This document shows, one piece after another, positions 1-64,000 of a stretch of DNA of 64,000 bases (positions are counted from its first letter, which is position 1; each line of letters begins with the position of its first letter). Where the stretch lies: NCBI RefSeq assembly GCF_018398335.1, contig NZ_JAHBRX010000001.1:3836001-3900000 (forward strand), in the 5' to 3' direction. Both the position numbers and the translations under genes were made by a program. The notes beneath the pieces are model-generated. The model searched no databases and had not been told where the DNA came from. It was given only the letters and a program-made list of their open reading frames with translations. Source of the stretch: Chelatococcus sp. HY11 (GTDB lineage: Bacteria; Pseudomonadota; Alphaproteobacteria; Rhizobiales; Beijerinckiaceae).

Positions 1-8
1 TAAAGCAT

Positions 9-779
9 ATGTCTTCTATTAGAAGACAAACAGAAGCGCGATCAAAGTCACCCATGGCAGTTCGTTCTCTCTCCACGGTTTTGAAAACGCTTGCCGTTCT
101 TGATGCGGCGGGGCGGTCCGATCGTCCCTTGCGGCTTGTCGATTTCTGTCGCGCGACAGGAGAGGCGAGGGGCGCGGTCTATCAGCGGCTGGTGACCCTG
201 ATCGAGGCGGGATGGATCGAAGCGACCGACGAGGGCACCTATCGATTGTCGTTGCGCATCGTGCCCTATGCCAACCGCGCGCTCGACCAGGCGAGCCTTG
301 GGACGCGGCTCGCGGATGTGCTGCAGCAGATCGTCGTTGATACCGGCGAAACCGCTTCGCTCGCGGTGCTCGAGGATGGCGAGGCCGTCATCGTCCAGCG
401 CGTGGAATCGAAGGGCATCCTGCGGTCCGACCTGCGGGTCGGCAAGCGTCTGGAACTGGCGCGCACGGCGCTTGGGCGTGCCCTCGCCGCCTATGCGCAG
501 CCAGAGATTCTGGCGCATCTCGCCGAGCTCGGGGTGGATCTTCCTCCCGAGGAGGTGATGCGTGAGGTGCGCGAGCAGGGCTACTCCGTGTCCGTTCTCT
601 CAGGCCCGCGCACGGTCTCGGCTGTGGCGAGCCCGATCTTCGACAGCCGCGGCCACTGCATCGGCGCCATTTCGGTGTCCGGGCCGACGGCTGGTTTCGA
701 CAAGGACAAATGCGCGCGCGCGGCCGTCGCGGCCGCCGAACGCGCCAATTCACGCTTGATGGGAATGGCTGCCGAATGA
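9..779 (+). CDS. IclR-family transcriptional regulator
   Basis: A helix-turn-helix regulator with an IclR-type effector domain. The N-terminal winged helix spans about residues 20-80 (a DFCRATGEARGAVYQRL-like recognition segment), followed by the ligand-binding domain that ends near residue 250. The length of 256 aa is normal for the family. The ATG at 54 gives a 241-aa form and is an equally plausible start. Its stop codon overlaps the start of the next gene, so it is translated with the dipeptidase/ABC-importer genes downstream and probably regulates them. The ligand is unknown. The family assignment is firm; the target is inferred from position. Confidence 0.88.
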   Translation: MSSIRRQTEARSKSPMAVRSLSTVLKTLAVLDAAGRSDRPLRLVDFCRATGEARGAVYQRLVTLIEAGWIEATDEGTYRLSLRIVPYANRALDQASLGTRLADVLQQIVVDTGETASLAVLEDGEAVIVQRVESKGILRSDLRVGKRLELARTALGRALAAYAQPEILAHLAELGVDLPPEEVMREVREQGYSVSVLSGPRTVSAVASPIFDSRGHCIGAISVSGPTAGFDKDKCARAAVAAAERANSRLMGMAAE

Positions 780-2506
780 TGGCTCTAGACACACGCCCGG
801 CCGACCCGGCGTTCGACATCGCTGCCTTGATGCGCGCGCCAGCGCGCATCATGCGGCCGGAAAAGCTGGCGGCGTTCCAGCCGTCGCGATTGAGCGCCTC
901 CCGCGCGCTGATGAGCCAGGCCGTGCGGCAGAAGTGGTCTATCCATCGCCGGCGCTTCGACATCGATGCTACCGGCCGCGGCGTCGCCGACTATCGTATC
1001 GACATCGGCGGCTGGCGCTTCTCCTTCCCGGTCTATTCCTTCGCGCCCTCGAAGGAGGGGCGGACGGGCCGAATCATCGGCCGCGCCTGGGACATGATGG
1101 GCGCGCTCGTCGAGGGCGACATGTCCGCCGAGGATTTCGAGACCACGGGACGGGAGCTTCCCAAGCTCTATGAGGGCCGCGCGACACCCGGCACGCTGAT
1201 CTGGTGCCGCTCGAACCGCAGCGGCCGTTTCTTCAACACGGCGCAGCAAGCTCTTGCGCAAGGCCGCCAGCCGGATGTCGCGGCCCTCGCGCAGAGCTGC
1301 TACCTCATGCGCAACACCGGCCTCGACGGCAACGGCACCTTTGGCACCAAGACCTTCCTGACTTACGAGAAGGACCACCCGCTGCGTTGGTCACTCTCCG
1401 CCCAGATGCTGTGCGCCTACATGATGCGGGTCTTTGCGCAGGATCTCGTGCATCACCTCGCGCGTCTCGCCAATCCGGCGGCGCCCGAGCTGGCGCCGGA
1501 GCTTCGCCGCTTCCTCGGTGTGGGCAACGGCTCGGCGCTGGGGCTGATGCTGTTCGTCAACAACCACCCCCGGCTGATCGATCGCTGGATCGGCATCCGC
1601 GAGACGGCGCTGGCCCATGCCAAGAGCGTGGCCCTCTCGCCCGACGGCCGGGAACTCGCCCTGCTGCTCGGTCTCATCGACAAGGCGATCGTCTTCCGCC
1701 AGCAAGACCGTGCGGAATATGAGGCGTTGACGGCGAGCGAGGTCATCGCCGAGGACCTCGTCGTGGTCCGCGACGCCCTTTGCCGTCTCCAGGCGCGCGT
1801 CGGGGCCGGCGAAGTCCTGCCCGAGCGGCCGTTGTGCGATCTCTGCGAGGGGCTTGAAGGCCGCATCGCTCCCGAAGCGCTGGAAACGCTTCATTCCATC
1901 CTGATCGAGCTGGTGCCCGATGTCGCCAACAGCTTGGCCGCGACGCTCGTGCTCGACGAGGAACTGACCGGGCGGCCGGAGATGCCTGTCAGCCGGCTGC
2001 TGGAGATCGTGCGCGAGGAATATGCCTGGGCCTTCGCGCTGGGTCTCACCTCCGAGGCCTCGTCCCGCTACGTCTGGTACAAGTCCGCGACGGCGGAAGA
2101 GCCGCGCCGTGGGCCACGCAGCGAGGCGGAGGACGCGGTGAACCTCGGGCTCGACCTTGCCCGCTTCATTGTGCGGCTGGAGGCGGATCTCGCACGGCAG
2201 GACCCTCGCCTCAGCACCGCGCGCTTCCTCATGGCCCATCCCCAGCACCGGGCCATCGTCACGCGTGTCCAGGCGCTCGCCGGCTCGCTCTATCATTCGC
2301 CTTACGCCGACATCATGAGCGAGGATTTCGTTCCCGCCCATATCACGCGGCTGCTCAATGTCGGCCTGCACGGCATCGACAAGACCCGCGACTTCCTCAA
2401 CCGCAACCTGCGCGGCGTTCTCTATCACGGCGCGCCGCTGCCTGAGGATCTTCGCGCCGGCACGGCTGATGATCTCTGGTTCTATCCTTCGGAGCCCGTA
2501 TTGTGA
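776..2506 (+). CDS. Conserved hypothetical protein, first gene of an uncharacterised coupled pair
   Basis: I do not recognise this 576-aa protein. It starts at ATG 776 (or 779), overlapping the IclR stop codon, which indicates translational coupling. The frame is open further upstream to 710, but that stretch lies inside the IclR gene. I see no signal peptide, transmembrane segment, nucleotide-binding loop or metal-binding HExxH motif. It is mostly helical-looking, with aromatic/His-rich stretches around residues 170-235 (for example LIWCRSNRSGRFF and QDLVHHL). The next gene overlaps it by 4 bp. Position between an IclR regulator and a dipeptidase/ABC-importer operon suggests a role in catabolism of the imported substrate, but no activity can be assigned from sequence. 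Confidence 0.8.
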   Translation: MMALDTRPADPAFDIAALMRAPARIMRPEKLAAFQPSRLSASRALMSQAVRQKWSIHRRRFDIDATGRGVADYRIDIGGWRFSFPVYSFAPSKEGRTGRIIGRAWDMMGALVEGDMSAEDFETTGRELPKLYEGRATPGTLIWCRSNRSGRFFNTAQQALAQGRQPDVAALAQSCYLMRNTGLDGNGTFGTKTFLTYEKDHPLRWSLSAQMLCAYMMRVFAQDLVHHLARLANPAAPELAPELRRFLGVGNGSALGLMLFVNNHPRLIDRWIGIRETALAHAKSVALSPDGRELALLLGLIDKAIVFRQQDRAEYEALTASEVIAEDLVVVRDALCRLQARVGAGEVLPERPLCDLCEGLEGRIAPEALETLHSILIELVPDVANSLAATLVLDEELTGRPEMPVSRLLEIVREEYAWAFALGLTSEASSRYVWYKSATAEEPRRGPRSEAEDAVNLGLDLARFIVRLEADLARQDPRLSTARFLMAHPQHRAIVTRVQALAGSLYHSPYADIMSEDFVPAHITRLLNVGLHGIDKTRDFLNRNLRGVLYHGAPLPEDLRAGTADDLWFYPSEPVL

Positions 2507-3255
2507 GTTCAGCGAACGCACCCTCCACACCGATGCGCGCCAGCCTGCGGGAAAGCCGCATGGTCCTGGAGCGCCTCATGCAGGTCGTCCGTATCGACGA
2601 AGGCTTGGTCCCCTCGCTGCGCGACTGTGCCCTCTATTCGGCCGCCCTCGGGCTCGGCGGCTTTCCGGTCGTATCGGCCCAGCTGGAACTGCTGCGCGGC
2701 GCGGCCCCCGCCGCTATCAGGCTGGTGAGCGAGGCGCCCTTGACGATCGACGGCGCCGGCCAGCACGCCTGGGTGGTGGCGGAGGCCGTCGTCGACCTTC
2801 TTGTCGCCGAAGCGCGTGCCGCGGCAGCGCCGGGCCCGGAGACGGCGGAGGCGCGCGTCCTCAATGTGGCGGAGCCGGGCGAACTCGGGATTGTGGCGGC
2901 TATCGCTCGCAAGCACGGGTTCACGACCGAACTCAGCCATGGCGAAGGAGAGGCCGGTATCCGTATCGTCCTGCGGCCCGCATCGGCCGACGAGCTGGAT
3001 CCGCTGCAGCGCATCCGGCTTGAGGGACTGCCGGTTGCCCAGGACCTCTGGTGGCGGCTCTTCCATCGCGCCAATGAGGCTCTTGCCGCTGATACGGTGG
3101 AGTCGCGGCGTCATGCCGGGCCCATCCGGGTCGAGGAGGATGGACGCATCGTTGGCCGTCAGGACGACGACGAGACGGATTTCAGCCTGCTTGTCGGTCC
3201 AGCCGTCTCACCGCACACGCCTTCAGCCACGCCCATCGCCAAGCAAGGGGCCTGA
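2503..3255 (+). CDS. Conserved hypothetical protein, second gene of the uncharacterised pair
   Basis: A 250-aa protein of unknown function that starts at GTG 2503, overlapping the stop codon of the preceding gene by 4 bp (GTGA arrangement). It is Ala/Leu/Glu-rich and looks cytosolic, with no signal peptide or membrane segment. It ends in an acidic stretch (GRQDDDETDFSLLV) followed by a flexible tail. The tight coupling to the 576-aa protein suggests the two act together, perhaps as subunits of one complex. Only 3 bp separate it from the dipeptidase-like gene. No catalytic motif is visible and I do not assign a family. Confidence 0.78.
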   Translation: MSSANAPSTPMRASLRESRMVLERLMQVVRIDEGLVPSLRDCALYSAALGLGGFPVVSAQLELLRGAAPAAIRLVSEAPLTIDGAGQHAWVVAEAVVDLLVAEARAAAAPGPETAEARVLNVAEPGELGIVAAIARKHGFTTELSHGEGEAGIRIVLRPASADELDPLQRIRLEGLPVAQDLWWRLFHRANEALAADTVESRRHAGPIRVEEDGRIVGRQDDDETDFSLLVGPAVSPHTPSATPIAKQGA

Positions 3256-3258
3256 ACC

Positions 3259-4224
3259 ATGCTCATCGACGCGTTGCAATGCGGAAATTTCGACCGGGAC
3301 GTGTTCGAGGAACTGAAGGCGGGCGGCTTCACCTGCGTCACGCCCACCCTCGGTTTCTGGGAGGGCACGCTCGAATCCCTCGATGAGCTCGGCCGCTGGC
3401 GCGACCGGGAGCGGGAATATCCCGATCTCATCAAGATCGTGCGCAAGGCCGACGACATCCGCGCCGCCGAACGCGAGGGCAAGGTCGGCGTCCTGCTCGG
3501 CTACCAGAACACCAACCTGCTCGAGGACCGGATCGCCTATGTCGAGCTGTTCGCCGATCTCGGCGTGCGTGTTCTCCAGCTCACCTACAACAACCAGAAC
3601 GAACTCGGCGGCAGCTGCTACGAGGAGCAAGACAGCGGGCTTGCTCGCTTCGGCCGGGAGGTCGTGCGCGAGATGAACCGCACCGGCATCGTCATTGATT
3701 GCTCGCATGTGGGCGACAAGACAACCCTCGACGCCATCGAATACTCGCAGAAGCCGGTAGCGATCACCCATGCCAATGCCGATTCATTGTTTCCGCACAA
3801 GCGGAACAAGACGGATCCGGTCCTGAAGGCCTTGTCGCAGACAGGCGGCGTCATCGGTTGCGCTGCCTATCGCAATATCACGCCCGCCGATGCCTGCGTC
3901 ACCGTGGATGCCTGGTGCGAGATGGTGGCGCGCACCGTCGAGATCGCCGGCATCGACCATGTCGGCCTCGGCACCGACTACAGCCACAAGACAGGCCCGA
4001 ACCATCTGGACTGGATGCGCAAGGGCCGCTGGACGCGCGGTGTGCAGTATGGCGCGGGTTCGGCCGCCGTCCCGGGCAAGGTCGCGAAGCCGGACTGGCT
4101 CGTCAATATCGGCTCGTTGAACAGCGTCGAGGGCGGTTTGCGCCGTGTCGGCTTTGATGAGGAAGGTATCGCCAAGATCATGGGGGGCAACTGGCTGCGC
4201 CTCTATGAAGAGGTTTTTGGATAA
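3259..4224 (+). CDS. M19 (renal/membrane dipeptidase) family protein with altered metal site
   Basis: A member of the M19 zinc dipeptidase family (TIM-barrel amidohydrolase fold), 321 aa. Family landmarks are visible: IDCSHVGDKT near residue 150, ITHANADS near 170 and HVGLGTDYSH near 235, supplying the two conserved His ligands and the late Asp. The usual N-terminal HxD metal-binding motif is not present; the equivalent strand reads LIDALQCGNF. The enzyme may therefore bind one metal or act on a non-dipeptide substrate. No signal peptide is present, so it is cytosolic. It is embedded between the two unknown genes and the ABC importer, consistent with hydrolysis of an imported compound. Confidence 0.85.
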   Translation: MLIDALQCGNFDRDVFEELKAGGFTCVTPTLGFWEGTLESLDELGRWRDREREYPDLIKIVRKADDIRAAEREGKVGVLLGYQNTNLLEDRIAYVELFADLGVRVLQLTYNNQNELGGSCYEEQDSGLARFGREVVREMNRTGIVIDCSHVGDKTTLDAIEYSQKPVAITHANADSLFPHKRNKTDPVLKALSQTGGVIGCAAYRNITPADACVTVDAWCEMVARTVEIAGIDHVGLGTDYSHKTGPNHLDWMRKGRWTRGVQYGAGSAAVPGKVAKPDWLVNIGSLNSVEGGLRRVGFDEEGIAKIMGGNWLRLYEEVFG

Positions 4225-4260
4225 CATCCGGAAATTGTTGGAACAGACGGGGAGAGAATA

Positions 4261-5364
4261 ATGACAAAGTCAGATATCAGCGGTGTCTGCTCTCCTGAGC
4301 AGGCCGTATCGACTGCAGCAACCAAGGTTTCGCGCCGCTCGTTCCTGGCAACGGCTGCAGCGGGCGCGGCGTTGTCCATGCCGGCTGTGCGCCGGGCGGT
4401 GGCGGACGAAAAGGTGCTCTATGTGAATACATGGGGCGGTGCCTGGGAGGAATCGGCGAAGGAAGCACTGTTTACGCCGTTCACCCGCGATACCGGCATC
4501 GAGATCCGCACCGTCGCGCCGGTGTCCTTCGCGAAGCTCGCGGCGCAGGTGCGCACCGGCGTCTACGAATTCGACGTCACGACGCTGGGGGTCGCCGAAC
4601 TCGGGCGCGCCAATCAGGCCAAGCTGATCGCCGCACCGGAAAAGTCGATCCTCGATCCGGCGAAGCTGTGGCCGGGCGCCGTGGTGCTCGACGGCGTGGC
4701 CTCGCACGCCTTCGGCAATGTCATGGCCTTCCGCAATGAGAAGTTTCCCGCCCCTGGGCTGCAGAGCTGGGCCGACTTTTGGGACGTCCAGAAATTCCCG
4801 GGCTCACGCTGCCTGCAGCGCTATGCCGGCCGCGTCATCCCCATCGCGCTCCTGGCCGATGGTGTCGCGCCCGACAAGCTGTTCCCGATGGATCTCGACC
4901 GGGCCTTCAAGTCGCTCGACAGGATCAAGCCTTATATCCGCGTGTGGTGGTCGCAAGGGCCGCAATCCCAGCAGTTGCTGCGCGACGGTGAGGTCGATGC
5001 CATCGGCATGTGGAACACGCAGGTGCAGCGCCTTGTCGAGGCGAAAGCCCCAATCACGGTGAGCTGGAATCAGGCCGTGGTCGACGTGGCCTACTGGGCG
5101 GTCGCCCGAGGCACGCCGCGCTCCGAGAACGCCTGGCGCTTCGTGAACTACGCCGTGCAGCCGGAACCGCTTGCGAAGTTCTCCGTGAAGAATGACTATG
5201 GCCCGATGAATCCAGAGGCTTTCAAGTTTATTCCGGAAGATAAGGCCAAGCAGCTGCCGACATGGCCCGAAAACTTCAAGAACTCGATCGTGCTTGATCC
5301 TGCGAAAATGCTGCCGCAGATCGATGAGTTCTCGAAGCGTTTTGACCAGTGGATCGCGAGCTGA
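4261..5364 (+). CDS. ABC transporter substrate-binding protein, PotD-like, Tat-exported
   Basis: Periplasmic binding protein of the polyamine/opine/iron-type (family 1) class, 367 aa. A twin-arginine signal is clear: SRRSFLAT at residues 24-31 followed by a hydrophobic Ala-rich stretch and AVADE as a likely cleavage region. The mature part begins with VLYVNTWGGAWEES, typical of PotD-like proteins. The start ATG 4261 follows a good ribosome-binding site (GGGGAGAG). It lies directly downstream of the dipeptidase-like gene and upstream of the two permeases, separated from them by a hairpin that may keep its transcript level higher. The substrate cannot be named; a polyamine-like or amino-acid-derived cation is a reasonable guess. 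Confidence 0.87.
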   Translation: MTKSDISGVCSPEQAVSTAATKVSRRSFLATAAAGAALSMPAVRRAVADEKVLYVNTWGGAWEESAKEALFTPFTRDTGIEIRTVAPVSFAKLAAQVRTGVYEFDVTTLGVAELGRANQAKLIAAPEKSILDPAKLWPGAVVLDGVASHAFGNVMAFRNEKFPAPGLQSWADFWDVQKFPGSRCLQRYAGRVIPIALLADGVAPDKLFPMDLDRAFKSLDRIKPYIRVWWSQGPQSQQLLRDGEVDAIGMWNTQVQRLVEAKAPITVSWNQAVVDVAYWAVARGTPRSENAWRFVNYAVQPEPLAKFSVKNDYGPMNPEAFKFIPEDKAKQLPTWPENFKNSIVLDPAKMLPQIDEFSKRFDQWIAS

Positions 5365-5400
5365 CGGCCTCCGCATCCGTTCCACGGATCTGGATTTGTC

Positions 5401-5429
5401 CCGGTCGTCTTGAAGACGGCCGGGATTTT
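5401..5429 (+). terminator. Intra-operon hairpin (attenuator/mRNA stabiliser)
   Basis: CCGGTCGTCT (5401-5410), a 3-nt loop and AGACGGCCGG (5414-5423) form a 10-bp stem with one G-U pair, followed by GATTTT. It lies between the binding-protein gene and the permease genes, the usual place for a partial terminator or 3' stabiliser that favours binding-protein expression. Confidence 0.6.
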
Positions 5430-5502
5430 GGAATGCGCGGCACCTGCCGCGGCGCGGCGGGCTTTGCCTGCCCGGTATACGCGATGCTTGAGGAATAGGT
5501 TT

Positions 5503-6339
5503 ATGGGGTCGAGCGTCTCGCGCTTGTTGAGAGGGCCGGCTGTGCTTTATTTGCCAGCCGCGCTCTTTCTGCTTGTCTTCTTTCTCGTGCCGCTTTTCAA
5601 CGTGGCCTGGATGAGCTTTACTGAGCCGGATACCGGGTTCGGCAACTATACCGCTTTCTTCGCATCGTCCTTCGACGTCGGCGTCCTGTTGAATACGTTC
5701 AAGACAGCGGCGATCGTCACGCTCATCTCCCTTATCTTCGCCTATCCCGTCGCCTATGTGGCCGCGCGCTATGGTGGGGCGCTTGGTTCCATCCTGCTGC
5801 TGGTCGTCACCTTAAGTTTCTGGACGAGCTTCCTGGTCCGCACCTATGCGTGGATGGTGATCCTCGGCGTCAAGGGGCCGATCACGGCGGCGCTCATCAT
5901 GCTCGGCTGGTCGCCGCCGCCGCAGATCCTGTTCACGACCTTCGCCTCCACCTTCGCCATGACGCATCTCCTGATGCCGTTCATGATCCTCACCCTCTAC
6001 GCGGTCATGCGGCGTATCGATGGCACCTACATGCGCGCCGCCGCAGGACTAGGCGCCAGGCCTCTCAAGGCTTTCACCTCGATCTATCTGCCCCTCAGTC
6101 TGCCGGGCATCGCCAATGGCTCGGTGCTGGTCTTCATCACATGCCTTGGCTTCTATGTCACACCGGTCCTGCTCGGCAGCCCGCGCGACAAGATGATCGC
6201 GGGGCGCATTGGTGACGAGATCGAGCAGATGCTGAACTTCGGCGGTGCTTCGGCGATGGCGATCGTTCTTCTTGTCGCGACGCTCGGCCTGTTCGCGCTC
6301 TACAGCCGCTTCTTCGGCCTCGACAAGCTCTGGAGATAG
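5503..6339 (+). CDS. ABC transporter permease (PotB-like)
   Basis: Inner-membrane permease of about 278 aa with six predicted hydrophobic segments beginning with LYLPAALFLLVFFLVPLF. The EAA loop that docks with the ATPase reads RAAAGLGARPLKAFTSIYL. The reading frame is open from 5410, but the ATG at 5503 is preferred because it is preceded by GAGGAATAGG and starts just before the first membrane segment. The second permease begins 2 bp after its stop. Together with the neighbouring binding protein and ATPase it forms a polyamine/opine-type importer. Confidence 0.88.
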   Translation: MGSSVSRLLRGPAVLYLPAALFLLVFFLVPLFNVAWMSFTEPDTGFGNYTAFFASSFDVGVLLNTFKTAAIVTLISLIFAYPVAYVAARYGGALGSILLLVVTLSFWTSFLVRTYAWMVILGVKGPITAALIMLGWSPPPQILFTTFASTFAMTHLLMPFMILTLYAVMRRIDGTYMRAAAGLGARPLKAFTSIYLPLSLPGIANGSVLVFITCLGFYVTPVLLGSPRDKMIAGRIGDEIEQMLNFGGASAMAIVLLVATLGLFALYSRFFGLDKLWR

Positions 6340-6341
6340 CG

Positions 6342-7145
6342 ATGTATTCGGAAAATACCCTTCCGGTGAAGCTGCTTGCGGTGCTGATCGCACTCTTCAT
6401 TGCCGCACCGATGTTCGTCGTCATCCCCATGTCGTTCTCGACGGCGCCCTCCCTCGAGTTCCCGCCGCCGGGATACTGGCTCGGCTACTACGAGCGCTTC
6501 TTCACCGATCGGAACTGGACGCTGCCCTTGTTCAATTCCATCGTCATCGGGCTTGGCACCACGGTGCTGACGCTGGTGCTCGCGGCGCCCGCGGCTTTCG
6601 CGCTCGTGCGTCACGATTTCCGCGGCAAGGCGTTGCTCAATCTCGCCCTGATGATGCCGCTCGTCGTGCCGCATATCGTCATGGCGCTCGCCTATTACAG
6701 CTATTTCGGCATGCTGCGGCTCGTGCAGAGCTACACCGGCCTCATCCTCGCCCATACCTGCCTCTCGATGCCGGTGGCGATCCTCATCCTGACGGCGGCG
6801 CTGAAGACCTTCGACCGCAATCTGGAGCGGGCCGCCGCCAATCTCGGCTCGCGGCCGCTGACCACCTTCCGGCTCATCACCTTGCCGGTGCTGAAGCCCG
6901 CGTTCCTTGTCGCCGGCCTCTTCGTCTTCATCCACTCCTTCGATGAGACGGTGATCGCCTTGTTCATCTCCGGTCGCGATACCACGACGCTGCCCCGGCA
7001 GATGTTCAACTCGTTCCTCATGCAGGCCGACCCGGTGCTGTCGGCCGCGTCCTCCGTCCTTTTCACCGCCGTGCTCATCGCAGTCGCTGTGCCGGCCGTC
7101 GTGCGGGCGGTGCGCGGCAAGCGCGCGGTCTCCCCACGATCGTAG
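6342..7145 (+). CDS. ABC transporter permease (PotC-like)
   Basis: Second inner-membrane permease, 267 aa, with about six membrane segments starting with LLAVLIALFIAAPMFVVIPM. The EAA loop reads RAAANLGSRPLTTFRLITL. The short cytoplasmic N-terminus and length fit PotC. It is 2 bp downstream of the PotB-like gene and 44 bp upstream of the ATPase gene, so the four transporter genes form one unit. Confidence 0.9.
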   Translation: MYSENTLPVKLLAVLIALFIAAPMFVVIPMSFSTAPSLEFPPPGYWLGYYERFFTDRNWTLPLFNSIVIGLGTTVLTLVLAAPAAFALVRHDFRGKALLNLALMMPLVVPHIVMALAYYSYFGMLRLVQSYTGLILAHTCLSMPVAILILTAALKTFDRNLERAAANLGSRPLTTFRLITLPVLKPAFLVAGLFVFIHSFDETVIALFISGRDTTTLPRQMFNSFLMQADPVLSAASSVLFTAVLIAVAVPAVVRAVRGKRAVSPRS

Positions 7146-7189
7146 TCAGTCCACCATTCATCGTCGTTTCATTCGTCTGAGAAGAATTC

Positions 7190-8254
7190 ATGCAGCCGCG
7201 TTCCTTGATCCTGACAGATCTCGTCAAGTCCTATGATCGGCGAACCAATGCCGTCGACCATATCGATCTTCGGATCGAGGCGGGCGAATTCGTTTCATTT
7301 CTCGGGCCATCCGGTTCCGGGAAAACAACCACCTTGATGATGATCGCCGGCTTCGAGCAGCCGACCTCGGGGGAGATCAAGCTCGACGGCCGCGCCATCG
7401 AGCAGGTGCCGCCCTATGACCGCAACATCGGCATGGTGTTCCAGAACTATGCGCTGTTTCCGCATATGACGGTGCGCGGCAATGTCGGCTATCCCCTGCG
7501 CATCCGCCATGTGGCGAAAGACGAGATGCGCCAGCGGGTCGACAAGGCGCTCGCCATGGTGGGACTGAGCACTTTCGGGGAGCGATATCCCGCGGAGCTT
7601 TCTGGTGGCCAGCAGCAGCGTGTCGCGCTGGCGCGCGCCCTCGTCTTCGAGCCGGGCCTCATCCTGCTCGACGAGCCCCTGGGCGCGCTCGACAAGAATC
7701 TGCGCGAGCATATGCAGGTGGAGCTGAAGCGCATCCACAAGGAACTCGGCGTCACCATGATCTATGTGACGCATGACCAGACCGAGGCGATGACGATGTC
7801 GGACCGCATCGCCGTGTTCAATGCCGGCCGTATCGAGCATCTCGGCACCCCGACTGAGGTGTATTTCAAGCCGCGCACACGCTTCGTCGCATCCTTCGTG
7901 GGCGACAGCAATCTCCTCGAGGGCACCACCGGCAAGGGGGGCGTCGTCGAAGTCCCCGGCTTCGGCCCGGTCGCCACGGCGGGCACCGACCTGCCTGCCG
8001 GCTCGCCGGCACTGCTGCTCATGCGGCCGGAGATCTTCGAGGTGGTGGCGGACGGGGAGGGGGCTTCCGTGACCGCCAACCGCCTTCAGGTGGCCGATGT
8101 CGTGAACTATGGCGACAGTCTGCTTCTCATCGGCAAGGCGGGCGAGCAATCCCTGCGCGTGCGGGTGCCGAGCCGGGTCGCCGCGGGCTATGAAGCGGGC
8201 GGGCATTATGGCATCCGCTGGAATCCGGCCAATGTGCAGGTGGTGGGCAACTGA
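7190..8254 (+). CDS. ABC transporter ATP-binding protein (PotA-like)
   Basis: ATPase of the importer, 354 aa. It has Walker [10 protein letters not shown] near residue 42, a Q-loop ([14 protein letters not shown]), the signature LSGGQQQR near 138, Walker [13 protein letters not shown] and the switch His in [12 protein letters not shown]-terminal TOBE regulatory domain occupies about residues 245-354, as in PotA/FbpC proteins. It energises uptake through the two upstream permeases. Family-level assignment is certain; the transported compound is not. Confidence 0.92.
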
Positions 8255-8325
8255 CCACCCGGGCAGACGACAAGCCCCGCGGATCCTGATATTCACGGCG
8301 GAAGCCTGTTTCGGGAGACCGCCTG

Positions 8326-9819
8326 ATGACCGCCTATTCCGAGCTCTACGCCCATTTCGGCCGTGTCGCGGCGCTGGCCAATGCGGTCGGCATCCTGCAG
8401 TGGGACAACGACACCATGATGCCGCGCGGCGCGGCCGTGACGCGCGCCGAAAGCATGGCGCTGCTGCATGTCCTGCGCCATGGCATGATGACCGACCCGC
8501 GTATCGGTGACTGGCTGGAGGCGGCCGCCGCGGATACGGGCCTCGGTGCCTGGGAAAAGGCCAATCTGCGCGAAATCCGCCGGGTCTGGACGGTCGAGAC
8601 CGCGGTGCCGCCGGATCTCGTCGAGGCGTCGAGCAAGGCGATCTCGGCCTGCGAGATGACCTGGCGGCAGGCGCGCGCCGATTCCGACTTCAAGGCGCTG
8701 CTGCCGACGTTGACGGAAGTCCTCAACCTGCAGCGTGCCATCGGCGAGGCCAAGGGCGCGAAGCTCGGCCTCTCCGCCTATGACGCCCTGCTGAATGACT
8801 ATGAGCCCGGCGGGCATTCCACGGCCATTGATGCATTGTTCGATGATCTGGCTGACTTCCTGCCGGGGCTCACCGCAGAGGTGCTGGAGGTCCAGGCCCG
8901 CCGGCCTGCCGATCCGCCGCTGGCGGGTCCCTTCCCGGTTGCCGCGCAGCGCGCGCTCGGCATGCAGATGATGGAGGTGCTCGGCTATGATTTCGAGCGT
9001 GGGCGGCTCGACGTCTCGACCCATCCATTCTGCGGTGGGGCGGACAACGATGTACGCATCACGACGCGCTACGACGAGGACGATTTCACGAGCGCCCTGA
9101 TGGGGGTGATCCATGAGACGGGTCATGCCCTCTACGAGCAGGGGCGCCCCCAGGCCGAACTTGGCCAGCCCGTCAGCGTCGCGCGCGGCATGAGCATCCA
9201 CGAGAGCCAGTCACTGCTCATGGAGATGCAAGCCTGCCGTAGCCGCGAGTTTCTCCGCTTCGCCGCGCCGGTGATGCGCAAGGCGATGGGGGGCAGCGGC
9301 CCTGCCTGGGAAGCCGACGCCCTGTGGCGCCGCTATACGCATGTGGAGCGCGGCTTCATCCGCGTCGACGCGGACGAGATCACCTATCCAGCCCATGTTA
9401 TCCTGCGCTACCGCCTGGAGAAGGCGCTAGTCGCCGACGCGATGCCGCTCGCGGAACTGCCGCTTGCCTGGAACGCGGGCATGCGCGACCTCCTCGGGGT
9501 GACGCCGCCGAACGACCGGCTCGGCTGCCTCCAGGACGTGCACTGGCCGAGCGGCGGCTGGGGCTATTTTCCCACCTACACGCTCGGCGCCATGACGGCG
9601 GCCCAGCTTTTCGACGCGGCCTGCAAGGCCAATCCAGATGTTTTGCCGGCTATCGGCCGGGGCGACTTCGCGCCGCTCGTCAACTGGCTCCGCTCGAATA
9701 TCCATATCTATGGATCATTTTATGAGACGAACGATCTGTTGACCCACGCAACCGGCCGGCCGCTCGACGCGAGCGTTTTCAAGGCGCATCTGCGCCGGCG
9801 CTATATCGAGGAAGTCTAG
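8326..9819 (+). CDS. M32 family metallocarboxypeptidase
   Basis: A zinc carboxypeptidase of the Taq/Pfu type (M32), 497 aa, normal for the family. The HExxH motif is HETGH at about residues 263-267 in GVIHETGHALYEQGRP. Other family landmarks are GILQWDNDTMMP near the N-terminus, ISTRY-like ITTRYDEDD before the zinc motif, and HESQSLLMEM after it, which supplies the third zinc ligand Glu. It is cytosolic (no signal). It follows the ABC importer by 71 bp on the same strand, suggesting that an imported peptide or peptide-like compound is hydrolysed here together with the M19-like protein. Confidence 0.93.
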   Translation: MTAYSELYAHFGRVAALANAVGILQWDNDTMMPRGAAVTRAESMALLHVLRHGMMTDPRIGDWLEAAAADTGLGAWEKANLREIRRVWTVETAVPPDLVEASSKAISACEMTWRQARADSDFKALLPTLTEVLNLQRAIGEAKGAKLGLSAYDALLNDYEPGGHSTAIDALFDDLADFLPGLTAEVLEVQARRPADPPLAGPFPVAAQRALGMQMMEVLGYDFERGRLDVSTHPFCGGADNDVRITTRYDEDDFTSALMGVIHETGHALYEQGRPQAELGQPVSVARGMSIHESQSLLMEMQACRSREFLRFAAPVMRKAMGGSGPAWEADALWRRYTHVERGFIRVDADEITYPAHVILRYRLEKALVADAMPLAELPLAWNAGMRDLLGVTPPNDRLGCLQDVHWPSGGWGYFPTYTLGAMTAAQLFDAACKANPDVLPAIGRGDFAPLVNWLRSNIHIYGSFYETNDLLTHATGRPLDASVFKAHLRRRYIEEV

Positions 9820-10164
9820 GTGGGGGTGCGTTGCCCTCACCCCGCCCCTCTTCCATTCGGGAGAGGGGGCGCCAGTGATCCGCCTCTGGGCGATGGCGAT
9901 GGTTTTGGGGAGAGGTGAAGGACGGTATCGGGACGCTTCGGTGCAGTATCGGTGAAACAGACGATCATTGGCGTCCCTTCTCCCCGGCGGGGAGAAGGAC
10001 AGGATGAGGGGAAAGCAGCGTTCAGGAATGCGAGCCAGGCCTTGCTCCAGATGCTGTTCGTCTGGAGCATTTCCAGTTAACTCCGGTTCACCGGCAATGC
10101 TCTAGGTTTTTGTTTTTTCGCATTTCCTTCACGCGAACCGGTTTCAACTTCGCTCGAAAATGCT
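9820..10164. repeat. Cluster of extragenic palindromes (REP-like)
   Basis: Gene-free stretch filled by three palindromic elements: CCCCTCTTCC/GGGAGAGGGG at 9845-9868; a perfect 10-bp stem CCTTCTCCCC/GGGGAGAAGG at 9976-9998; and a longer element from 10061 to about 10167 with GAGCATT (10065-10071) pairing AATGCTC (10096-10102) and ending GCTCTA. These resemble the dispersed intergenic repeats of rhizobial genomes. The final element supplies the TAG stop codon of the CBS-domain gene on the minus strand. Confidence 0.7.
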
Positions 10165-10911
10165 CTAATCTTTCGCGCCCCCCGTGAATTCTTCCGGCGC
10201 GGGGCCGTCGGGGGCTTCGATGAACATGCCGGAGACAGGTTCGACATAGGTCAGGTGGTCCTTCACCGCCTTGGTGCCGGGAATGCCCTCGGCCAGCACT
10301 TTCAAGGCGTAACGCACTTCGTCGGTGACGATGACGCCGACGAGATGCACGACCCCGTCACGGACGAAGACATCGACACCATTGACTGGCGCCCAGGGCT
10401 GCTTGGCGACCTCGGTCATGATCGCGTCCTGAATCGCCGCGTCCCCGCGGGCGGGTTCCGGACGGCGAAGCAGCGCCACGTTCAGCGCCTTGAGAAGGTC
10501 CGCGCGGGTGATGATGCCGATGAGCCGTCCATCGCGCACCACCGGGATGCGCTTTACGCTTTTGCTCTCCATCAGAGCCACGACGTCCTCAAGGCTTGAG
10601 TCGGGCGCGACGGTCGCAACCTCGCGCGTCATCACCTCCTCGACGCGACGGGCGTGGGCCTGCACATAGTCCTCGGCAAGGCGCCCGGGCCCCAGGATGT
10701 AGGAGAGCCACCGCGGCCGCTTGGTCTCGGTTCCGAGCTCGGCTCGCCGCAGGAGGTCACCTTCAGTCACGATGCCGACGAGCTGCCCGCTCGCTTCGAC
10801 GACGGGAAGACCACTGTATCCATGCTCGATGAGCAACTGGACTGTATCGGCGATCGTCGCATTGGCCGGCACGCTCATCACCGTGGTCGTCATGACATCC
10901 GAGGCTTTCAT
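10165..10911 (-). CDS. CBS-pair and BON domain protein
   Basis: A cytosolic 248-aa protein with two CBS domains (about residues 2-60 and 90-150) followed by a BON domain (about 165-235), a combination widespread in alphaproteobacteria and often found in stress or low-oxygen regulons. CBS pairs bind adenine nucleotides. The frame runs on upstream, but the start at 10911 (MKASDVMTTTV) is chosen because it begins the first CBS motif and is preceded by AAAGGAGCAGGCC. It is transcribed divergently from the alcohol dehydrogenase; two FNR/FixK-like boxes lie between them. The partner it regulates is unknown. Confidence 0.88.
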   Translation of the reverse strand: MKASDVMTTTVMSVPANATIADTVQLLIEHGYSGLPVVEASGQLVGIVTEGDLLRRAELGTETKRPRWLSYILGPGRLAEDYVQAHARRVEEVMTREVATVAPDSSLEDVVALMESKSVKRIPVVRDGRLIGIITRADLLKALNVALLRRPEPARGDAAIQDAIMTEVAKQPWAPVNGVDVFVRDGVVHLVGVIVTDEVRYALKVLAEGIPGTKAVKDHLTYVEPVSGMFIEAPDGPAPEEFTGGAKD

Positions 10912-10963
10912 GGCCTGCTCCTTTCGACGCGGCTCACCATCGGACTGGGCGATCCTGGCCGCA

Positions 10964-10977
10964 TTGACAGCGATCAA
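10964..10977. promoter_or_regulatory. FNR/FixK-like box 1
   Basis: TTGACAGCGATCAA matches the FNR/FixK consensus TTGAT-N4-ATCAA with one mismatch. It is in the divergent promoter region between the CBS/BON gene and the alcohol dehydrogenase, 53 bp upstream of the CBS/BON start codon. Confidence 0.55.
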
Positions 10978-10984
10978 ACGACAC

Positions 10985-10998
10985 TTGATCGACGTCAA
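10985..10998. promoter_or_regulatory. FNR/FixK-like box 2
   Basis: TTGATCGACGTCAA matches TTGAT-N4-ATCAA with one mismatch, and its centre is 21 bp (two helical turns) from box 1. A TATAAT hexamer at 11025-11030 lies downstream toward the alcohol dehydrogenase. If used, it puts the box centre near -45, close to the usual activator position. Confidence 0.6.
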
Positions 10999-11085
10999 GG
11001 ACAAATAATTGATGCTGCATACCTTATAATCCGGCACGTTGCGGCAAGGCCCCGTTGCGCCAGCTGCCCAAAGGGAGAAGACGTC

Positions 11086-12159
11086 ATGCCCAGAATGAAA
11101 GCCGCTATCTTCGTCGAACCCGGCCGTATCGTTCTCGATGAGAAGCCCGTGCCCGACATCGGCCCGCTCGATGCACTTCTGCGCATCACGACGACCACCA
11201 TCTGCGGGACGGACGTCCACATCCTCAAGGGCGAGTATCCGGTTGCCAAGGGGTTGACGATCGGCCATGAGCCCGTCGGCATCATCGAGAAGCTCGGCTC
11301 GGCCGTCACGGGTTATCGCGAGGGGCAACGCGTCATCGCCGGTGCCATAACCCCGAGCGGCCACAGCTATGCCTGTCTGTGCGGTTGCTCATCGCAGGAC
11401 GGCCCGGACACGCGTCACGGCTTCAAGGCCACGGGTGGCTGGAAATTCGGCAATACGATCGACGGCGCGCAGGCTGAGTATGTCCGGGTGCCGGACGCTA
11501 TGGTCAACCTGAGCCCGGTGCCCGATCATCTGACTGACGAGCAGGTGCTAATGTGCCCGGACATCATGTCGACAGGCTTTTCCGGCGCCGAGAACGGCGG
11601 CGTGCGTATCGGGGATACCGTCGTCGTTTTCGCACTGGGTCCGATCGGGCTTTGTGCGGTTGCCGGCGCCAAGCTGATGGGGGCCACGACGATCATCGGC
11701 GTCGATACGGTGCCGGAGCGTCTGGCTGTCGCCAAGGCGCTCGGCGCCGATCACGTGGTCGACTTCAAGCAGGGCGATCCGGTCGAGCAGATCATGGCCC
11801 TCACGGATGGGCGTGGCGTCGACGTATCGATCGAGGCGCTGGGAACGCAAGGCACCTTCGAATCGGCGCTGCGCGTGCTGCGGCCGGGTGGAACGCTGTC
11901 GAGCCTCGGTGTGTATTCCAGCGACCTGACCATTCCCCTCAACGCCTTTTCCGCCGGGCTCGGCGACAACCGCATCGTCACGGCTCTGTGCCCCGGCGGC
12001 AAGGAACGCATGCGTCGTCTGATGGATGTCATCGCGTCGGGCCGCGCGGATCTGACGGCGCTTGTCACACACCGGTTCAAGCTCGACGACATCGAGACGG
12101 CCTACGAGCTGTTCTCCCATCAGCGCGACGGGGTGCTGAAAGTGGCGATCACGCCCTGA
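11086..12159 (+). CDS. Zinc-dependent alcohol dehydrogenase (medium-chain)
   Basis: NAD(P)-linked medium-chain dehydrogenase, 357 aa. The catalytic zinc ligands Cys40 (ICGTDVH) and His61-Glu62 (GHEPVG) are present; the coenzyme fold is at about residues 175-215 (VVFALGPIGLCAVAGAKLMGA). The structural-zinc lobe is degenerate (YACLCGCSSQDG), as in secondary-alcohol (isopropanol-type) dehydrogenases. The start at 11086 (MPRMKAAIF) follows AAAGGGAGAAG; the frame is open much further upstream but that overlaps the divergent CBS gene. A role in low-oxygen alcohol/aldehyde metabolism is inferred from the FNR-like boxes upstream. Substrate is unproven. Confidence 0.88.
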   Translation: MPRMKAAIFVEPGRIVLDEKPVPDIGPLDALLRITTTTICGTDVHILKGEYPVAKGLTIGHEPVGIIEKLGSAVTGYREGQRVIAGAITPSGHSYACLCGCSSQDGPDTRHGFKATGGWKFGNTIDGAQAEYVRVPDAMVNLSPVPDHLTDEQVLMCPDIMSTGFSGAENGGVRIGDTVVVFALGPIGLCAVAGAKLMGATTIIGVDTVPERLAVAKALGADHVVDFKQGDPVEQIMALTDGRGVDVSIEALGTQGTFESALRVLRPGGTLSSLGVYSSDLTIPLNAFSAGLGDNRIVTALCPGGKERMRRLMDVIASGRADLTALVTHRFKLDDIETAYELFSHQRDGVLKVAITP

Positions 12160-12184
12160 CGCGTGACCGACGCCGCAAATAAGA

Positions 12185-12208
12185 ACGCCGCCCGGATCCG
12201 GGCGGCGT
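12185..12208. terminator. Perfect 24-nt GC palindrome between convergent genes
   Basis: ACGCCGCCCGG and its exact reverse complement form a perfect palindrome centred at 12196/12197. It lies 25 bp after the alcohol dehydrogenase stop and faces the FixK-like gene on the other strand. There is no U-tract, so it may be a transcript-end hairpin rather than a classical intrinsic terminator. Confidence 0.45.
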
Positions 12209-12236
12209 CAATGTCAGCGGTTTCCCGGTCGCTGCC

Positions 12237-12292
12237 TCTCACCTCTCCCTGGTGAGGGAGAGGTCGCGCTGCAGGCGCGGGTGAGGGGGATG
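12237..12292. repeat. REP-like palindromic element
   Basis: CTCACCTCTCCC, a short loop and GGGAGAGGT followed by GCGCGGGTGAGGGG: a palindromic extragenic element of the same kind as those at 9845-9998, located between convergent genes. Confidence 0.6.
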
Positions 12293-12412
12293 CACGCATT
12301 GAAATCGATCAGTCCCTCGTCCCATTCCTCTACCCGCCAGGGAGAGCGAGAAACGCGCGCGTCCTTCCTCGGTTGATTCGATTGCACGTCGGCAGCGTGA
12401 ATATCGATGATC

Positions 12413-13183
12413 CTAGCCTGCGCAGGCAAAGGAGATGTCGTCATTCCGCTCCTCGTCGGCCCCGCCGCTGAGTTCGCGCAGGCCCCGTGGGCGCTCGATG
12501 ATCAGGTGGTAGCGGCCGCGAAAGGAGATCATCCCGTCGCGCTGCATTCGCGTCAGGACGCGGCTCACCGTTTCGATGGTCAGGCCGAGATAGTCGGCCA
12601 TATCGAGGCGGCTCATTGGCAGGTCGATTTCCCGCGGCGACTGACCGATGCGCTCGGCCATGGCGAGAATGAAGCTCGCCACGCGCTCATCCGCCGTCTT
12701 GCGACCGAGCAGCACGATCTGGTCCTGCGCGCGGGCCAACTCCTTCGCGATGGTGGCGAGGGCTTCCGGGCGAAGGCTTGGGATCACGTCGGCTGCATTG
12801 TAGAGGCTGCGGCGCGACACACGGCGGAGTTTGATTTCGCCGACAGCCTCGGCGCTGCAGGGATAGCGGCGCGTGAAGGCTATACCGACGATCTCGCCCG
12901 CGCAGGCAAAGCCTGTGATCGCTCGCCGTCCGTCGGGCAGAGAACGGTAGAGCCTCAGCAGGCCTTCCACGACGGTGAAGACATCCTCGGCGTCATCACC
13001 TTCCCAGAAAACGGTCTGGCCAGCATCGAAGGACTCAAGCGCGGCGTCCCGGAAAAGTGAGCCGAGACTTGGCTCCTCCGGTCCGGCCTGCATTGCATGT
13101 CCCTCGCGCGCCGCCAGAGCGGGCTGCCGTGCGGGGAAGGGAAAGATGGGGGCAGCGGCCAAGGCGGTGGTCAGAGTCTGCAT
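12413..13183 (-). CDS. Crp/Fnr-family regulator, FixK-like
   Basis: A 256-aa regulator with a cyclic-nucleotide-type beta-roll (about residues 40-130), a dimer helix (140-175) and a winged helix-turn-helix (175-235). The recognition helix LTIETVSRVL carries Glu204, Ser207 and Arg208, the E-x-x-S-R pattern of FNR/FixK proteins that read TTGAT half-sites. The N-terminal cysteine cluster that holds the FNR iron-sulfur centre is absent (Cys only at 94, 109 and 253), so it is not a direct O2 sensor of the FNR kind. An internal ATG at residue 31 is an alternative start. It sits between the twin-box CBS/ADH genes and a FixL-like kinase, suggesting an O2-dependent cascade. Confidence 0.85.
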   Translation of the reverse strand: MQTLTTALAAAPIFPFPARQPALAAREGHAMQAGPEEPSLGSLFRDAALESFDAGQTVFWEGDDAEDVFTVVEGLLRLYRSLPDGRRAITGFACAGEIVGIAFTRRYPCSAEAVGEIKLRRVSRRSLYNAADVIPSLRPEALATIAKELARAQDQIVLLGRKTADERVASFILAMAERIGQSPREIDLPMSRLDMADYLGLTIETVSRVLTRMQRDGMISFRGRYHLIIERPRGLRELSGGADEERNDDISFACAG

Positions 13184-13269
13184 AACGCTCTCCTGTCGAG
13201 GTGCGACAATGAGAAAAGCCCGACCGTGTGACGCGCGTGTCAGAACTATCGCAAGAATCTGTGCGATTG

Positions 13270-13285
13270 TGTAACAGTTTGTAAT
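13270..13285 (+). promoter_or_regulatory. Direct repeat TGTAAC-N4-TGTAAT, possible response-regulator site
   Basis: TGTAAC (13270-13275) and TGTAAT (13280-13285) are direct repeats with 10-bp periodicity, the arrangement bound by OmpR-family dimers. They are immediately upstream of the response-regulator gene. Autoregulation is inferred. Confidence 0.4.
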
Positions 13286-13287
13286 CG

Positions 13288-14058
13288 GTGAAGGTTGAGC
13301 TGCGATTTGGGGCGGGTTTGAGCGACGACGACAAAGGATCAGCGCATATCCTTGTGGTGGATGACGAGGTTCGCATCCGGGATATGCTCCATCGCTATTT
13401 CGAGGGCGAAGGTTTCAAAGTCACCTTGGCCGATGGCGGACCCGCCATGCGCGCGGTTCTTGAGCGCGAGCACGTCGACCTTGTCTTGCTCGACCTGATG
13501 ATGCCCGGTGACGACGGTTTCACCCTCGCCAAGGAGATCCGCGCCCGTCCGGATATCGGCATCATCATGCTGACGGGGCGCAGCGACATGGTCGACCGGG
13601 TTGTCGGCCTGGAAGTCGGCGCCGACGACTACATCGCGAAGCCTTTTCATCTGCGCGAGGTTCACGCGCGGGTCAAAAGCGTGCTCAGGCGGCTGCAACC
13701 AAGCGCCCGGCCACCCGGCCAGGTCGCTCCCTCAGCGGAGCAGACCCTGCGCTTCGACGGATGGCTGCTCAACCTCGATCGCCGCCAGCTGACGACGCCG
13801 ACTGGCGACGACGTCGCGTTGACCACCGGCGAGTTCGATCTGCTCGCGGTGTTCGTCAGCAACGCTGGGCGCGTGCTGGACCGCGACCGGCTGATGGATC
13901 TGACCCGGGGGCGTCACTGGGAAGCTTTCGATCGCACCATCGATGCGCAAGTGGGGCGTTTGCGCCGCAAGCTCGACATCGATCCCCGGATCCCCTCGCT
14001 CATCAAGTCCGTGCGCGGCGTCGGCTACGTCTTTACAGGCGCCGTCGCGCGGGGCTGA
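13288..14058 (+). CDS. OmpR-family response regulator
   Basis: Two-domain response regulator, up to 256 aa. The receiver domain occupies about residues 18-135, with acidic pocket VVDDE, phospho-acceptor Asp in VLLDLMMPG (about residue 70), and Lys in YIAKPF. The winged-helix OmpR/PhoB DNA-binding domain is at about 150-250 (DRDRLMDLTRG, VGRLRRKLD, VRGVGYVF). The GTG at 13288 is the longest start and lies beside a direct-repeat candidate operator; TTG 13318, nearer to the receiver domain, is an alternative. It converges with the FixL-like hybrid kinase 28 bp downstream, its most likely partner, although that kinase carries its own receiver. Confidence 0.9.
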   Translation: MKVELRFGAGLSDDDKGSAHILVVDDEVRIRDMLHRYFEGEGFKVTLADGGPAMRAVLEREHVDLVLLDLMMPGDDGFTLAKEIRARPDIGIIMLTGRSDMVDRVVGLEVGADDYIAKPFHLREVHARVKSVLRRLQPSARPPGQVAPSAEQTLRFDGWLLNLDRRQLTTPTGDDVALTTGEFDLLAVFVSNAGRVLDRDRLMDLTRGRHWEAFDRTIDAQVGRLRRKLDIDPRIPSLIKSVRGVGYVFTGAVARG

Positions 14059-14086
14059 TCGTCCCGGCATCCACGTCGTCTGGCGC

Positions 14087-15757
14087 TCAATCGAGGACGC
14101 TGCGGAGCTTTTTGGCCAGGGCCGTTGTCGTATAGGGCTTCATCAGCCATTGGGCCGTCGATGCCGGATGCCGCATGACGAGGTCCGGTTCGGCATAGCC
14201 GGACGTGAGCAGGAGCTTGATGGCGGGACGCAGCGTCTGCACCGCCGTCGCGAGATCGCCTCCAGTCATGCCGCCTGGCATCACCATGTCCGTGAAGACG
14301 AGCGCGATTTCCTCGTGGCGCTGGAACATCTCGAGCGCCAAGGGGCCGTTCTCGGCCTCCATGACATCATAGCCGAGATCGCGCAGGCGGCTGACGGTGA
14401 CACGGCGCACGCGCGGGTCATCCTCGACGACCAGGATCGTCTCGCCCTTCGCCCTTGGCAACGAGGCCGGGGTATCGACTGATGTGACCTCATCGGCGTT
14501 ACGCTCGGGAACCACGACTGGCAGGAACAGCCGCACCGTCGTGCCATGGCCGGGCTCGCTGTAAAGTTGGACGTGTCCGCCGGATTGCTTGACGAAGCCA
14601 TACACCTGGCTGAGGCCGAGCCCCGTGCCGGCGCCAACCCCCTTGGTCGTGAAGAACGGTTCGAAAGCGCGGTCGCGCACTTCGGGGGTCATGCCCGAGC
14701 CGCCGTCGGTGACCGCGATCAGAACGTAATGGCCGGGGGAAACGTCCGGATATATTTCGCAATAGCTCGCGTCGAGTTCAGCGCGGCTGACCTCGATCGT
14801 CAGCCGCCCCCCGCCCGGCATGGCGTCCCGCGCATTGATGCCCAGATTGAGCAGGGCGTTCTGCAACTGCGACGCATCGACCACGGCCTGCAGGTTATGC
14901 TCGTCCACGACCATGCGCACGTGCACGGTCTCGCCCAGCGTGCGCCGCAACAGTCCCGCGAATTCGCTGACAAGCCTGCTGATGTCGACCAGTTTGGGAT
15001 CAAGGGGATGCCGGCGCCCGAAGGCGAGCAGGCGTTCCGTCAACTGGGCGCCGAGCTGGGCGGCCTCCTGCGCTTCGCGAACAAGGGTGTGCTTCAGCGG
15101 ATCCGGCTGCAACCGCTGTTCCAGCATTTCGAGATTGCCGAGGATGACCGTCAGCAGATTGTTGAAGTCATGGGCGATGCCCCCGGTGAGCTGTCCTATG
15201 GCTTCCATCTTCTGGGCATGGCGAAGTTCCTGCTCCATGCGATGCCGCGATGTCAGGTCGCGGATGAAGCCGGTGAACAGCCGCCGGCCGTTGGCCATGG
15301 CTTCGCCCACAGCCAGTTCCATAGGAAACGTCGAGCCGTCCTTGCGTAATCCCTCGACGGTGCGACCGATCCCTATGATGCGTTTCTCGCCCGTGGCGAG
15401 GTATCGGCTGAGGTAGCCATCGTGGGCGGCGCGGTGGGGCGCCGGCATGAGCATGCTGACGTTGCGGCCCACGACTTCGTCGGCATCGTACCCGAACAGG
15501 ATTTCCGCGGACTTGCTGAATGATTCGATGTGGCCTCGCTCGTCGATGGTGACGAGTGCCTCAGGGGCCGTCTCAAGGATAGAGCGCAGCCGTGCCTCAC
15601 GCTCGCGCAGCACGCTTTCCGTATCGCGCTTGTCAGTGCGCGCCTCTTCAAGGGGCGCGCTTCTCCTGGTGGCACTCTGGGTCACGCCGGCTTCGTCCCT
15701 GGATCCCCGACATAGTCTCATTGACTGCAAATCTAGCGCTCTTCCCGCGCCATTCAT
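14087..15757 (-). CDS. Soluble hybrid histidine kinase with FixL-type haem PAS domain
   Basis: A 556-aa kinase without membrane segments. Order of domains: PAS (about 52-170), HisKA (phospho-His196 in GIAHDFNN), HATPase (about 255-415) and a C-terminal receiver (about 438-556; Asp490 in [11 protein letters not shown]). The PAS domain closely follows Fix[17 protein letters not shown], then AHDGYLSRY with His112 where FixL has its proximal haem ligand, and IIGIGR with Arg132 where FixL has the O2-sensing arginine. The His-Arg spacing of 20 equals that of FixL (His200/Arg220 in Bradyrhizobium). Unlike FixL it is hybrid and no fixJ is nearby; an OmpR-type regulator is convergent and a FixK-like gene is 0.9 kb away. 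Haem binding is predicted, not shown. Confidence 0.88.
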
Positions 15758-15854
15758 TGCGCGATGTCAAACCCGCTATGGCGATTTTTGTGCCGGGAAG
15801 TTTCGCGCAACACAGGTCTATCGCAGAAAATCTCTGAATAGCCTCCAAGCCAGC

Positions 15855-15873
15855 CTGCGGCAGTCTGCCGCAG
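15855..15873. promoter_or_regulatory. Perfect inverted repeat in a divergent promoter region
   Basis: CTGCGGCA-GTC-TGCCGCAG, an 8-bp perfect inverted repeat with a 3-bp centre, lies between the divergent hybrid-kinase and cell-wall-hydrolase genes. It could be an operator; no regulator is assigned. Confidence 0.35.
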
Positions 15874-16029
15874 TTAGCCTTGAATCCGTTAAAGTTTTGG
15901 TAACTTTTTGGAAGTTTTCTCGTCATGTTGCCGCAAAAAAACACGCGGCGGTTGATGGACGAACCGAGCGCCACCGTTATAGTGCGGACATCTGTGGCGT
16001 CAGGGAGCTCCGGCATTGGATATAGCGGC

Positions 16030-16971
16030 ATGAACGAACGCAGCTTCGCGAAGATCTCGATGGGCTTGGCCTTGCTGCTTGTGTCACTGTCGCTCGGTGC
16101 CTGCAGCGCTTCTCGTGGAACGGTCTCCGACGCGCGTACATATTCTGGCACCAGCCGGGAATGTCTCGCACGTGCCATGTATTTCGAATCCAATCGCTCG
16201 AGTGAAGACGGCATGCTCGCCGTGGGCTCCGTGGTGATGAACCGCGTCGAGTCGCAGCAGTTCCAGAATTCTGTTTGTGGTGTCGTCGGCGCGCCCCGGC
16301 AATTCGCCCAAGGCGTCTTGTCCAAGCCGATGAAGGAAGGGGCCTCGAGGGAGCGCGCGCTCAAGGTAGCGGATGCCGTTCTTTCCGGCAGGCGCCACAA
16401 GGGTGTCGACAAGAAGGTCATGTACTTCCACACGGCCGGCTTGAAATTCCCCTACAACAATATGCATTACACGGTCGTGGCCGGTGGCAATGCCTTCTAC
16501 GAGAAGCGCGGCCGCAAGCCGACGATCCCGGTCGCGCCGATCGAGACCGCCTCGCCGGTCATCATGGTCGCGGATGCCCGGCCCGCCCCACGCGCTGTGC
16601 CGAGCTTCGTGACTGCCTCGGCGGATCAGCCTGAGCGCGTGACCGAAGCGCGCACGGTCGTCGCGAGCTATGCGCCGGTGCAGGAACCCGCGCCGGCACC
16701 TGTCGTCGCGCAGGTCCAGCCTCAGACGCAGCCGGCCGCGGTGGCCGTGCAGGCGGCGGTCGAGCCGGAGCCCGTCAGGACGCCGGTCATCCGCACGGCG
16801 ACGCCCGCAAAACCCGTCTACCAGCCTAAGCCGGTCGTCGTAGCCTCAATGATGCCGCTGCCGCCCAGCCGTTCGGTCGTGGCAGCTCCGCCGGCGCGCG
16901 CGCCGCGGAATCTGACGGAGCTCATCGAGGCGACGTCGCATGTGAATGCGGGTCTCGGCCCGATCTATTGA
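16030..16971 (+). CDS. SleB-type cell wall hydrolase, predicted lipoprotein
   Basis: A 313-aa envelope protein. Starting at ATG 16030 gives a lipoprotein signal (LLLVSLSLGAC, lipobox cysteine about residue 25); the frame is open upstream from 15925 but without a signal. The cell wall hydrolase (SleB/Hydrolase_2) domain is at about residues 35-155, with the family hallmarks LARAMYFESNRSSEDGMLAVGSVV (split here by context), the early Glu as probable catalytic residue, and a late FYEKR motif. Residues 170-300 are a Pro/Ala/Val-rich low-complexity tail, probably a periplasmic linker. It is expected to cut peptidoglycan. An intrinsic terminator follows at 17000. Confidence 0.8.
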   Translation: MNERSFAKISMGLALLLVSLSLGACSASRGTVSDARTYSGTSRECLARAMYFESNRSSEDGMLAVGSVVMNRVESQQFQNSVCGVVGAPRQFAQGVLSKPMKEGASRERALKVADAVLSGRRHKGVDKKVMYFHTAGLKFPYNNMHYTVVAGGNAFYEKRGRKPTIPVAPIETASPVIMVADARPAPRAVPSFVTASADQPERVTEARTVVASYAPVQEPAPAPVVAQVQPQTQPAAVAVQAAVEPEPVRTPVIRTATPAKPVYQPKPVVVASMMPLPPSRSVVAAPPARAPRNLTELIEATSHVNAGLGPIY

Positions 16972-16999
16972 TCATACCCACGTTTGCGGATGAATGCTT

Positions 17000-17026
17000 A
17001 GAGCCACCCCATGGGTGGCTCTTTTG
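17000..17026 (+). terminator. Intrinsic terminator after the SleB-type gene
   Basis: AGAGCCACCC (17000-17009), a 3-nt loop and GGGTGGCTCT (17013-17022) give a perfect 10-bp stem followed by TTTGC. Confidence 0.85.
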
Positions 17027-17079
17027 CTTTGTGCCGAATCAGCATGCGCACGTAATCGACGTAATCGGCGGAGTGGTCT

Positions 17080-18483
17080 CTACCGGCTCGCCGTTGCGGC
17101 CGGAGCGGCTTGCCAGCCGCCGCCCAAAGCCCGAAACAGCCCGACGCTGGCCTGCAGGCGCTGAAGATTCATTCCCGCCATCTGGTCTTCCGCCTGGAAG
17201 AGCGTGCGTTGCGCGTCCAGCAGCGTGATCAGATCCGTCGCGCCGGCGCGGTAGCGCGCATCGGCGAGGCGGAAGGCGATCTGCGCCTGCCGCTGCTGTT
17301 CCGCCACGAAAACGGACTGCCGATTGAGCGTCTCGACCGCCTTCAGCGCGACGCTGACATCGGCGAAGGATGCGGCGAGGACCGCGCGGTAGCTCGCGAT
17401 GAGTTCCTGCTGGGTGGCGAGCGCCACATCCCGTTGGCCGATCAGCCGCCCGCCCTCGAAGATCGGCTGAGCCAGCCCGGCGGCGAGGCCGTAGCCGAAG
17501 GCGCCGCCGCTGAACAGGGAGGTCAGCGCGGTGCTCGCAAGATTGGTGGTGCCTGTCAGGTTGATAGTCGGGAAAAAGGCGGCGCGCGCGGCCTGCACAT
17601 CGGCCCCGGCCGCCGCCAGGCGCTCTTCCGCCGCCTTGATGTCAGGGCGGCGCGTCAGGAGCCCGGAGGGCAACCCGGGCTTGACCTGCGGCGCGCGGAG
17701 GCCGGCGAGCGAACTGCCGGCTACGGTGAATGTGTCGAGCGGTTGATCAAGCAGCACCGCCAGCGCCGACCGGGCCTCGAATTCCTGCCTCTCGAGCTGG
17801 GGGAGCGTTGCCTCCTGGCCGGCGATGACCGCCCGCTGCTGGGCAAGGTCGAGATCCGTTCCCGCGCCGGCGCGGACGCGGGCCTCGATGGTGGCGAGCA
17901 CGCTGCGGGCATTGGCAAGATTGGAGCGGGCGATGCGCAGCCGGTCTCGCAGTGACAGCACGGTCAGGTAGTTGTTCACGACATCCGCGGTGATGCTCAG
18001 CGCGACCGTGTTCTGGTCGGCCGTGCTGGCCCGCAGCGTGGCCTGGGCGGCAGCCTCGTTGGCCCGAAGCCTGCCCCACAGGTCCACCTCGTAGCTGCCA
18101 CCGATGCCGGCCCCGTAGGACCGCGTGACGTTGCTGTTGCCGGCATTGCCGCGCAAGGCCGCGTCCGCATCGAAACCGATGCTCGGGAACAGCGCGGCGC
18201 CGACGACACGGGTGCGCGCCTCGGCCTGCAGGATTCGCGCCGCCGCGATCGCGATATCGGTGTTGTTGGCATGGGCGGTCACGACGATCGTGTCGAGTTC
18301 CCTGCTGCCGAAGCCGCTCCACCAGCCCGGGGCGGGCCAGGTCGGGGCGCTGTTGGCGACCGGTGCGCTCCAGCCACGCGGCTCGGCAACCGCTGGCTTG
18401 TCGCCAGGCGCGCCGACACACCCCGCGATCGAGGTCATCAAGGCCGCGCCGCAGCCATAGCCGATGATGGAGATGAGCTTCAT
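17080..18483 (-). CDS. Outer-membrane efflux lipoprotein, NodT/OprM (TolC) family
   Basis: A 467-aa outer-membrane channel of a tripartite efflux system. The N-terminus is a lipoprotein signal ([17 protein letters not shown], lipidated Cys about residue 22). Two OEP repeats follow, with family phrases such as [18 protein letters not shown] near residue 150, [31 protein letters not shown] (split here as a motif region) near 275 and [12 protein letters not shown] near 430. Its start codon overlaps the MacB stop codon by 4 bp, so macA-macB-channel form one operon transcribed leftward. Substrates could be macrolides, lipids or other amphiphiles; not determinable here. Confidence 0.9.
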
Positions 18484-20483
18484 TCGTTGGCGAGCGCGAC
18501 GACGGGATCAAGGCGGGACGCCTTGATCGCAGGAGCGAGACCAAAAAGGAAGCCCGTGCTGACGGCGCAGCCGAAAGCCAGGAGCACCGGGCCGGCGCTG
18601 AGCTGCACGGTCATGCCGGTCAATGTCGTGACCCAGGCGGCGAAGAAGCCGAGCGCGATGCCCGCGATGCCGCCGCAGGCGGATATGACGAAGGCCTCCG
18701 TCATGAACTGGCTCAATATGTCACGTGTCCCGGCGCCGGTCGCCATGCGGATGCCGATCTCGCGCGTGCGTTCGGTGACGCTCATCAGCATGACGTTCAT
18801 GACGCCGATGCCGCCGACGAGGAGGGAGATGGCTGCGATGGAACCGAGCAATATGGTCATGGTGTTGGCGGTCGCCGAGACTGTTTCGATCAGTGAAGCC
18901 ATGTTGCGGATCTGGAAATCCTCCTTTCCGTGCCGGTCGGTAAGAAGGGTCCGAACGTCGGTCTCGCTTTGGTCTATCCGGCTCGTGTCCGCCACCGCGA
19001 CAGTGATCGACTGGACATGGCGACGGCCAAAAATCCGGAGGCTGCCGGTGGTGATCGGAACGATCATCACGTCGTCCATGTCGCGCCCGCCGGAATTCGC
19101 GCCTTTGGGCGCCATCACGCCGATGATCTGGAAGGGCACATTATTGATGATGATGAATCGCCCCAGCGGTTCCTCCCCGTCGGGAAACAGGATGTTCGCG
19201 ACGGTGGTGCCGAGAACGACGACCGCCGCATAGCTCTCCGCATCCTCGGGCGTGAAGAAGGTACCATGCGCGATATCCCAGCGCTGGGCGACGGGATAAC
19301 CGGAGGTCGTCCCGGTGGCGAGGGTGCTGTAGTCGACGCGCCCGCCGCGCACCGTGACCGATGACGAGATCTCCGGCACGGCGACGATCACATTCTCCTG
19401 TTTCGCGATCGCCTCGGCATCCGCTGGCACGAGGCTCGTCACCGAGCCGCCGGCCGAGAAGCGCTGGTTGGGTGCGCCCGGGCGGACCAGAAGAAGATTG
19501 CTGCCCATGGCCGACACGCGGTCGAGCACGTTGCGCTTGGCGCCTTCCCCGACGGCCAGCATGGCGATGACGGAGGCGACGCCGATCATGATGCCGAGCA
19601 GCGTGAGAAGGGTACGGAACGGGTTGGTGCCCAATGCCCGCATCGCCATCTTGGCGGCTTCCGCCATTTGGCCGGCGGGATGACGGCTTGCCGGCGCCGG
19701 ATGGGCCGGCAGTCCGTGTGATGCGGTGCGGTCGAGATGGGTGAGATCGTTGCCGGTGTCGGACACGATCCGTCCATCCTGGATCTCGACCACGCGCCGG
19801 GTCTGCGCGGCGACATCGCGGTCGTGGGTGATCAGGATGATCGTGCGGCCTTCGTCCGAAAGGCGCTTCATCAGGTCAAGCAGCTGCTGTCCGCTCTTGC
19901 TGTCAAGGGCGCCGGTCGGCTCGTCGGCGAGAATGACGCGGCCGTCGTTCATCAGGGCGCGGGCGATCGAGACGCGCTGTTGCTGACCGCCGGAGAGCTG
20001 ATTTGGCAAGTGCTCCAGCCGCTCGCCGAGCCCCAGATCGGTCAGGATGCTCTCCGCCACCGCGTGGCGTTCGCTGGCTGGCCGGCCGGCATAGATGGCC
20101 GGGATCTCGACATTCTCGACCGCCGTCGCATTCGCGATGAGGTTGTAGCTCTGGAAGACGAAGCCGAATTCGTGTCGCCGAAGCTGCGCGAGTTCGTCGC
20201 GTGACAGATCGTCCACGTCGCGCCCGGCGAAGCGGTAGCGACCCGCGCTCGGCCGGTCGAGGCAGCCGAGAATGTTCATCAGGCTCGATTTGCCGGAGCC
20301 GGAGGAGCCGACGATCGCCACGAACTCGCCGGGATAGATCGTGAGCGAGATGCCCTTCAGCGCCTCGGCGCGAATGCCGCCATCGGTCACATAGACCTTG
20401 GTGATGCCCTCGAGCTCGATCAGCGGCTGAACCGGCACCTTCGGTTGCGCGAGAGACTGGCGGGTATCGAGCTCGACGTTCAT
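18480..20483 (-). CDS. macB: MacB-type ABC transporter (ATPase-permease fusion)
   Basis: A 667-aa inner-membrane protein. An N-terminal ATPase domain (about 20-245) has Walker A GSSGSGKS at 59-66, signature LSGGQQQR near 163 and Walker [15 protein letters not shown] first membrane segment follows at about residue 285, then a large periplasmic MacB domain (about 300-535) and three C-terminal FtsX-type segments (about 545-660). It transfers energy mechanically to the MacA/TolC-like channel. It is 13 bp downstream of the adaptor gene and overlaps the channel gene. The length matches MacB (about 650 aa). Confidence 0.92.
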
Positions 20484-20496
20484 GGCGGCCCCCGCG

Positions 20497-21732
20497 TCAG
20501 AAGCGCATGCGGGGGAGGCCCGGAGGGCCGCCGGGGCGGTTGCCCTGCGCGGTGCGGGCGTCTCCGGTGCGGTTGCCGACCACCACGCGCTCCCCTGGCT
20601 CTATGCCGGAACGGATTTCGGCCAGCACGCGGTTGGTCACGCCGACGTCCACGGGCCGGGTCTCGATCGAGCCGTCGTCGCGCACCACATCGACGGTCGC
20701 CTTCCGCTCGCGGCCGCCACGTTTCACCGCGGAGAACGGTACCGTGATCACATCGCTGGCTTCCGCCACCACGAAATAGACCTGCGCCGTCATCTGGGTC
20801 ATCAATTCCTGCTTGGGATTGGCGACGTCGAACAGGGCCGTATAGAGCACGACGTTATTGACGATCTCGGGGGTCGGCATGATCTGCCGCAGCGTGCCGG
20901 TCCAGCGCCGTTGCGGCATGCCGAGCGTGTTGAAATAAGCCTTCATGCCGAGCTTGAGCCGCGACACGTCCGCTTCCGACACCTGGGTCCAGATGGTCAT
21001 GGTCGACAGGTCGGCGATGCGCAGGATGATCGGGGCCTGCTGGTTGGTGTTCAGCGTCTGCCCCTTGCGCGCGGTCAGCGACACCACCGTTCCGGCCATG
21101 GGCGCGAAGATCTTGGTGTAGCCGAGCGTCGCCTCGTCGCCGCGGATCGTCGATTCAACCTGGCTGATCTGGGCTTTCAGCATGTCGATCTGCGCCTCAG
21201 CAGAGCGCGCGGCGGCATCGGCGCTCTCGTAAGCCTCCTCGCTCGTCGCCTTGTCACGGCGAAGCCTGCCCTGGCGCTCAAACACCTGGCGGGCGAGGGT
21301 CGCCTGCGCCTGTCGATCGACGAGCTGCGCCTTCAGGCTCGCAAGCTGCGCCCGCCCGCCCTCGACCCGCGCGACAAGCACGACGGGATCGATCTCGGCC
21401 AGCAGGAAATTGTTGGGCACTTCGTCGCCCACGACGACGTGGATCTGCTTGAGCTGGCCTGATACCTGGGCGCCCACATCCACATAGTCGCGTGGTTGAA
21501 TGTTGCCGAGCGCGGAGACGGCGTCCTCGATATCGCCGCGTGTCGCGACAGCAGTCACGGGTTCCGCGCGCGCCTCTGTCTCCGACGCGGCACGCATGTA
21601 ACCCATCGCCCCGGCTCCGGCCGCGAGTATCACGATCGCGAGGAGCGTGAGGCGCCAGCGCGAGCGTCCGCGGCGCTTCGCCGGCACAGGCTGCGCCTTG
21701 TTGCCCGCCGAGGGATTGGTGCTGTCGGTCAT
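20497..21732 (-). CDS. macA: MacA-like periplasmic adaptor (HlyD/MFP family)
   Basis: A 411-aa membrane-fusion protein with one N-terminal membrane anchor ([19 protein letters not shown], about residues 28-46). Then come a lipoyl-type barrel-sandwich half ([18 protein letters not shown]), a helical hairpin rich in Ala/Gln (about 105-200), and beta-barrel and membrane-proximal domains containing [11 protein letters not shown] and [16 protein letters not shown]. It links MacB to the outer-membrane channel. It is the first gene of the three-gene efflux operon; the 259 bp upstream hold the presumed promoter. Confidence 0.9.
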
Positions 21733-21991
21733 CAGGGTTCGGCTCCGCCGTCGATCACTTCTGCCGGAACATCCCGAAGCTCAATCAAAGCGTTCGCTGC
21801 CTCAAGCCTGATATAAGTCGCGTATGTTTCTCTGATCGGTGATATCCGTGGGCAGATCAATAGCGGCAGCCGCGTCCACGCCGCCGAAATCGCATTAAAT
21901 TTTTGTAAACCTTGGCCGCCGCGCGACTGTTGCAGGCAAGTGTGGCAAGCTGTTGTAGCGCGACATCACGATCGCTGGAGCGTCGTGGGGG

Positions 21992-23512
21992 TCAGGCTCT
22001 GGCGCGAACGGCACCCAGTATCGCCGCTAGACCAGAGGTGCAGGCCGCGATGATGAGCATGGCGTTGGGGGCGTTGTGGCCGAGCAACCCGAAAACGGTG
22101 CCGGCTGCGGCAACGCCAAAGGTCTGGCCGACGAGGCGCGCTGATGACTGCATGCCACTGGCACTGCCGCTGCGGGACCGTGGAACGCCCATGAGCATGG
22201 TGATGTTGTTCGGCGTCTGAAACAAGCCAAAGCCCACACCCGCGAAGGCGAGCCGCCAGAGAATATCCATCGTTGTGGCCGTGGCGGGCAGCATGGCGAG
22301 CAGGGCGATCCCGAGCGTCATCAGCACGAGGCCAGCCGAAGAGACATAGGGCGCGGGGTAACGGTCGGCCAGACGGCCGGCGAGGGGCGCCGTGCAGGCG
22401 ACCGCGACAGGCCAGGCCGTCATCACGAAGCCCGCCTGGATCACCGGCCAGCCGAGGATGTCCTGCAGGTAGAAGGCGAGCGCCAGGAACGTCATGGCCT
22501 GGGTGGCGAAGGACGAGATGGACGTCAGGATCGACAGGCTGAATATCGGTCGTTTCAAGAGGTCGATCGGCAGGAGGGGCACCGGCAGTTTGAGCTGCCT
22601 GCGTACGAAGAACACGCCGACGATGGCGGATACGACGAGCTCCATTATCGGCAGGGTTCGATCCGCGGCACCGCCAATCGTACTGACCCCCCTGATCAAC
22701 AGGCCGATCACCACGGCATAGAGCACAGTGCTGATGGCATCGAAGGGGCGTCCTGAACGCGGAGTGAGCGGCAGGTAGCGCAGCGACGCGACAAGCGCGA
22801 AAAGGCCGATCGGAACGTTGACGAGGAACAGCCAGTGCCACGACGCGACGGAAAGGATCGAGGCGCCGATGGTCGGCCCCGAGGCGATGGACAGCGCGAC
22901 GATCACAGCCATACGCCCTGCGCCGACGCCGAGCATATGCGGCGGATAGATGAAGCGTACCAGCGCGAAGTTCACGCTCATGACGCCGGCCGCCCCCAGG
23001 CCCTGGATGGCGCGGCCCGCGAGGAGAACCTCGAAGGACGGCGCCACGGCGCAAAGCACCGAAGCGAGCGTGAAGACCGCGAGGCCGGTGCAGTAGACTC
23101 GCTTGTAGCCATGGCTGTCACCCAGGGCGGACAGGGGCAGCAGGGCAATCGTCACCGCGAGCTGGTAGATGTTGACGAGCCAGATGGCCTGCGCGGCGGG
23201 CACATTGAGATCGCGCGCCATGTGGGGCAGGGCGATATTGACGGCGGTGCCGTCGATCACGGAAAGGCTTACCGCCGCGGCGATGGCAATGGAGGCGAGG
23301 TTGCGGGCGGCGCGAGGCAGGCCTTCCTCGCTCATCGTGGGCTTCGGCGGATCCGCGGGCGGCGCGACGTCGTTCCCGGCTGGCAAGGCCTCGCCCCGCG
23401 CATTCATGTCCGCAGAGGTCCCGGAGGAAGTTCCCGCTTGCGGCCCCTTGGCATCCCGGCGGTCCCTGGAACGTTGATCGTCCTTGGCCGCCTTGTCGCT
23501 GGAAAGCGTCAT
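21992..23512 (-). CDS. MFS drug/H+ antiporter, DHA2 (EmrB/QacA) family
   Basis: A 506-aa inner-membrane exporter with about 14 hydrophobic segments. The first membrane helix is preceded by an unusually long polar N-terminus of about 70 aa rich in Asp, Arg and Pro. Family motif C-like and D1-like sequences are visible: VIDGTAVNIALPHMARDL in helix 1 and SALGDSHGYKRVYCTGL in the loop 2-3 motif A. It lies 260 bp downstream of macA on the same strand, with space for a separate promoter. No adjacent adaptor gene of its own is present, so the substrate and any partner are unknown. Confidence 0.88.
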   Translation of the reverse strand: MTLSSDKAAKDDQRSRDRRDAKGPQAGTSSGTSADMNARGEALPAGNDVAPPADPPKPTMSEEGLPRAARNLASIAIAAAVSLSVIDGTAVNIALPHMARDLNVPAAQAIWLVNIYQLAVTIALLPLSALGDSHGYKRVYCTGLAVFTLASVLCAVAPSFEVLLAGRAIQGLGAAGVMSVNFALVRFIYPPHMLGVGAGRMAVIVALSIASGPTIGASILSVASWHWLFLVNVPIGLFALVASLRYLPLTPRSGRPFDAISTVLYAVVIGLLIRGVSTIGGAADRTLPIMELVVSAIVGVFFVRRQLKLPVPLLPIDLLKRPIFSLSILTSISSFATQAMTFLALAFYLQDILGWPVIQAGFVMTAWPVAVACTAPLAGRLADRYPAPYVSSAGLVLMTLGIALLAMLPATATTMDILWRLAFAGVGFGLFQTPNNITMLMGVPRSRSGSASGMQSSARLVGQTFGVAAAGTVFGLLGHNAPNAMLIIAACTSGLAAILGAVRARA

Positions 23513-23756
23513 TCCTAGTCCATGGGGTGCGACCGCAGTCTCACAAAGCCACTAAAACTCCAATGCGGCTCTATCGTTTTGCGCAATCTGCGACAAGCGC
23601 TCATTGCGCATGGCTTCTTTCCTTTTCATGAATGCGCGGCCTCCGCCTTTATTTTCCGAATTCTGCAGCCTATAAGGCGCCACATTTCCTTCATTCATTC
23701 TGGATCGCCGTTTGTGGCCATTGCGCTGTGAGCCGATCCGCCAGCCGGAGCAGACC

Positions 23757-24506
23757 ATGGCCGGACATTCACAGTTTAAGAACATCATGCACCGGAAGGG
23801 CAAACAGGATGCCGTCCGGTCCAAGCTCTTCTCCAAGCTCGCCCGCGAAATCACCGTGTCGGCCAAGCTCGGTATGCCCGATCCCAACATGAACCCGCGC
23901 CTGCGTGCCGCCATACTGGCCGCCCGCGCCGAGAACATGCCGAAGGACAACATCGAGCGCGCCATCAAGAAGGCGTCTGGCGGCGATGGCGAGAACTACG
24001 AGGAAATCCGCTATGAGGGCTACGGCCCCGGCGGCGCGGCGCTGATCGTCGAGGCGATGACCGACAACCGCAATCGCACGGCGTCCGATGTGCGCTCTTA
24101 TTTCGGCAAGGCCGGCGGCAACCTCGCCGAAACTGGCGCGGTGGCCTTCATGTTCGATCGCGTGGGGCTCATCGAGTTCGACGCGGGCGTCGCCTCCGCC
24201 GATGCCATGCTCGAGGCGGCCGTCGATGCCGGCGCCGACGACGTGGCGTCCAGCGAGGATGGCCATGAGGTCTATTGCGAGCAGAGCGCGCTGGCCGAAG
24301 TCTCCAAGGTACTCGAAGGCCATTTCGGCGAGCCGCGCAAGTCCAGGCTGATCTGGAAGCCGCAGACCCCCGTGGCCGTCGACGACGAGACCGCCGAGAA
24401 GCTCATGCGCCTGATGGAGACGCTCGAGGATCACGACGACGTCCAGAACGTTTACGGTAATTTCGAATTCTCGGACGCTTTCCTCGCCAAGCTTGCGGAT
24501 TCGTGA
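23757..24506 (+). CDS. yebC: YebC/PmpR-family protein
   Basis: A 249-aa cytosolic protein of the conserved YebC family, described both as a transcriptional regulator and, more recently, as a factor that helps ribosomes through difficult stretches. The start at 23757 gives the canonical [18 protein letters not shown] opening. The three-domain fold is covered by [29 protein letters not shown] and [21 protein letters not shown]. The frame opens earlier (23712) but the N-terminus would be atypical. It precedes ruvCAB, as in many bacteria. Confidence 0.96.
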
Positions 24507-24561
24507 GCATTCCGGCCTACGGACTGGTGTGTTCTCGCTTTGTTTCCGCTAGGCTGCAGGC

Positions 24562-25083
24562 ATGGTCATGCATCCGATTCGCATTCTCGGTGTCGACCCC
24601 GGCCTGCGTCGCACCGGCTGGGGCGTCGTGGCGGCGGAGGGCTCGCGTTTGTCCTTCATCGCCTGCGGCTGTGTGGAGTCCAATGGCAAGCTGAGCCTGG
24701 CCGAGCGGCTGCGCGAGCTGCATGTCGGCCTGACCGAGGTGCTGGAACGGCACATGCCGCATGAGGTCGCCGTCGAGGAGACCTTCGTCAACAAGGACGC
24801 GCAAGCGACGCTGAAGCTCGGGCATGCCCGGGCGATCGCTCTTCTGGTGCCGGCGCTCGCCAATCTTTCCGTTGCCGAATACGCGAGTAATCTCGTGAAG
24901 AAGACGGTTGTCGGCGTTGGCCATGCCGAGAAGGCGCAGGTCGGGGCCATGGTCAGGGTGCTCCTGCCGAAGGCGACGCCCAAGACGGCTGACGCCGCCG
25001 ATGCCCTCGCGGTCGCTATCACCCATGCACAGCACAGGCAGGCGCGTGCTCTGGCGCGGCGGGTTCTGGAGAGCGCATCGTGA
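24562..25083 (+). CDS. ruvC: Holliday junction endonuclease RuvC
   Basis: Resolvase that cuts Holliday junctions during recombinational repair, 173 aa. The catalytic acidic residues are in [14 protein letters not shown] (Asp near residue 12), [11 protein letters not shown] (Glu) and [13 protein letters not shown] (two Asp). A second ATG two codons downstream (24568) is an alternative start. The stop overlaps the ruvA start codon, so ruvCAB are coupled. Confidence 0.97.
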
Positions 25084-25697
25084 TCGGCAAACTGAAGGGT
25101 CTGGTCGATTCCTACGGCGAGGATTTCGTGATCCTCGATGTGGGGGGTGTGGGCTATGTCGTGCATTGCTCGACGCGCACCCTTCAAAATCTGCCGCAGG
25201 CGGGAGAGGCCGCGACACTCGCCATCGAAACCCATGTCCGCGAGGATATGATACGGCTTTACGGTTTCCGCTCGGACGCCGAGCGTGAGTGGTTTCGCAT
25301 TCTGCAGACCGTTCAGGGCGTCGGCGCCAAGGTGGCGCTCGCCATTCTGTCCGTCCTCGATCCCGGAGCGCTCGCCACGGCCATCGCCATGGCGGACAAG
25401 GCGGCGGTGGCGCGGGCGCCAGGCGTCGGCCCGAAGCTCGCCGCCCGCCTCGTCGCGGAGCTGAAGGACAAGGCGCCGGCGTTCGGCGTCGTCGATCCGA
25501 TCGTCGCAAGCCTTGCCGGCGCCGTCGAGGATCGACGCGCGCCGCAACCGGCAGCGGATGCCATCTCGGCGCTGGTCAATCTGGGCTATGGCCAGCCGCA
25601 GGCGGCCGCTGCCATCGCCGCCGCCATGCGGCAAAGCGGGGAGGACGCGCCGACCGCGACCCTGATCCGGCTCGGCCTTAAGGAACTGGCGCGATGA
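25080..25697 (+). CDS. ruvA: Holliday junction DNA helicase subunit RuvA
   Basis: Junction-binding subunit of the RuvAB branch-migration motor, 205 aa. The N-terminal OB domain begins [23 protein letters not shown] (family-typical). The two HhH motifs are at about 70-130 ([13 protein letters not shown] and [13 protein letters not shown]). The C-terminal domain III, which contacts RuvB, is at about 160-205. It starts with GTG 25080, overlapping ruvC by 4 bp, and overlaps ruvB by 4 bp. Confidence 0.97.
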
Positions 25698-26731
25698 ATA
25701 CTCCTTCCCGCCTCGTGACCGCCGAGAAGCGCGACGACGATCAGGAGATGTCGCTGCGCCCGCTGGCGCTGGGCGAATTCATCGGCCAGGCGGCGGCGCG
25801 GGCCAATCTTGGTGTCTTCATCGAAGCGGCCAAGACACGGGGCGACGCGCTCGACCATGTGCTGTTCGTGGGACCGCCCGGCCTCGGCAAGACGACGCTG
25901 GCGCAGATCGTCGCGCGGGAGCTCGGCGTCAATTTCCGTTCGACCTCGGGACCGGTGATCGCCAAGGCCGGCGATCTCGCCGCGCAGCTCACCAATCTGG
26001 AAGAGCGCGACGTGCTTTTCATCGACGAGATCCACCGTCTCAATCCGGCGGTGGAGGAAATCCTCTATCCGGCGATGGAGGACTACCAGCTCGATCTCAT
26101 CATCGGCGAGGGGCCGGCGGCGCGCTCGGTCAAGATCGACTTGCCGAAATTCACCCTCGTCGGCGCGACGACCCGGCAGGGCCTCCTGACGACGCCGTTG
26201 CGCGACCGCTTCGGCATCCCCATCCGCCTGCAGTTCTATACGGTGGAGGAGCTGGAGCTCATCGTCTCGCGCGGCGCGCGCGTGCTCGGCATCGGCATGA
26301 GCGACGACGGCGCCAACGAGATCGCCCGGAGGGCGCGCGGCACGCCGCGCATCGCGGGGCGTCTCCTGCGCCGCGTGCGTGATTTCGCTATCGTCGACGG
26401 CAATGCCACGGTCACCCGGAGTGTCGCCGACAAGGCGCTGGGCCTGCTCGACGTCGATGGGGTGGGCCTTGACCTCATGGACCGGCGCTATCTGACGATG
26501 ATCGCCACATCCTTCGGGGGAGGGCCGGTCGGGATAGAGACGATCGCGGCGGCGCTCTCGGAGCCGCGGGACGCCATCGAGGAGATCATCGAGCCCTTCC
26601 TGATCCAGAAGGGCTTTGTCCAGCGCACGCCGCGCGGACGCATGTTGACCCCGCACGCTTTCCGCCACCTCGGCCTCGCCGAGCCGACCCGTGAGGGGCC
26701 GCAGATGCCGCTCTTCGATGAAGGCGATTGA
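25694..26731 (+). CDS. ruvB: Holliday junction DNA helicase subunit RuvB
   Basis: AAA+ motor of branch migration, 345 aa. Walker A is GPPGLGKTT at about residues 58-66, Walker [11 protein letters not shown], sensor 1 LVGATTRQG, the arginine-finger region [11 protein letters not shown], and a C-terminal winged helix ([21 protein letters not shown]). It overlaps ruvA by 4 bp. Its stop is followed 42 bp later by the TetR gene. Confidence 0.98.
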
Positions 26732-26773
26732 GCCTGTCGACGGCCGCGCTTCCGTCATGTAAAGCCTCGTCAC

Positions 26774-27406
26774 ATGAGCTGGTCGAAAAAGGATGGTCCG
26801 CGCGGCTATCATCATGGCAACCTGAGGGAAGCCCTGATGCAGGCGGCGCTCGACCTGATCAACGAGAAAGGCACGGCGGGCGCGACCTTCGCCGAGGCCG
26901 CGCGGCGCGCGGGTGTGAGCCCAGCCGCGCCCTATCGTCACTTTCGCGACCGCGATGAACTTCTGGCGGCTGTGGCCGCCTCAGGCTTTGCACAGTTCGC
27001 GGAAGCGCTGCAGACCGCCTGGAACCAGGGGCAACCACACCCGGCGCAGGCTTTCGAGCGCATGGGCAAGGCTTACCTCGCCTTTGCCCGCGACAATCCG
27101 GCGCTTTATGTGGCGATGTTCGAATCGGGCCTGCCGGCCGATGCCAGCGCTGAACTTCAACAGGCGGCCGAGCGCGCTTTCGGTGTGCTGCGGAGCGGCG
27201 CCGAGGCCCTGGTGGCGACCATGCCGGCACCCGGTCGTCCGCCCGCGCTCATGGTGGCCCTCCACATCTGGTCCATGGCACATGGGGTCGCCAGCCTGTT
27301 CGGCCGCGCGGACGCCGCGCGACGCAAGGTGCCGATGGCGCCCGAAGACCTCCTCGAGGCAGGGTTCCTGATCTATCTCAAGGGATTGGGCGGGGCGCCC
27401 GAGTAG
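26774..27406 (+). CDS. TetR-family transcriptional regulator
   Basis: A 210-aa repressor. The N-terminal helix-turn-helix is at about residues 14-60 (ALMQAALDLINEKGTAGATFAEAARRAGVS, then PAAPYRHFRDRDELL). The C-terminal ligand domain is of the WHG type (about 85-205; LHIWSMAHGVASLFG). It is 43 bp after ruvB on the same strand, but its likely regulatory partner is the DUF2852 gene 360 bp downstream, where an inverted repeat overlaps the promoter. Ligand unknown. Confidence 0.88.
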   Translation: MSWSKKDGPRGYHHGNLREALMQAALDLINEKGTAGATFAEAARRAGVSPAAPYRHFRDRDELLAAVAASGFAQFAEALQTAWNQGQPHPAQAFERMGKAYLAFARDNPALYVAMFESGLPADASAELQQAAERAFGVLRSGAEALVATMPAPGRPPALMVALHIWSMAHGVASLFGRADAARRKVPMAPEDLLEAGFLIYLKGLGGAPE

Positions 27407-27660
27407 CGCCGGTCGCCATGTTTCGAGCATGATCCCGACACCGTGTCGGACATTTTGAACCCTACCATTTTCACCCAGAGGGCCGTCTGGGATCCACCCG
27501 ACGCTGCCCCGCAGGCGATCGGCTGGCGTGGGGGCAGCGGCTCGAGCCGTGTGACCCCACCCGACCTCGCTCGGCGAGGCCACCCTCCCGGAGGGAGGGA
27601 CCGGCCCGTCGTGCCGCTTGGCGTGAGGCCTGCGTGAGGCTTCGGGCGGTGGAGGCGCCC
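27407..27660. repeat. Intergenic stretch with palindromic repeats
   Basis: No gene is seen here. It holds CCGACA-CCG-TGTCGG near 27438 within the sequence TTCGAGCATGATCCCGACAC, an element type dispersed in rhizobial genomes. Further GC-rich inverted segments follow between about 27526 and 27605 (for example CCCTCCC/GGGAGGG). Confidence 0.45.
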
Positions 27661-27700
27661 CCTGGAAGAGCTTCGACTCATCATTTTTCACGACCCGTTA

Positions 27701-27752
27701 TTGACAGGAAAGCCTCCCATCTCTAACTATGTAAATGTGATTAACATTCACA
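27701..27752 (+). promoter_or_regulatory. Promoter with candidate TetR-type operator
   Basis: TTGACA at 27701-27706 is a consensus -35; TAACTAT at 27724-27730 is a weak -10 at suitable spacing. Directly after it TGTAAATGT (27730-27738) and ACATTCACA (27744-27752) form an inverted repeat with 8 of 9 positions matching and a 5-bp centre. This is an operator-like position in front of the DUF2852 gene and downstream of a TetR gene. Confidence 0.5.
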
Positions 27753-27766
27753 GAGGACGGACGGTC

Positions 27767-28177
27767 ATGCAGCTCGCAGCAAAGCTGGACGAATTTGGCA
27801 AACCGGCCTGGATCGCCCTCATGGTGCTGGGCTTCATTGCCTGGTGGCCCCTGGGCCTGGCGGTCCTCGCCTTCTCAGTATGGAGCGGACGTATGGGATG
27901 CGGTATGAAGCGCGGCGGTTTCGGCCCTTGGGCATTTCGCCGGGACGACGGTCAGCGTTGGGGCGGCCGGTGGGGTGGCCCACCGTCAAGCGGCAACCGC
28001 GCTTTCGACGAGTATCGCGAGGAGACCTTGCGCCGGCTGGAAGACGAGCAGCGCGAGTTCCGCGACTTCCTCGAGCGTCTGAGGCTGGCCAAGGACAAGG
28101 CCGAGTTCGACCAGTTCATGGCGGACCGGCGCAACCGCCCGCAGACGCCGCCTTCGCAGCCGGAAGCGCAGGCCTGA
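27767..28177 (+). CDS. DUF2852 membrane protein
   Basis: A 136-aa protein of the alphaproteobacterial DUF2852 family, function unknown. One or two N-terminal membrane segments (PAWIALMVLGFIAWWPLGLAVLAF in two halves, about residues 13-38) precede a Gly/Arg-rich stretch and a charged amphipathic region (RLEDEQREFRDFLERLR) at about 90-125, likely coiled coil. The ATG at 27767 is chosen because of its GAGGACGG ribosome-binding site; the frame opens at 27701 inside the promoter. A terminator follows. Confidence 0.85.
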   Translation: MQLAAKLDEFGKPAWIALMVLGFIAWWPLGLAVLAFSVWSGRMGCGMKRGGFGPWAFRRDDGQRWGGRWGGPPSSGNRAFDEYREETLRRLEDEQREFRDFLERLRLAKDKAEFDQFMADRRNRPQTPPSQPEAQA

Positions 28178-28284
28178 TCGTAACCAAGCCTGATCCTAGC
28201 CAGCCCTGATCATATCAGGTCTGAATGTAACCTCCCCGGTCCGGTCGAGCTGGATGGCTGATCCGGACCGTTCCGCCAAAGACG

Positions 28285-28317
28285 ACGCCGCGCTCGCAAA
28301 AGCGCGGCGTTTTTTTT
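28285..28317 (+). terminator. Intrinsic terminator after the DUF2852 gene
   Basis: ACGCCGCGCT (28285-28294), a 6-nt loop and AGCGCGGCGT (28301-28310) form a perfect 10-bp stem followed by seven more T residues. Confidence 0.92.
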
Positions 28318-28335
28318 CGGGCACTCGCTATCCCT

Positions 28336-28773
28336 TCACGCACGATAGGCGATGAGGACCGCGCCGGCCGCAATCATGACGACGCCGAGCCAGTTGGTGC
28401 CGGACAATTTTTCGCCGAGGAAGAGGACGCCGAAGACGGCGACGAGGACCACGCTCATCTTGTCGAGGGGGGCGACGCGCGCTGCATCGCCGAGCTTCAG
28501 CGCGCGGAAATAGCACAGCCAGGACGCGCCCGTCGCAAGGCCTGATAAAGCCAGGAAGACGTAAGTTCGGCCAGGAACCGAGCCCGGCTGCTGCCATTGG
28601 CCGGTCGCGCCCAGCAAGGCGGCCACCGTGATGAGGATGACGATGGTGCGGATGAAGGTCGCATAGTCCGAATTCACCTCACTCACACCGATCTTGGCGA
28701 GAATGGCGGTCAAGGCAGCGAAGGCGGCTGACATCAGCGCCCAGAATTGCCAGGTCAGGAGAAAGGGTTTCAT
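28336..28773 (-). CDS. Small EamA-family (DMT) transporter
   Basis: A 145-aa inner-membrane protein made of a single EamA repeat: about five hydrophobic helices (FWALMSAAFAALTAIL, FIRTIVILITVAALLG, YVFLALSGLATGASWL, VVLVAVFGVLFLG, WLGVVMIAAGAVLIAY) with the family motif LDKMSVVLVAVFGVLFLGE region. Such half-size members act as dimers. The start at 28773 (MKPFLLTWQF) is preferred, though the frame opens further upstream. It is divergent from ybgC. Substrate unknown. Confidence 0.82.
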   Translation of the reverse strand: MKPFLLTWQFWALMSAAFAALTAILAKIGVSEVNSDYATFIRTIVILITVAALLGATGQWQQPGSVPGRTYVFLALSGLATGASWLCYFRALKLGDAARVAPLDKMSVVLVAVFGVLFLGEKLSGTNWLGVVMIAAGAVLIAYRA

Positions 28774-28933
28774 GAGTTGCAGGGTCCCATGGGCTCGCGG
28801 CGCCTCTGGTGTGATCTCAGCGAAATTCGTATCACCTGTACCCGGCCAGCGGCGGACGAGCCGCCGAGCACGCCCGCATTGCCGGGACGCGTGGCCGCGA
28901 TGCCGAAGTGCCAGATCAGGTTTTGGATATCCG

Positions 28934-29392
28934 ATGAGTGAAACGCACCGCACCGACTTTTCCTATCTCGCCGGCCAGTTGATCGAGGGTGTTCACCGCC
29001 TGCCCGTGCGCATCTACTACGAGGATACGGATTTCTCGGGCATCGTCTATCATGCCGGATACTTGCGCTTCCTGGAGAGGGGCCGCACGGATTTCCTGCG
29101 GCTGGCGGGCGTCGACCAGTCTGTCCTTCATGACGAGGGGCAGGGCCTTGCTTTCGCGGTGCGGCGCATGACGATCGACTTCATCCGGCCGGCGCGCATG
29201 GATGACGTCGTCGAAGTGGAAACGCGCATGGCGGAGGTGCGCGGCGCGTCGCTTGTCATTGCCCAATCCATCAAGAGGGGGGATGACGTGATCGTGACGG
29301 CTGACGTCCGCGTGGCGTTGATCCGCGGTGGAGCGCCCGCACGCATTCCCGAGCCACTGCGCCGCATCCTGAGCGGCGACGCAAAAGTTTAA
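28934..29392 (+). CDS. ybgC: Tol-Pal-associated acyl-CoA thioesterase YbgC
   Basis: A 152-aa hot-dog-fold thioesterase, first gene of the tol-pal cluster in many Gram-negatives. The active-site region reads RIYYEDTDFSGIVYHAGYL, with the conserved Tyr, Asp and His, followed by FLERGRTDFLR. The start at 28934 gives MSETHRTDF; longer forms extend into the divergent gene's promoter. It is separated from tolQ by 314 bp, unlike the tight spacing seen in enterics, so tolQ likely has its own promoter. Confidence 0.93.
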   Translation: MSETHRTDFSYLAGQLIEGVHRLPVRIYYEDTDFSGIVYHAGYLRFLERGRTDFLRLAGVDQSVLHDEGQGLAFAVRRMTIDFIRPARMDDVVEVETRMAEVRGASLVIAQSIKRGDDVIVTADVRVALIRGGAPARIPEPLRRILSGDAKV

Positions 29393-29706
29393 CGCCAGGC
29401 GCCGATTGCCGGGGCGAGTGAAGTTGACGACATCGGCGACGCTGCCTGTGATCACGCAGCCAACTCGTTGACTAGAACTTTTGCGTCGAGACGCCGCTAA
29501 CCGCAAATTAACCTTATCTCATGCTTAACTCATCGGGAGTGCGCGGCAGGGGGAATGCCTTGGCAGTCCCTTTGTAGCGCCCTCATTTCGACAGATTCCG
29601 AGGCGAGTGAGGGGATACGCGGATCATCCCATTTTTTCACAGCCGTTCGACCGTGGTGACTTGACACGAGCGAAGAGGGTGGGCCCGCGCATTGAAGGAG
29701 TAGTCG
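29393..29706 (+). promoter_or_regulatory. tolQ upstream region with near-consensus CtrA box
   Basis: No gene is seen in this 314-bp gap. At 29497-29512 it carries CTAA-N7-TTAACC, one mismatch from the CtrA consensus TTAA-N7-TTAA(C). A further TTAAC half-site lies at 29525. Confidence 0.4.
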
Positions 29707-30423
<717 letters not shown>

Positions 30424-30447
30424 CGGCGGACACGAGGAGCCGACAGC

Positions 30448-30897
30448 ATGGGCATGTCTCTCGGAGCATCAGCGGGCGGCGGCGGGCGGCGCAGACGCCG
30501 CCGCAAGCATGGGGCCATCGCCGACATCAACATGACGCCCTTCATCGACGTCATGCTCGTGTTGCTCATCATCTTCATGGTGGCGGCACCGCTATTGACC
30601 GCTGGCGTGCCGCTGGATCTGCCGCAGACGTCTGCCAAGCCGATCAATGTCGACCAGAAGCCGCTGACGGTGTCGATCAACGCCGAGGGCCGCGTCTATC
30701 TCAATGAGGACGAGGTCCAGCCTTCCGATGTGGTGTCACGCCTCCAGGCGCGGGCCCAGGAGGGAATGGAGCAGCGCATCTACGTGCGTGGTGCCAAGAA
30801 CGTGAATTACGGCCGCGTCGCCGAGATCATGTCGCTGATCACGGCTGCCGGCTTCAAGAAAGTCGCCCTTATCACCGAGCCGGACCAGCAAAGCTGA
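30448..30897 (+). CDS. tolR: Tol-Pal channel subunit TolR
   Basis: A 149-aa ExbD-like protein. A cytoplasmic Gly/Arg-rich N-terminus (GGGRRRRRRKHG) is followed by one membrane segment (about residues 30-52, MTPFIDVMLVLLIIFMVAAP) carrying the proton-path Asp34, and a periplasmic domain that ends KKVALITEPDQQ. It partners TolQ. tolA begins 4 bp after its stop. Confidence 0.97.
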   Translation: MGMSLGASAGGGGRRRRRRKHGAIADINMTPFIDVMLVLLIIFMVAAPLLTAGVPLDLPQTSAKPINVDQKPLTVSINAEGRVYLNEDEVQPSDVVSRLQARAQEGMEQRIYVRGAKNVNYGRVAEIMSLITAAGFKKVALITEPDQQS

Positions 30898-30901
30898 TAT
30901 C

Positions 30902-32089
30902 GTGAGCGTGAAATCGGCCATCCTCAGTTTTGTGAAGCGTGAACCCGGGCTTGTCGCATCAAGCACGGGACACGTGGCGATTCTCGTCGCCGGATTGGTC
31001 GCCTTTTCGGCGGCCGCTCCTTTCGCGGACCAGCAGGAGTCGGTCGCAGTCGAACTGATGTCTGCGAGTGAATTCGGCGCCATGATGCGGGGCGATAAAT
31101 CCGCGAAGGAAATCAAGCCGGATCCCAAGCCGCGCGCCGACAAGGTCGCCGAGGTGGCCGAAGAGAAGCCTGTGCCGGGCGAGGCCGCGCGTGATGTGCC
31201 GGCGCCGCCTTCGCGGCCGCAGGTCCTGCCGGACCCCAATGTCGCCGAGACGCCGCCGCCTCCACAGCAGGCCAAGGTTGAGCCGAAGCCGGAGCCGCCC
31301 AAGGTCGAGCCGCCCAAACCGACGCCGAAGCCGCCGGAGCCGGCGAAGATAGAGCCGCCAAAGCCAGAGCCCGTGAAAGAGGCCGAGCCGAAGCCTGAAC
31401 CGCCGAAGCGGCCTGAACCGCCGAAGCAGGCTGAGACAAAGCCGGAGCCGCCGAAGCCTGAACCCAAGAAGGTCGAGGCGCCGAAGCCCGAGCCCAAGAA
31501 ACCCGAACCCCAGAAGCCTGAACCCCAGAAGCCCGAGCCGAAAAAGCAGGATCTTGCCAAGCTCATCGAGAGCAGTGAGCCGAAGGCCAAGCCCCAGCCC
31601 TCGAAGCCGGCCGAGCAGGAGAGCAGCAAGTTCAATCCGAGCGATATCCAGAAGCTCTTGCAGAGCAAGGAGAAGGCTCAGAACGCCGCTTCGACCGGCC
31701 GTGAGGTCAGCCGCACGGCGTCCGCCGGCACACGGACGGGGGCCGGCACCAGCAATACCAATTCGCCCAAGCTCTCGATGGCGCAGAAGGACGCGATCGG
31801 CCGGCTGCTTAAGGAGCAGATCCAGCGCTGCTTCTCAGCGCCGCCCGGCATCGAGCAGGTGAAGACGCCGCCCATCGTGCGTGTAGAGTTGAGCGCGGAC
31901 GGTTCGCTGGCGGCTTCGCCCAAGGTGGCTAACTCGTCTGACGACCCGGGCTTTCGCTCCTATGCGGAGAGCCTGCGCCGGGCCATCCTGCGCTGCGCGC
32001 CTTATCATATTCCCGCCCAGTATGCGCCTTTCATGAATGACTGGCGCGATCTCAATATCGTCGCCGACCCTCAGGACTTCTTAGGCTGA
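30902..32089 (+). CDS. tolA: Tol-Pal energy-transducing protein TolA
   Basis: A 395-aa protein spanning the periplasm. It has one N-terminal membrane anchor (about residues 18-40), a very long Pro/Lys/Glu-rich linker (about 75-225) built of PKPEPPK-like short repeats, and a C-terminal domain (about 290-395) with [10 protein letters not shown] and [15 protein letters not shown] that contacts TolB/Pal. GTG 30902 is the start. In enterics the linker is Ala/Lys helical; the Pro-rich form here must be extended, as in several alphaproteobacteria. The stop overlaps the tolB start by 1 base. Confidence 0.94.
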
Positions 32090-33561
32090 TGCGCATTTCC
32101 TCCTTTCTCCCTTCGATGCCTAGACGAGGTGTCGCCGTCGATGCCGGCCTTCCCGGTCGCAATTTCCTACGCCGCACCGTTAACGAGGCCGCGCCGCTTC
32201 TCCGGCGGGCGTGGCAACACGGTCAGCGGGGCCTGTCGGCCGGAAGGCTGTTCGCCTTGCGGGGGGTGGCGATCGGCGCCGCCTTCATAGCCACGGCGGT
32301 GGTGCAGCCGGCCCGTGCCGAGATTACCATCACGCTCGATCGGGCCAATTTCCAGCCGCTGCCCGTGGCGATCACCGATTTTGCCGGTGATGGCGACCTC
32401 GGCGCGAAGATAGCGGGCGTGATTTCCGCCAATCTCAAGCGCTGCGGCTATTTCGTTCCCCTCGATCGGCAGAACATGCCAGCCAGCATGGCCGGGTTTG
32501 ACGCGGTGCCGCAGTTCCAGCAGTGGCAGGCCTTGAATATTCAAGGCCTTGTGACCGGCCGTGTCACGCGTGAAGGGTCCGGCCGCCTCAAGGTGGAGTT
32601 CCGGCTGTGGGATGTTCCCGCCGGGCAGCAGCTCACCGGCCAGCAGTATTTCACCGATCCCGCCAACTGGCGCCGCATCGCGCATATCATTTCGGACGCC
32701 GTGTTCACGCGGCTCACCGGGCTCAAGGGCATGTTCGACACGAAGATTGTGTTCGTTGACGAATCCGGCCCCAAGGAAAGCCGCCGCAAGCGCCTTGCGG
32801 TCATGGACCAGGATGGCGCGAATGTCCGCTTCCTGACGCGCGGCGAGGATCTCGTCGTGACGCCGCGCTTCTCGCCGACGAGTTCCGAAATCGCTTATAT
32901 GGCGCAGCGCCGTGGAGCCCAGCCGCATATCCAGTTGCTCAATCTCGACACGAATCAGCGCGAGATGGTCGGCAACTTCCCCGATATGACCTCGAGCCCG
33001 CGCTTCTCGCCGGATGGAAGCAGGCTTCTGCTCAGCCTGCAGCAGGGTGGCAACGCCAATATCTATGTGATGGACCTGCGCTCGCGCACGACAACCCGGC
33101 TGACGTCGACCAATGCGATCGACACGAGCCCGTCCTTCTCGCCGGATGGCTCGCAGATCGTCTTCGAGTCGGACCGTGGCGGCCAGCCGCAGCTCTATGT
33201 CATGCCGGCATCCGGCGGCGAAGCGCGCCGCATCTCCTTCGGTCAGGGCACCTACGGCCAGCCGGTCTGGTCGCCGCGTGGCGACTACATCGCCTTCACG
33301 AAACAAAGCGGTGGCCGTTTCGGCATCGGCATCATGAAGCCGGATGGCTCCGGCGAACGCCTGCTGACGGAAGGCTTCCATAATGAGGGCCCGACGTGGG
33401 CGCCCAACGGCCAGTTCCTGATGTTGTGGCGCGATGGCGGCGGCGCCAATGGCGGCCGGATCTTCATGGTCGATATCACCGGCCGTGTCGAAGTGCCGGT
33501 GCCGACGCCGTCCTTCGCGTCCGATCCGGCCTGGTCGTCCGTTCTGACGGAAATTCGCTGA
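32089..33561 (+). CDS. tolB: Tol-Pal periplasmic protein TolB
   Basis: Periplasmic beta-propeller that binds Pal and TolA, 490 aa as read from ATG 32089. The mature start is probably at [12 protein letters not shown] (about residue 79); the D1 domain is at about 80-205 and six WD40-like PD40 repeats follow ([67 protein letters not shown]). The N-terminus is about 50 residues longer than a usual signal peptide, so a later non-ATG start such as TTG 32257, just before the hydrophobic core, is possible. Confidence 0.95.
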
Positions 33562-33619
33562 CGCGCACGTCTGTGACACGGCGCCCGAACTTCGGGCGTC
33601 GTCCGGGTTAAGGTCAGTC

Positions 33620-33634
33620 TTAACAGGCCGTTAA
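33620..33634 (+). promoter_or_regulatory. Consensus CtrA box upstream of pal
   Basis: TTAA-CAGGCCG-TTAAC matches the CtrA full-site consensus TTAA-N7-TTAAC exactly. It lies 188 bp upstream of the pal start codon in the 260-bp tolB-pal gap. Confidence 0.55.
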
Positions 33635-33821
33635 CCTTGTTTCGTGTTTTGGTTTTGAAACGAGCCAGCGGCTCGCCGCGTCAAGAACCCGTCAAGGTTG
33701 ACGGATCATGAATTGTAACAAACCGAGCGGCTTACGCGTCCCGTGTTCTCCTGCCAGGTGTTTCAGGCAGAGGGGCAGGCGCGTGGAGCCGCAGTGCAAG
33801 CCGTCGTTCTGGAGTGATCCG

Positions 33822-34343
33822 ATGCTGTCTCTCACTTGTTCCCCGCGCGGCCTGAAGTTGGCAGCGGTCTTTGTTGCAACGCTCGCCATGGCCGCCTGTG
33901 CCAAGGACGCCAACCAGGCGGGGCTCGGTGGCGCGGGCGGCGCTGGTGGCTACGGCGCCGGCGGCGCGAGCACGCCAGGCTCCACGCAGGACTTCGTCGT
34001 CAATGTCGGCGACCGCGTCTTCTTCGAGACGGATTCGAGTGACCTGACGCCGACCGCGATCGCCACGCTCAACAAGCAGGCGCAATGGTTGCAGCAGTAT
34101 CCGCGCTACACCTTCGTTCTCGAAGGACACGCCGACGAGCGTGGCACGCGTGAGTACAACTTCTCGCTCGGCGCCCGCCGCGCACAGACGGTGCGTGACT
34201 ACCTCGCCTCGCGCGGCATTCCCGCTTCCCGGATGCGCACGATCTCCTACGGCAAAGAGCGGCCGGTCGCGGTTTGCGACGACATCTCGTGCTGGTCCCA
34301 GAATCGTCGCGTCGTGACCGTTCTCGACGGCGCTGGCGCCTGA
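33822..34343 (+). CDS. pal: Peptidoglycan-associated lipoprotein Pal
   Basis: A 173-aa outer-membrane lipoprotein that binds peptidoglycan. Start ATG 33822 follows GGAGTGATCC and gives a lipoprotein signal ending VATLAMAAC (Cys about residue 25). A Gly-rich linker follows (about 35-55), then the OmpA-C domain at about 60-170 with VFFETDSSDLT, LEGHADERGTREYN and LGARRAQTVRDYL. The frame opens from 33708 but the extra N-terminus has no signal character. The 260-bp gap after tolB, with a CtrA-type box, suggests its own promoter. A stem CCTGCGG/CCGCAGG at 34358-34382 follows without a T-tract. Confidence 0.96.
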   Translation: MLSLTCSPRGLKLAAVFVATLAMAACAKDANQAGLGGAGGAGGYGAGGASTPGSTQDFVVNVGDRVFFETDSSDLTPTAIATLNKQAQWLQQYPRYTFVLEGHADERGTREYNFSLGARRAQTVRDYLASRGIPASRMRTISYGKERPVAVCDDISCWSQNRRVVTVLDGAGA

Positions 34344-34584
34344 TTGGTCCACTAGGGCCTGCGGCGCCAATCGGCCCGCAGGTCCGTGGCCATCGCGCAT
34401 GCGCTATGGTAGAAGCCCCGAGGAGCGGCGAGGATCCTGGCTCTTGTCTGCGTTGCGGGCCTTGCCTCGAGTCGCGACATCAGATGGTCGCGGGTGTCAA
34501 AGTGTCTCGACCGCGATGACGTGAATTGACGTGGCGGCGGGAATGGGCGCTCCTCGCTTGAGGATTTTATCTTAAGGGCGGTTC

Positions 34585-35481
34585 ATGATCAGAGTTCAGC
34601 GTTCGCTTTTACTCCTGACCGTTTGCGGCATGGCACTTTCGGCCGGCGTCGAGGCACGAGCCCAGGACGCTTCGGAGATGTTCGTCCGCCTGCAGCGGCT
34701 TGAGGGGCAGGTGCGCGAGCTCTCCGGCCGCGTGGAGCAACTGCAGTTCGAGAACCGCCGCCTTCAGGACCAGACGCGCAAGTTCCAGGAAGACGTGGAC
34801 TTCCGCTTCCAGGAACTTGGCGGGAAGGGCGGCGGCAATGCCGCTCCCCAGCGGCCGCCGCAGAAACGCAGCGACGCCTTCGATCCCGCGACGCAGTCTG
34901 GACAGCCTGGCGCACCGCGACCGCTGGGACAGGGCCAGTCCAACCTTGCCGCCGCGGATCCGGATGCGACCGGCGGCATCGCCATCATTGACGAATCCGG
35001 ATCAGGCGATCGCCCGGACGCGCCTCTAGACCTCTCGAGTGTGGGCCGGAATCCCCCGCCGCCGCCCCGGATGAGCGTCGCCGCGACGGCGACGGATGAT
35101 CCGCGCACGCAGTATGAGAGCGCAGTCTCGTTGCTTCAGCGGAAGGACTATGAGAGCGCGGAAATGGGCTTTCGCCAGTTTCTGCAGTCCCACCCGCGCG
35201 ATCGGCTCGTTCCGGACGCGACCTATCTCCTCGGGGAGAGCTATCTGTCCCGTGGCCGCTATCGCGAGGCGGCTGAACAATATCTCAAGGTGACGACCGA
35301 GTACGGCAAGAGCAACCGCGCGCCCGCCGGCATGGTGAAGTTGGCCGTGTCGCTGAACGCGCTCGGCGCCCGCGACCAGGCCTGCGCAACGCTCGCCGAG
35401 GTCGGCCGCAAATATCCTCAGGCTGATGCCAATGTCCGCCAGAACGTTGCGCGGGAGCGCGCGCGCGTCAAATGTACCTGA
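34585..35481 (+). CDS. cpoB: Tol-Pal associated TPR protein CpoB (YbgF)
   Basis: A 298-aa periplasmic protein that coordinates peptidoglycan synthesis with Tol-Pal constriction. A signal peptide is at residues 1-26 (LLLLTVCGMALSAGVEARA). A coiled-coil trimerisation segment (about 32-75, LQRLEGQVRELSGRVEQL) is followed by a disordered Gln/Pro-rich linker (about 85-165). TPR repeats then run from about 172 to 298 (YESAVSLLQRKDYESAEMGF, PDATYLLGESYLSRGRYREA). It is the last gene of the tol-pal block; the tilS frame starts within its last codons or just after it. Confidence 0.94.
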   Translation: MIRVQRSLLLLTVCGMALSAGVEARAQDASEMFVRLQRLEGQVRELSGRVEQLQFENRRLQDQTRKFQEDVDFRFQELGGKGGGNAAPQRPPQKRSDAFDPATQSGQPGAPRPLGQGQSNLAAADPDATGGIAIIDESGSGDRPDAPLDLSSVGRNPPPPPRMSVAATATDDPRTQYESAVSLLQRKDYESAEMGFRQFLQSHPRDRLVPDATYLLGESYLSRGRYREAAEQYLKVTTEYGKSNRAPAGMVKLAVSLNALGARDQACATLAEVGRKYPQADANVRQNVARERARVKCT

Positions 35482-36631
35482 GACGCCAGCCACAGTGCTG
35501 AGCGGCAACGCGCTCGGGCAGGCTGCCGCGCAGGCGCCGGACGGATCCGCGCTGGACAGACGCCAGGTGGACAAACCCAAGCTTGACAACCCCGGGCTCG
35601 ACAAACCCTTGCCAGGGTTTTCTGATTGCGAGGTCGTTGCATTGCTTGCCCCGCTAGGCGAGGCCAGTGGCATCATCCTTGCGGTATCCGGCGGCCCGGA
35701 TTCGCTTGCTCTGCTGCTGCTGGCATTGCGATGGCGGGCTCTTGTCGAGGCTCCGCCAATCACCGTTGCCAGTGTCGACCATGCGCTCCGGCCGGAGAGC
35801 GGGGCGGAGGTCGCGGCCGTCGCCGCGCTTTGCGCGCGCCTCAACGTCGCTCACCGCGGTCTCAACTGGGAAGGCCCGAAGCCCGCGACAGGCATTCATG
35901 AAGCGGCGCGTGCGGCGCGCTATCGCCTCCTGGCGATCGCCGCCCGGCAGGCCGGCGCGACGCATCTGGTCACGGCGCACCACGGGGATGATCAGGCGGA
36001 AACCGTTCTGCTACGCCTCGCGCGGGGAAGCGGCGTCGGCGGCCTGGCGGCGATGCGGCCGACAAGTCCTCTCGCCCCGGGCCTCATTCTCGCGCGGCCC
36101 CTCCTTGGCCTGCCCAAGGCGCGGCTCGTGGCCCTGGTGAAAGCGATGGGGCTCTCCGCCATCGATGATCCGTCCAATCGCGATCCCCGCTTTGCGCGAG
36201 GAGCCTTGCGCGGGCAGGCGGGGGCGCAGGAGGCGCTCGGTCTGACGGCGGCGCGGCTGGTGCTGCTCGCTCGCCGGGCGGCACGGGCCGAGGACGCGCT
36301 CGAACAGTCGACGAACACCGCGGCCGCGCGTTGCGTTCTGAAGGATGCCGACGCGGCTGTGGGCAGCCGGCTTTCTCCGGATTTCTTCCTGGAGCCGGAG
36401 GAGTTGCGTTTGCGCCTGTTGCGGCGCGGGATCGCGGGGGCCTCGGCAGATGTGCGGCACCTGCGGCTCGAGCGCCTTGAAACATTGACAGAAGCGCTCT
36501 CGGAAGCACGGGCGCGCGGGGCACCGCTTAAACGGACTCTTGGGGGGGCGGTGATAAGGTTATCGCGGACCGGTCACATCCATATGACCCGGGAAAGCCC
36601 TCGCCGACGCGGAAAGATACGGAAAGTTTGA
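35426..36631 (+). CDS. tilS: tRNA(Ile)-lysidine synthase TilS
   Basis: Modifies the wobble C34 of tRNA-Ile(CAU) to lysidine, an essential step for AUA decoding. The N-terminal PP-loop ATPase signature SGGPDS is at about residues 89-94, with VDHALRPES and HHGDDQAETVLLRL as further family marks; a shortened C-terminal domain ends near 400. The exact start is uncertain. ATG 35426 overlaps cpoB by 56 bp, and GTG 35495, 14 bp after the cpoB stop, would give a more usual N-terminus. Confidence 0.9.
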   Translation: MPMSARTLRGSARASNVPETPATVLSGNALGQAAAQAPDGSALDRRQVDKPKLDNPGLDKPLPGFSDCEVVALLAPLGEASGIILAVSGGPDSLALLLLALRWRALVEAPPITVASVDHALRPESGAEVAAVAALCARLNVAHRGLNWEGPKPATGIHEAARAARYRLLAIAARQAGATHLVTAHHGDDQAETVLLRLARGSGVGGLAAMRPTSPLAPGLILARPLLGLPKARLVALVKAMGLSAIDDPSNRDPRFARGALRGQAGAQEALGLTAARLVLLARRAARAEDALEQSTNTAAARCVLKDADAAVGSRLSPDFFLEPEELRLRLLRRGIAGASADVRHLRLERLETLTEALSEARARGAPLKRTLGGAVIRLSRTGHIHMTRESPRRRGKIRKV

Positions 36632-36703
36632 CTTTTTGACCGAGTATCTGGAACAATCGCCGGCTGTTTCCAGGCGCGCATGCCAACTTCCTCGGGCTCT
36701 TCC

Positions 36704-36735
36704 CTTGGCAAGCATGGTTGTGAGCCCTAGATTAG
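36704..36735 (+). promoter_or_regulatory. Candidate sigma-32 (RpoH) promoter of ftsH
   Basis: CTTG at 36704-36707, an 18-bp spacer and CCTAGATTAG at 36726-36735 agree with the alphaproteobacterial heat-shock consensus CTTG-N17/18-CYTATNTNNG at all but one specified base. It ends 63 bp before the ftsH start codon. Confidence 0.6.
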
Positions 36736-36797
36736 CGCGTACGGCGGCTTTCGCAGATAACAATGCCGCTTCAGAGTGACGAGGAAGACCTAATCCG

Positions 36798-38720
<1,923 letters not shown>

Positions 38721-38748
38721 TGATCAAGCCGCATAGAGACTCTTCCAA

Positions 38749-38785
38749 CCTCCGCCGGATGTGATCCGGCGGAGGTTTTTGCTTT
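38749..38785 (+). terminator. Intrinsic terminator after ftsH
   Basis: CCTCCGCCGGAT (38749-38760), a 3-nt loop and ATCCGGCGGAGG (38764-38775) form a perfect 12-bp stem followed by TTTTTGCTTTT. Confidence 0.95.
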
Positions 38786-39001
38786 TGGGAAAGACACAGG
38801 CTTGAAGACGCGCCGGCTTGAAAGATTTGCTCATATTTTTTGAACGAAGTTCGGTCACAGTCGGCGCGCGGCGCTGCTATAAGCGTCAGAATCCGTACAG
38901 TTCGGACGGTATGGGCTGTGGAGGTCGCGATGGCGCGCAAGGGACGTAGAACGCGCCTTGAGATGAAATCTCCCGCTGAAGACAAGCAGAAGGCTGCCGA
39001 T

Positions 39002-40351
39002 ATGAGACGCGCGTATTTCGGAACGGATGGCATTCGTGGCTTGGCCAATGCCGTCATCACGCCTGAACTCGCCCTGAAAGTCGGGCAGGCGGCGGGGCTT
39101 CTGTTCCAGCGCGGCGAACATCGACACCGTGTGGTGATCGGCAAGGATACACGTCTTTCGGGCTACATGATCGAATATGCGCTGGTGGCGGGCTTTACCT
39201 CGGTCGGCATGGACGTGCTGCTGCTCGGCCCGATGCCGACGCCGGCGGTCGCCATGCTCACCCGCTCGATGCGGTGCGATCTCGGCGTCATGATTTCCGC
39301 CTCGCACAATCCGTATGAGGACAACGGCATCAAGCTGTTCGGCCCCGATGGCTACAAGCTCAACGATGAGGTCGAGGAAGAGATCGAGGGATTGATCGAC
39401 GCCGATCTCAGACTGCGGCTTTCGAAGCCCGAAAGCCTTGGCCGCGCGAAGCGTATCGAGAGCGTGCACGCGCGCTATATCGAATTTGCCAAGCGGACCC
39501 TGCCACGCCAGCTTGATCTCGACGGACTGCGTATCGTCGTCGATTGCGCCAACGGCGCTGCCTACAAGGTGGCCCCGGAAGCTCTGTGGGAGCTCGGCGC
39601 GGATGTCATTTCCATTGGCGTCGAGCCGGATGGTTTCAACATCAACCGCGACGTCGGATCCACCGCGCCCTCGGCGTTGATCGCCAAGGTGCGTGAGACA
39701 CGCGCCGACATCGGCATCGCGCTCGATGGCGACGCCGATCGCGTCATCATCGTCGACGAGAAGGGCCATCTCGTGGATGGCGATAGCCTGATGGCCGCCA
39801 TCGCCACGAGCTGGAAGGAAGACGGGCGCCTGTCCCGGCCCGGAATCGTCGCGACGATCATGTCCAATCTCGGGCTTGAACGTTATCTTGAGGGGCTCGG
39901 CCTCAACCTCGTCCGCACCGCGGTGGGGGACCGCTATGTGCTCGAGCGCATGCGTCAGGATGGCTATAATCTCGGCGGCGAGCAATCCGGCCACATCATC
40001 ATGCCGGACCACGCGACGACCGGCGACGGGCTTGTCGCGGCCCTCCAGCTGCTTGCCGTGGTGAAGGGACGTAATCGCCCCGTCAGCGAGATCTGCCAGT
40101 GTTTTGAGCGTTTGCCGCAAATTCTGAAGAACGTGCGTTATCGCAGGGATCAGGCGCTCTCGGAAGAATTGGTCGGGCCGGTCGTCGAGGCCGCCCGCAA
40201 GAAACTCGGCTCAGGCGGGCGCCTTGTCATCCGGCCTTCAGGCACCGAGCCGCTCATCCGCGTGATGGGTGAAGGCGATGATCGCGTTCTCGTCGAGAGT
40301 GTTGTCGATGAGGTCGTCGAGGCCTTCACGCGAGCCGCTGCCGCGGCGTGA
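39002..40351 (+). CDS. glmM: Phosphoglucosamine mutase GlmM
   Basis: Converts glucosamine-6-phosphate to glucosamine-1-phosphate for peptidoglycan and LPS precursors; 449 aa from ATG 39002. N-terminus [16 protein letters not shown] is canonical. The phosphoserine loop is [13 protein letters not shown] with active Ser101; the Mg-binding loop is DGDADRVI near 242; the sugar loop GEQSGHII is near 325 and the phosphate-binding loop [12 protein letters not shown] is near 410. The frame is open from 38840 (ATG 38930 adds 24 residues), but conservation starts at 39002. It is preceded by the ftsH terminator, so it is transcribed separately. Confidence 0.97.
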
Positions 40352-40365
40352 TTCGCACGGTGAAA

Positions 40366-40401
40366 CGGCGCCTCGTGGTTAACGCGGCGCCGCCTTTCTT
40401 T
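40366..40401 (+). terminator. Probable terminator after glmM
   Basis: CGGCGCC (40366-40372) pairs GGCGCCG (40386-40392) across a 13-nt loop and is followed by CCTTTCTTT. Confidence 0.6.
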
Positions 40402-40753
40402 AATCATTTTCACCGTTTCTGGCGACAGGAGCGGGGTGTCGGTGCCCGGGATGATCTTGTCCGGGCCAGTTGCCGGCGCGTAAAAAACGCGTCCGGAGTC
40501 GCCTCGCGAGCTTGTGTCGTTGCCGAATAGTAATGAAATCAGCCCGTTATGGATCTGTCGCTCCGCGTGGTCCCATGGCCTCGCGGGTAGGTCCGCGCGT
40601 GCCCGATCGATGACCGGAAGACGATAAGCTCAATACTCATTATGGTGAAGTATTAAGGTTAAGATCTGTTTAAGAGTTTTATGCGACTGTCCTTCCATGT
40701 GCAGTGGGGAGCTCCACAACCGGACCCTTCCCTGACAAGAAGGAACCTCGTTC
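40402..40753 (+). promoter_or_regulatory. Upstream region of the first OMP gene, with CtrA box
   Basis: No gene is seen in this stretch. TTAA-GATCTGT-TTAA at 40659-40673 is a perfect TTAA-N7-TTAA site 81 bp before the OMP start codon; a further TTAA lies 2 bp upstream of it. An inverted repeat AATACT/AGTATT is at 40632-40654. Confidence 0.5.
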
Positions 40754-41575
40754 ATGCGTGGCATGAAATCTATCGTCCTGGCGGGCAGCTTTGTTGTGGG
40801 GAGCATGGGGGCTGGTCTCGCCGCGGATCTCTTGCCACCGCCACCCCCACTCGCGCCTCCGGTGCCGCTCGACATGAGCGGATGGTATCTGCGTGGTGAT
40901 ATCGGCTTCAGCAACCAGCAGGTCGATAAGCTCGACAATGTGCTCTACCAGGGCACAACAGTTGTCAATATCAATAAGGACTTCGACGCCGCACCCTTCG
41001 CCGGTGTCGGTGTCGGTTATAAGTTCAACAACTGGTTCCGCACCGATCTGACAACCGAATATCGTGCGAGAGCCAACTTCAAGGGGCTCGATATATACGA
41101 GGCTCCTTATCTTTCGACCGGCTATGCGACCGATCAATACTCCGGCGGCAAGACGGAGTGGACGACGCTGCTCAATGCTTATTTCGACCTCGGCACCTGG
41201 TCAGGCATAACGCCTTTCGTTGGCGCGGGCATCGGTGTCACGCGCAATACGATCACAGGTTTCACCGACACCAATATCATCACGCAGGGACTTGCCTACG
41301 GTCGCGACAAGTCGAAGTGGAATCTCGCCTGGGCGCTTTACGCTGGCCTTGGTTATGAGGTGACGCCGAATTTCACGGTCGAACTGGCCTATCGCTACCT
41401 CAACCTGGGCGATGCGGAGTCGGGTGATCTGATCACCTACACGGGCTATAATTCAGTCTATAACCCGATGAAGTTCAAAGACTTGAGCTCGCACGACATC
41501 AAGATCGGCCTGCGCTGGATGCTGGGTGGCCCAAGCTATGCGGCCATGGATGAGCCTTTGATGCGCAGCTACTAA
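40754..41575 (+). CDS. Omp25/Omp31-like outer-membrane beta-barrel protein
   Basis: A 273-aa outer-membrane protein. The signal peptide spans about residues 1-24 (SIVLAGSFVVGSMGAGLAA), then a Pro-rich stretch (PPPPPLAPPVP) and an 8-strand-type barrel with alternating aromatic residues: GWYLRGDIGFSNQQVD, AGVGVGYKFNNWFRTDLTTEY, ITPFVGAGIGVT, AGLGYEVTPNFTVELAYRYLNLG, HDIKIGLRWMLGG. It ends in Tyr, as barrel substrates of BamA often do. It resembles the Omp25/31 family that stabilises the envelope of Hyphomicrobiales. A CtrA-type box is in its promoter region. Confidence 0.85.
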   Translation: MRGMKSIVLAGSFVVGSMGAGLAADLLPPPPPLAPPVPLDMSGWYLRGDIGFSNQQVDKLDNVLYQGTTVVNINKDFDAAPFAGVGVGYKFNNWFRTDLTTEYRARANFKGLDIYEAPYLSTGYATDQYSGGKTEWTTLLNAYFDLGTWSGITPFVGAGIGVTRNTITGFTDTNIITQGLAYGRDKSKWNLAWALYAGLGYEVTPNFTVELAYRYLNLGDAESGDLITYTGYNSVYNPMKFKDLSSHDIKIGLRWMLGGPSYAAMDEPLMRSY

Positions 41576-42135
41576 GGCGCGGTCGTCTGGAACAAATCGG
41601 ATTTGGATGGGATCAGTTGTTTCCATCCAAGCCGGCGGGTTTGCTCGTTTATTCTTAAGCGGAGCAAGTCCGCAACAGACGGCTTGCCCTGGACAGCCTC
41701 AGCTGCGCGGCGAGATGGCCGGCGCCTATGATGGCATGGAGCCTGTTTGCGTTGAGCGCTGAATCAGCCTCACGCAAGCAGGCTTTTTTTTAATCGCTCC
41801 GGCGTTCTCCTTATGAGAGGACATGCGCTCGCTTCTTGCCTATCAGGATTTCTTGCGCATCCTAAGTAAATTTGCGTTATATTTCTTATAGATTTTGAAT
41901 TTGAAACTTCCGAACATAGGCGCTAACGTTTGTCCGGGATAAAATTTGATATCTATTTTGCTTTTAACTATAATATATGCTATATTTTTTCTGATGAATT
42001 GTTGTTTTAGCTATTCGTTAAACATAAAAGCCAAGTATCCGCTGGCTGTACGAGTCGTTGTGAGTTGGGCGCGCGGTGATGTCCGAGAGGGGCGTCGCAG
42101 CGCTGCGTGAAACAAGCTTCGAGGAAGACAGGACC
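41576..42135. other. AT-rich gene-free interval between two OMP genes
   Basis: No convincing gene. It contains a short hairpin TTGGATGG/CCATCCAA near 41604-41633, the terminator at 41741-41791, and from about 41810 to 42050 a markedly AT-rich segment (runs such as TATAATATATGCTATATTTT) unlike the rest of the window. That segment may hold the promoter of the second OMP gene. Confidence 0.6.
41741..41791 (+). terminator. Intrinsic terminator downstream of the first OMP gene
   Basis: GCCTGTTTGCGT (41741-41752) pairs ACGCAAGCAGGC (41772-41783) over 12 bp with one G-U pair and is followed by eight T residues. It is 165 bp after the OMP stop, leaving a long 3' UTR. Confidence 0.9.
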
Positions 42136-43020
42136 ATGCGGGCGGCATTCTTCGGGATCGATCTTAGCGCATGTCGCCGGGCGGCGGTGGTGTATCTGCT
42201 GGCCGGGAGTGCCCTTCAAGGCCAACCGACGCGGGTGCAGGCCGCAGATCTCGAATACTCCTCGCTACGTGGCGCGATCATGGATGACAAGCCGGCCGAT
42301 GCGCCTGACTGGAGTGGTGTTTATCTTGGCGCGCAGGCCGGCTATGCCAATGCGAATGTCGATTTTGGCAGGGCGACAGGCGATCTCGTTGCCCATGTGC
42401 TCCGCGACACCATCATCGAGTCCGAGGCCGCCGTCTCTGGCTGGACGGCATTGCCTGAGCGAGACGCGCGGCGGGGCGTCTTCGGCGGATTCATTGGCTA
42501 CAACAGTCAATGGGATGATGTGGTGCTGGGTATCGAAGCCAACTACAATCACACGAATATGAGTATAACGGCGCGCGATAAGCTTCAGAGAGCATTTATC
42601 GCTTCAGATCGGTACAATTATAACGTCGATCTCGATGCGCGGTCGACCGTCAAGGTGATGGATTACATGACGTTGCGCGCGCGTGCCGGCTACGCCCTTG
42701 GCTCCATCTTGCCTTATGCGATGATGGGCGTGGCGGTCGGTCGGGCAAGTATCGATCGATCCGCCTCGGTGGCCGTAACAGCCTATGATTATTCCGGCAT
42801 GGGAAGGCCGGTGGCGAGCCTCGATCCCAATCCGACGACGCTGTCAGAGAAAAAGAACAATGAATTCGCCTATGGAATGGCGGCCGGGTTGGGCGTCGAT
42901 ATGCTTCTGACTGATGGCATCTTCCTGCGAGGTGAATATGAATACATTCGCTTCATGTCATTCTCAAAGGCGCGGGCCGATATAAATACCTTGCGCGGCG
43001 CGGTCGGTGTGAAATTCTAG
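42136..43020 (+). CDS. Outer-membrane beta-barrel protein
   Basis: A 294-aa protein with a signal peptide (AAVVYLLAGSALQGQPTRVQAA, about residues 15-36) and a barrel of the Omp25/31 type: GVYLGAQAGYANANVDFG, GGFIGYNSQWDDVVLGIEANYNH, LRARAGYALGSILPYAMMGVAVG, FLRGEYEYIRF, and a C-terminal GAVGVKF ending in Phe. ATG 42136 is preferred (GAGGAAGACAGGACC upstream); the frame is open from 42076. It differs clearly from the 273-aa OMP 560 bp upstream, so it is a paralogue rather than a recent duplicate. Its upstream sequence is very AT-rich. Confidence 0.8.
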   Translation: MRAAFFGIDLSACRRAAVVYLLAGSALQGQPTRVQAADLEYSSLRGAIMDDKPADAPDWSGVYLGAQAGYANANVDFGRATGDLVAHVLRDTIIESEAAVSGWTALPERDARRGVFGGFIGYNSQWDDVVLGIEANYNHTNMSITARDKLQRAFIASDRYNYNVDLDARSTVKVMDYMTLRARAGYALGSILPYAMMGVAVGRASIDRSASVAVTAYDYSGMGRPVASLDPNPTTLSEKKNNEFAYGMAAGLGVDMLLTDGIFLRGEYEYIRFMSFSKARADINTLRGAVGVKF

Positions 43021-43204
43021 ACGCAGGGTGGCGCGCGCTTCAGGAGAAGCGTTGTCGGACGCGCCTTGCGACTTTCCATGAGCGCGTATTTCGATTCGCG
43101 CGCATTTCGATCCGCGACGGTGAGCGTCGCGGTTGACCGAAAACTGCGAGAAGCCCTCGTCACAATAACCCGTTGACTGGCGGCTCCATCTCCCGTATCT
43201 CCAT

Positions 43205-43257
43205 CCGCGGGACACCTTCCCCCAACGGAAGGCGCCCATCTGTAAGGATGGACTGAC
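43205..43257 (+). ncRNA. serC RNA motif (5' leader of serC)
   Basis: Two adjacent hairpins end at the serC start codon: CCTTCC-loop-GGAAGG (43215-43232) and CCATC-TGTAAG-GATGG (43236-43251). The ribosome-binding AAGGA (43244-43248) lies in the loop and 3' arm of the second hairpin, so folding could control translation. Position and shape fit the serC motif known from alphaproteobacteria. I could not compare with the family model. Confidence 0.6.
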
Positions 43258-44424
43258 ATGACAGAGACGCTGCCCGCCGCGCGCCCCGCTCGGCCTCATT
43301 TTTCGTCTGGCCCCTGCGCAAAGCGCCCGGGCTGGGATGCCGGAGCCCTCGATACGAGCGTGCTCGGCCGCTCCCACCGCGCCAAGATCGGCAAGGCCAA
43401 GCTCAAGCAGGCGATCGATCTTACCCGTGAAATTCTGCAGGTTCCTGCCGACTATCGTATCGGCATCGTGCCTGCGTCCGATACCGGCGCCGTCGAGATG
43501 GCGCTGTGGTCGCTGCTCGGCGCCCGCCCCGTCGACATGCTCGCCTGGGAATCCTTCGGCGAAGGCTGGGTGACGGATGTCGTCAAGCAGCTCAAGCTCG
43601 CTGACGCCCGCGTCATCAAGGCCGGCTACGGTGAGCTTCCCGATCTGGCCGAGGTCGATACCAAGACCCGCGACGTGGTCTTCACCTGGAATGGCACGAC
43701 CTCCGGCGTGCGCGTCCCGAACGCTGACTGGATCGCCGCCGACCGTGAAGGCCTGACCATCTGCGATGCCACCTCGGCAGCCTTCGCCCAGCGTCTCGAT
43801 TGGCCGAAGCTCGATGTCGTCACCTTCTCCTGGCAGAAGGTTCTCGGCGGCGAGGGCGGTCACGGCATCCTCATTCTCTCGCCGCGCGCCGTCGCCCGGC
43901 TCGAGAGCTACACGCCGGCTTGGCCGATGCCGAAGATCTTCCGCATGACCAAGGGCGGCAAGATCGTCGAGGGCATCTTCCAGGGCGAGACCATCAACAC
44001 CCCGTCGATGCTCTGCGTCGAGGACTATATCGATGCGCTCGAATGGGCGAAGTCGCTCGGCGGGCTCGATGCGCTGGTCGCGCGGGCTGACGCCAACGCC
44101 AAGGCGATTGCCGACTGGGTGGCAAAGACGCCGTGGGTCGCCAATCTCGCCAAGGTCGCGGAGACGCAGTCCAATACGTCCGTCTGCCTGTCGATCGTCG
44201 ATGCCGACGTGGTCGCCAAGGGGCCGGAGGCCGTCGCCGCGGTCGCCAAGGGCCTTGCCGCCGCGCTCGACAAGCTCGATGTCGCCTATGACATCGGCGC
44301 CTATCGCGATGCCCCTCCCGGCCTCAGGATCTGGTGCGGCGCCACCGTCGACGCCGCCGATGTAGCTGCGTTGACCCAATGGCTCGACTGGGCCTTCGCC
44401 CAGGAAAAGGCCAAGGTCGCCTGA
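43258..44424 (+). CDS. serC: Phosphoserine aminotransferase SerC
   Basis: PLP-dependent enzyme of serine biosynthesis, converting 3-phosphohydroxypyruvate and glutamate to phosphoserine and 2-oxoglutarate; also used in PLP synthesis. It is 388 aa. It begins with [17 protein letters not shown]; the PLP lysine is Lys194 in [15 protein letters not shown]. This is the alphaproteobacterial SerC subclass rather than the E. coli type. It is preceded by the serC RNA and followed 183 bp later by serA, so the first two steps of the pathway are together. Confidence 0.96.
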
Positions 44425-44607
44425 TCTTGTGCTGAAGGCGCACTGCGCTCTTTCGTGAAGAATAAGAGCGCGCTGAGATGGCCGGGGATGGTGACGTCCC
44501 CCGGCCGCTCGAAGCAACCACGTTGTCTGATCCTCAGAGTCGCAGCGCATGCGAGACGCTCAGACGCCATCCGTTGGCCTGCGTCGTCGCTCCTGAAAGG
44601 ATTTCCG

Positions 44608-46197
44608 ATGCCCGCTCCCAAGGTTCTCATTTCCGACGCTCTGTCTCCCGCCGCCGTGCAGATCTTTCGGGATCGCGGCATCGAGGTCGATTTCCAGCCC
44701 GATCTCGGCAAGGACAAGGACAAGCTCGCCGCCATCATCGGCAACTACGATGGCCTTGCGATCCGGTCCGCCACCAAGGTCACGCCCAAGATCCTCGAAG
44801 AGGCGAAATCGCTGAAGGTCATCGGTCGCGCCGGCATCGGCGTCGACAATGTCGATATCCCGGCGGCCACCGCCAAGGGCATCATCGTGATGAACACGCC
44901 CTTCGGCAATTCGATCACCACCGCCGAGCACGCCATCGCCATGATGTTCGCGCTGGCCCGCGAGATCCCCGCCGCCGATGCCTCCACGCAGGCCGGCAAG
45001 TGGGAGAAGAACCGCTTCATGGGCGTCGAGATCACGGCCAAGACGCTCGGCATCATCGGCTGCGGCAATATCGGCTCCATCGTCGCCGAGCGGGCGATCG
45101 GCCTGAGGATGAAGGTCATCGCCTATGATCCCTTCCTGTCGCCGGAACGGGCGCTCGACCTCGGCGTCGAGAAGGTCGAGCTCGACGACCTGCTGGCCCG
45201 CGCCGATTTCATCACGCTGCACACGCCGCTGACGGAAAAGACCAAGAACGTCCTCTCCGCCGAGGCGTTGGCCAAGACCAAGAAGGGCGTACGCATCATC
45301 AACTGCGCCCGTGGCGGCCTGGTTGACGAGGCGGCCCTGCGCGCGGCGCTGGATTCGGGCCATGTCGGTGGCGCTGCCTTCGACGTGTTCGTCGAGGAGC
45401 CGGCAAAGGAAAACCCGCTGTTCGGGCACCCGAATGTGGTCTGCACGCCGCATCTGGGCGCCGCCACCACCGAAGCGCAGGAGAATGTCGCTCTCCAAGT
45501 CGCCGAGCAGATGTCCGAGTACCTGCTGCGCGGCGCCATCTCCAACGCGGTGAATTTCCCGTCCATCACCGCCGAGGAAGCGCCGAAGCTGAAGCCCTTC
45601 ATCGCGCTGGCCGAGAATCTAGGCTCATTCGCGGGGCAGTTGACCGAAACCGGCATCAAGAGTGTCCACATCACCTATGAGGGCACTGTCGCCGCTCTGA
45701 AGATCAAGGCACTCACCTCGGCGGCGGTCGCCGGCCTGCTGCGGCCGATGCTGGCGGATATCAATGTTGTCTCGGCGCCGAGCGTCGCCAAGGAGCGCGG
45801 CATCGTCATCGAGGAGACGACGCGCGAGGCTCAGGGCGAGCACGACGCGCTGATCACGCTGACGGTCATCACCGAAAAGCAGGAGCGCTCCGTGGTCGGC
45901 ACCGTCTTCGCCGATGGCGCGCCGCGGATCGTGGCGATCAAGGGCATCAAGGTCGATGCCGAATTCGCCCCGTCGATGATCTATGTCACGAACGAGGACA
46001 AGCCCGGCTTCATCGGCCGCTTCGCCAGCATGCTGGGCGATGCCGGCGTCAATATCGCGACCTTCGCGCTTGGCCGCGACCGGCAGGGAGGCTCGGCGAT
46101 CGCGCTTGTCGAGGTGGACGGAGCCGTGCCGGACAACGTGCTGGCCAGCGTCGAGACCATCCCGGGCGTCAAGCAGGTCAAGCCGCTGAAGTTCTGA
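44608..46197 (+). CDS. serA: D-3-phosphoglycerate dehydrogenase SerA
   Basis: First enzyme of serine synthesis, 529 aa, long form. N- and C-terminal halves of the catalytic domain enclose the NAD fold (GIIGCGNIGSIVAERA near residue 150). The catalytic Arg is in INCARGGLVDE, the Glu in VFVEEPAKE, and the His in CTPHLGAAT. An intervening ASB domain (about 320-450) and a C-terminal ACT domain (about 455-529, MIYVTNEDKPGFIGRFASML) provide serine feedback control in relatives. ATG 44608 is chosen over upstream starts because of TGAAAGGATTTCCG and the canonical N-terminus. Confidence 0.97.
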   Translation: MPAPKVLISDALSPAAVQIFRDRGIEVDFQPDLGKDKDKLAAIIGNYDGLAIRSATKVTPKILEEAKSLKVIGRAGIGVDNVDIPAATAKGIIVMNTPFGNSITTAEHAIAMMFALAREIPAADASTQAGKWEKNRFMGVEITAKTLGIIGCGNIGSIVAERAIGLRMKVIAYDPFLSPERALDLGVEKVELDDLLARADFITLHTPLTEKTKNVLSAEALAKTKKGVRIINCARGGLVDEAALRAALDSGHVGGAAFDVFVEEPAKENPLFGHPNVVCTPHLGAATTEAQENVALQVAEQMSEYLLRGAISNAVNFPSITAEEAPKLKPFIALAENLGSFAGQLTETGIKSVHITYEGTVAALKIKALTSAAVAGLLRPMLADINVVSAPSVAKERGIVIEETTREAQGEHDALITLTVITEKQERSVVGTVFADGAPRIVAIKGIKVDAEFAPSMIYVTNEDKPGFIGRFASMLGDAGVNIATFALGRDRQGGSAIALVEVDGAVPDNVLASVETIPGVKQVKPLKF

Positions 46198-46260
46198 GCC
46201 GGCTGCCCCCCGAGGTGAACACAGTCAGACGCGCCTTCTTGTCAGACATCGTGTTCATGG

Positions 46261-46295
46261 ATTCCGGGCTCCTCGCTGAGGCGAGGCCCCGGAAT
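46261..46295. repeat. Extragenic cruciform repeat
   Basis: ATTCCGGG/CCCGGAAT as outer stem (46261-46268 with 46288-46295) and CCTCGC/GCGAGG as inner stem (46271-46276 with 46281-46286). This is a common dispersed element type in Hyphomicrobiales, here between serA and a convergent transporter gene, where it may end transcripts. Confidence 0.6.
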
Positions 46296-46358
46296 GACGG
46301 CGGGATTCCATCCGAACGCAGCGTGCGCCAGGGGAGGGATCATGCGCCGCATCGATCC

Positions 46359-47276
46359 CTAGCGCAGGCGCTCGGCGATGAGGATGCCGCCGATCACCAG
46401 CACCATGGCCGCCATCTGGTAGAAGCCGAAGGCCTCACCCAGCAGCACGATGGACAGCACGATGCCGAAGACCGGCATCAGATTGTTGAACAGGCCGGCA
46501 CGGCTCGGGCCGATGAGTTGGACGGAGCGGATAAAGAAAATCTGCCCGATGAGAGACGGAAAGATCCCGATATAAAGAAGGGTGAGCCATCCGGACGAGC
46601 TCGGCCAATAGGCCTTGCCCTGGGCGATCTCGATGGCGAGCAGCGGCAGGGACGAGACGAAGGCCGCCAGCGCCATCGCTGCGAAATAGGCGGTGTCCGA
46701 CACCTTCGGCCGGCTGCGCAGATGCAGCGCATAGGCTGCATAGAACGCGCAGGCGATCAGCATGAACAGGTCGCCGCGGTTGATGGTGAGATTCAACAGG
46801 GTTTGCAAGTCGCCATGCGAGGCCGTCACCATCACGCCGAGGATGGTCAGTACAAGCCCGACGGCCTGGCCGATATTGATCCGCTGGCCGAAGAACAGGA
46901 TCGCTCCCATGACCACGAAGACCGGTATCGCGCTCTGGATGATCGTCATGTTGACGGCGGTGGTCTCGTAGGCCGAGACGTAGAAGAGCGCGTTGAAACC
47001 GGTGAAGGCCAGTGTCCCCATGCCGGCGATGATCGGCCAGCGGGATTTCAGCACCGGCAGATCGCGGACGATGTCCTTCCGGCTGAAGATGAGCAGAACC
47101 ACGCAGACGATGGCCCAGCGCAGGCAAACGATGCTCATCGGCGAGATCTGGCCGACAGCGAATTTACTGGCTGTGACATTGCCGGCCCACATCAGCATCG
47201 TGAGCGGCAGCAGGACATAGGCTTGATTGAACAACCACTGGGTCGCGCGGCCGATCGGGGAATTCGTCTCAGGCAT
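46359..47276 (-). CDS. EamA/DMT-family transporter
   Basis: A 305-aa inner-membrane exporter with ten predicted helices in two EamA repeats (about 20-150 and 160-295). Motifs include MLMWAGNVTASKFAVGQISPM at helix 1-2, FYVSAYETTAVNMTIIQSAIPVFVV and LFNNLMPVFGIVLSIVLLGEAF. The substrate is probably an amino acid or other metabolite, as for RhaT/YdcZ-like relatives, but is not determinable. It is divergent from purA. Confidence 0.88.
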   Translation of the reverse strand: MPETNSPIGRATQWLFNQAYVLLPLTMLMWAGNVTASKFAVGQISPMSIVCLRWAIVCVVLLIFSRKDIVRDLPVLKSRWPIIAGMGTLAFTGFNALFYVSAYETTAVNMTIIQSAIPVFVVMGAILFFGQRINIGQAVGLVLTILGVMVTASHGDLQTLLNLTINRGDLFMLIACAFYAAYALHLRSRPKVSDTAYFAAMALAAFVSSLPLLAIEIAQGKAYWPSSSGWLTLLYIGIFPSLIGQIFFIRSVQLIGPSRAGLFNNLMPVFGIVLSIVLLGEAFGFYQMAAMVLVIGGILIAERLR

Positions 47277-47613
47277 GTCCGCTCGACGCGCTTGTGGTCA
47301 CGATCATGGAAGAGGCACTCCTAAGCGATACTCACTCATGGAAGCCAATCCACGGAGAGGGGCTGTTCGGGGCGCGACGATAGCCAAAACCGTCAGGTCA
47401 GGGTTAGCAGAGTTGGCGCAAGGCTGACATGCATAAAGACTGTCACAACGCCAGCCGGTAAGCCGCCACGTGGATTGTGAACCTGTCATGGAGCGCCCAG
47501 CGACGCTGTGGCTTGACCTCGCGGGTCTAATCGTCGAAGAGAGGCTGTAAGGACCCCGGCCTTGCGCCGGGGTTTGTCATGTGAGGGGTCGGCTATTGGC
47601 CGGCTTGAAGGAT
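47277..47613. other. Divergent intergenic region before purA
   Basis: No gene or RNA is recognised in this 337-bp stretch. Near its end CCCCGGC (47554-47560) pairs GCCGGGG (47566-47572) followed by TTTG. This short terminator-like stem, about 40 bp before purA, could be a leader attenuator. Confidence 0.4.
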
Positions 47614-48906
47614 ATGGCGAACGTCGTTGTAGTCGGTGCCCAGTGGGGCGATGAAGGTAAAGGCAAGATCGTCGATTGGTTGAGCGAACAGGCCGACGTG
47701 GTCGTTCGCTTCCAGGGCGGTCACAATGCCGGTCACACGCTTGTCATCGATGGCACGACCTACAAGCTTTCCCTTCTGCCGTCCGGCGTCGTCCGACCCG
47801 GCAAGCTCGGCGTCATCGGCAATGGCGTTGTTCTCGACCCGCAGGCGCTGATCTCTGAGATCTCGCGGCTGAAAGAGCAGGGGCTCGCGATCTCGCCGGA
47901 GAATCTGCGCGTCGCCGACAATGCCGCTCTGATCCTGTCGCTGCATCGCGAGCTTGATGCGCTGCGGGAGAATTCCAACAGCGGCACGAAGATTGGCACC
48001 ACCCGCCGCGGCATCGGCCCGGCTTATGAAGACAAGGTGGGCCGCCGCGCGATTCGCGTGATGGATCTGGCGGATCTCGACACGCTCGAGGAAAAGATCG
48101 AGCGCCTGCTCGTCCATCACAACGCTCTGCGGCGCGGTTTTGGGCTCCCTGAGTTCAACGCGGCGGACATCTTTGCCGAACTCAAGGCTGTCGCGTCCGA
48201 GATCGTTCCCTACATGGGCGTGACGTGGATGCTGCTCGATGAGCATCGCCGCGCCGGCAAGCGCATCCTGTTCGAGGGCGCGCAGGGCGCGCTTCTCGAT
48301 GTCGATCACGGCACCTATCCCTTCGTCACATCCTCGCACACCGTCGCGGGCCAGGCTGCCGCCGGCTCGGGTCTCGGCCCCAACGCCATCGGCTATGTGC
48401 TGGGCATCGCCAAGGCTTACACCACCCGCGTCGGCGGGGGGCCGTTTCCAACCGAGCAGGACAACGAGATCGGCGAAACGCTCGGCACCCGCGGCCATGA
48501 ATTTGGCACCGTGACCGGGCGCAAGCGTCGCTGCGGCTGGTTCGATGCCGTCCTCGTCCGGCAGACGGTGAAGACATCCGGCATCGATGGCATTGCCCTG
48601 ACCAAGCTCGACATTCTCGATGGCTTCAAGACCATCGACGTTTGCGTCGGTTACCGCCTCGAAGGCAAGGACTACGATTACCTGCCCGCCGGTCAGGCGC
48701 AGCAGGCCCGCGTCGAGCCGATCTACGAGACGATCGAGGGCTGGGAAGGCTCCACGGCAGGCGCCCGTTCCTGGGCCGACCTGCCTGCCCAGGCCATCAA
48801 ATATGTCAGGCGTATCGAGGAATTGATCGGTGCTCCGGTTGCTCTTCTCTCGACCAGCCCCGAACGTGATGACACGATCCTGGTGCATAACCCCTTCGAA
48901 GGTTGA
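47614..48906 (+). CDS. purA: Adenylosuccinate synthetase PurA
   Basis: Joins IMP and aspartate using GTP in AMP synthesis; 430 aa. The N-terminus is [23 protein letters not shown], with the GTP-binding loop GDEGKGK and the catalytic Asp/His (GHNAGHT). Downstream are the IMP-binding [14 protein letters not shown] and [20 protein letters not shown] and the base-recognition TKLDIL. The frame opens at 47581, but 47614 is the conserved start. The following membrane-protein gene begins 31 bp later. Confidence 0.98.
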
Positions 48907-48937
48907 CGTGACGACCGATTCGAGACATTCGACCTGA

Positions 48938-50227
48938 ATGGCCGATTATTACACCCTGCTGCAGCGGGCAATTTCTGGTCTGCCGGAAAACACGCCCGAA
49001 ACTCGCGGAGCCATCTACGAGCGGGCGCGAACCGTGCTCGTCCAGCAGTTGCGCAATGTCGAGCCGCCGCTTCCCGACGCTGACATCGATCGCGAATATG
49101 CCGCGCTCGACCTTGTTATCGCGCGCATAGAGGCGGAGGCCCGGCCACTCGAAGAGCCGGCCTGGCCGCAGGACAACTGGCCTGATCAGGAGAACCTGCA
49201 CGCCTTCGAGCAAGTGCCTCAGGTGTTTGACGAGGGTGCGGCACGGACAGGCGAGGCCTCGCCACAGCAGGACGAGCAATCCGAGCCGCAACCGGCGGGA
49301 ACACAGCAGCCCGATTTCAGGTCGTTGGACACGGATGCGAATGGATCGCCGGGCCGCGAGAGGCCGCGGCTGGCGCCCGTCCGGCCGAAGCGGGACTGGC
49401 GCAGCCATATGCGCACTTTTGTGGTGACAGGCGTGCTTGCCGCGGTTGTTGCGGCGATCGCGGGCGTCGCGGTCGTGCTGCGTGATCGACCCGTGGAAAT
49501 TCCGCGCGAGGAAGAGCATGCCGCGCCACAGGAGCAAGGCGACGGCAAGTTCACCGAGCGGCTGGGCGGCGAGCCGGCACCCGCGGCCCCGCCGCCTGCG
49601 GCGGCGCCGGCACAAACCGCAAGCCCGCAACCGTCGCCGGCCCAGCCTCAGGTGCCGGCTCAAGCGCCTCAGGGCGGGGTTGCTGTCGCGCAGCGCGCAA
49701 GTCTTTATGAGGAATCACCGGACAATCCGCAGGCGGCCCCTATCGTGCGGGCCGGACGTACGACGTGGCGGATCGACAGCATCAACCCTGGCCAGGGCGA
49801 GCCGCTCGAAAGCGTCGTCCATGCGGATGTGGAGATTCCCGAAGCGGGCCTGACGCTTGCGCTCGTGCTCCGGCGCAACCGCGATACGACGTTGCCGGCT
49901 TCCCATACGGTTGAGCTGACATTCCGGAACACATCAGGCGATGCGACGCGCTCGGTCCGCGATGTCGGCGTGATGCAGCTGAAAGCGGACGAGGGCGGTC
50001 GCGGCACGCCTCTGGCCGGCCTGCCGGTGCCTGTCACTGAAAATATCTTCCTGATTGGCCTGTCGAATCTCAGCGCGGATATGGAGCGCAACGCATCCCT
50101 GCTGAAAAGTCAGGCCTGGATCGACCTGCCGCTTCGCTTCGCCAACGGGCGTCGCGCGGTACTGGCCTTCGAGAAGGGCGTATCGGGCGACCAGGCGATC
50201 AACGAGGCCTTCCGCCTCTGGCAATAG
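48938..50227 (+). CDS. Membrane-anchored hypothetical protein
   Basis: A 429-aa protein not assigned to a named family. The N-terminal about 65 residues are helical (ADYYTLLQRAISGLPENTPETRGAIYERA), then come an acidic Pro/Gln-rich linker (about 68-155), a single membrane segment at about 160-181, and a Pro/Ala/Gln-rich periplasmic linker (about 200-245). A folded domain (about 265-429) contains TLALVLRRNRDTTLPASHTVELTF and WIDLPLRFANGRRAVLAFEKG. The topology suggests cytoplasmic N-terminus and periplasmic C-domain. It follows purA by 31 bp and probably shares its transcript. Similar proteins seem confined to Hyphomicrobiales (recollection, not searched). Confidence 0.75.
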   Translation: MADYYTLLQRAISGLPENTPETRGAIYERARTVLVQQLRNVEPPLPDADIDREYAALDLVIARIEAEARPLEEPAWPQDNWPDQENLHAFEQVPQVFDEGAARTGEASPQQDEQSEPQPAGTQQPDFRSLDTDANGSPGRERPRLAPVRPKRDWRSHMRTFVVTGVLAAVVAAIAGVAVVLRDRPVEIPREEEHAAPQEQGDGKFTERLGGEPAPAAPPPAAAPAQTASPQPSPAQPQVPAQAPQGGVAVAQRASLYEESPDNPQAAPIVRAGRTTWRIDSINPGQGEPLESVVHADVEIPEAGLTLALVLRRNRDTTLPASHTVELTFRNTSGDATRSVRDVGVMQLKADEGGRGTPLAGLPVPVTENIFLIGLSNLSADMERNASLLKSQAWIDLPLRFANGRRAVLAFEKGVSGDQAINEAFRLWQ

Positions 50228-50309
50228 CCGCGCCTGGCTGTGCTTTCTTGGCTGCCGGGGCCGGACTGGCGACGCAGCCGATCTCGCCCCAAGGTTGGAG
50301 ACGGCAAAA

Positions 50310-50335
50310 AAAATGGCCCCGGAAGGGGCCATTTT
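50310..50335. terminator. Bidirectional terminator
   Basis: AAAATGGCCCC (50310-50320), loop GGAA, and GGGGCCATTTT (50325-50335) form a perfect 11-bp stem with A-tract before and T-tract after. It serves the purA-side transcript and the convergent rpoH. Confidence 0.9.
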
Positions 50336-50367
50336 CGTTGCCGCGGCAATCAGCCGGTCTGCTGGTA

Positions 50368-51267
50368 TTACATCGCGGGAAGAGCCGCCGGGCCGGCCAT
50401 CTCAAGCTTGGCCAAGCCTTTTTTCACGGCTTCCTGCACCTTCTCGAAAGCGCGGACCTCGATCTGGCGGACGCGTTCGCGCGAGACGCCGAACTCACCG
50501 GACAGATCCTCGAGGGTGACAGGCTCGTCCTGAAGGCGGCGCGCCTCGAAGATGCGCCGCTCGCGGTCGTTGAGGACGCCGAGCGCGTCGCGCAAAGCGG
50601 AGAGGCGGTTACGCCCTTCCTCTTCGTCCGCCAGGATCGTCTCCTGGCTAGCGCTGTCATCCACAAGCCAGTCCTGCCACTCGCCTTCGCCTTCCTGGCG
50701 CAGCGGGGCGTTCAAGGACGTGTCGCCGCCGAGACGGCGGTTCATGTCGATGACGTCCTGCTCGGACACGCCGAGGCGCGTGGCGATCGTCTTGACCTGG
50801 TCGGGGCGAAGATCCCCTTCCTCGTAAGCCGAAATATGGCTCTTGGCCTTGCGCAGATTGAAGAACAGCTTCTTCTGATTGGCCGTGGTTCCCATCTTGA
50901 CCAGCGACCATGAGCGAAGGATGTACTCTTGAATAGCGGCCTTGATCCACCACATCGCATAGGTCGCCAAGCGGAAGCCTTTGTCGGGCTCGAAGCGTTT
51001 GACGGCCTGCATGAGGCCAACGTTACCCTCCGATACGACTTCCGAAATCGGCAGGCCGTAGCCCCGGTAGCCCATGGCGATCTTGGCCACGAGCCGCAAA
51101 TGGGATGTCACAAGCTTATGGGCCGCTTCGCGATCGTCCTGCTCGCGCCAACGTTTGGCGAGCATGAATTCCTCTTCCGGTTTCAGCATCGGAAACCGGC
51201 GGATTTCATCGAGATAGCGCGACAGGCCACCTTCGTTCAGCAGCGCGGGAAGAACCGTCGAAGCCAT
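50368..51267 (-). CDS. rpoH: Heat-shock sigma factor RpoH (sigma-32)
   Basis: A 299-aa sigma-70-family factor. Region 1.2 is at about residues 12-50; region 2 (about 55-125) includes GNVGLMQAVKRFEPDKGFRL and YAMWWIKAAIQEYILRSW; the RpoH box QKKLFFNLRK at about 131-140 identifies the sigma-32 group. Region 4 (about 230-285) has the HTH LEDLSGEFGVSRERVRQIE. The start at 51267 follows a strong AGGAGG ribosome-binding site. On the minus strand TACAAT near 51335 could be a -10. It lies downstream of rluD on the same strand with a 169-bp gap. Confidence 0.97.
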   Translation of the reverse strand: MASTVLPALLNEGGLSRYLDEIRRFPMLKPEEEFMLAKRWREQDDREAAHKLVTSHLRLVAKIAMGYRGYGLPISEVVSEGNVGLMQAVKRFEPDKGFRLATYAMWWIKAAIQEYILRSWSLVKMGTTANQKKLFFNLRKAKSHISAYEEGDLRPDQVKTIATRLGVSEQDVIDMNRRLGGDTSLNAPLRQEGEGEWQDWLVDDSASQETILADEEEGRNRLSALRDALGVLNDRERRIFEARRLQDEPVTLEDLSGEFGVSRERVRQIEVRAFEKVQEAVKKGLAKLEMAGPAALPAM

Positions 51268-51436
51268 GAAAACCTCCTAACCAACCCCCTTTCAGGCAGG
51301 TTGTCTTAGAGCCGCCTATCTGGCCGGCTCCGTATTGTAGCATATAGGTCTCGACCTGAGCGGGCGAGGCACCTTTCTGCGTCATGGGCATATTGCAGTG
51401 CGAAGGCGCTGAATGCAGTGCGATTCCGCACATGAT

Positions 51437-52486
51437 CTACTGTTTGGGTCTTGTTGTCGGCAAGGCCGCTACCAATCGTGCCAAATCCTCCGGCGGCGCG
51501 CTTTCAAAGCTCATGAATTCGCCTGTCGCCGGATGGGCGAAACCAAGGGTACGGGCATGCAACGCCTGCCGTCCGAGGATCTCGAGCGCGGAGCGGGCGG
51601 CGGGGCCGAGCAGGCTCTCCTTCGTCTTGAAACCCCGCCCGTAAAGCTGGTCGCCCAGCAAGGGGTGGCCGATATGAGCCATGTGGACGCGGATTTGATG
51701 GGTTCGCCCTGTTTCAAGACGACAACGGACGAAGCTTCCGATGGGTTCCATACCGCGGTCCTCATCGCCTCTGAAGACCCTATCGACTTCATAGTGGGTG
51801 ATCGCGATCCGGCCTCGCCCCTCGCGGGTGACCGTCATTTTCTCGCGGTTGTGCGTGGCGCGCTCGATCGGCTGATCGATGGTGCCTCTCAGCGTGGGCA
51901 GGATGCCCCAGACAACTGCCGTATAGACGCGCTCCAGCGGCCCGGTGCGACCATGATCGGCGAACTGCGCGGACAGCGCGGCGTGGGCCTGATCGGTTTT
52001 GGCGACCACCATCACACCGGACGTGTCCTTGTCCAGTCGATGCACGATGCCGGGACGCCGCACGCCCCCAATGCCGGAAAGGCTGTCGCCGCAATGGGCC
52101 AGCAGCGCATTGACCAGCGTTCCGCTGGCATGGCCGGGCGCGGGATGTACGACGAGGCCGGCGGGCTTGTCGATGACGATGATGTGATTGTCTTCGTAGA
52201 GCACGGTCAGCGGGATCGTCTCCGGCTCCGGCTCCGCGGGGGCGGCGGGCGGCACCACCAAGGTGACCGTGGCGCCGACGGTCACCTTGTGCTTCGGATC
52301 TTCCACGACCGCCCCATCGATGCGAACCTGTCCTGCCCTGACGAGCTGTTGCAGGCGGGAGCGGGACAGGTCGGAGAAGGCGGCGGCGAGAAAGCGGTCC
52401 AGGCGATCGCCGGCGAGGTCGTCCGCCACGACAACGGTCTGGATCTGCTCGGAAGCGATATGGGCTGGGCTGGATAAAGCGTGCAT
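51437..52486 (-). CDS. rluD: 23S rRNA pseudouridine synthase, RluD/RluA family
   Basis: A 349-aa enzyme making pseudouridines in 23S rRNA. An S4 RNA-binding domain occupies about residues 27-80 (RLDRFLAAAFSDLSRSRLQQL); the catalytic domain follows with the signature HRLDKDTSG at 149-157 (Asp152 catalytic) and RCRLETGRTHQIRVHM near 260. The start at 52486 (MHALSSPAH) is chosen; longer forms run through a 13-bp tandem repeat at 52501-52552 that encodes low-complexity sequence. RluD is more likely than RluC by overall length and S4 domain. Confidence 0.92.
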   Translation of the reverse strand: MHALSSPAHIASEQIQTVVVADDLAGDRLDRFLAAAFSDLSRSRLQQLVRAGQVRIDGAVVEDPKHKVTVGATVTLVVPPAAPAEPEPETIPLTVLYEDNHIIVIDKPAGLVVHPAPGHASGTLVNALLAHCGDSLSGIGGVRRPGIVHRLDKDTSGVMVVAKTDQAHAALSAQFADHGRTGPLERVYTAVVWGILPTLRGTIDQPIERATHNREKMTVTREGRGRIAITHYEVDRVFRGDEDRGMEPIGSFVRCRLETGRTHQIRVHMAHIGHPLLGDQLYGRGFKTKESLLGPAARSALEILGRQALHARTLGFAHPATGEFMSFESAPPEDLARLVAALPTTRPKQ

Positions 52487-52500
52487 CGGCAAGGGATGCC

Positions 52501-52552
52501 CTTGGCAAGTCCCCTTGGCAAGTCCCCTCGGCAAGTCCCCTCGGCAAGTCCC
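52501..52552. repeat. Four tandem copies of a 13-bp repeat
   Basis: Units read CTTGGCAAGTCCC, CTTGGCAAGTCCC, CTCGGCAAGTCCC and CTCGGCAAGTCCC, directly upstream of the rluD start codon. Related single or double copies occur at 57157-57184 (TCTCGCCAAGCCCC twice) and 60121 (GGCAAGTCCC). Confidence 0.9.
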
Positions 52553-52946
52553 CTGAACCGGCCGTCCAAATCATCGGTCAAGGCTCCGGCAATGCTGGGC
52601 AGGGCCGCTGGACCGATATCGTCGCCGTTATTCAAGACAACCGGCACGGGAAGCGCCCTCGGGGGCGTGACCGATAGTCACTGCATACGTTGGAAGCCGC
52701 TACTGGCTCATCGTCGCGGTGGAACGTTTTCGCGCTCCGGCGTATGATGCTTAACGCAGGGTGGCAGGCGCCTTGACAGCTGATGGCCGCTAAGGCTCTT
52801 GGTTCTGAAAGGTGCTCCGCGGTCCCGGTGGGATTCGTTATCTTGAGGGAAGTTCAGGCCGGCATGAACACGCGATCGACGTGTTGCAGAGGTAATGATA
52901 TGGGCGCTGGTGCTGCACCTCGGCGAGGACAGACGCGGAGGCGCGG
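52553..52946. other. Divergent intergenic region rluD / DUF465 gene
   Basis: I see no gene in this stretch. A TTGACA hexamer at about 52774 could be a -35 toward the DUF465 gene, but no clear -10 follows at the right spacing. Confidence 0.35.
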
Positions 52947-53255
52947 GTGAACGACGTGCGGCTGCCGCCCTCAATTGTCTCACTACAAGGCGGCGGGTCT
53001 CCGCCCCCGAGCGCCGACAACTCGGACAAACCCTTGGTTATCGGCCTGTTTGAGGGCGACGAGCAGGATGTCCTCGCGGCTGAGTTATCGCGGTTGCGGG
53101 AGGAGCATCGTGATCTCGACATGGCGATCGGTGCCCTGGAGCATGTCGGTCCAGCCGATCAATTGCAGATCCAGCGGTTGAAGAAGCGTAAGCTTTTCCT
53201 GAAGGATCGCATCTCCTTCATCGAGGACCAGTTAACCCCGGACATCATTGCGTGA
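52947..53255 (+). CDS. DUF465 (YdcH-type) small protein
   Basis: A 102-aa cytosolic protein. The C-terminal half (about residues 40-98) is the DUF465 helical hairpin: LSRLREEHRDLDMAIGALE, then DQLQIQRLKKRKLFLKDRISFIE with the conserved Lys-rich turn. The N-terminal about 40 residues are Pro/Gly/Ser-rich and not part of the domain. GTG 52947 is the longest start, but a shorter product is possible. The function of the family is unknown. It is upstream of purEK, a frequent neighbourhood in alphaproteobacteria. Confidence 0.8.
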   Translation: MNDVRLPPSIVSLQGGGSPPPSADNSDKPLVIGLFEGDEQDVLAAELSRLREEHRDLDMAIGALEHVGPADQLQIQRLKKRKLFLKDRISFIEDQLTPDIIA

Positions 53256-53445
53256 TGACGGCGGCTGTAGCAAGGCTGCGCCGGCTGCGGCTACACCCGC
53301 AGAGGGCTGCGAGGCGGGCGACATGACCGCGTCGGCCCTTGCGTAGGGCCTCCGCACCCGCTATGGCGCGATTTTCAGAGGAGCGCAAACGTATGGGAAG
53401 CGCCGGCTACGGCATTCGCCCGCTTTGGAAAGGGATGATCACCCG

Positions 53446-53949
53446 ATGAATGGGAAAGCGGGCAAGGCACCGGTTGCCGTCATCATGGGAAGCCAGTCGG
53501 ACTGGGCAACCATGCGTCATGCCACAGAGACGCTGGAGGCGCTGGGCATCGTGTTCGATGCCAGGATCGTTTCAGCCCATCGCACGCCGGACAGGCTGTA
53601 TGATTTCGCGAAGGGTGCGGCGGACGCCGGCTACAAGATCATCATCGCCGGTGCCGGCGGCGCGGCGCATCTGCCTGGCATGGCGGCCGCGCTGACGCAT
53701 CTTCCGGTTTTCGGCGTGCCCGTGGAGTCCAAGGCCCTGTCCGGAAAGGACAGTCTGCTCTCGATCGTGCAGATGCCGGCCGGGATCCCCGTCGGGACGC
53801 TGGCGATAGGCCGCGCGGGTGCCGTGAACGCGGCCTTGCTCGCGGCTGCCGTTCTGGCCCTCGACGATGCCGAGCTGACCGCGCGCCTCAAAGCCTGGCG
53901 CGAGCGCCAGACGGCTGCGGTAGCCGATGTCCCTGAGACGACATCATGA
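53446..53949 (+). CDS. purE: N5-carboxyaminoimidazole ribonucleotide mutase PurE
   Basis: Purine pathway enzyme, class I PurE, 167 aa, which rearranges N5-CAIR to CAIR. The motifs [26 protein letters not shown] and [22 protein letters not shown] (in two halves) are diagnostic, with the catalytic His in SAHRTP. The start ATG 53446 is preceded by AAAGGGATG. The purK start overlaps its stop by 4 bp. Confidence 0.97.
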
Positions 53950-55055
53950 GCGTGGAATCTTCCGCCGACAGGGCAGGGATGGGCGCGCTGCCGCCCGGCT
54001 CGACTGTCGGAATTCTCGGCGGCGGGCAACTTGGCCGCATGATGGCTATCGCGGCGGCATCCTACGGATTGAAGACGCATATCTTCGCGCCGGACGCGGA
54101 TAGTCCGGCTTTCGAGGTCGCGGGCAAGCACACCGTGGCCGGTTATGAGGACGAGGCGGCTCTGGTCGCGTTCGCGGCCGCTGTTGATGTCGTCACTTAC
54201 GAATTCGAGAATATCCCCGCTGAAAGCGTGGATCTTCTTCGCCGGCATGTGCCGCTTTTTCCGGATCACAAGGCCCTGGCGACCACCCAGGACCGTTTGC
54301 TCGAGAAGCGTTTCGTCGCGGCGCTCGGCATTCCGACAGCGCCATTTCGGGACATCGCCAGTAGGCAGGACCTTGTCACGGCCCTTGCCGATCTCGGCGC
54401 GCCGGCAATCCTCAAGACGCGCCGTTTCGGCTATGACGGCAAGGGGCAGGTGAAGATCGAGGTTGGGGCCGATCTCGATGCGGCTCTCGCGGCGATCGGC
54501 CATGCGCCTGCCATTCTGGAAGGGTTCGTCCCGTTCGTGCGCGAGGTGTCCGTCGTGGGCGCGCGCGACCAGGCGGGCGCCTTTGCGGCTTACGATGTGT
54601 GCGAGAACGTCCATCGGCATCACATTCTAGACATCACGACGGTGCCAAGCGCGCTCTCCGCGGAGCAGACGGCGGAGGCCATCGCGGCCGCGAAGGCTAT
54701 CGCCGATGCCCTGTCCTATGTCGGGGTGTTGGCTGTCGAGATGTTCGTGCTTGAAGGCGGGGACAGCCCGATCGTCGTGAATGAGATTGCCCCGAGGGTG
54801 CACAATTCCGGTCACTGGACCATCGAGGGGGCGGTCACCTCGCAATTTGCGCAGCATATCCGCGCGGTCTGCGGCTGGCCTTTGGGCTCCACCCGTCGCA
54901 ACGGCCAGGTGGAGATGCGCAATCTGATCGGCGACGATGTCGAGGCCTGGGCCGACATCGTCGCGCAACCCGGTTTGCATCTGCACCTCTATGGCAAGGC
55001 CAGCGCCCGTCCCGGCCGCAAGATGGGCCATGTCACCCGTGTCCTGCCCGAATGA
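53946..55055 (+). CDS. purK: N5-carboxyaminoimidazole ribonucleotide synthase PurK
   Basis: ATP-grasp enzyme, 369 aa, forming N5-CAIR from AIR, bicarbonate and ATP, feeding PurE. The N-terminal domain has [17 protein letters not shown]; the ATP-grasp core has [13 protein letters not shown] and [13 protein letters not shown]; the metal and phosphate sites lie in [15 protein letters not shown]. It overlaps purE by 4 bp, so the two proteins are coupled. Confidence 0.97.
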
Positions 55056-55215
55056 GATGGGACGGTGACGGTCGATCGCGATTTGATGCCGGAATCATGG
55101 CTGCGATGGTGGACAGCCGTGATGACATCTGCTATTCGCAACCATCCTTGGTGGCGGCGCGTTTCAGCGCCGCTTTCGGCTTTTGCCAAACCTACTCAGA
55201 ATACGGGATGAAGGC

Positions 55216-55446
55216 GTGCAGGTTCTCGTTCGCGACAACAATGTCGATCAAGCGCTGCGTGCGCTGAAAAAAAAGATGCAGCGTGAGGGCATCTTTCGTG
55301 AGATGAAGCTTCGCGGACATTACGAGAAGCCCTCCGAGAAGCGGGCCCGCGAGAAGGCTGAGGCCGTGCGTCGCGCGCGCAAGCTCATGCGCAAGCGTCT
55401 TCAGCGCGAAGGCCTGCTGCCTTCGAAGCCGAAGCCCACGCGCTGA
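55216..55446 (+). CDS. rpsU: 30S ribosomal protein S21
   Basis: A 76-aa basic ribosomal protein starting at GTG 55216 ([20 protein letters not shown]), which gives the canonical N-terminus; upstream in-frame codons are not conserved. It continues [30 protein letters not shown] (segments) and ends in a Lys/Arg-rich tail. S21 sits at the mRNA-entry platform and affects initiation. It is separated from purK by 160 bp. Confidence 0.94.
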
Positions 55447-56071
55447 TCACTGACCGGCTCGGCGTAGCCGGTTTCGCGTCTTCGCCGACGCTCATGGTAG
55501 CAGGTGAGACTGCGCTGTTCAGACAGTAGCCCATGGCGAAGCTGAATCGTGGGATGCTAATCGCAGCCGGCGCCGCTTATGATACAGACAGTCGAGTTAT
55601 GCGGCGCCCTGGAACCTCCCGGGCGCCTTTTCCGTTTGGATACCACGTCATTGTGCAGAGCTGAGCTTCGACGGGATGAAATCGCGTGGGGCAGGACGCA
55701 TGTGCTGGATGCCAAGCTGATCTGCTTGTGACGCAGGTTGAGACAATCCGCCGCGAGGCGGGCCGACAATCGGCACCATCGCCATGGCAGATCGTTCTCG
55801 CGAGTGACCTGGTGCCGATAACCAATTGATATAAATAATCTTTTATGACCGGCTGTTCGTGCCCGGTAAAATGAACGGCGATCGTCCACCAGCCGACGTC
55901 TGTGAACCGCCAGCGAACTGAATACTTCAGAAACCGGATTTCGCCAGAATGATGGTTAAAGGTTAACCAGACCAGTGTTTATTGCGTCCGGTCTGGCGTC
56001 AGGTGGTGGCGGCAGAGCGGACTCGTTCGGGATGCCGGGGGATAACTGGCATCAAGGTAGGAGAATCTGTG
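55447..56071. other. Gene-free region between rpsU and the TPR gene, with two hairpins
   Basis: No gene seen. ACCGGCT (55453-55459) pairs AGCCGGT (55466-55472) just after rpsU; GGCGCCC (55603-55609) pairs GGGCGCC (55621-55627) followed by TTTT. Both may end the rpsU transcript. Nearer the TPR gene is GGTTAAAGGTTAACC (about 55954-55968), two TTAA half-sites at the wrong spacing for CtrA. Confidence 0.55.
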
Positions 56072-56977
56072 GTGATGAATCAGCGCGCGGCGCAGGCCTC
56101 TCCTCGTCGTTCTTATGGCACGGCGGGATATCGCTTCTGGGTTGGCGCTCGAATCGTTGCGGCGGCGGGCCTGATGAGTGGTCTGGTGGCCTGTGAGACG
56201 GTGGCTCCGCAATCGGCCAGGGTCGCTGAGCTCGTGAAGGACAACTCCGCCGCCACGTCGACGAATATCGCGTCGCTGACGGACGTCATCAAGGCAAACC
56301 CCAATGATCCCGGGGCTTACAACACCCGCGGCGCGGCCTATGCCCGCACCGGGCAATTCTCGGATGCCATCGCTGATTTCTCGCAGGCGGTGAAACTCAA
56401 TCCCAATTATGCGCCAGCCTATACGAATCGCGCGCTGGCTTATCGCCAGACCGGGCGCGACCAGCAGGCGCTGAGCGATTTCGACCGCGCTATCGCATCT
56501 GACCCGAATTATGCGCCTGCCTATGTCGGGCGTGCCAATCTGCTACGTGTCCAGGGCCGCTTCGATCAGGCTCAGGCCGATCTGAGCCGGGCGATCCAGA
56601 TCAACCCTGAATCCGCCGAATCCTTCCACGCCCGCGCGCTCGTCTACCAGCGCCAGGGCCAGAACCAACTGGCGATCAAGGACTTCGACGCCGCTCTCGA
56701 CCGCAATCCCTTCGTCGCGGCGCCCTATACGGGACGAGGCCAGAGCCTGCTCGCGGTCGGCCAGTACGACAAGGCGGTCGAGGACTTCAACGCCTCGCTC
56801 AATGTCGACAATCACAATGCCGACGCATGGGCTGGTCGCGGCATGGCTTACGAGCGCCTCGGCAAGAAGAACGAAGCGATCGAATCCTATCAGCGCGCGA
56901 TCTCGGTGGACCCCAATAACGATCTCGCCAAGCAGGGCCTCCGTCGTCTTCAGAGTGGAGGCGGGCTCTTCGGCTAG
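56072..56977 (+). CDS. TPR-repeat lipoprotein
   Basis: About 300 aa, exported: after a polar N-terminus comes a hydrophobic stretch ending LMSGLVACETV with a lipobox Cys at about residue 40. Six or seven tetratricopeptide repeats follow (about 70-295), for example PGAYNTRGAAYARTGQFSDA, PAYTNRALAYRQTGRDQQA and ADAWAGRGMAYERLGKKNEA. It resembles NlpI-like envelope adaptors that gather peptidoglycan hydrolases, but no partner is shown. GTG 56072 or ATG 56075 are the likely starts, each correctly spaced from GGTAGGAG. Confidence 0.85.
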   Translation: MMNQRAAQASPRRSYGTAGYRFWVGARIVAAAGLMSGLVACETVAPQSARVAELVKDNSAATSTNIASLTDVIKANPNDPGAYNTRGAAYARTGQFSDAIADFSQAVKLNPNYAPAYTNRALAYRQTGRDQQALSDFDRAIASDPNYAPAYVGRANLLRVQGRFDQAQADLSRAIQINPESAESFHARALVYQRQGQNQLAIKDFDAALDRNPFVAAPYTGRGQSLLAVGQYDKAVEDFNASLNVDNHNADAWAGRGMAYERLGKKNEAIESYQRAISVDPNNDLAKQGLRRLQSGGGLFG

Positions 56978-57131
56978 CCACACGCGTCCGTCTGCCGTGG
57001 ATTTTCTCCGGTTGAACGAGGCGAGCCAATTCACCGACGGGATGGTGCCGGATGATGCCATCCTGACACAGATCTGATCCAGAGCCACTCAGGGGTTGAG
57101 CGAGCACCCGCACGCCACAAGGTCTGTGCGC

Positions 57132-57332
57132 CTATCGCGCGCGCTTGAGAGCCCAATCTCGCCAAGCCCCTCTCGCCAAGCCCCTCATGCCGCCGGCACA
57201 CCGGCCGATGATCCGTTCGCGCCATGCCGCCATGCCCCGCTCATGGCAGAGGCTGCGCCAGAGCGTGTAGCCGATCGCCGTCCAGAACGACAGGCTGGCG
57301 ACTGCGGTCGCAATCGATTGTGCAAATTGCAT
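57132..57332 (-). CDS. Possible small membrane protein
   Basis: A 66-aa reading frame: MQFAQSIATAVASLSFWTAIGY begins with one hydrophobic segment (about residues 7-25), followed by an Arg-rich tail. AGGTAGGG lies before the start. No family is recognised and the region is otherwise empty; a duplicated TCTCGCCAAGCCCC (57157-57184) lies inside the C-terminal codons. It may be spurious. Confidence 0.35.
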   Translation of the reverse strand: MQFAQSIATAVASLSFWTAIGYTLWRSLCHERGMAAWRERIIGRCAGGMRGLARGAWRDWALKRAR

Positions 57333-57485
57333 GGCAACCCTACCTGCTATCGGGCGCCCCCCAACAGGCACACTCTATTCTCTCGCCCCCCTGGCGGAGT
57401 GACAGCGGCGTTGCATTGCGTTTCAGTGCGTTGCAATGGCACGGGCGTGTCCGTGCCCGCACCCTCGTAAGGTGTGTTTCCCAAC

Positions 57486-57510
57486 AAAAAGGGCGCCCAA
57501 CCGGGCGCCC
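57486..57510 (-). terminator. Intrinsic terminator of trcR
   Basis: On the minus strand GGGCGCCC-GGTT-GGGCGCCC is followed by TTTTTGTT. It lies 60 bp after the trcR stop codon. Confidence 0.92.
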
Positions 57511-57569
57511 CGCTATTCCGGGAGCTCAAACTCCCGATGTCCCTTCAAGCCCCTGCGGCTTGGATGTGT

Positions 57570-58289
57570 TCAATCCTCGTCCTCGTCATCGCGGGGCCGC
57601 AACTGCTTGAGCTTCGCGAAAACGCTGTCAGCGTCGATCGCGTCATCCTCTTCCTTCTTTGGACGGCTCATGTCGCTGAACGGATCAATCGTGTCTTCAT
57701 GGAGTGGCGCGGTGGTTTCCTCCGGCGATAGCAAGGTCTGACCGGCGTCCATCTGGGCGGGGCGATCCTTCGCCGAACGCGCGACCTCGAAATCAAGATC
57801 GATCTGGGAGCAAAGCCCGAGGGTGACCGGATCCATGGGCGCGAGGCTCGCCGCGTTCCAGTGGGTGCGTTCGCGGATCTGCTGGATGGTCGTCTTGGTG
57901 GTGCCGATCAGCCGCATGATCTGCGCATCCTTCAATTCAGGATGATTGCGCAGCAGCCACAGGATGGCATTGGGACGGTCCTGGCGCCGCGAAACGGGCG
58001 TGTAACGCGGACCCTTCTTGCGCTTCTGCTCCGGCAGCTTGACCTTGGGCGCGGCCATGCGCAGGACGTGGTTTTCGTCCTTTTCGGCACGGCTGATTTC
58101 CTCGCGGCTCAACTGGCCCGTGCTTGTCGGGTCGAGACCCTTGATGCCGATCGCGACTTCGCCGTCGGCGATGCCCTTCACCTCGAGCGGGTGCAATTTG
58201 CAGAACTCGGCGATCTGCTCAAAGGTCAATGCCGTGTTCTCGACCAACCAGACGGCGGTCGCTTTCGGCATCAGGGGGCCCGTGGACAT
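57570..58289 (-). CDS. trcR: DUF1013 family protein, TrcR-type cell-cycle regulator
   Basis: A 239-aa protein of the alphaproteobacterial DUF1013 family, named TrcR (cell cycle transcriptional regulator) in current annotation. It starts TGPLMPKATAVWLVENTALTFEQIAEFC. A central basic region (KLPEQKRKKGPRYTPVSRRQDRPN) and a helix-turn-helix-like stretch AQIMRLIGTTKTTIQQIRERTHWN (split motifs) suggest DNA binding. An acidic C-terminus ends RPRDDEDED. A perfect inverted repeat lies 111 bp upstream of its start. It sits near rcdA, so two components tied to the CtrA circuit are neighbours. Confidence 0.85.
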   Translation of the reverse strand: MSTGPLMPKATAVWLVENTALTFEQIAEFCKLHPLEVKGIADGEVAIGIKGLDPTSTGQLSREEISRAEKDENHVLRMAAPKVKLPEQKRKKGPRYTPVSRRQDRPNAILWLLRNHPELKDAQIMRLIGTTKTTIQQIRERTHWNAASLAPMDPVTLGLCSQIDLDFEVARSAKDRPAQMDAGQTLLSPEETTAPLHEDTIDPFSDMSRPKKEEDDAIDADSVFAKLKQLRPRDDEDED

Positions 58290-58400
58290 AGGGAGCTCCT
58301 TAAAGGTCTTATTCGCGGCATCGTCTTCACGACGACGCCTGTGAGGTCAAGCGCCAGAACCTATTTGGCAACGGAGGGCACTTGCCGCGCCCGCACAGCC

Positions 58401-58416
58401 AACTTGGCTCCAAGTT
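58401..58416. promoter_or_regulatory. Perfect inverted repeat upstream of trcR
   Basis: AACTTGG-CT-CCAAGTT, a 7-bp perfect inverted repeat, is located about 110 bp from the trcR start codon. It is operator-like; the binding protein is unknown. Confidence 0.4.
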
Positions 58417-58420
58417 ATTG

Positions 58421-58474
58421 ATCTGGAGCGATTTCTTGTGAATCTGATGATACCATCCGGTTCACAAGCGCTCT
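58421..58474. repeat. Extragenic palindromic element
   Basis: GGAGCGATTTCTTGTGAA and its partner TTCACAAGCGCTCTAG form an imperfect inverted repeat. It ends in the same GCTCTAG as the element at about 10061-10104 and is a dispersed repeat type. Confidence 0.5.
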
Positions 58475-58731
58475 AGGTAAACCTTCCGCGGGCTTCCGGC
58501 CAGGCTAACCGGCCAGGGCGGGACGTCACCACCGATGAAGGGGAACTGGCGGAATATAGGCGTTGCAACGGTCGCTGGCAAATGGCGAACCGCGAGAAAG
58601 CGATGTCGGGTGCGGTAAAAGTATCTCCAAGCCGGCGCCCCTTTGCCTTCGACACCTTCATTGCCATATCGGGGTAAGTGTTCCATGAACGATGGGCGCA
58701 TCCCGCGATGGCAGCATGAGGAGAATTGCCG

Positions 58732-58926
58732 ATGGTTGGCCTCTTCGATGATGAAGCCCCCCGACCCGTGACCCCGCATGTTCTCGGTCAGGACCTCAGC
58801 ACCTTGTCGCTCCATGAACTGACCGAACGTATCGCGCTGCTTCGGGCGGAAATCGAGCGCCTGATGGCGGCGCAGACCGCGAAGGAGGCCTCACGGGCCC
58901 AGGCGGACGCCGTGTTCCGCTCCTGA
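58732..58926 (+). CDS. DUF1192 family small protein
   Basis: A 64-aa protein, too small for most gene finders. ATG 58732 follows GAGGAG (58719-58724). It reads VGLFDDEAPRPVTPHVLG, then LSTLSLHELTERIALLRAEIERLMAAQTAKEASR, a single amphipathic helix (split here as two motifs) typical of DUF1192. Function unknown. It is two genes upstream of L31 and next to rcdA, a neighbourhood I recall as conserved in Hyphomicrobiales. Confidence 0.85.
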   Translation: MVGLFDDEAPRPVTPHVLGQDLSTLSLHELTERIALLRAEIERLMAAQTAKEASRAQADAVFRS

Positions 58927-59040
58927 ACGGGCTGACGGTCGCATTTGTATCTTTTTGACGCGGGCGTCTGGCCATGGCGGTCAGGCAACGGTCCATTAAG
59001 GTTTCCAATATATGACTAGGGTGTCCATTTCCTGGACGCT

Positions 59041-59063
59041 GAGTGGCCCTGTCCACTCTTTTT
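59041..59063 (+). terminator. Intrinsic terminator 1
   Basis: GAGTGG (59041-59046), loop of 6 and CCACTC (59053-59058) followed by five T residues; 115 bp after the DUF1192 stop. Confidence 0.8.
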
Positions 59064-59086
59064 GACGCCTCCCTGCTTCGACCTTC

Positions 59087-59112
59087 AGCCGCCCAAAGGG
59101 CGGCTTCTTTTT
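59087..59112 (+). terminator. Intrinsic terminator 2
   Basis: AGCCGCCC (59087-59094), loop AAA and GGGCGGCT (59098-59105) followed by TCTTTTT. Confidence 0.88.
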
Positions 59113-59422
59113 GGACCCTGCGCGCACGGCGCCAAACCCTGTCCCGCCGTGCCGATGCCATGCGCGGCGTTTTCGGCAATCCCGCCGGGCGGTGTCAAAA
59201 TCGGCCGCCTTGCGCGCGCGGAGATCGCATCGCTGTCGTCATCTGGCCAGCATACTCTCTGTCTCGCGGCTTGGGCTTGCGGCTGATCATGAGTGCTTCA
59301 CACCACCAGTGGGTCGCTCCGGCCGCCCGTGCTTGGCGTTGTCCTTGCGATACCGAACCCAGGCGGGAGTCGATGTTTCATTACGAGACGTCGGCGTCCG
59401 GCCGGAGCCGGAAGGGTGAGGT

Positions 59423-59944
59423 ATGGCAAGCGTAGACATGACTCGGCAGGCGACGGCGCCGATTCCATTCGGCGTGCATTTCGTTGCTTCGGAGCAGTTT
59501 CGCCGCTTGTTCCGTGAAGGCATGGCCCTGATCGAGGAGACGGCCGCCTACCTGGAAGGGGCGGGGCGCGCGGAGGCCCGCGCATTGCGCCGACAGGCCG
59601 CCCTGGCCTATGCGACGGAAAGCATGCGCCTCACGACGCGCCTGATGCAGATGGCATCCTGGCTGCTGTTGCACCGCGCGGTCGCGGATGGCGAGATCAG
59701 CATGCGTGAGGCGCGCAGCGAGAAATCCAAGGTTCGGCTCGCCAACGCCGAGCCGAACGAGGTTCTCTTGATGGACGATGCGCTCCCGCCACGGCTTTGT
59801 GAGTTGCTGGCGCGCGCACAGCGTCTCTTCACCCGCATCAAGCATCTTGAGCACGTGCTCGCCACAGGCGACGACGACGTCGTTTTCGTCGCGACGCAGG
59901 CGCCTTTGACTCAAGTCAAACGCCTACAATCAGTTTTGCTTTAG
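59423..59944 (+). CDS. rcdA: DUF1465 family protein, RcdA-like protease adaptor
   Basis: A 173-aa helical protein of the DUF1465 family, to which Caulobacter RcdA belongs. RcdA acts with CpdR and PopA as an adaptor delivering CtrA to ClpXP at the cell pole. Conserved segments include HFVASEQFRRLFREGMALIEETAAYLEG (in two motifs), YATESMRLTTRLMQMASWLL and EARSEKSKVRL; the three-helix bundle ends near 145 and the C-terminal tail is acidic and flexible. It is upstream of rpmE (minus strand), with a long perfect hairpin between them. Function is inferred from homology. Confidence 0.85.
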   Translation: MASVDMTRQATAPIPFGVHFVASEQFRRLFREGMALIEETAAYLEGAGRAEARALRRQAALAYATESMRLTTRLMQMASWLLLHRAVADGEISMREARSEKSKVRLANAEPNEVLLMDDALPPRLCELLARAQRLFTRIKHLEHVLATGDDDVVFVATQAPLTQVKRLQSVLL

Positions 59945-60060
59945 TTAAACAAGGTTGGGGGGCCGGCTTGCTGCTTCTCGAAGCCAGCGAGCCGGAATTG
60001 CTGGAGCCCCGCGAGGTCTAAAGCCATGTGGGGCTCCAGCGCACTGCATCATCTGCGACA

Positions 60061-60104
60061 AACACGAAACGGCGGCTGGAAATATCCAGCCGCCGTTTCG
60101 TGTT
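60061..60104. terminator. 20-bp perfect hairpin between rcdA and rpmE
   Basis: The 20 bases at 60061-60080 are the exact reverse complement of 60085-60104, with loop AATA. No T-tract follows on either strand. As it lies between convergent genes, it is a probable bidirectional transcript end or stability hairpin. Confidence 0.7.
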
Positions 60105-60229
60105 CCTAGTCTCCGTGCGCGGCAAGTCCCTCGCAGGGTGCAGGCGCTATATGCCGCTCAACCTGTCAGAGGGCTGGAATTGAGCTGCGCGAGGCCGCGC
60201 CGGTATGAACCGGCGCAGGCATCACCAGC

Positions 60230-60460
60230 TCACTTCTTGCCGAAGCTCAGGCCGGCGAAGCGGTTGTTGAAGCGCGACAGGCGACCACCGCGATCGAGCA
60301 GCTGCTGCGTGCCGCCGGTCCAGGCCGGATGAGTCAGATTGTCGATATCGAGGTTGAGGTTGTCACCCTCTTTGCCATAAGTCGAACGCGTGACGTAGGT
60401 GGAACCGTCGGTCTGCGTGACCTTGATGAAATGGTAGGTGGGGTGAATGTCGGCCTTCAT
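60230..60460 (-). CDS. rpmE: 50S ribosomal protein L31
   Basis: A 76-aa ribosomal protein beginning [14 protein letters not shown]. This is the form lacking the CxxC zinc-ribbon cysteines (C-minus form): no Cys is present. The motif [22 protein letters not shown] is characteristic of alphaproteobacterial L31. It is divergent from the ABC exporter gene. Confidence 0.96.
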
Positions 60461-60595
60461 GGCAAATTCCTTTCGAAGTCACCGCAAGCGGCGGCAACCA
60501 CGCACATCGTCGGCAGGTTGTCTCAGGGTCGCGACCCTATAGCGCAGCGCCAAGCGAAGGACAAGCGGACAAAAGGAAGCAAATTCGGAGGATTG

Positions 60596-62432
<1,837 letters not shown>

Positions 62433-62446
<14 letters not shown>

Positions 62447-63464
62447 GCTTCAGCTCGATGCGGCGATTGCGGCGGTAGGCGTCGTCGTTGTCGCCCAGTT
62501 CGATCGGCTGGTATTCGCCGAAGCCGGCGGCGAGCAGCCGCTGCGGCGGCACGCCCTTGCTGACGAAATATTGCACCACGGCGATGGCGCGCGCGGCGGA
62601 GAGGGCCCAGTTGCTCTTGAACTCGCCGAAGCCCGACAGCGGGCGCTTGTCGGTGTGGCCGTCCACGCGGATGATCCAGGGGATATCCGCCGGGATCTCC
62701 TTGTCGAGATCGACCAGCGCGGTCGCCACCTTGTCGAGCTCGGCCGCGCCCGCGGGCAGAAGAGCGGCGGAGCCGGCGTCGAAAAAGACCTCGGACTGGA
62801 AGACGAAGCGATCACCGACGACGCGGATGTCTGGCCGCTCACCCAGGATCTGCCGCAGGCGACCAAAGAAATCCGAGCGGAAGCGGGCAAGCTCCTGGAC
62901 ACGCTGCGCCAGCGCGACATTGAGGCGACTGCCGAGATCGGCAACGCGCGCCTGGCTTTCCTTGTCGCGCGCCTCGGAGGCCGCGAGGGCGTCCTCCAGC
63001 GCCGCGAGCTGGCGCCGCAACGCGGCGAGTTGCTGGTTGAGCAGCTCGACCTGCGTCAGCGCCCGGGCCGAGATGGCCTTTTCCTTGTCGATTTCCGCGG
63101 TCAGCTGGCCGATGCGGGTGTTCGCAGCGGTGCTGGTGGCCGAGCCCGAGCTCAGGAGGCCCTGCAGGCGCAGCCTGTCGGCCTCGGCGGTCTGCAGGGT
63201 GGATTGCAACGCGGCAAGATTGTCCTCGGCATCCTGGCGGTTGGCGCGCTCAAGGGCGAGCAGTTCGTTCAGCTCCAGGATCTGGCGGTTGAGGCGCTGC
63301 AGGGCGGTGTCACGCCCCGAGATTTCCTGGGACAGGAAAAACTGCCCCAGCACGAAGACCGTCAGGATGAAGATGATCGACAGCACCAGTGTCGACAGGG
63401 CATCGACGAAGCCCGGCCAGTAGTCGAGCCGGCGCTCGGAGCGGCGGGCGCGGGACAGGGCCAT
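62433..63464 (-). CDS. OmpA/MotB-type peptidoglycan-binding protein, non-flagellar
   Basis: A 343-aa protein with the architecture of a MotB/TolR-like stator partner. One membrane helix is at about 22-44, preceded by YWPGFVDALSTLV, whose Asp21 sits where MotB has its proton-carrying Asp. A very long coiled coil runs from about 45 to 200 (LNRQILELNELLALERANRQ, AALRRQLAALEDALAASE). The C-terminal OmpA domain (about 235-343) contains FFDAGSAALLPAG, VDGHTDKRPLSGFGEFKSN and RRIELKLTER. It is paired with a MotA/TolQ-like gene 1 bp upstream. No other flagellar gene is nearby, so an envelope-related role is likely. Confidence 0.85.
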
Positions 63465-63465
63465 G

Positions 63466-64000
63466 TCAGCGGATCCGCTCGTCGACGAGGCGCTCCAGCA
63501 GCCGCTTCAGCTCGCGCTGCTGGCCGGCCTGGGATTCCACCCAGTCGCGGATCATCTGCTGTTCGGACCGCATGTGCTGCACGAGGCCCTGGACGCCTTC
63601 CGCGAGATTGGCCATGGCATGGGTGGCGGCGCGACCGCCCTGGCCGTCGTTGATCACCGTGGCGAGCTTTTCGAGCGCGGCCGCGACGTCCTGGTCGGAG
63701 CCGCCGAGCGCCGGTGGCAGCCTGCCGGACATGGGGTTGGGGTTATCGACCACATGGGCGGACAGCCAGTCCTCGAGTTCCGTGTAGAAGCGCCCCTGCG
63801 CCTGGCCGAGCTGCAGGTCGAGGAAGCCGAGGACGAGGGAGCCGGCGAGGCCGAACAGCGAGGACGAGAAGGAGATGCCCATGCCGGCGAGCGGCGCGGC
63901 GAGCCCGCTCTTCAGTTCCTCGAACAGGACACCGGCTTCCGCACCCGTGCGCATGGAGGAGATGACGTTGCCCACCGAACTGACCGTCTCGAGAAGGCCC
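63466..64000 (-). CDS. MotA/TolQ/ExbB-like proton-channel protein, partial
   Basis: The 5' part lies beyond the window end; the visible part codes for about 177 residues. It begins with GLLETVSSVGNVISSMRTGA, then GISFSSSLFGLAGSLVLGF, which corresponds to the third channel helix and the preceding loop of MotA/TolQ proteins. A long helical C-terminal tail ends LKRLLERLVDERIR. A GTG at 63975 could be mistaken for a start, but the conserved sequence continues upstream of it. It forms a stator-like pair with the adjacent OmpA-domain protein. Confidence 0.8.
   Translation of the reverse strand, partial: GLLETVSSVGNVISSMRTGAEAGVLFEELKSGLAAPLAGMGISFSSSLFGLAGSLVLGFLDLQLGQAQGRFYTELEDWLSAHVVDNPNPMSGRLPPALGGSDQDVAAALEKLATVINDGQGGRAATHAMANLAEGVQGLVQHMRSEQQMIRDWVESQAGQQRELKRLLERLVDERIR

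Follow-up and report, generated by a model that had tools for sequence, protein, structure and literature searches.

A predicted hFixL-FxkR-FixK oxygen-response module with a convergent hfixL-like gene in Chelatococcus sp. HY11

The 64 kb stretch of the Chelatococcus sp. HY11 genome analyzed here (the window) encodes a hybrid histidine kinase with a PAS domain of the FixL type, and the question arises as to which regulatory output such a sensor is coupled. In the initial annotation, it was read as a haem-based O2 sensor wired to an output different from the classical one. An alternative to FixLJ is known in which the hybrid kinase hFixL acts through FxkR on fixK via the K-box GTTACA-N4-GTTACA, as described in PMC4999443 and PMC7888657. 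The system is credited to Zamorano-Sanchez et al. 2012 (as cited in PMC4999443 and PMC7769827), and FxkR is placed in the OmpR family in PMC7769827. In PMC7888657, plasmid pRL9 is described as carrying fixK9a-hfixL9, an operon under K-box control, as well as fixK9b/fxkR9; the same source describes a chromosomal cluster, fxkRc-fixKc-hfixLc, which has the gene set of the window and is devoid of a K-box in that strain. In PMC8226930, R. etli FixL is referred to, by citation, as an oxygen sensor based on haem, and for SmFixL, Soret bands near 418 nm (oxy) and 434 nm (reduced) are reported in PMC10765370. The locus in the window very probably represents an hFixL-FxkR-FixK oxygen-response module, as supported by its gene set, homology, operator position and conservation. 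The features concerned are as follows.

10964-10998, no strand assigned: two anaerobox-like sites, with one mismatch each to TTGAT-N4-ATCAA
12413-13183, minus strand: fixK-like gene, Crp/Fnr-family regulator (Pfam, comparison with FixK9b)
13270-13285, minus strand: K-box, predicted FxkR operator ATTACA-AACT-GTTACA (motif scan, conservation)
13288-14058, plus strand: fxkR-like gene, OmpR/PhoB-type response regulator (plasmid search, Pfam, tree)
14087-15757, minus strand: hfixL-like gene, soluble hybrid kinase (Pfam, FixL alignment, Foldseek, hFixL comparison)
15257-15592, minus strand: segment coding for the FixL-type haem-PAS, residues 56-167 (Pfam, FixL chains, Foldseek 1dp6)

The hybrid kinase and its FixL-type PAS domain

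The kinase gene forms an open reading frame of 556 aa, which runs from an ATG at 15757 to 14087 on the minus strand without internal stops and shows 85-93% identity across three same-genus genomes. Pfam assigned a PAS domain to residues 56-167, HisKA to 188-249, HATPase_c to 294-414 and Response_reg to 441-551, and the C-terminal receiver named in the initial annotation was thereby recovered. Its description of the kinase as soluble is a fair one, since no membrane segment was found and the 19-residue Kyte-Doolittle mean peaked at 1.01.

The PAS domain aligned without gaps to the haem-PAS chains of FixL (E = 1.1e-40 for 1d06 and 4.2e-38 for 1dp6). His112 aligned with the haem ligand and Arg132 with the O2-sensing Arg of FixL. 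The claim that this pair is kept at the FixL spacing was confirmed, and the proposed check against FixL PAS structures did not place His112 outside the haem pocket. At all ten positions compared for the haem pocket (112, 118, 126, 127, 128, 130, 132, 146, 148 and 150), the kinase has the letters of classical S. meliloti FixL. The pair is not trivial among PAS kinases, as is evident from two counts: it was present in 5 of the 50 genome_contigs loci with a best segment covering the PAS domain (80 loci in the set), and in 10 of the 17 PAS-covered loci of relatives, all ten of which share a 22-row branch with the hFixLs in a 113-row kinase tree. None of the five other loci of the same genome that were matched by the kinase query and read over the PAS domain (L003-L006, L162) carried the pair.

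The predicted structure agreed with this assignment. The AlphaFold model had a mean pLDDT of 76.9 and a pTM of 0.45, with most ten-residue blocks of the PAS domain above 80; His112 lies inside a helix (106-122), and Arg132 begins a strand (132-137). In Foldseek, the top rows by E-value were chimeric LOV-FixL kinases, followed by FixL PAS chains. Among the latter, the superpositions, which were listed without residue pairs, reached an rmsd of 1.1 over 114 columns for 1dp6 and 1.2 over 116 columns for 1lt0; further values were 1.5 over 142 columns for 8js5_A and 2.5 over 125 columns for 1d06. Judged from sequence, the gene probably encodes a haem-based oxygen sensor, with His112 as the probable haem ligand and Arg132 as the probable O2-sensing residue.

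Over 514-531 aligned columns, the kinase is 62.5% identical to hFixL of S. meliloti RU11, 60.7% to that of R. etli and 59.5% to that of R. johnstonii 3841, and the identity to these three is spread over the PAS domain (64-72%), the core (64-68%) and the receiver (56-60%). Compared with classical FixL of S. meliloti (pSymA), in contrast, 61.7% identity in the haem-PAS stands against 30.5% in the core, and no match to the receiver was obtained. An identity as classical FixLJ was rejected on the basis of this core identity, the absence of a membrane segment and the absence of an adjacent FixJ gene, while classical FixL is membrane-bound and has FixJ as its partner according to PMC7888657. That no fixJ is adjacent had been stated correctly before: the neighbours are the OmpR-type regulator and, next to it, a Crp/Fnr-type regulator. 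CckA, the cell-cycle kinase, was likewise rejected as an orthologue. Its DHp/ATPase core is 43% identical (5idj), but the sensor part differs, the PAS domain of the kinase being of the FixL type, and the best CckA model, at 332 bits, stayed far below its cut-off (1000).

From the 113-row tree, rows of up to 300 residues were omitted, as were 20 of the listed loci that duplicated the window or a retained locus or gave weak or partial matches. The kinase was placed in an 18-row branch (SH-aLRT 99) that also contains hFixL from S. meliloti, R. etli and R. johnstonii; the split of its group from a 12-row rhizobial group had a support of only 85. Classical S. meliloti FixL, carried by its PAS domain and with a long branch of its own (2.6), was also placed within the 18-row group. 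In a core-only tree of 39 of the 113 rows, it stood next to S. meliloti hFixL with a branch length of 10 and is therefore not confidently placed; that branch dominates the tree, which is hence given little weight. Among the 25 NCBIfam models shown, only the general PAS model TIGR00229 exceeded its cut-off, and the FixL model scored 257 with a cut-off of 850. The kinase is classed as a predicted full-length hFixL homologue, soluble and with a FixL-type PAS domain and a C-terminal receiver.

The regulator genes and the predicted K-box

The gene convergent with the kinase gene does encode an OmpR-type regulator, as the initial annotation had it (13288-14058, plus strand), and the two genes are 28 bp apart, with an upstream region of its own for hfixL. 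Among the plasmid matches listed, the R. etli p42f gene at 594574-595299 ranked first, with 61.4% identity. An identity of 62% was found to the R. johnstonii 3841 gene at pRL9 27191, which is fxkR9 by its fit to the transcription-start coordinates given in PMC7888657. In a regulator tree, from which seven duplicate loci and matches spanning up to 180 residues were omitted, the protein was grouped with FxkRs in a 13-row branch (94/95), separate from the three paralogues of the same genome that were included. It appears to be orthologous to FxkR. The gene was read from a GTG at 13288, only 2 bp from the K-box, and translation may actually begin at a TTG at 13318.

The gene on the other side of the regulator gene (12413-13183, minus strand) did not enter the reasoning of the initial annotation, and it is key to identifying the system. 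Pfam assigned cNMP_binding and HTH_Crp_2 to its product, which is 46.9% identical to FixK9b of R. johnstonii 3841 and scored 163 with the NCBIfam FixK model (cut-off 300). Cysteines are present at 94, 109 and 254 only, and the protein thus has no N-terminal FNR cysteine cluster. By domain content and similarity, it is predicted to be a FixK-type Crp/Fnr regulator without such a cluster.

A K-box with one mismatch to GTTACA-N4-GTTACA was located 86 bp before the start codon of the fixK-like gene. The corresponding spacing is 85 bp in R. etli, 85 and 87 bp for fixK9a and fixK9b on pRL9 and 88 bp in S. meliloti RU11. With up to one mismatch, this was the single site in 64 kb; none of 100 shuffles contained one, and 13 of 20000 intergenic Markov copies did. 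An identical K-box and the order CBS-ADH-fixK-fxkR-hfixL (CBS-domain and alcohol dehydrogenase genes first) were present in all three same-genus genomes. Since genome-wide matches with up to one mismatch were not enriched (6, compared with 12 for the reversed control), the call rests on position and conservation. At one mismatch, the K-box was absent near the FxkR-like genes of loci L093/L176, L097 and L099, which have sites with two mismatches each, and at L098 none was found even with up to two mismatches, despite an FxkR-like gene by the kinase gene. Given its fixK-conserved distance, the K-box in the window is a putative FxkR operator.

The proposed circuit and alternative explanations

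The circuit proposed here follows characterized homologues, from which the binding of haem, control by O2, phosphotransfer, DNA recognition by FxkR and the targets of FixK are inferred. The PAS domain would bind haem through His112, and haem-bound O2, kept in place by Arg132, would inhibit the kinase. When O2 is low, the kinase would autophosphorylate at His196 and FxkR would become phosphorylated; phosphorylated FxkR would bind the K-box and turn on fixK. FixK would then bind anaeroboxes and activate microaerobic genes, among which may be the cbb3 oxidase operon and the neighbouring CBS/ADH pair. For the kinase's own receiver, candidate roles are those of a phosphate sink, a relay or a brake.

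The initial annotation is retained in part. A FixL-type sensor is present and the convergent OmpR-type regulator is its likely partner, but the output that seemed unexpected is the described hFixL-FxkR-FixK one. The view of a rewired haem O2 sensor, with a new and non-classical output reached by way of its own receiver and an unrelated OmpR-type regulator, could appeal to the receiver itself, to the OmpR-type neighbour and to the lack of an adjacent FixJ gene. It is also in line with the search of the genome for classical FixLJ, which was not found: the best FixJ match (43%) lies behind another kinase, in which the haem pattern applied had no match. All of these features, however, belong to the described hFixL-FxkR-FixK system, and the K-box and a FixK-like gene are present in the window as well. 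New wiring is therefore not supported, and this explanation is extremely unlikely. That the adjacent OmpR-type regulator serves another kinase, and that the hybrid kinase has a different partner, e.g., the OmpR paralogue at C1:4228581 (47%, the next closest), is highly unlikely. The genome offers other candidates, with 44 matches to the OmpR-type protein at E <= 0.001 (itself included, many being receivers only), but the kinase and regulator genes are adjacent in all three same-genus genomes and also at L009, L096, L097, L098 and L099, and outside the genus both proteins are nearest to members of known hFixL/FxkR pairs and of the Bosea locus L009.

It is also very unlikely that the module is otherwise kept while its PAS domain lacks haem or senses redox, NO or another ligand. 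This possibility draws on loci L098 (G024) and L106 (G037), where an FxkR-like gene stands beside a kinase whose PAS domain lacks the His/Arg pair; the gene pair can therefore exist without the haem signature, and both loci are possible haem-less versions of the module. The PAS domain of the window kinase, in contrast, matches classical S. meliloti FixL at the ten positions given above, and its predicted fold agrees. An hFixL-FxkR-FixK module with a haem-PAS sensor remains the preferred interpretation.

Gene order, possible FixK targets and spread

The type of system is already known from Rhizobium and Sinorhizobium; what differs is the gene order, with hfixL convergent with fxkR. In R. etli CFN42 (p42f) and R. 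johnstonii (leguminosarum) 3841 (pRL9), as in the window, the kinase has the PAS-HisKA-HATPase-receiver architecture, a haem-PAS and an HDFNN-type core and shows no strongly hydrophobic segment; FxkR is of the OmpR type, and fixK is preceded by a K-box at a distance of 85-87 bp. Their hFixLs have an extra N-terminal region (641 aa compared with 556 aa), and their hfixL genes lie behind the K-box, after fixK and in its orientation, whereas in the window hfixL is convergent with fxkR. S. meliloti (RU11 plasmid pSmeRU11c; pSymA) shares a hybrid kinase with one PAS domain (RU11, 528 aa), the IIGIGR motif and a K-box, which is an exact one in RU11. Its hfixL follows fixK on the same strand and is divergent from fxkR. 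At position 118, S. meliloti hFixL has Asn, whereas the window kinase and classical FixL have Arg. The convergent order was also observed at L096, L097, L098 and L099.

Because hfixL is not part of the fixK operon controlled by the K-box, the circuit would have lost the positive loop, and thereby the feedback on the sensor, that is expected where fixK and hfixL form an operon. We tentatively consider it possible, though somewhat less likely than not, that this represents a reorganization at the level of the genus, and that the module drives low-O2 respiration or persistence (cbb3 oxidase, CBS, ADH) rather than nitrogen fixation. The difference in gene order allows a simple comparison between a circuit in which the sensor is under feedback and one in which it would not be. 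In the same genome, nifH gave one match, which was below the cut-off; the module should therefore serve low-oxygen respiration and not nitrogen fixation. A complete module with its putative operator is thus added from a genome without nifH over the cut-off.

Between 10165 and 12159, a CBS-domain gene is divergent from a zinc-type alcohol dehydrogenase gene (names read from sequence); the former was read to start at 10911 (minus strand) and the latter at or just before 11095 (plus strand). The anaerobox-like sites TTGACAGCGATCAA and TTGATCGACGTCAA lie between them, at 10964 and 10985, and are possible local FixK/FNR targets. Three anaerobox-like matches were found in the window, a number equalled in 4 of 100 shuffles. 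The CBS/ADH pair is conserved in the three same-genus genomes. CBS genes preceded by a one-mismatch anaerobox were also seen near the module at L173 and, close to fxkR9, on pRL9 (L122). Genome-wide, 11 exact anaeroboxes were present, compared with none in the reversed control. The genes ccoN, ccoO and ccoP scored over the cut-off, and one exact anaerobox is located 0.93 kb before the ccoN ORF; it lies two ORFs upstream, away from the ccoN start, and falls inside an ORF in its longest reading (L154 4191-4718). Five further Crp/Fnr-type matches in the genome could use anaeroboxes.

Outside the genus, a Bosea MAG (L009) carries a kinase with 63% identity, an FxkR-like protein with 61% and a K-box with one mismatch. 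In Rhodanobacter sp. C01, a gammaproteobacterium (L085, 5194-8851), an FxkR-like protein (49%) and a related hybrid kinase (45% over the best segment) were found, together with an exact K-box (GTTACACACCGTTACA) upstream of a weakly matching Crp-type gene (29%); the FixL haem motif was not found in this kinase by the pattern used. These two loci suggest a wider spread of the module. At L106, a one-mismatch K-box is present as well, and L098, L106 and L085 may represent sensor versions that no longer show the haem motif.

On the other side of the kinase gene, a cell wall hydrolase gene (15925-16971) precedes MacAB/TolC-like efflux genes (17080-21732: HlyD-type adaptor, MacB-type ABC transporter, OEP outer membrane factor). 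In a comparison of positions 7000-25000 with plasmids, the best matches listed covered 4%. Elsewhere in the genome, 10 kb of contig C4 (28000-38000, L163) are 99.1% identical to the Ancylobacter polymorphus plasmid NZ_CP083242.1.
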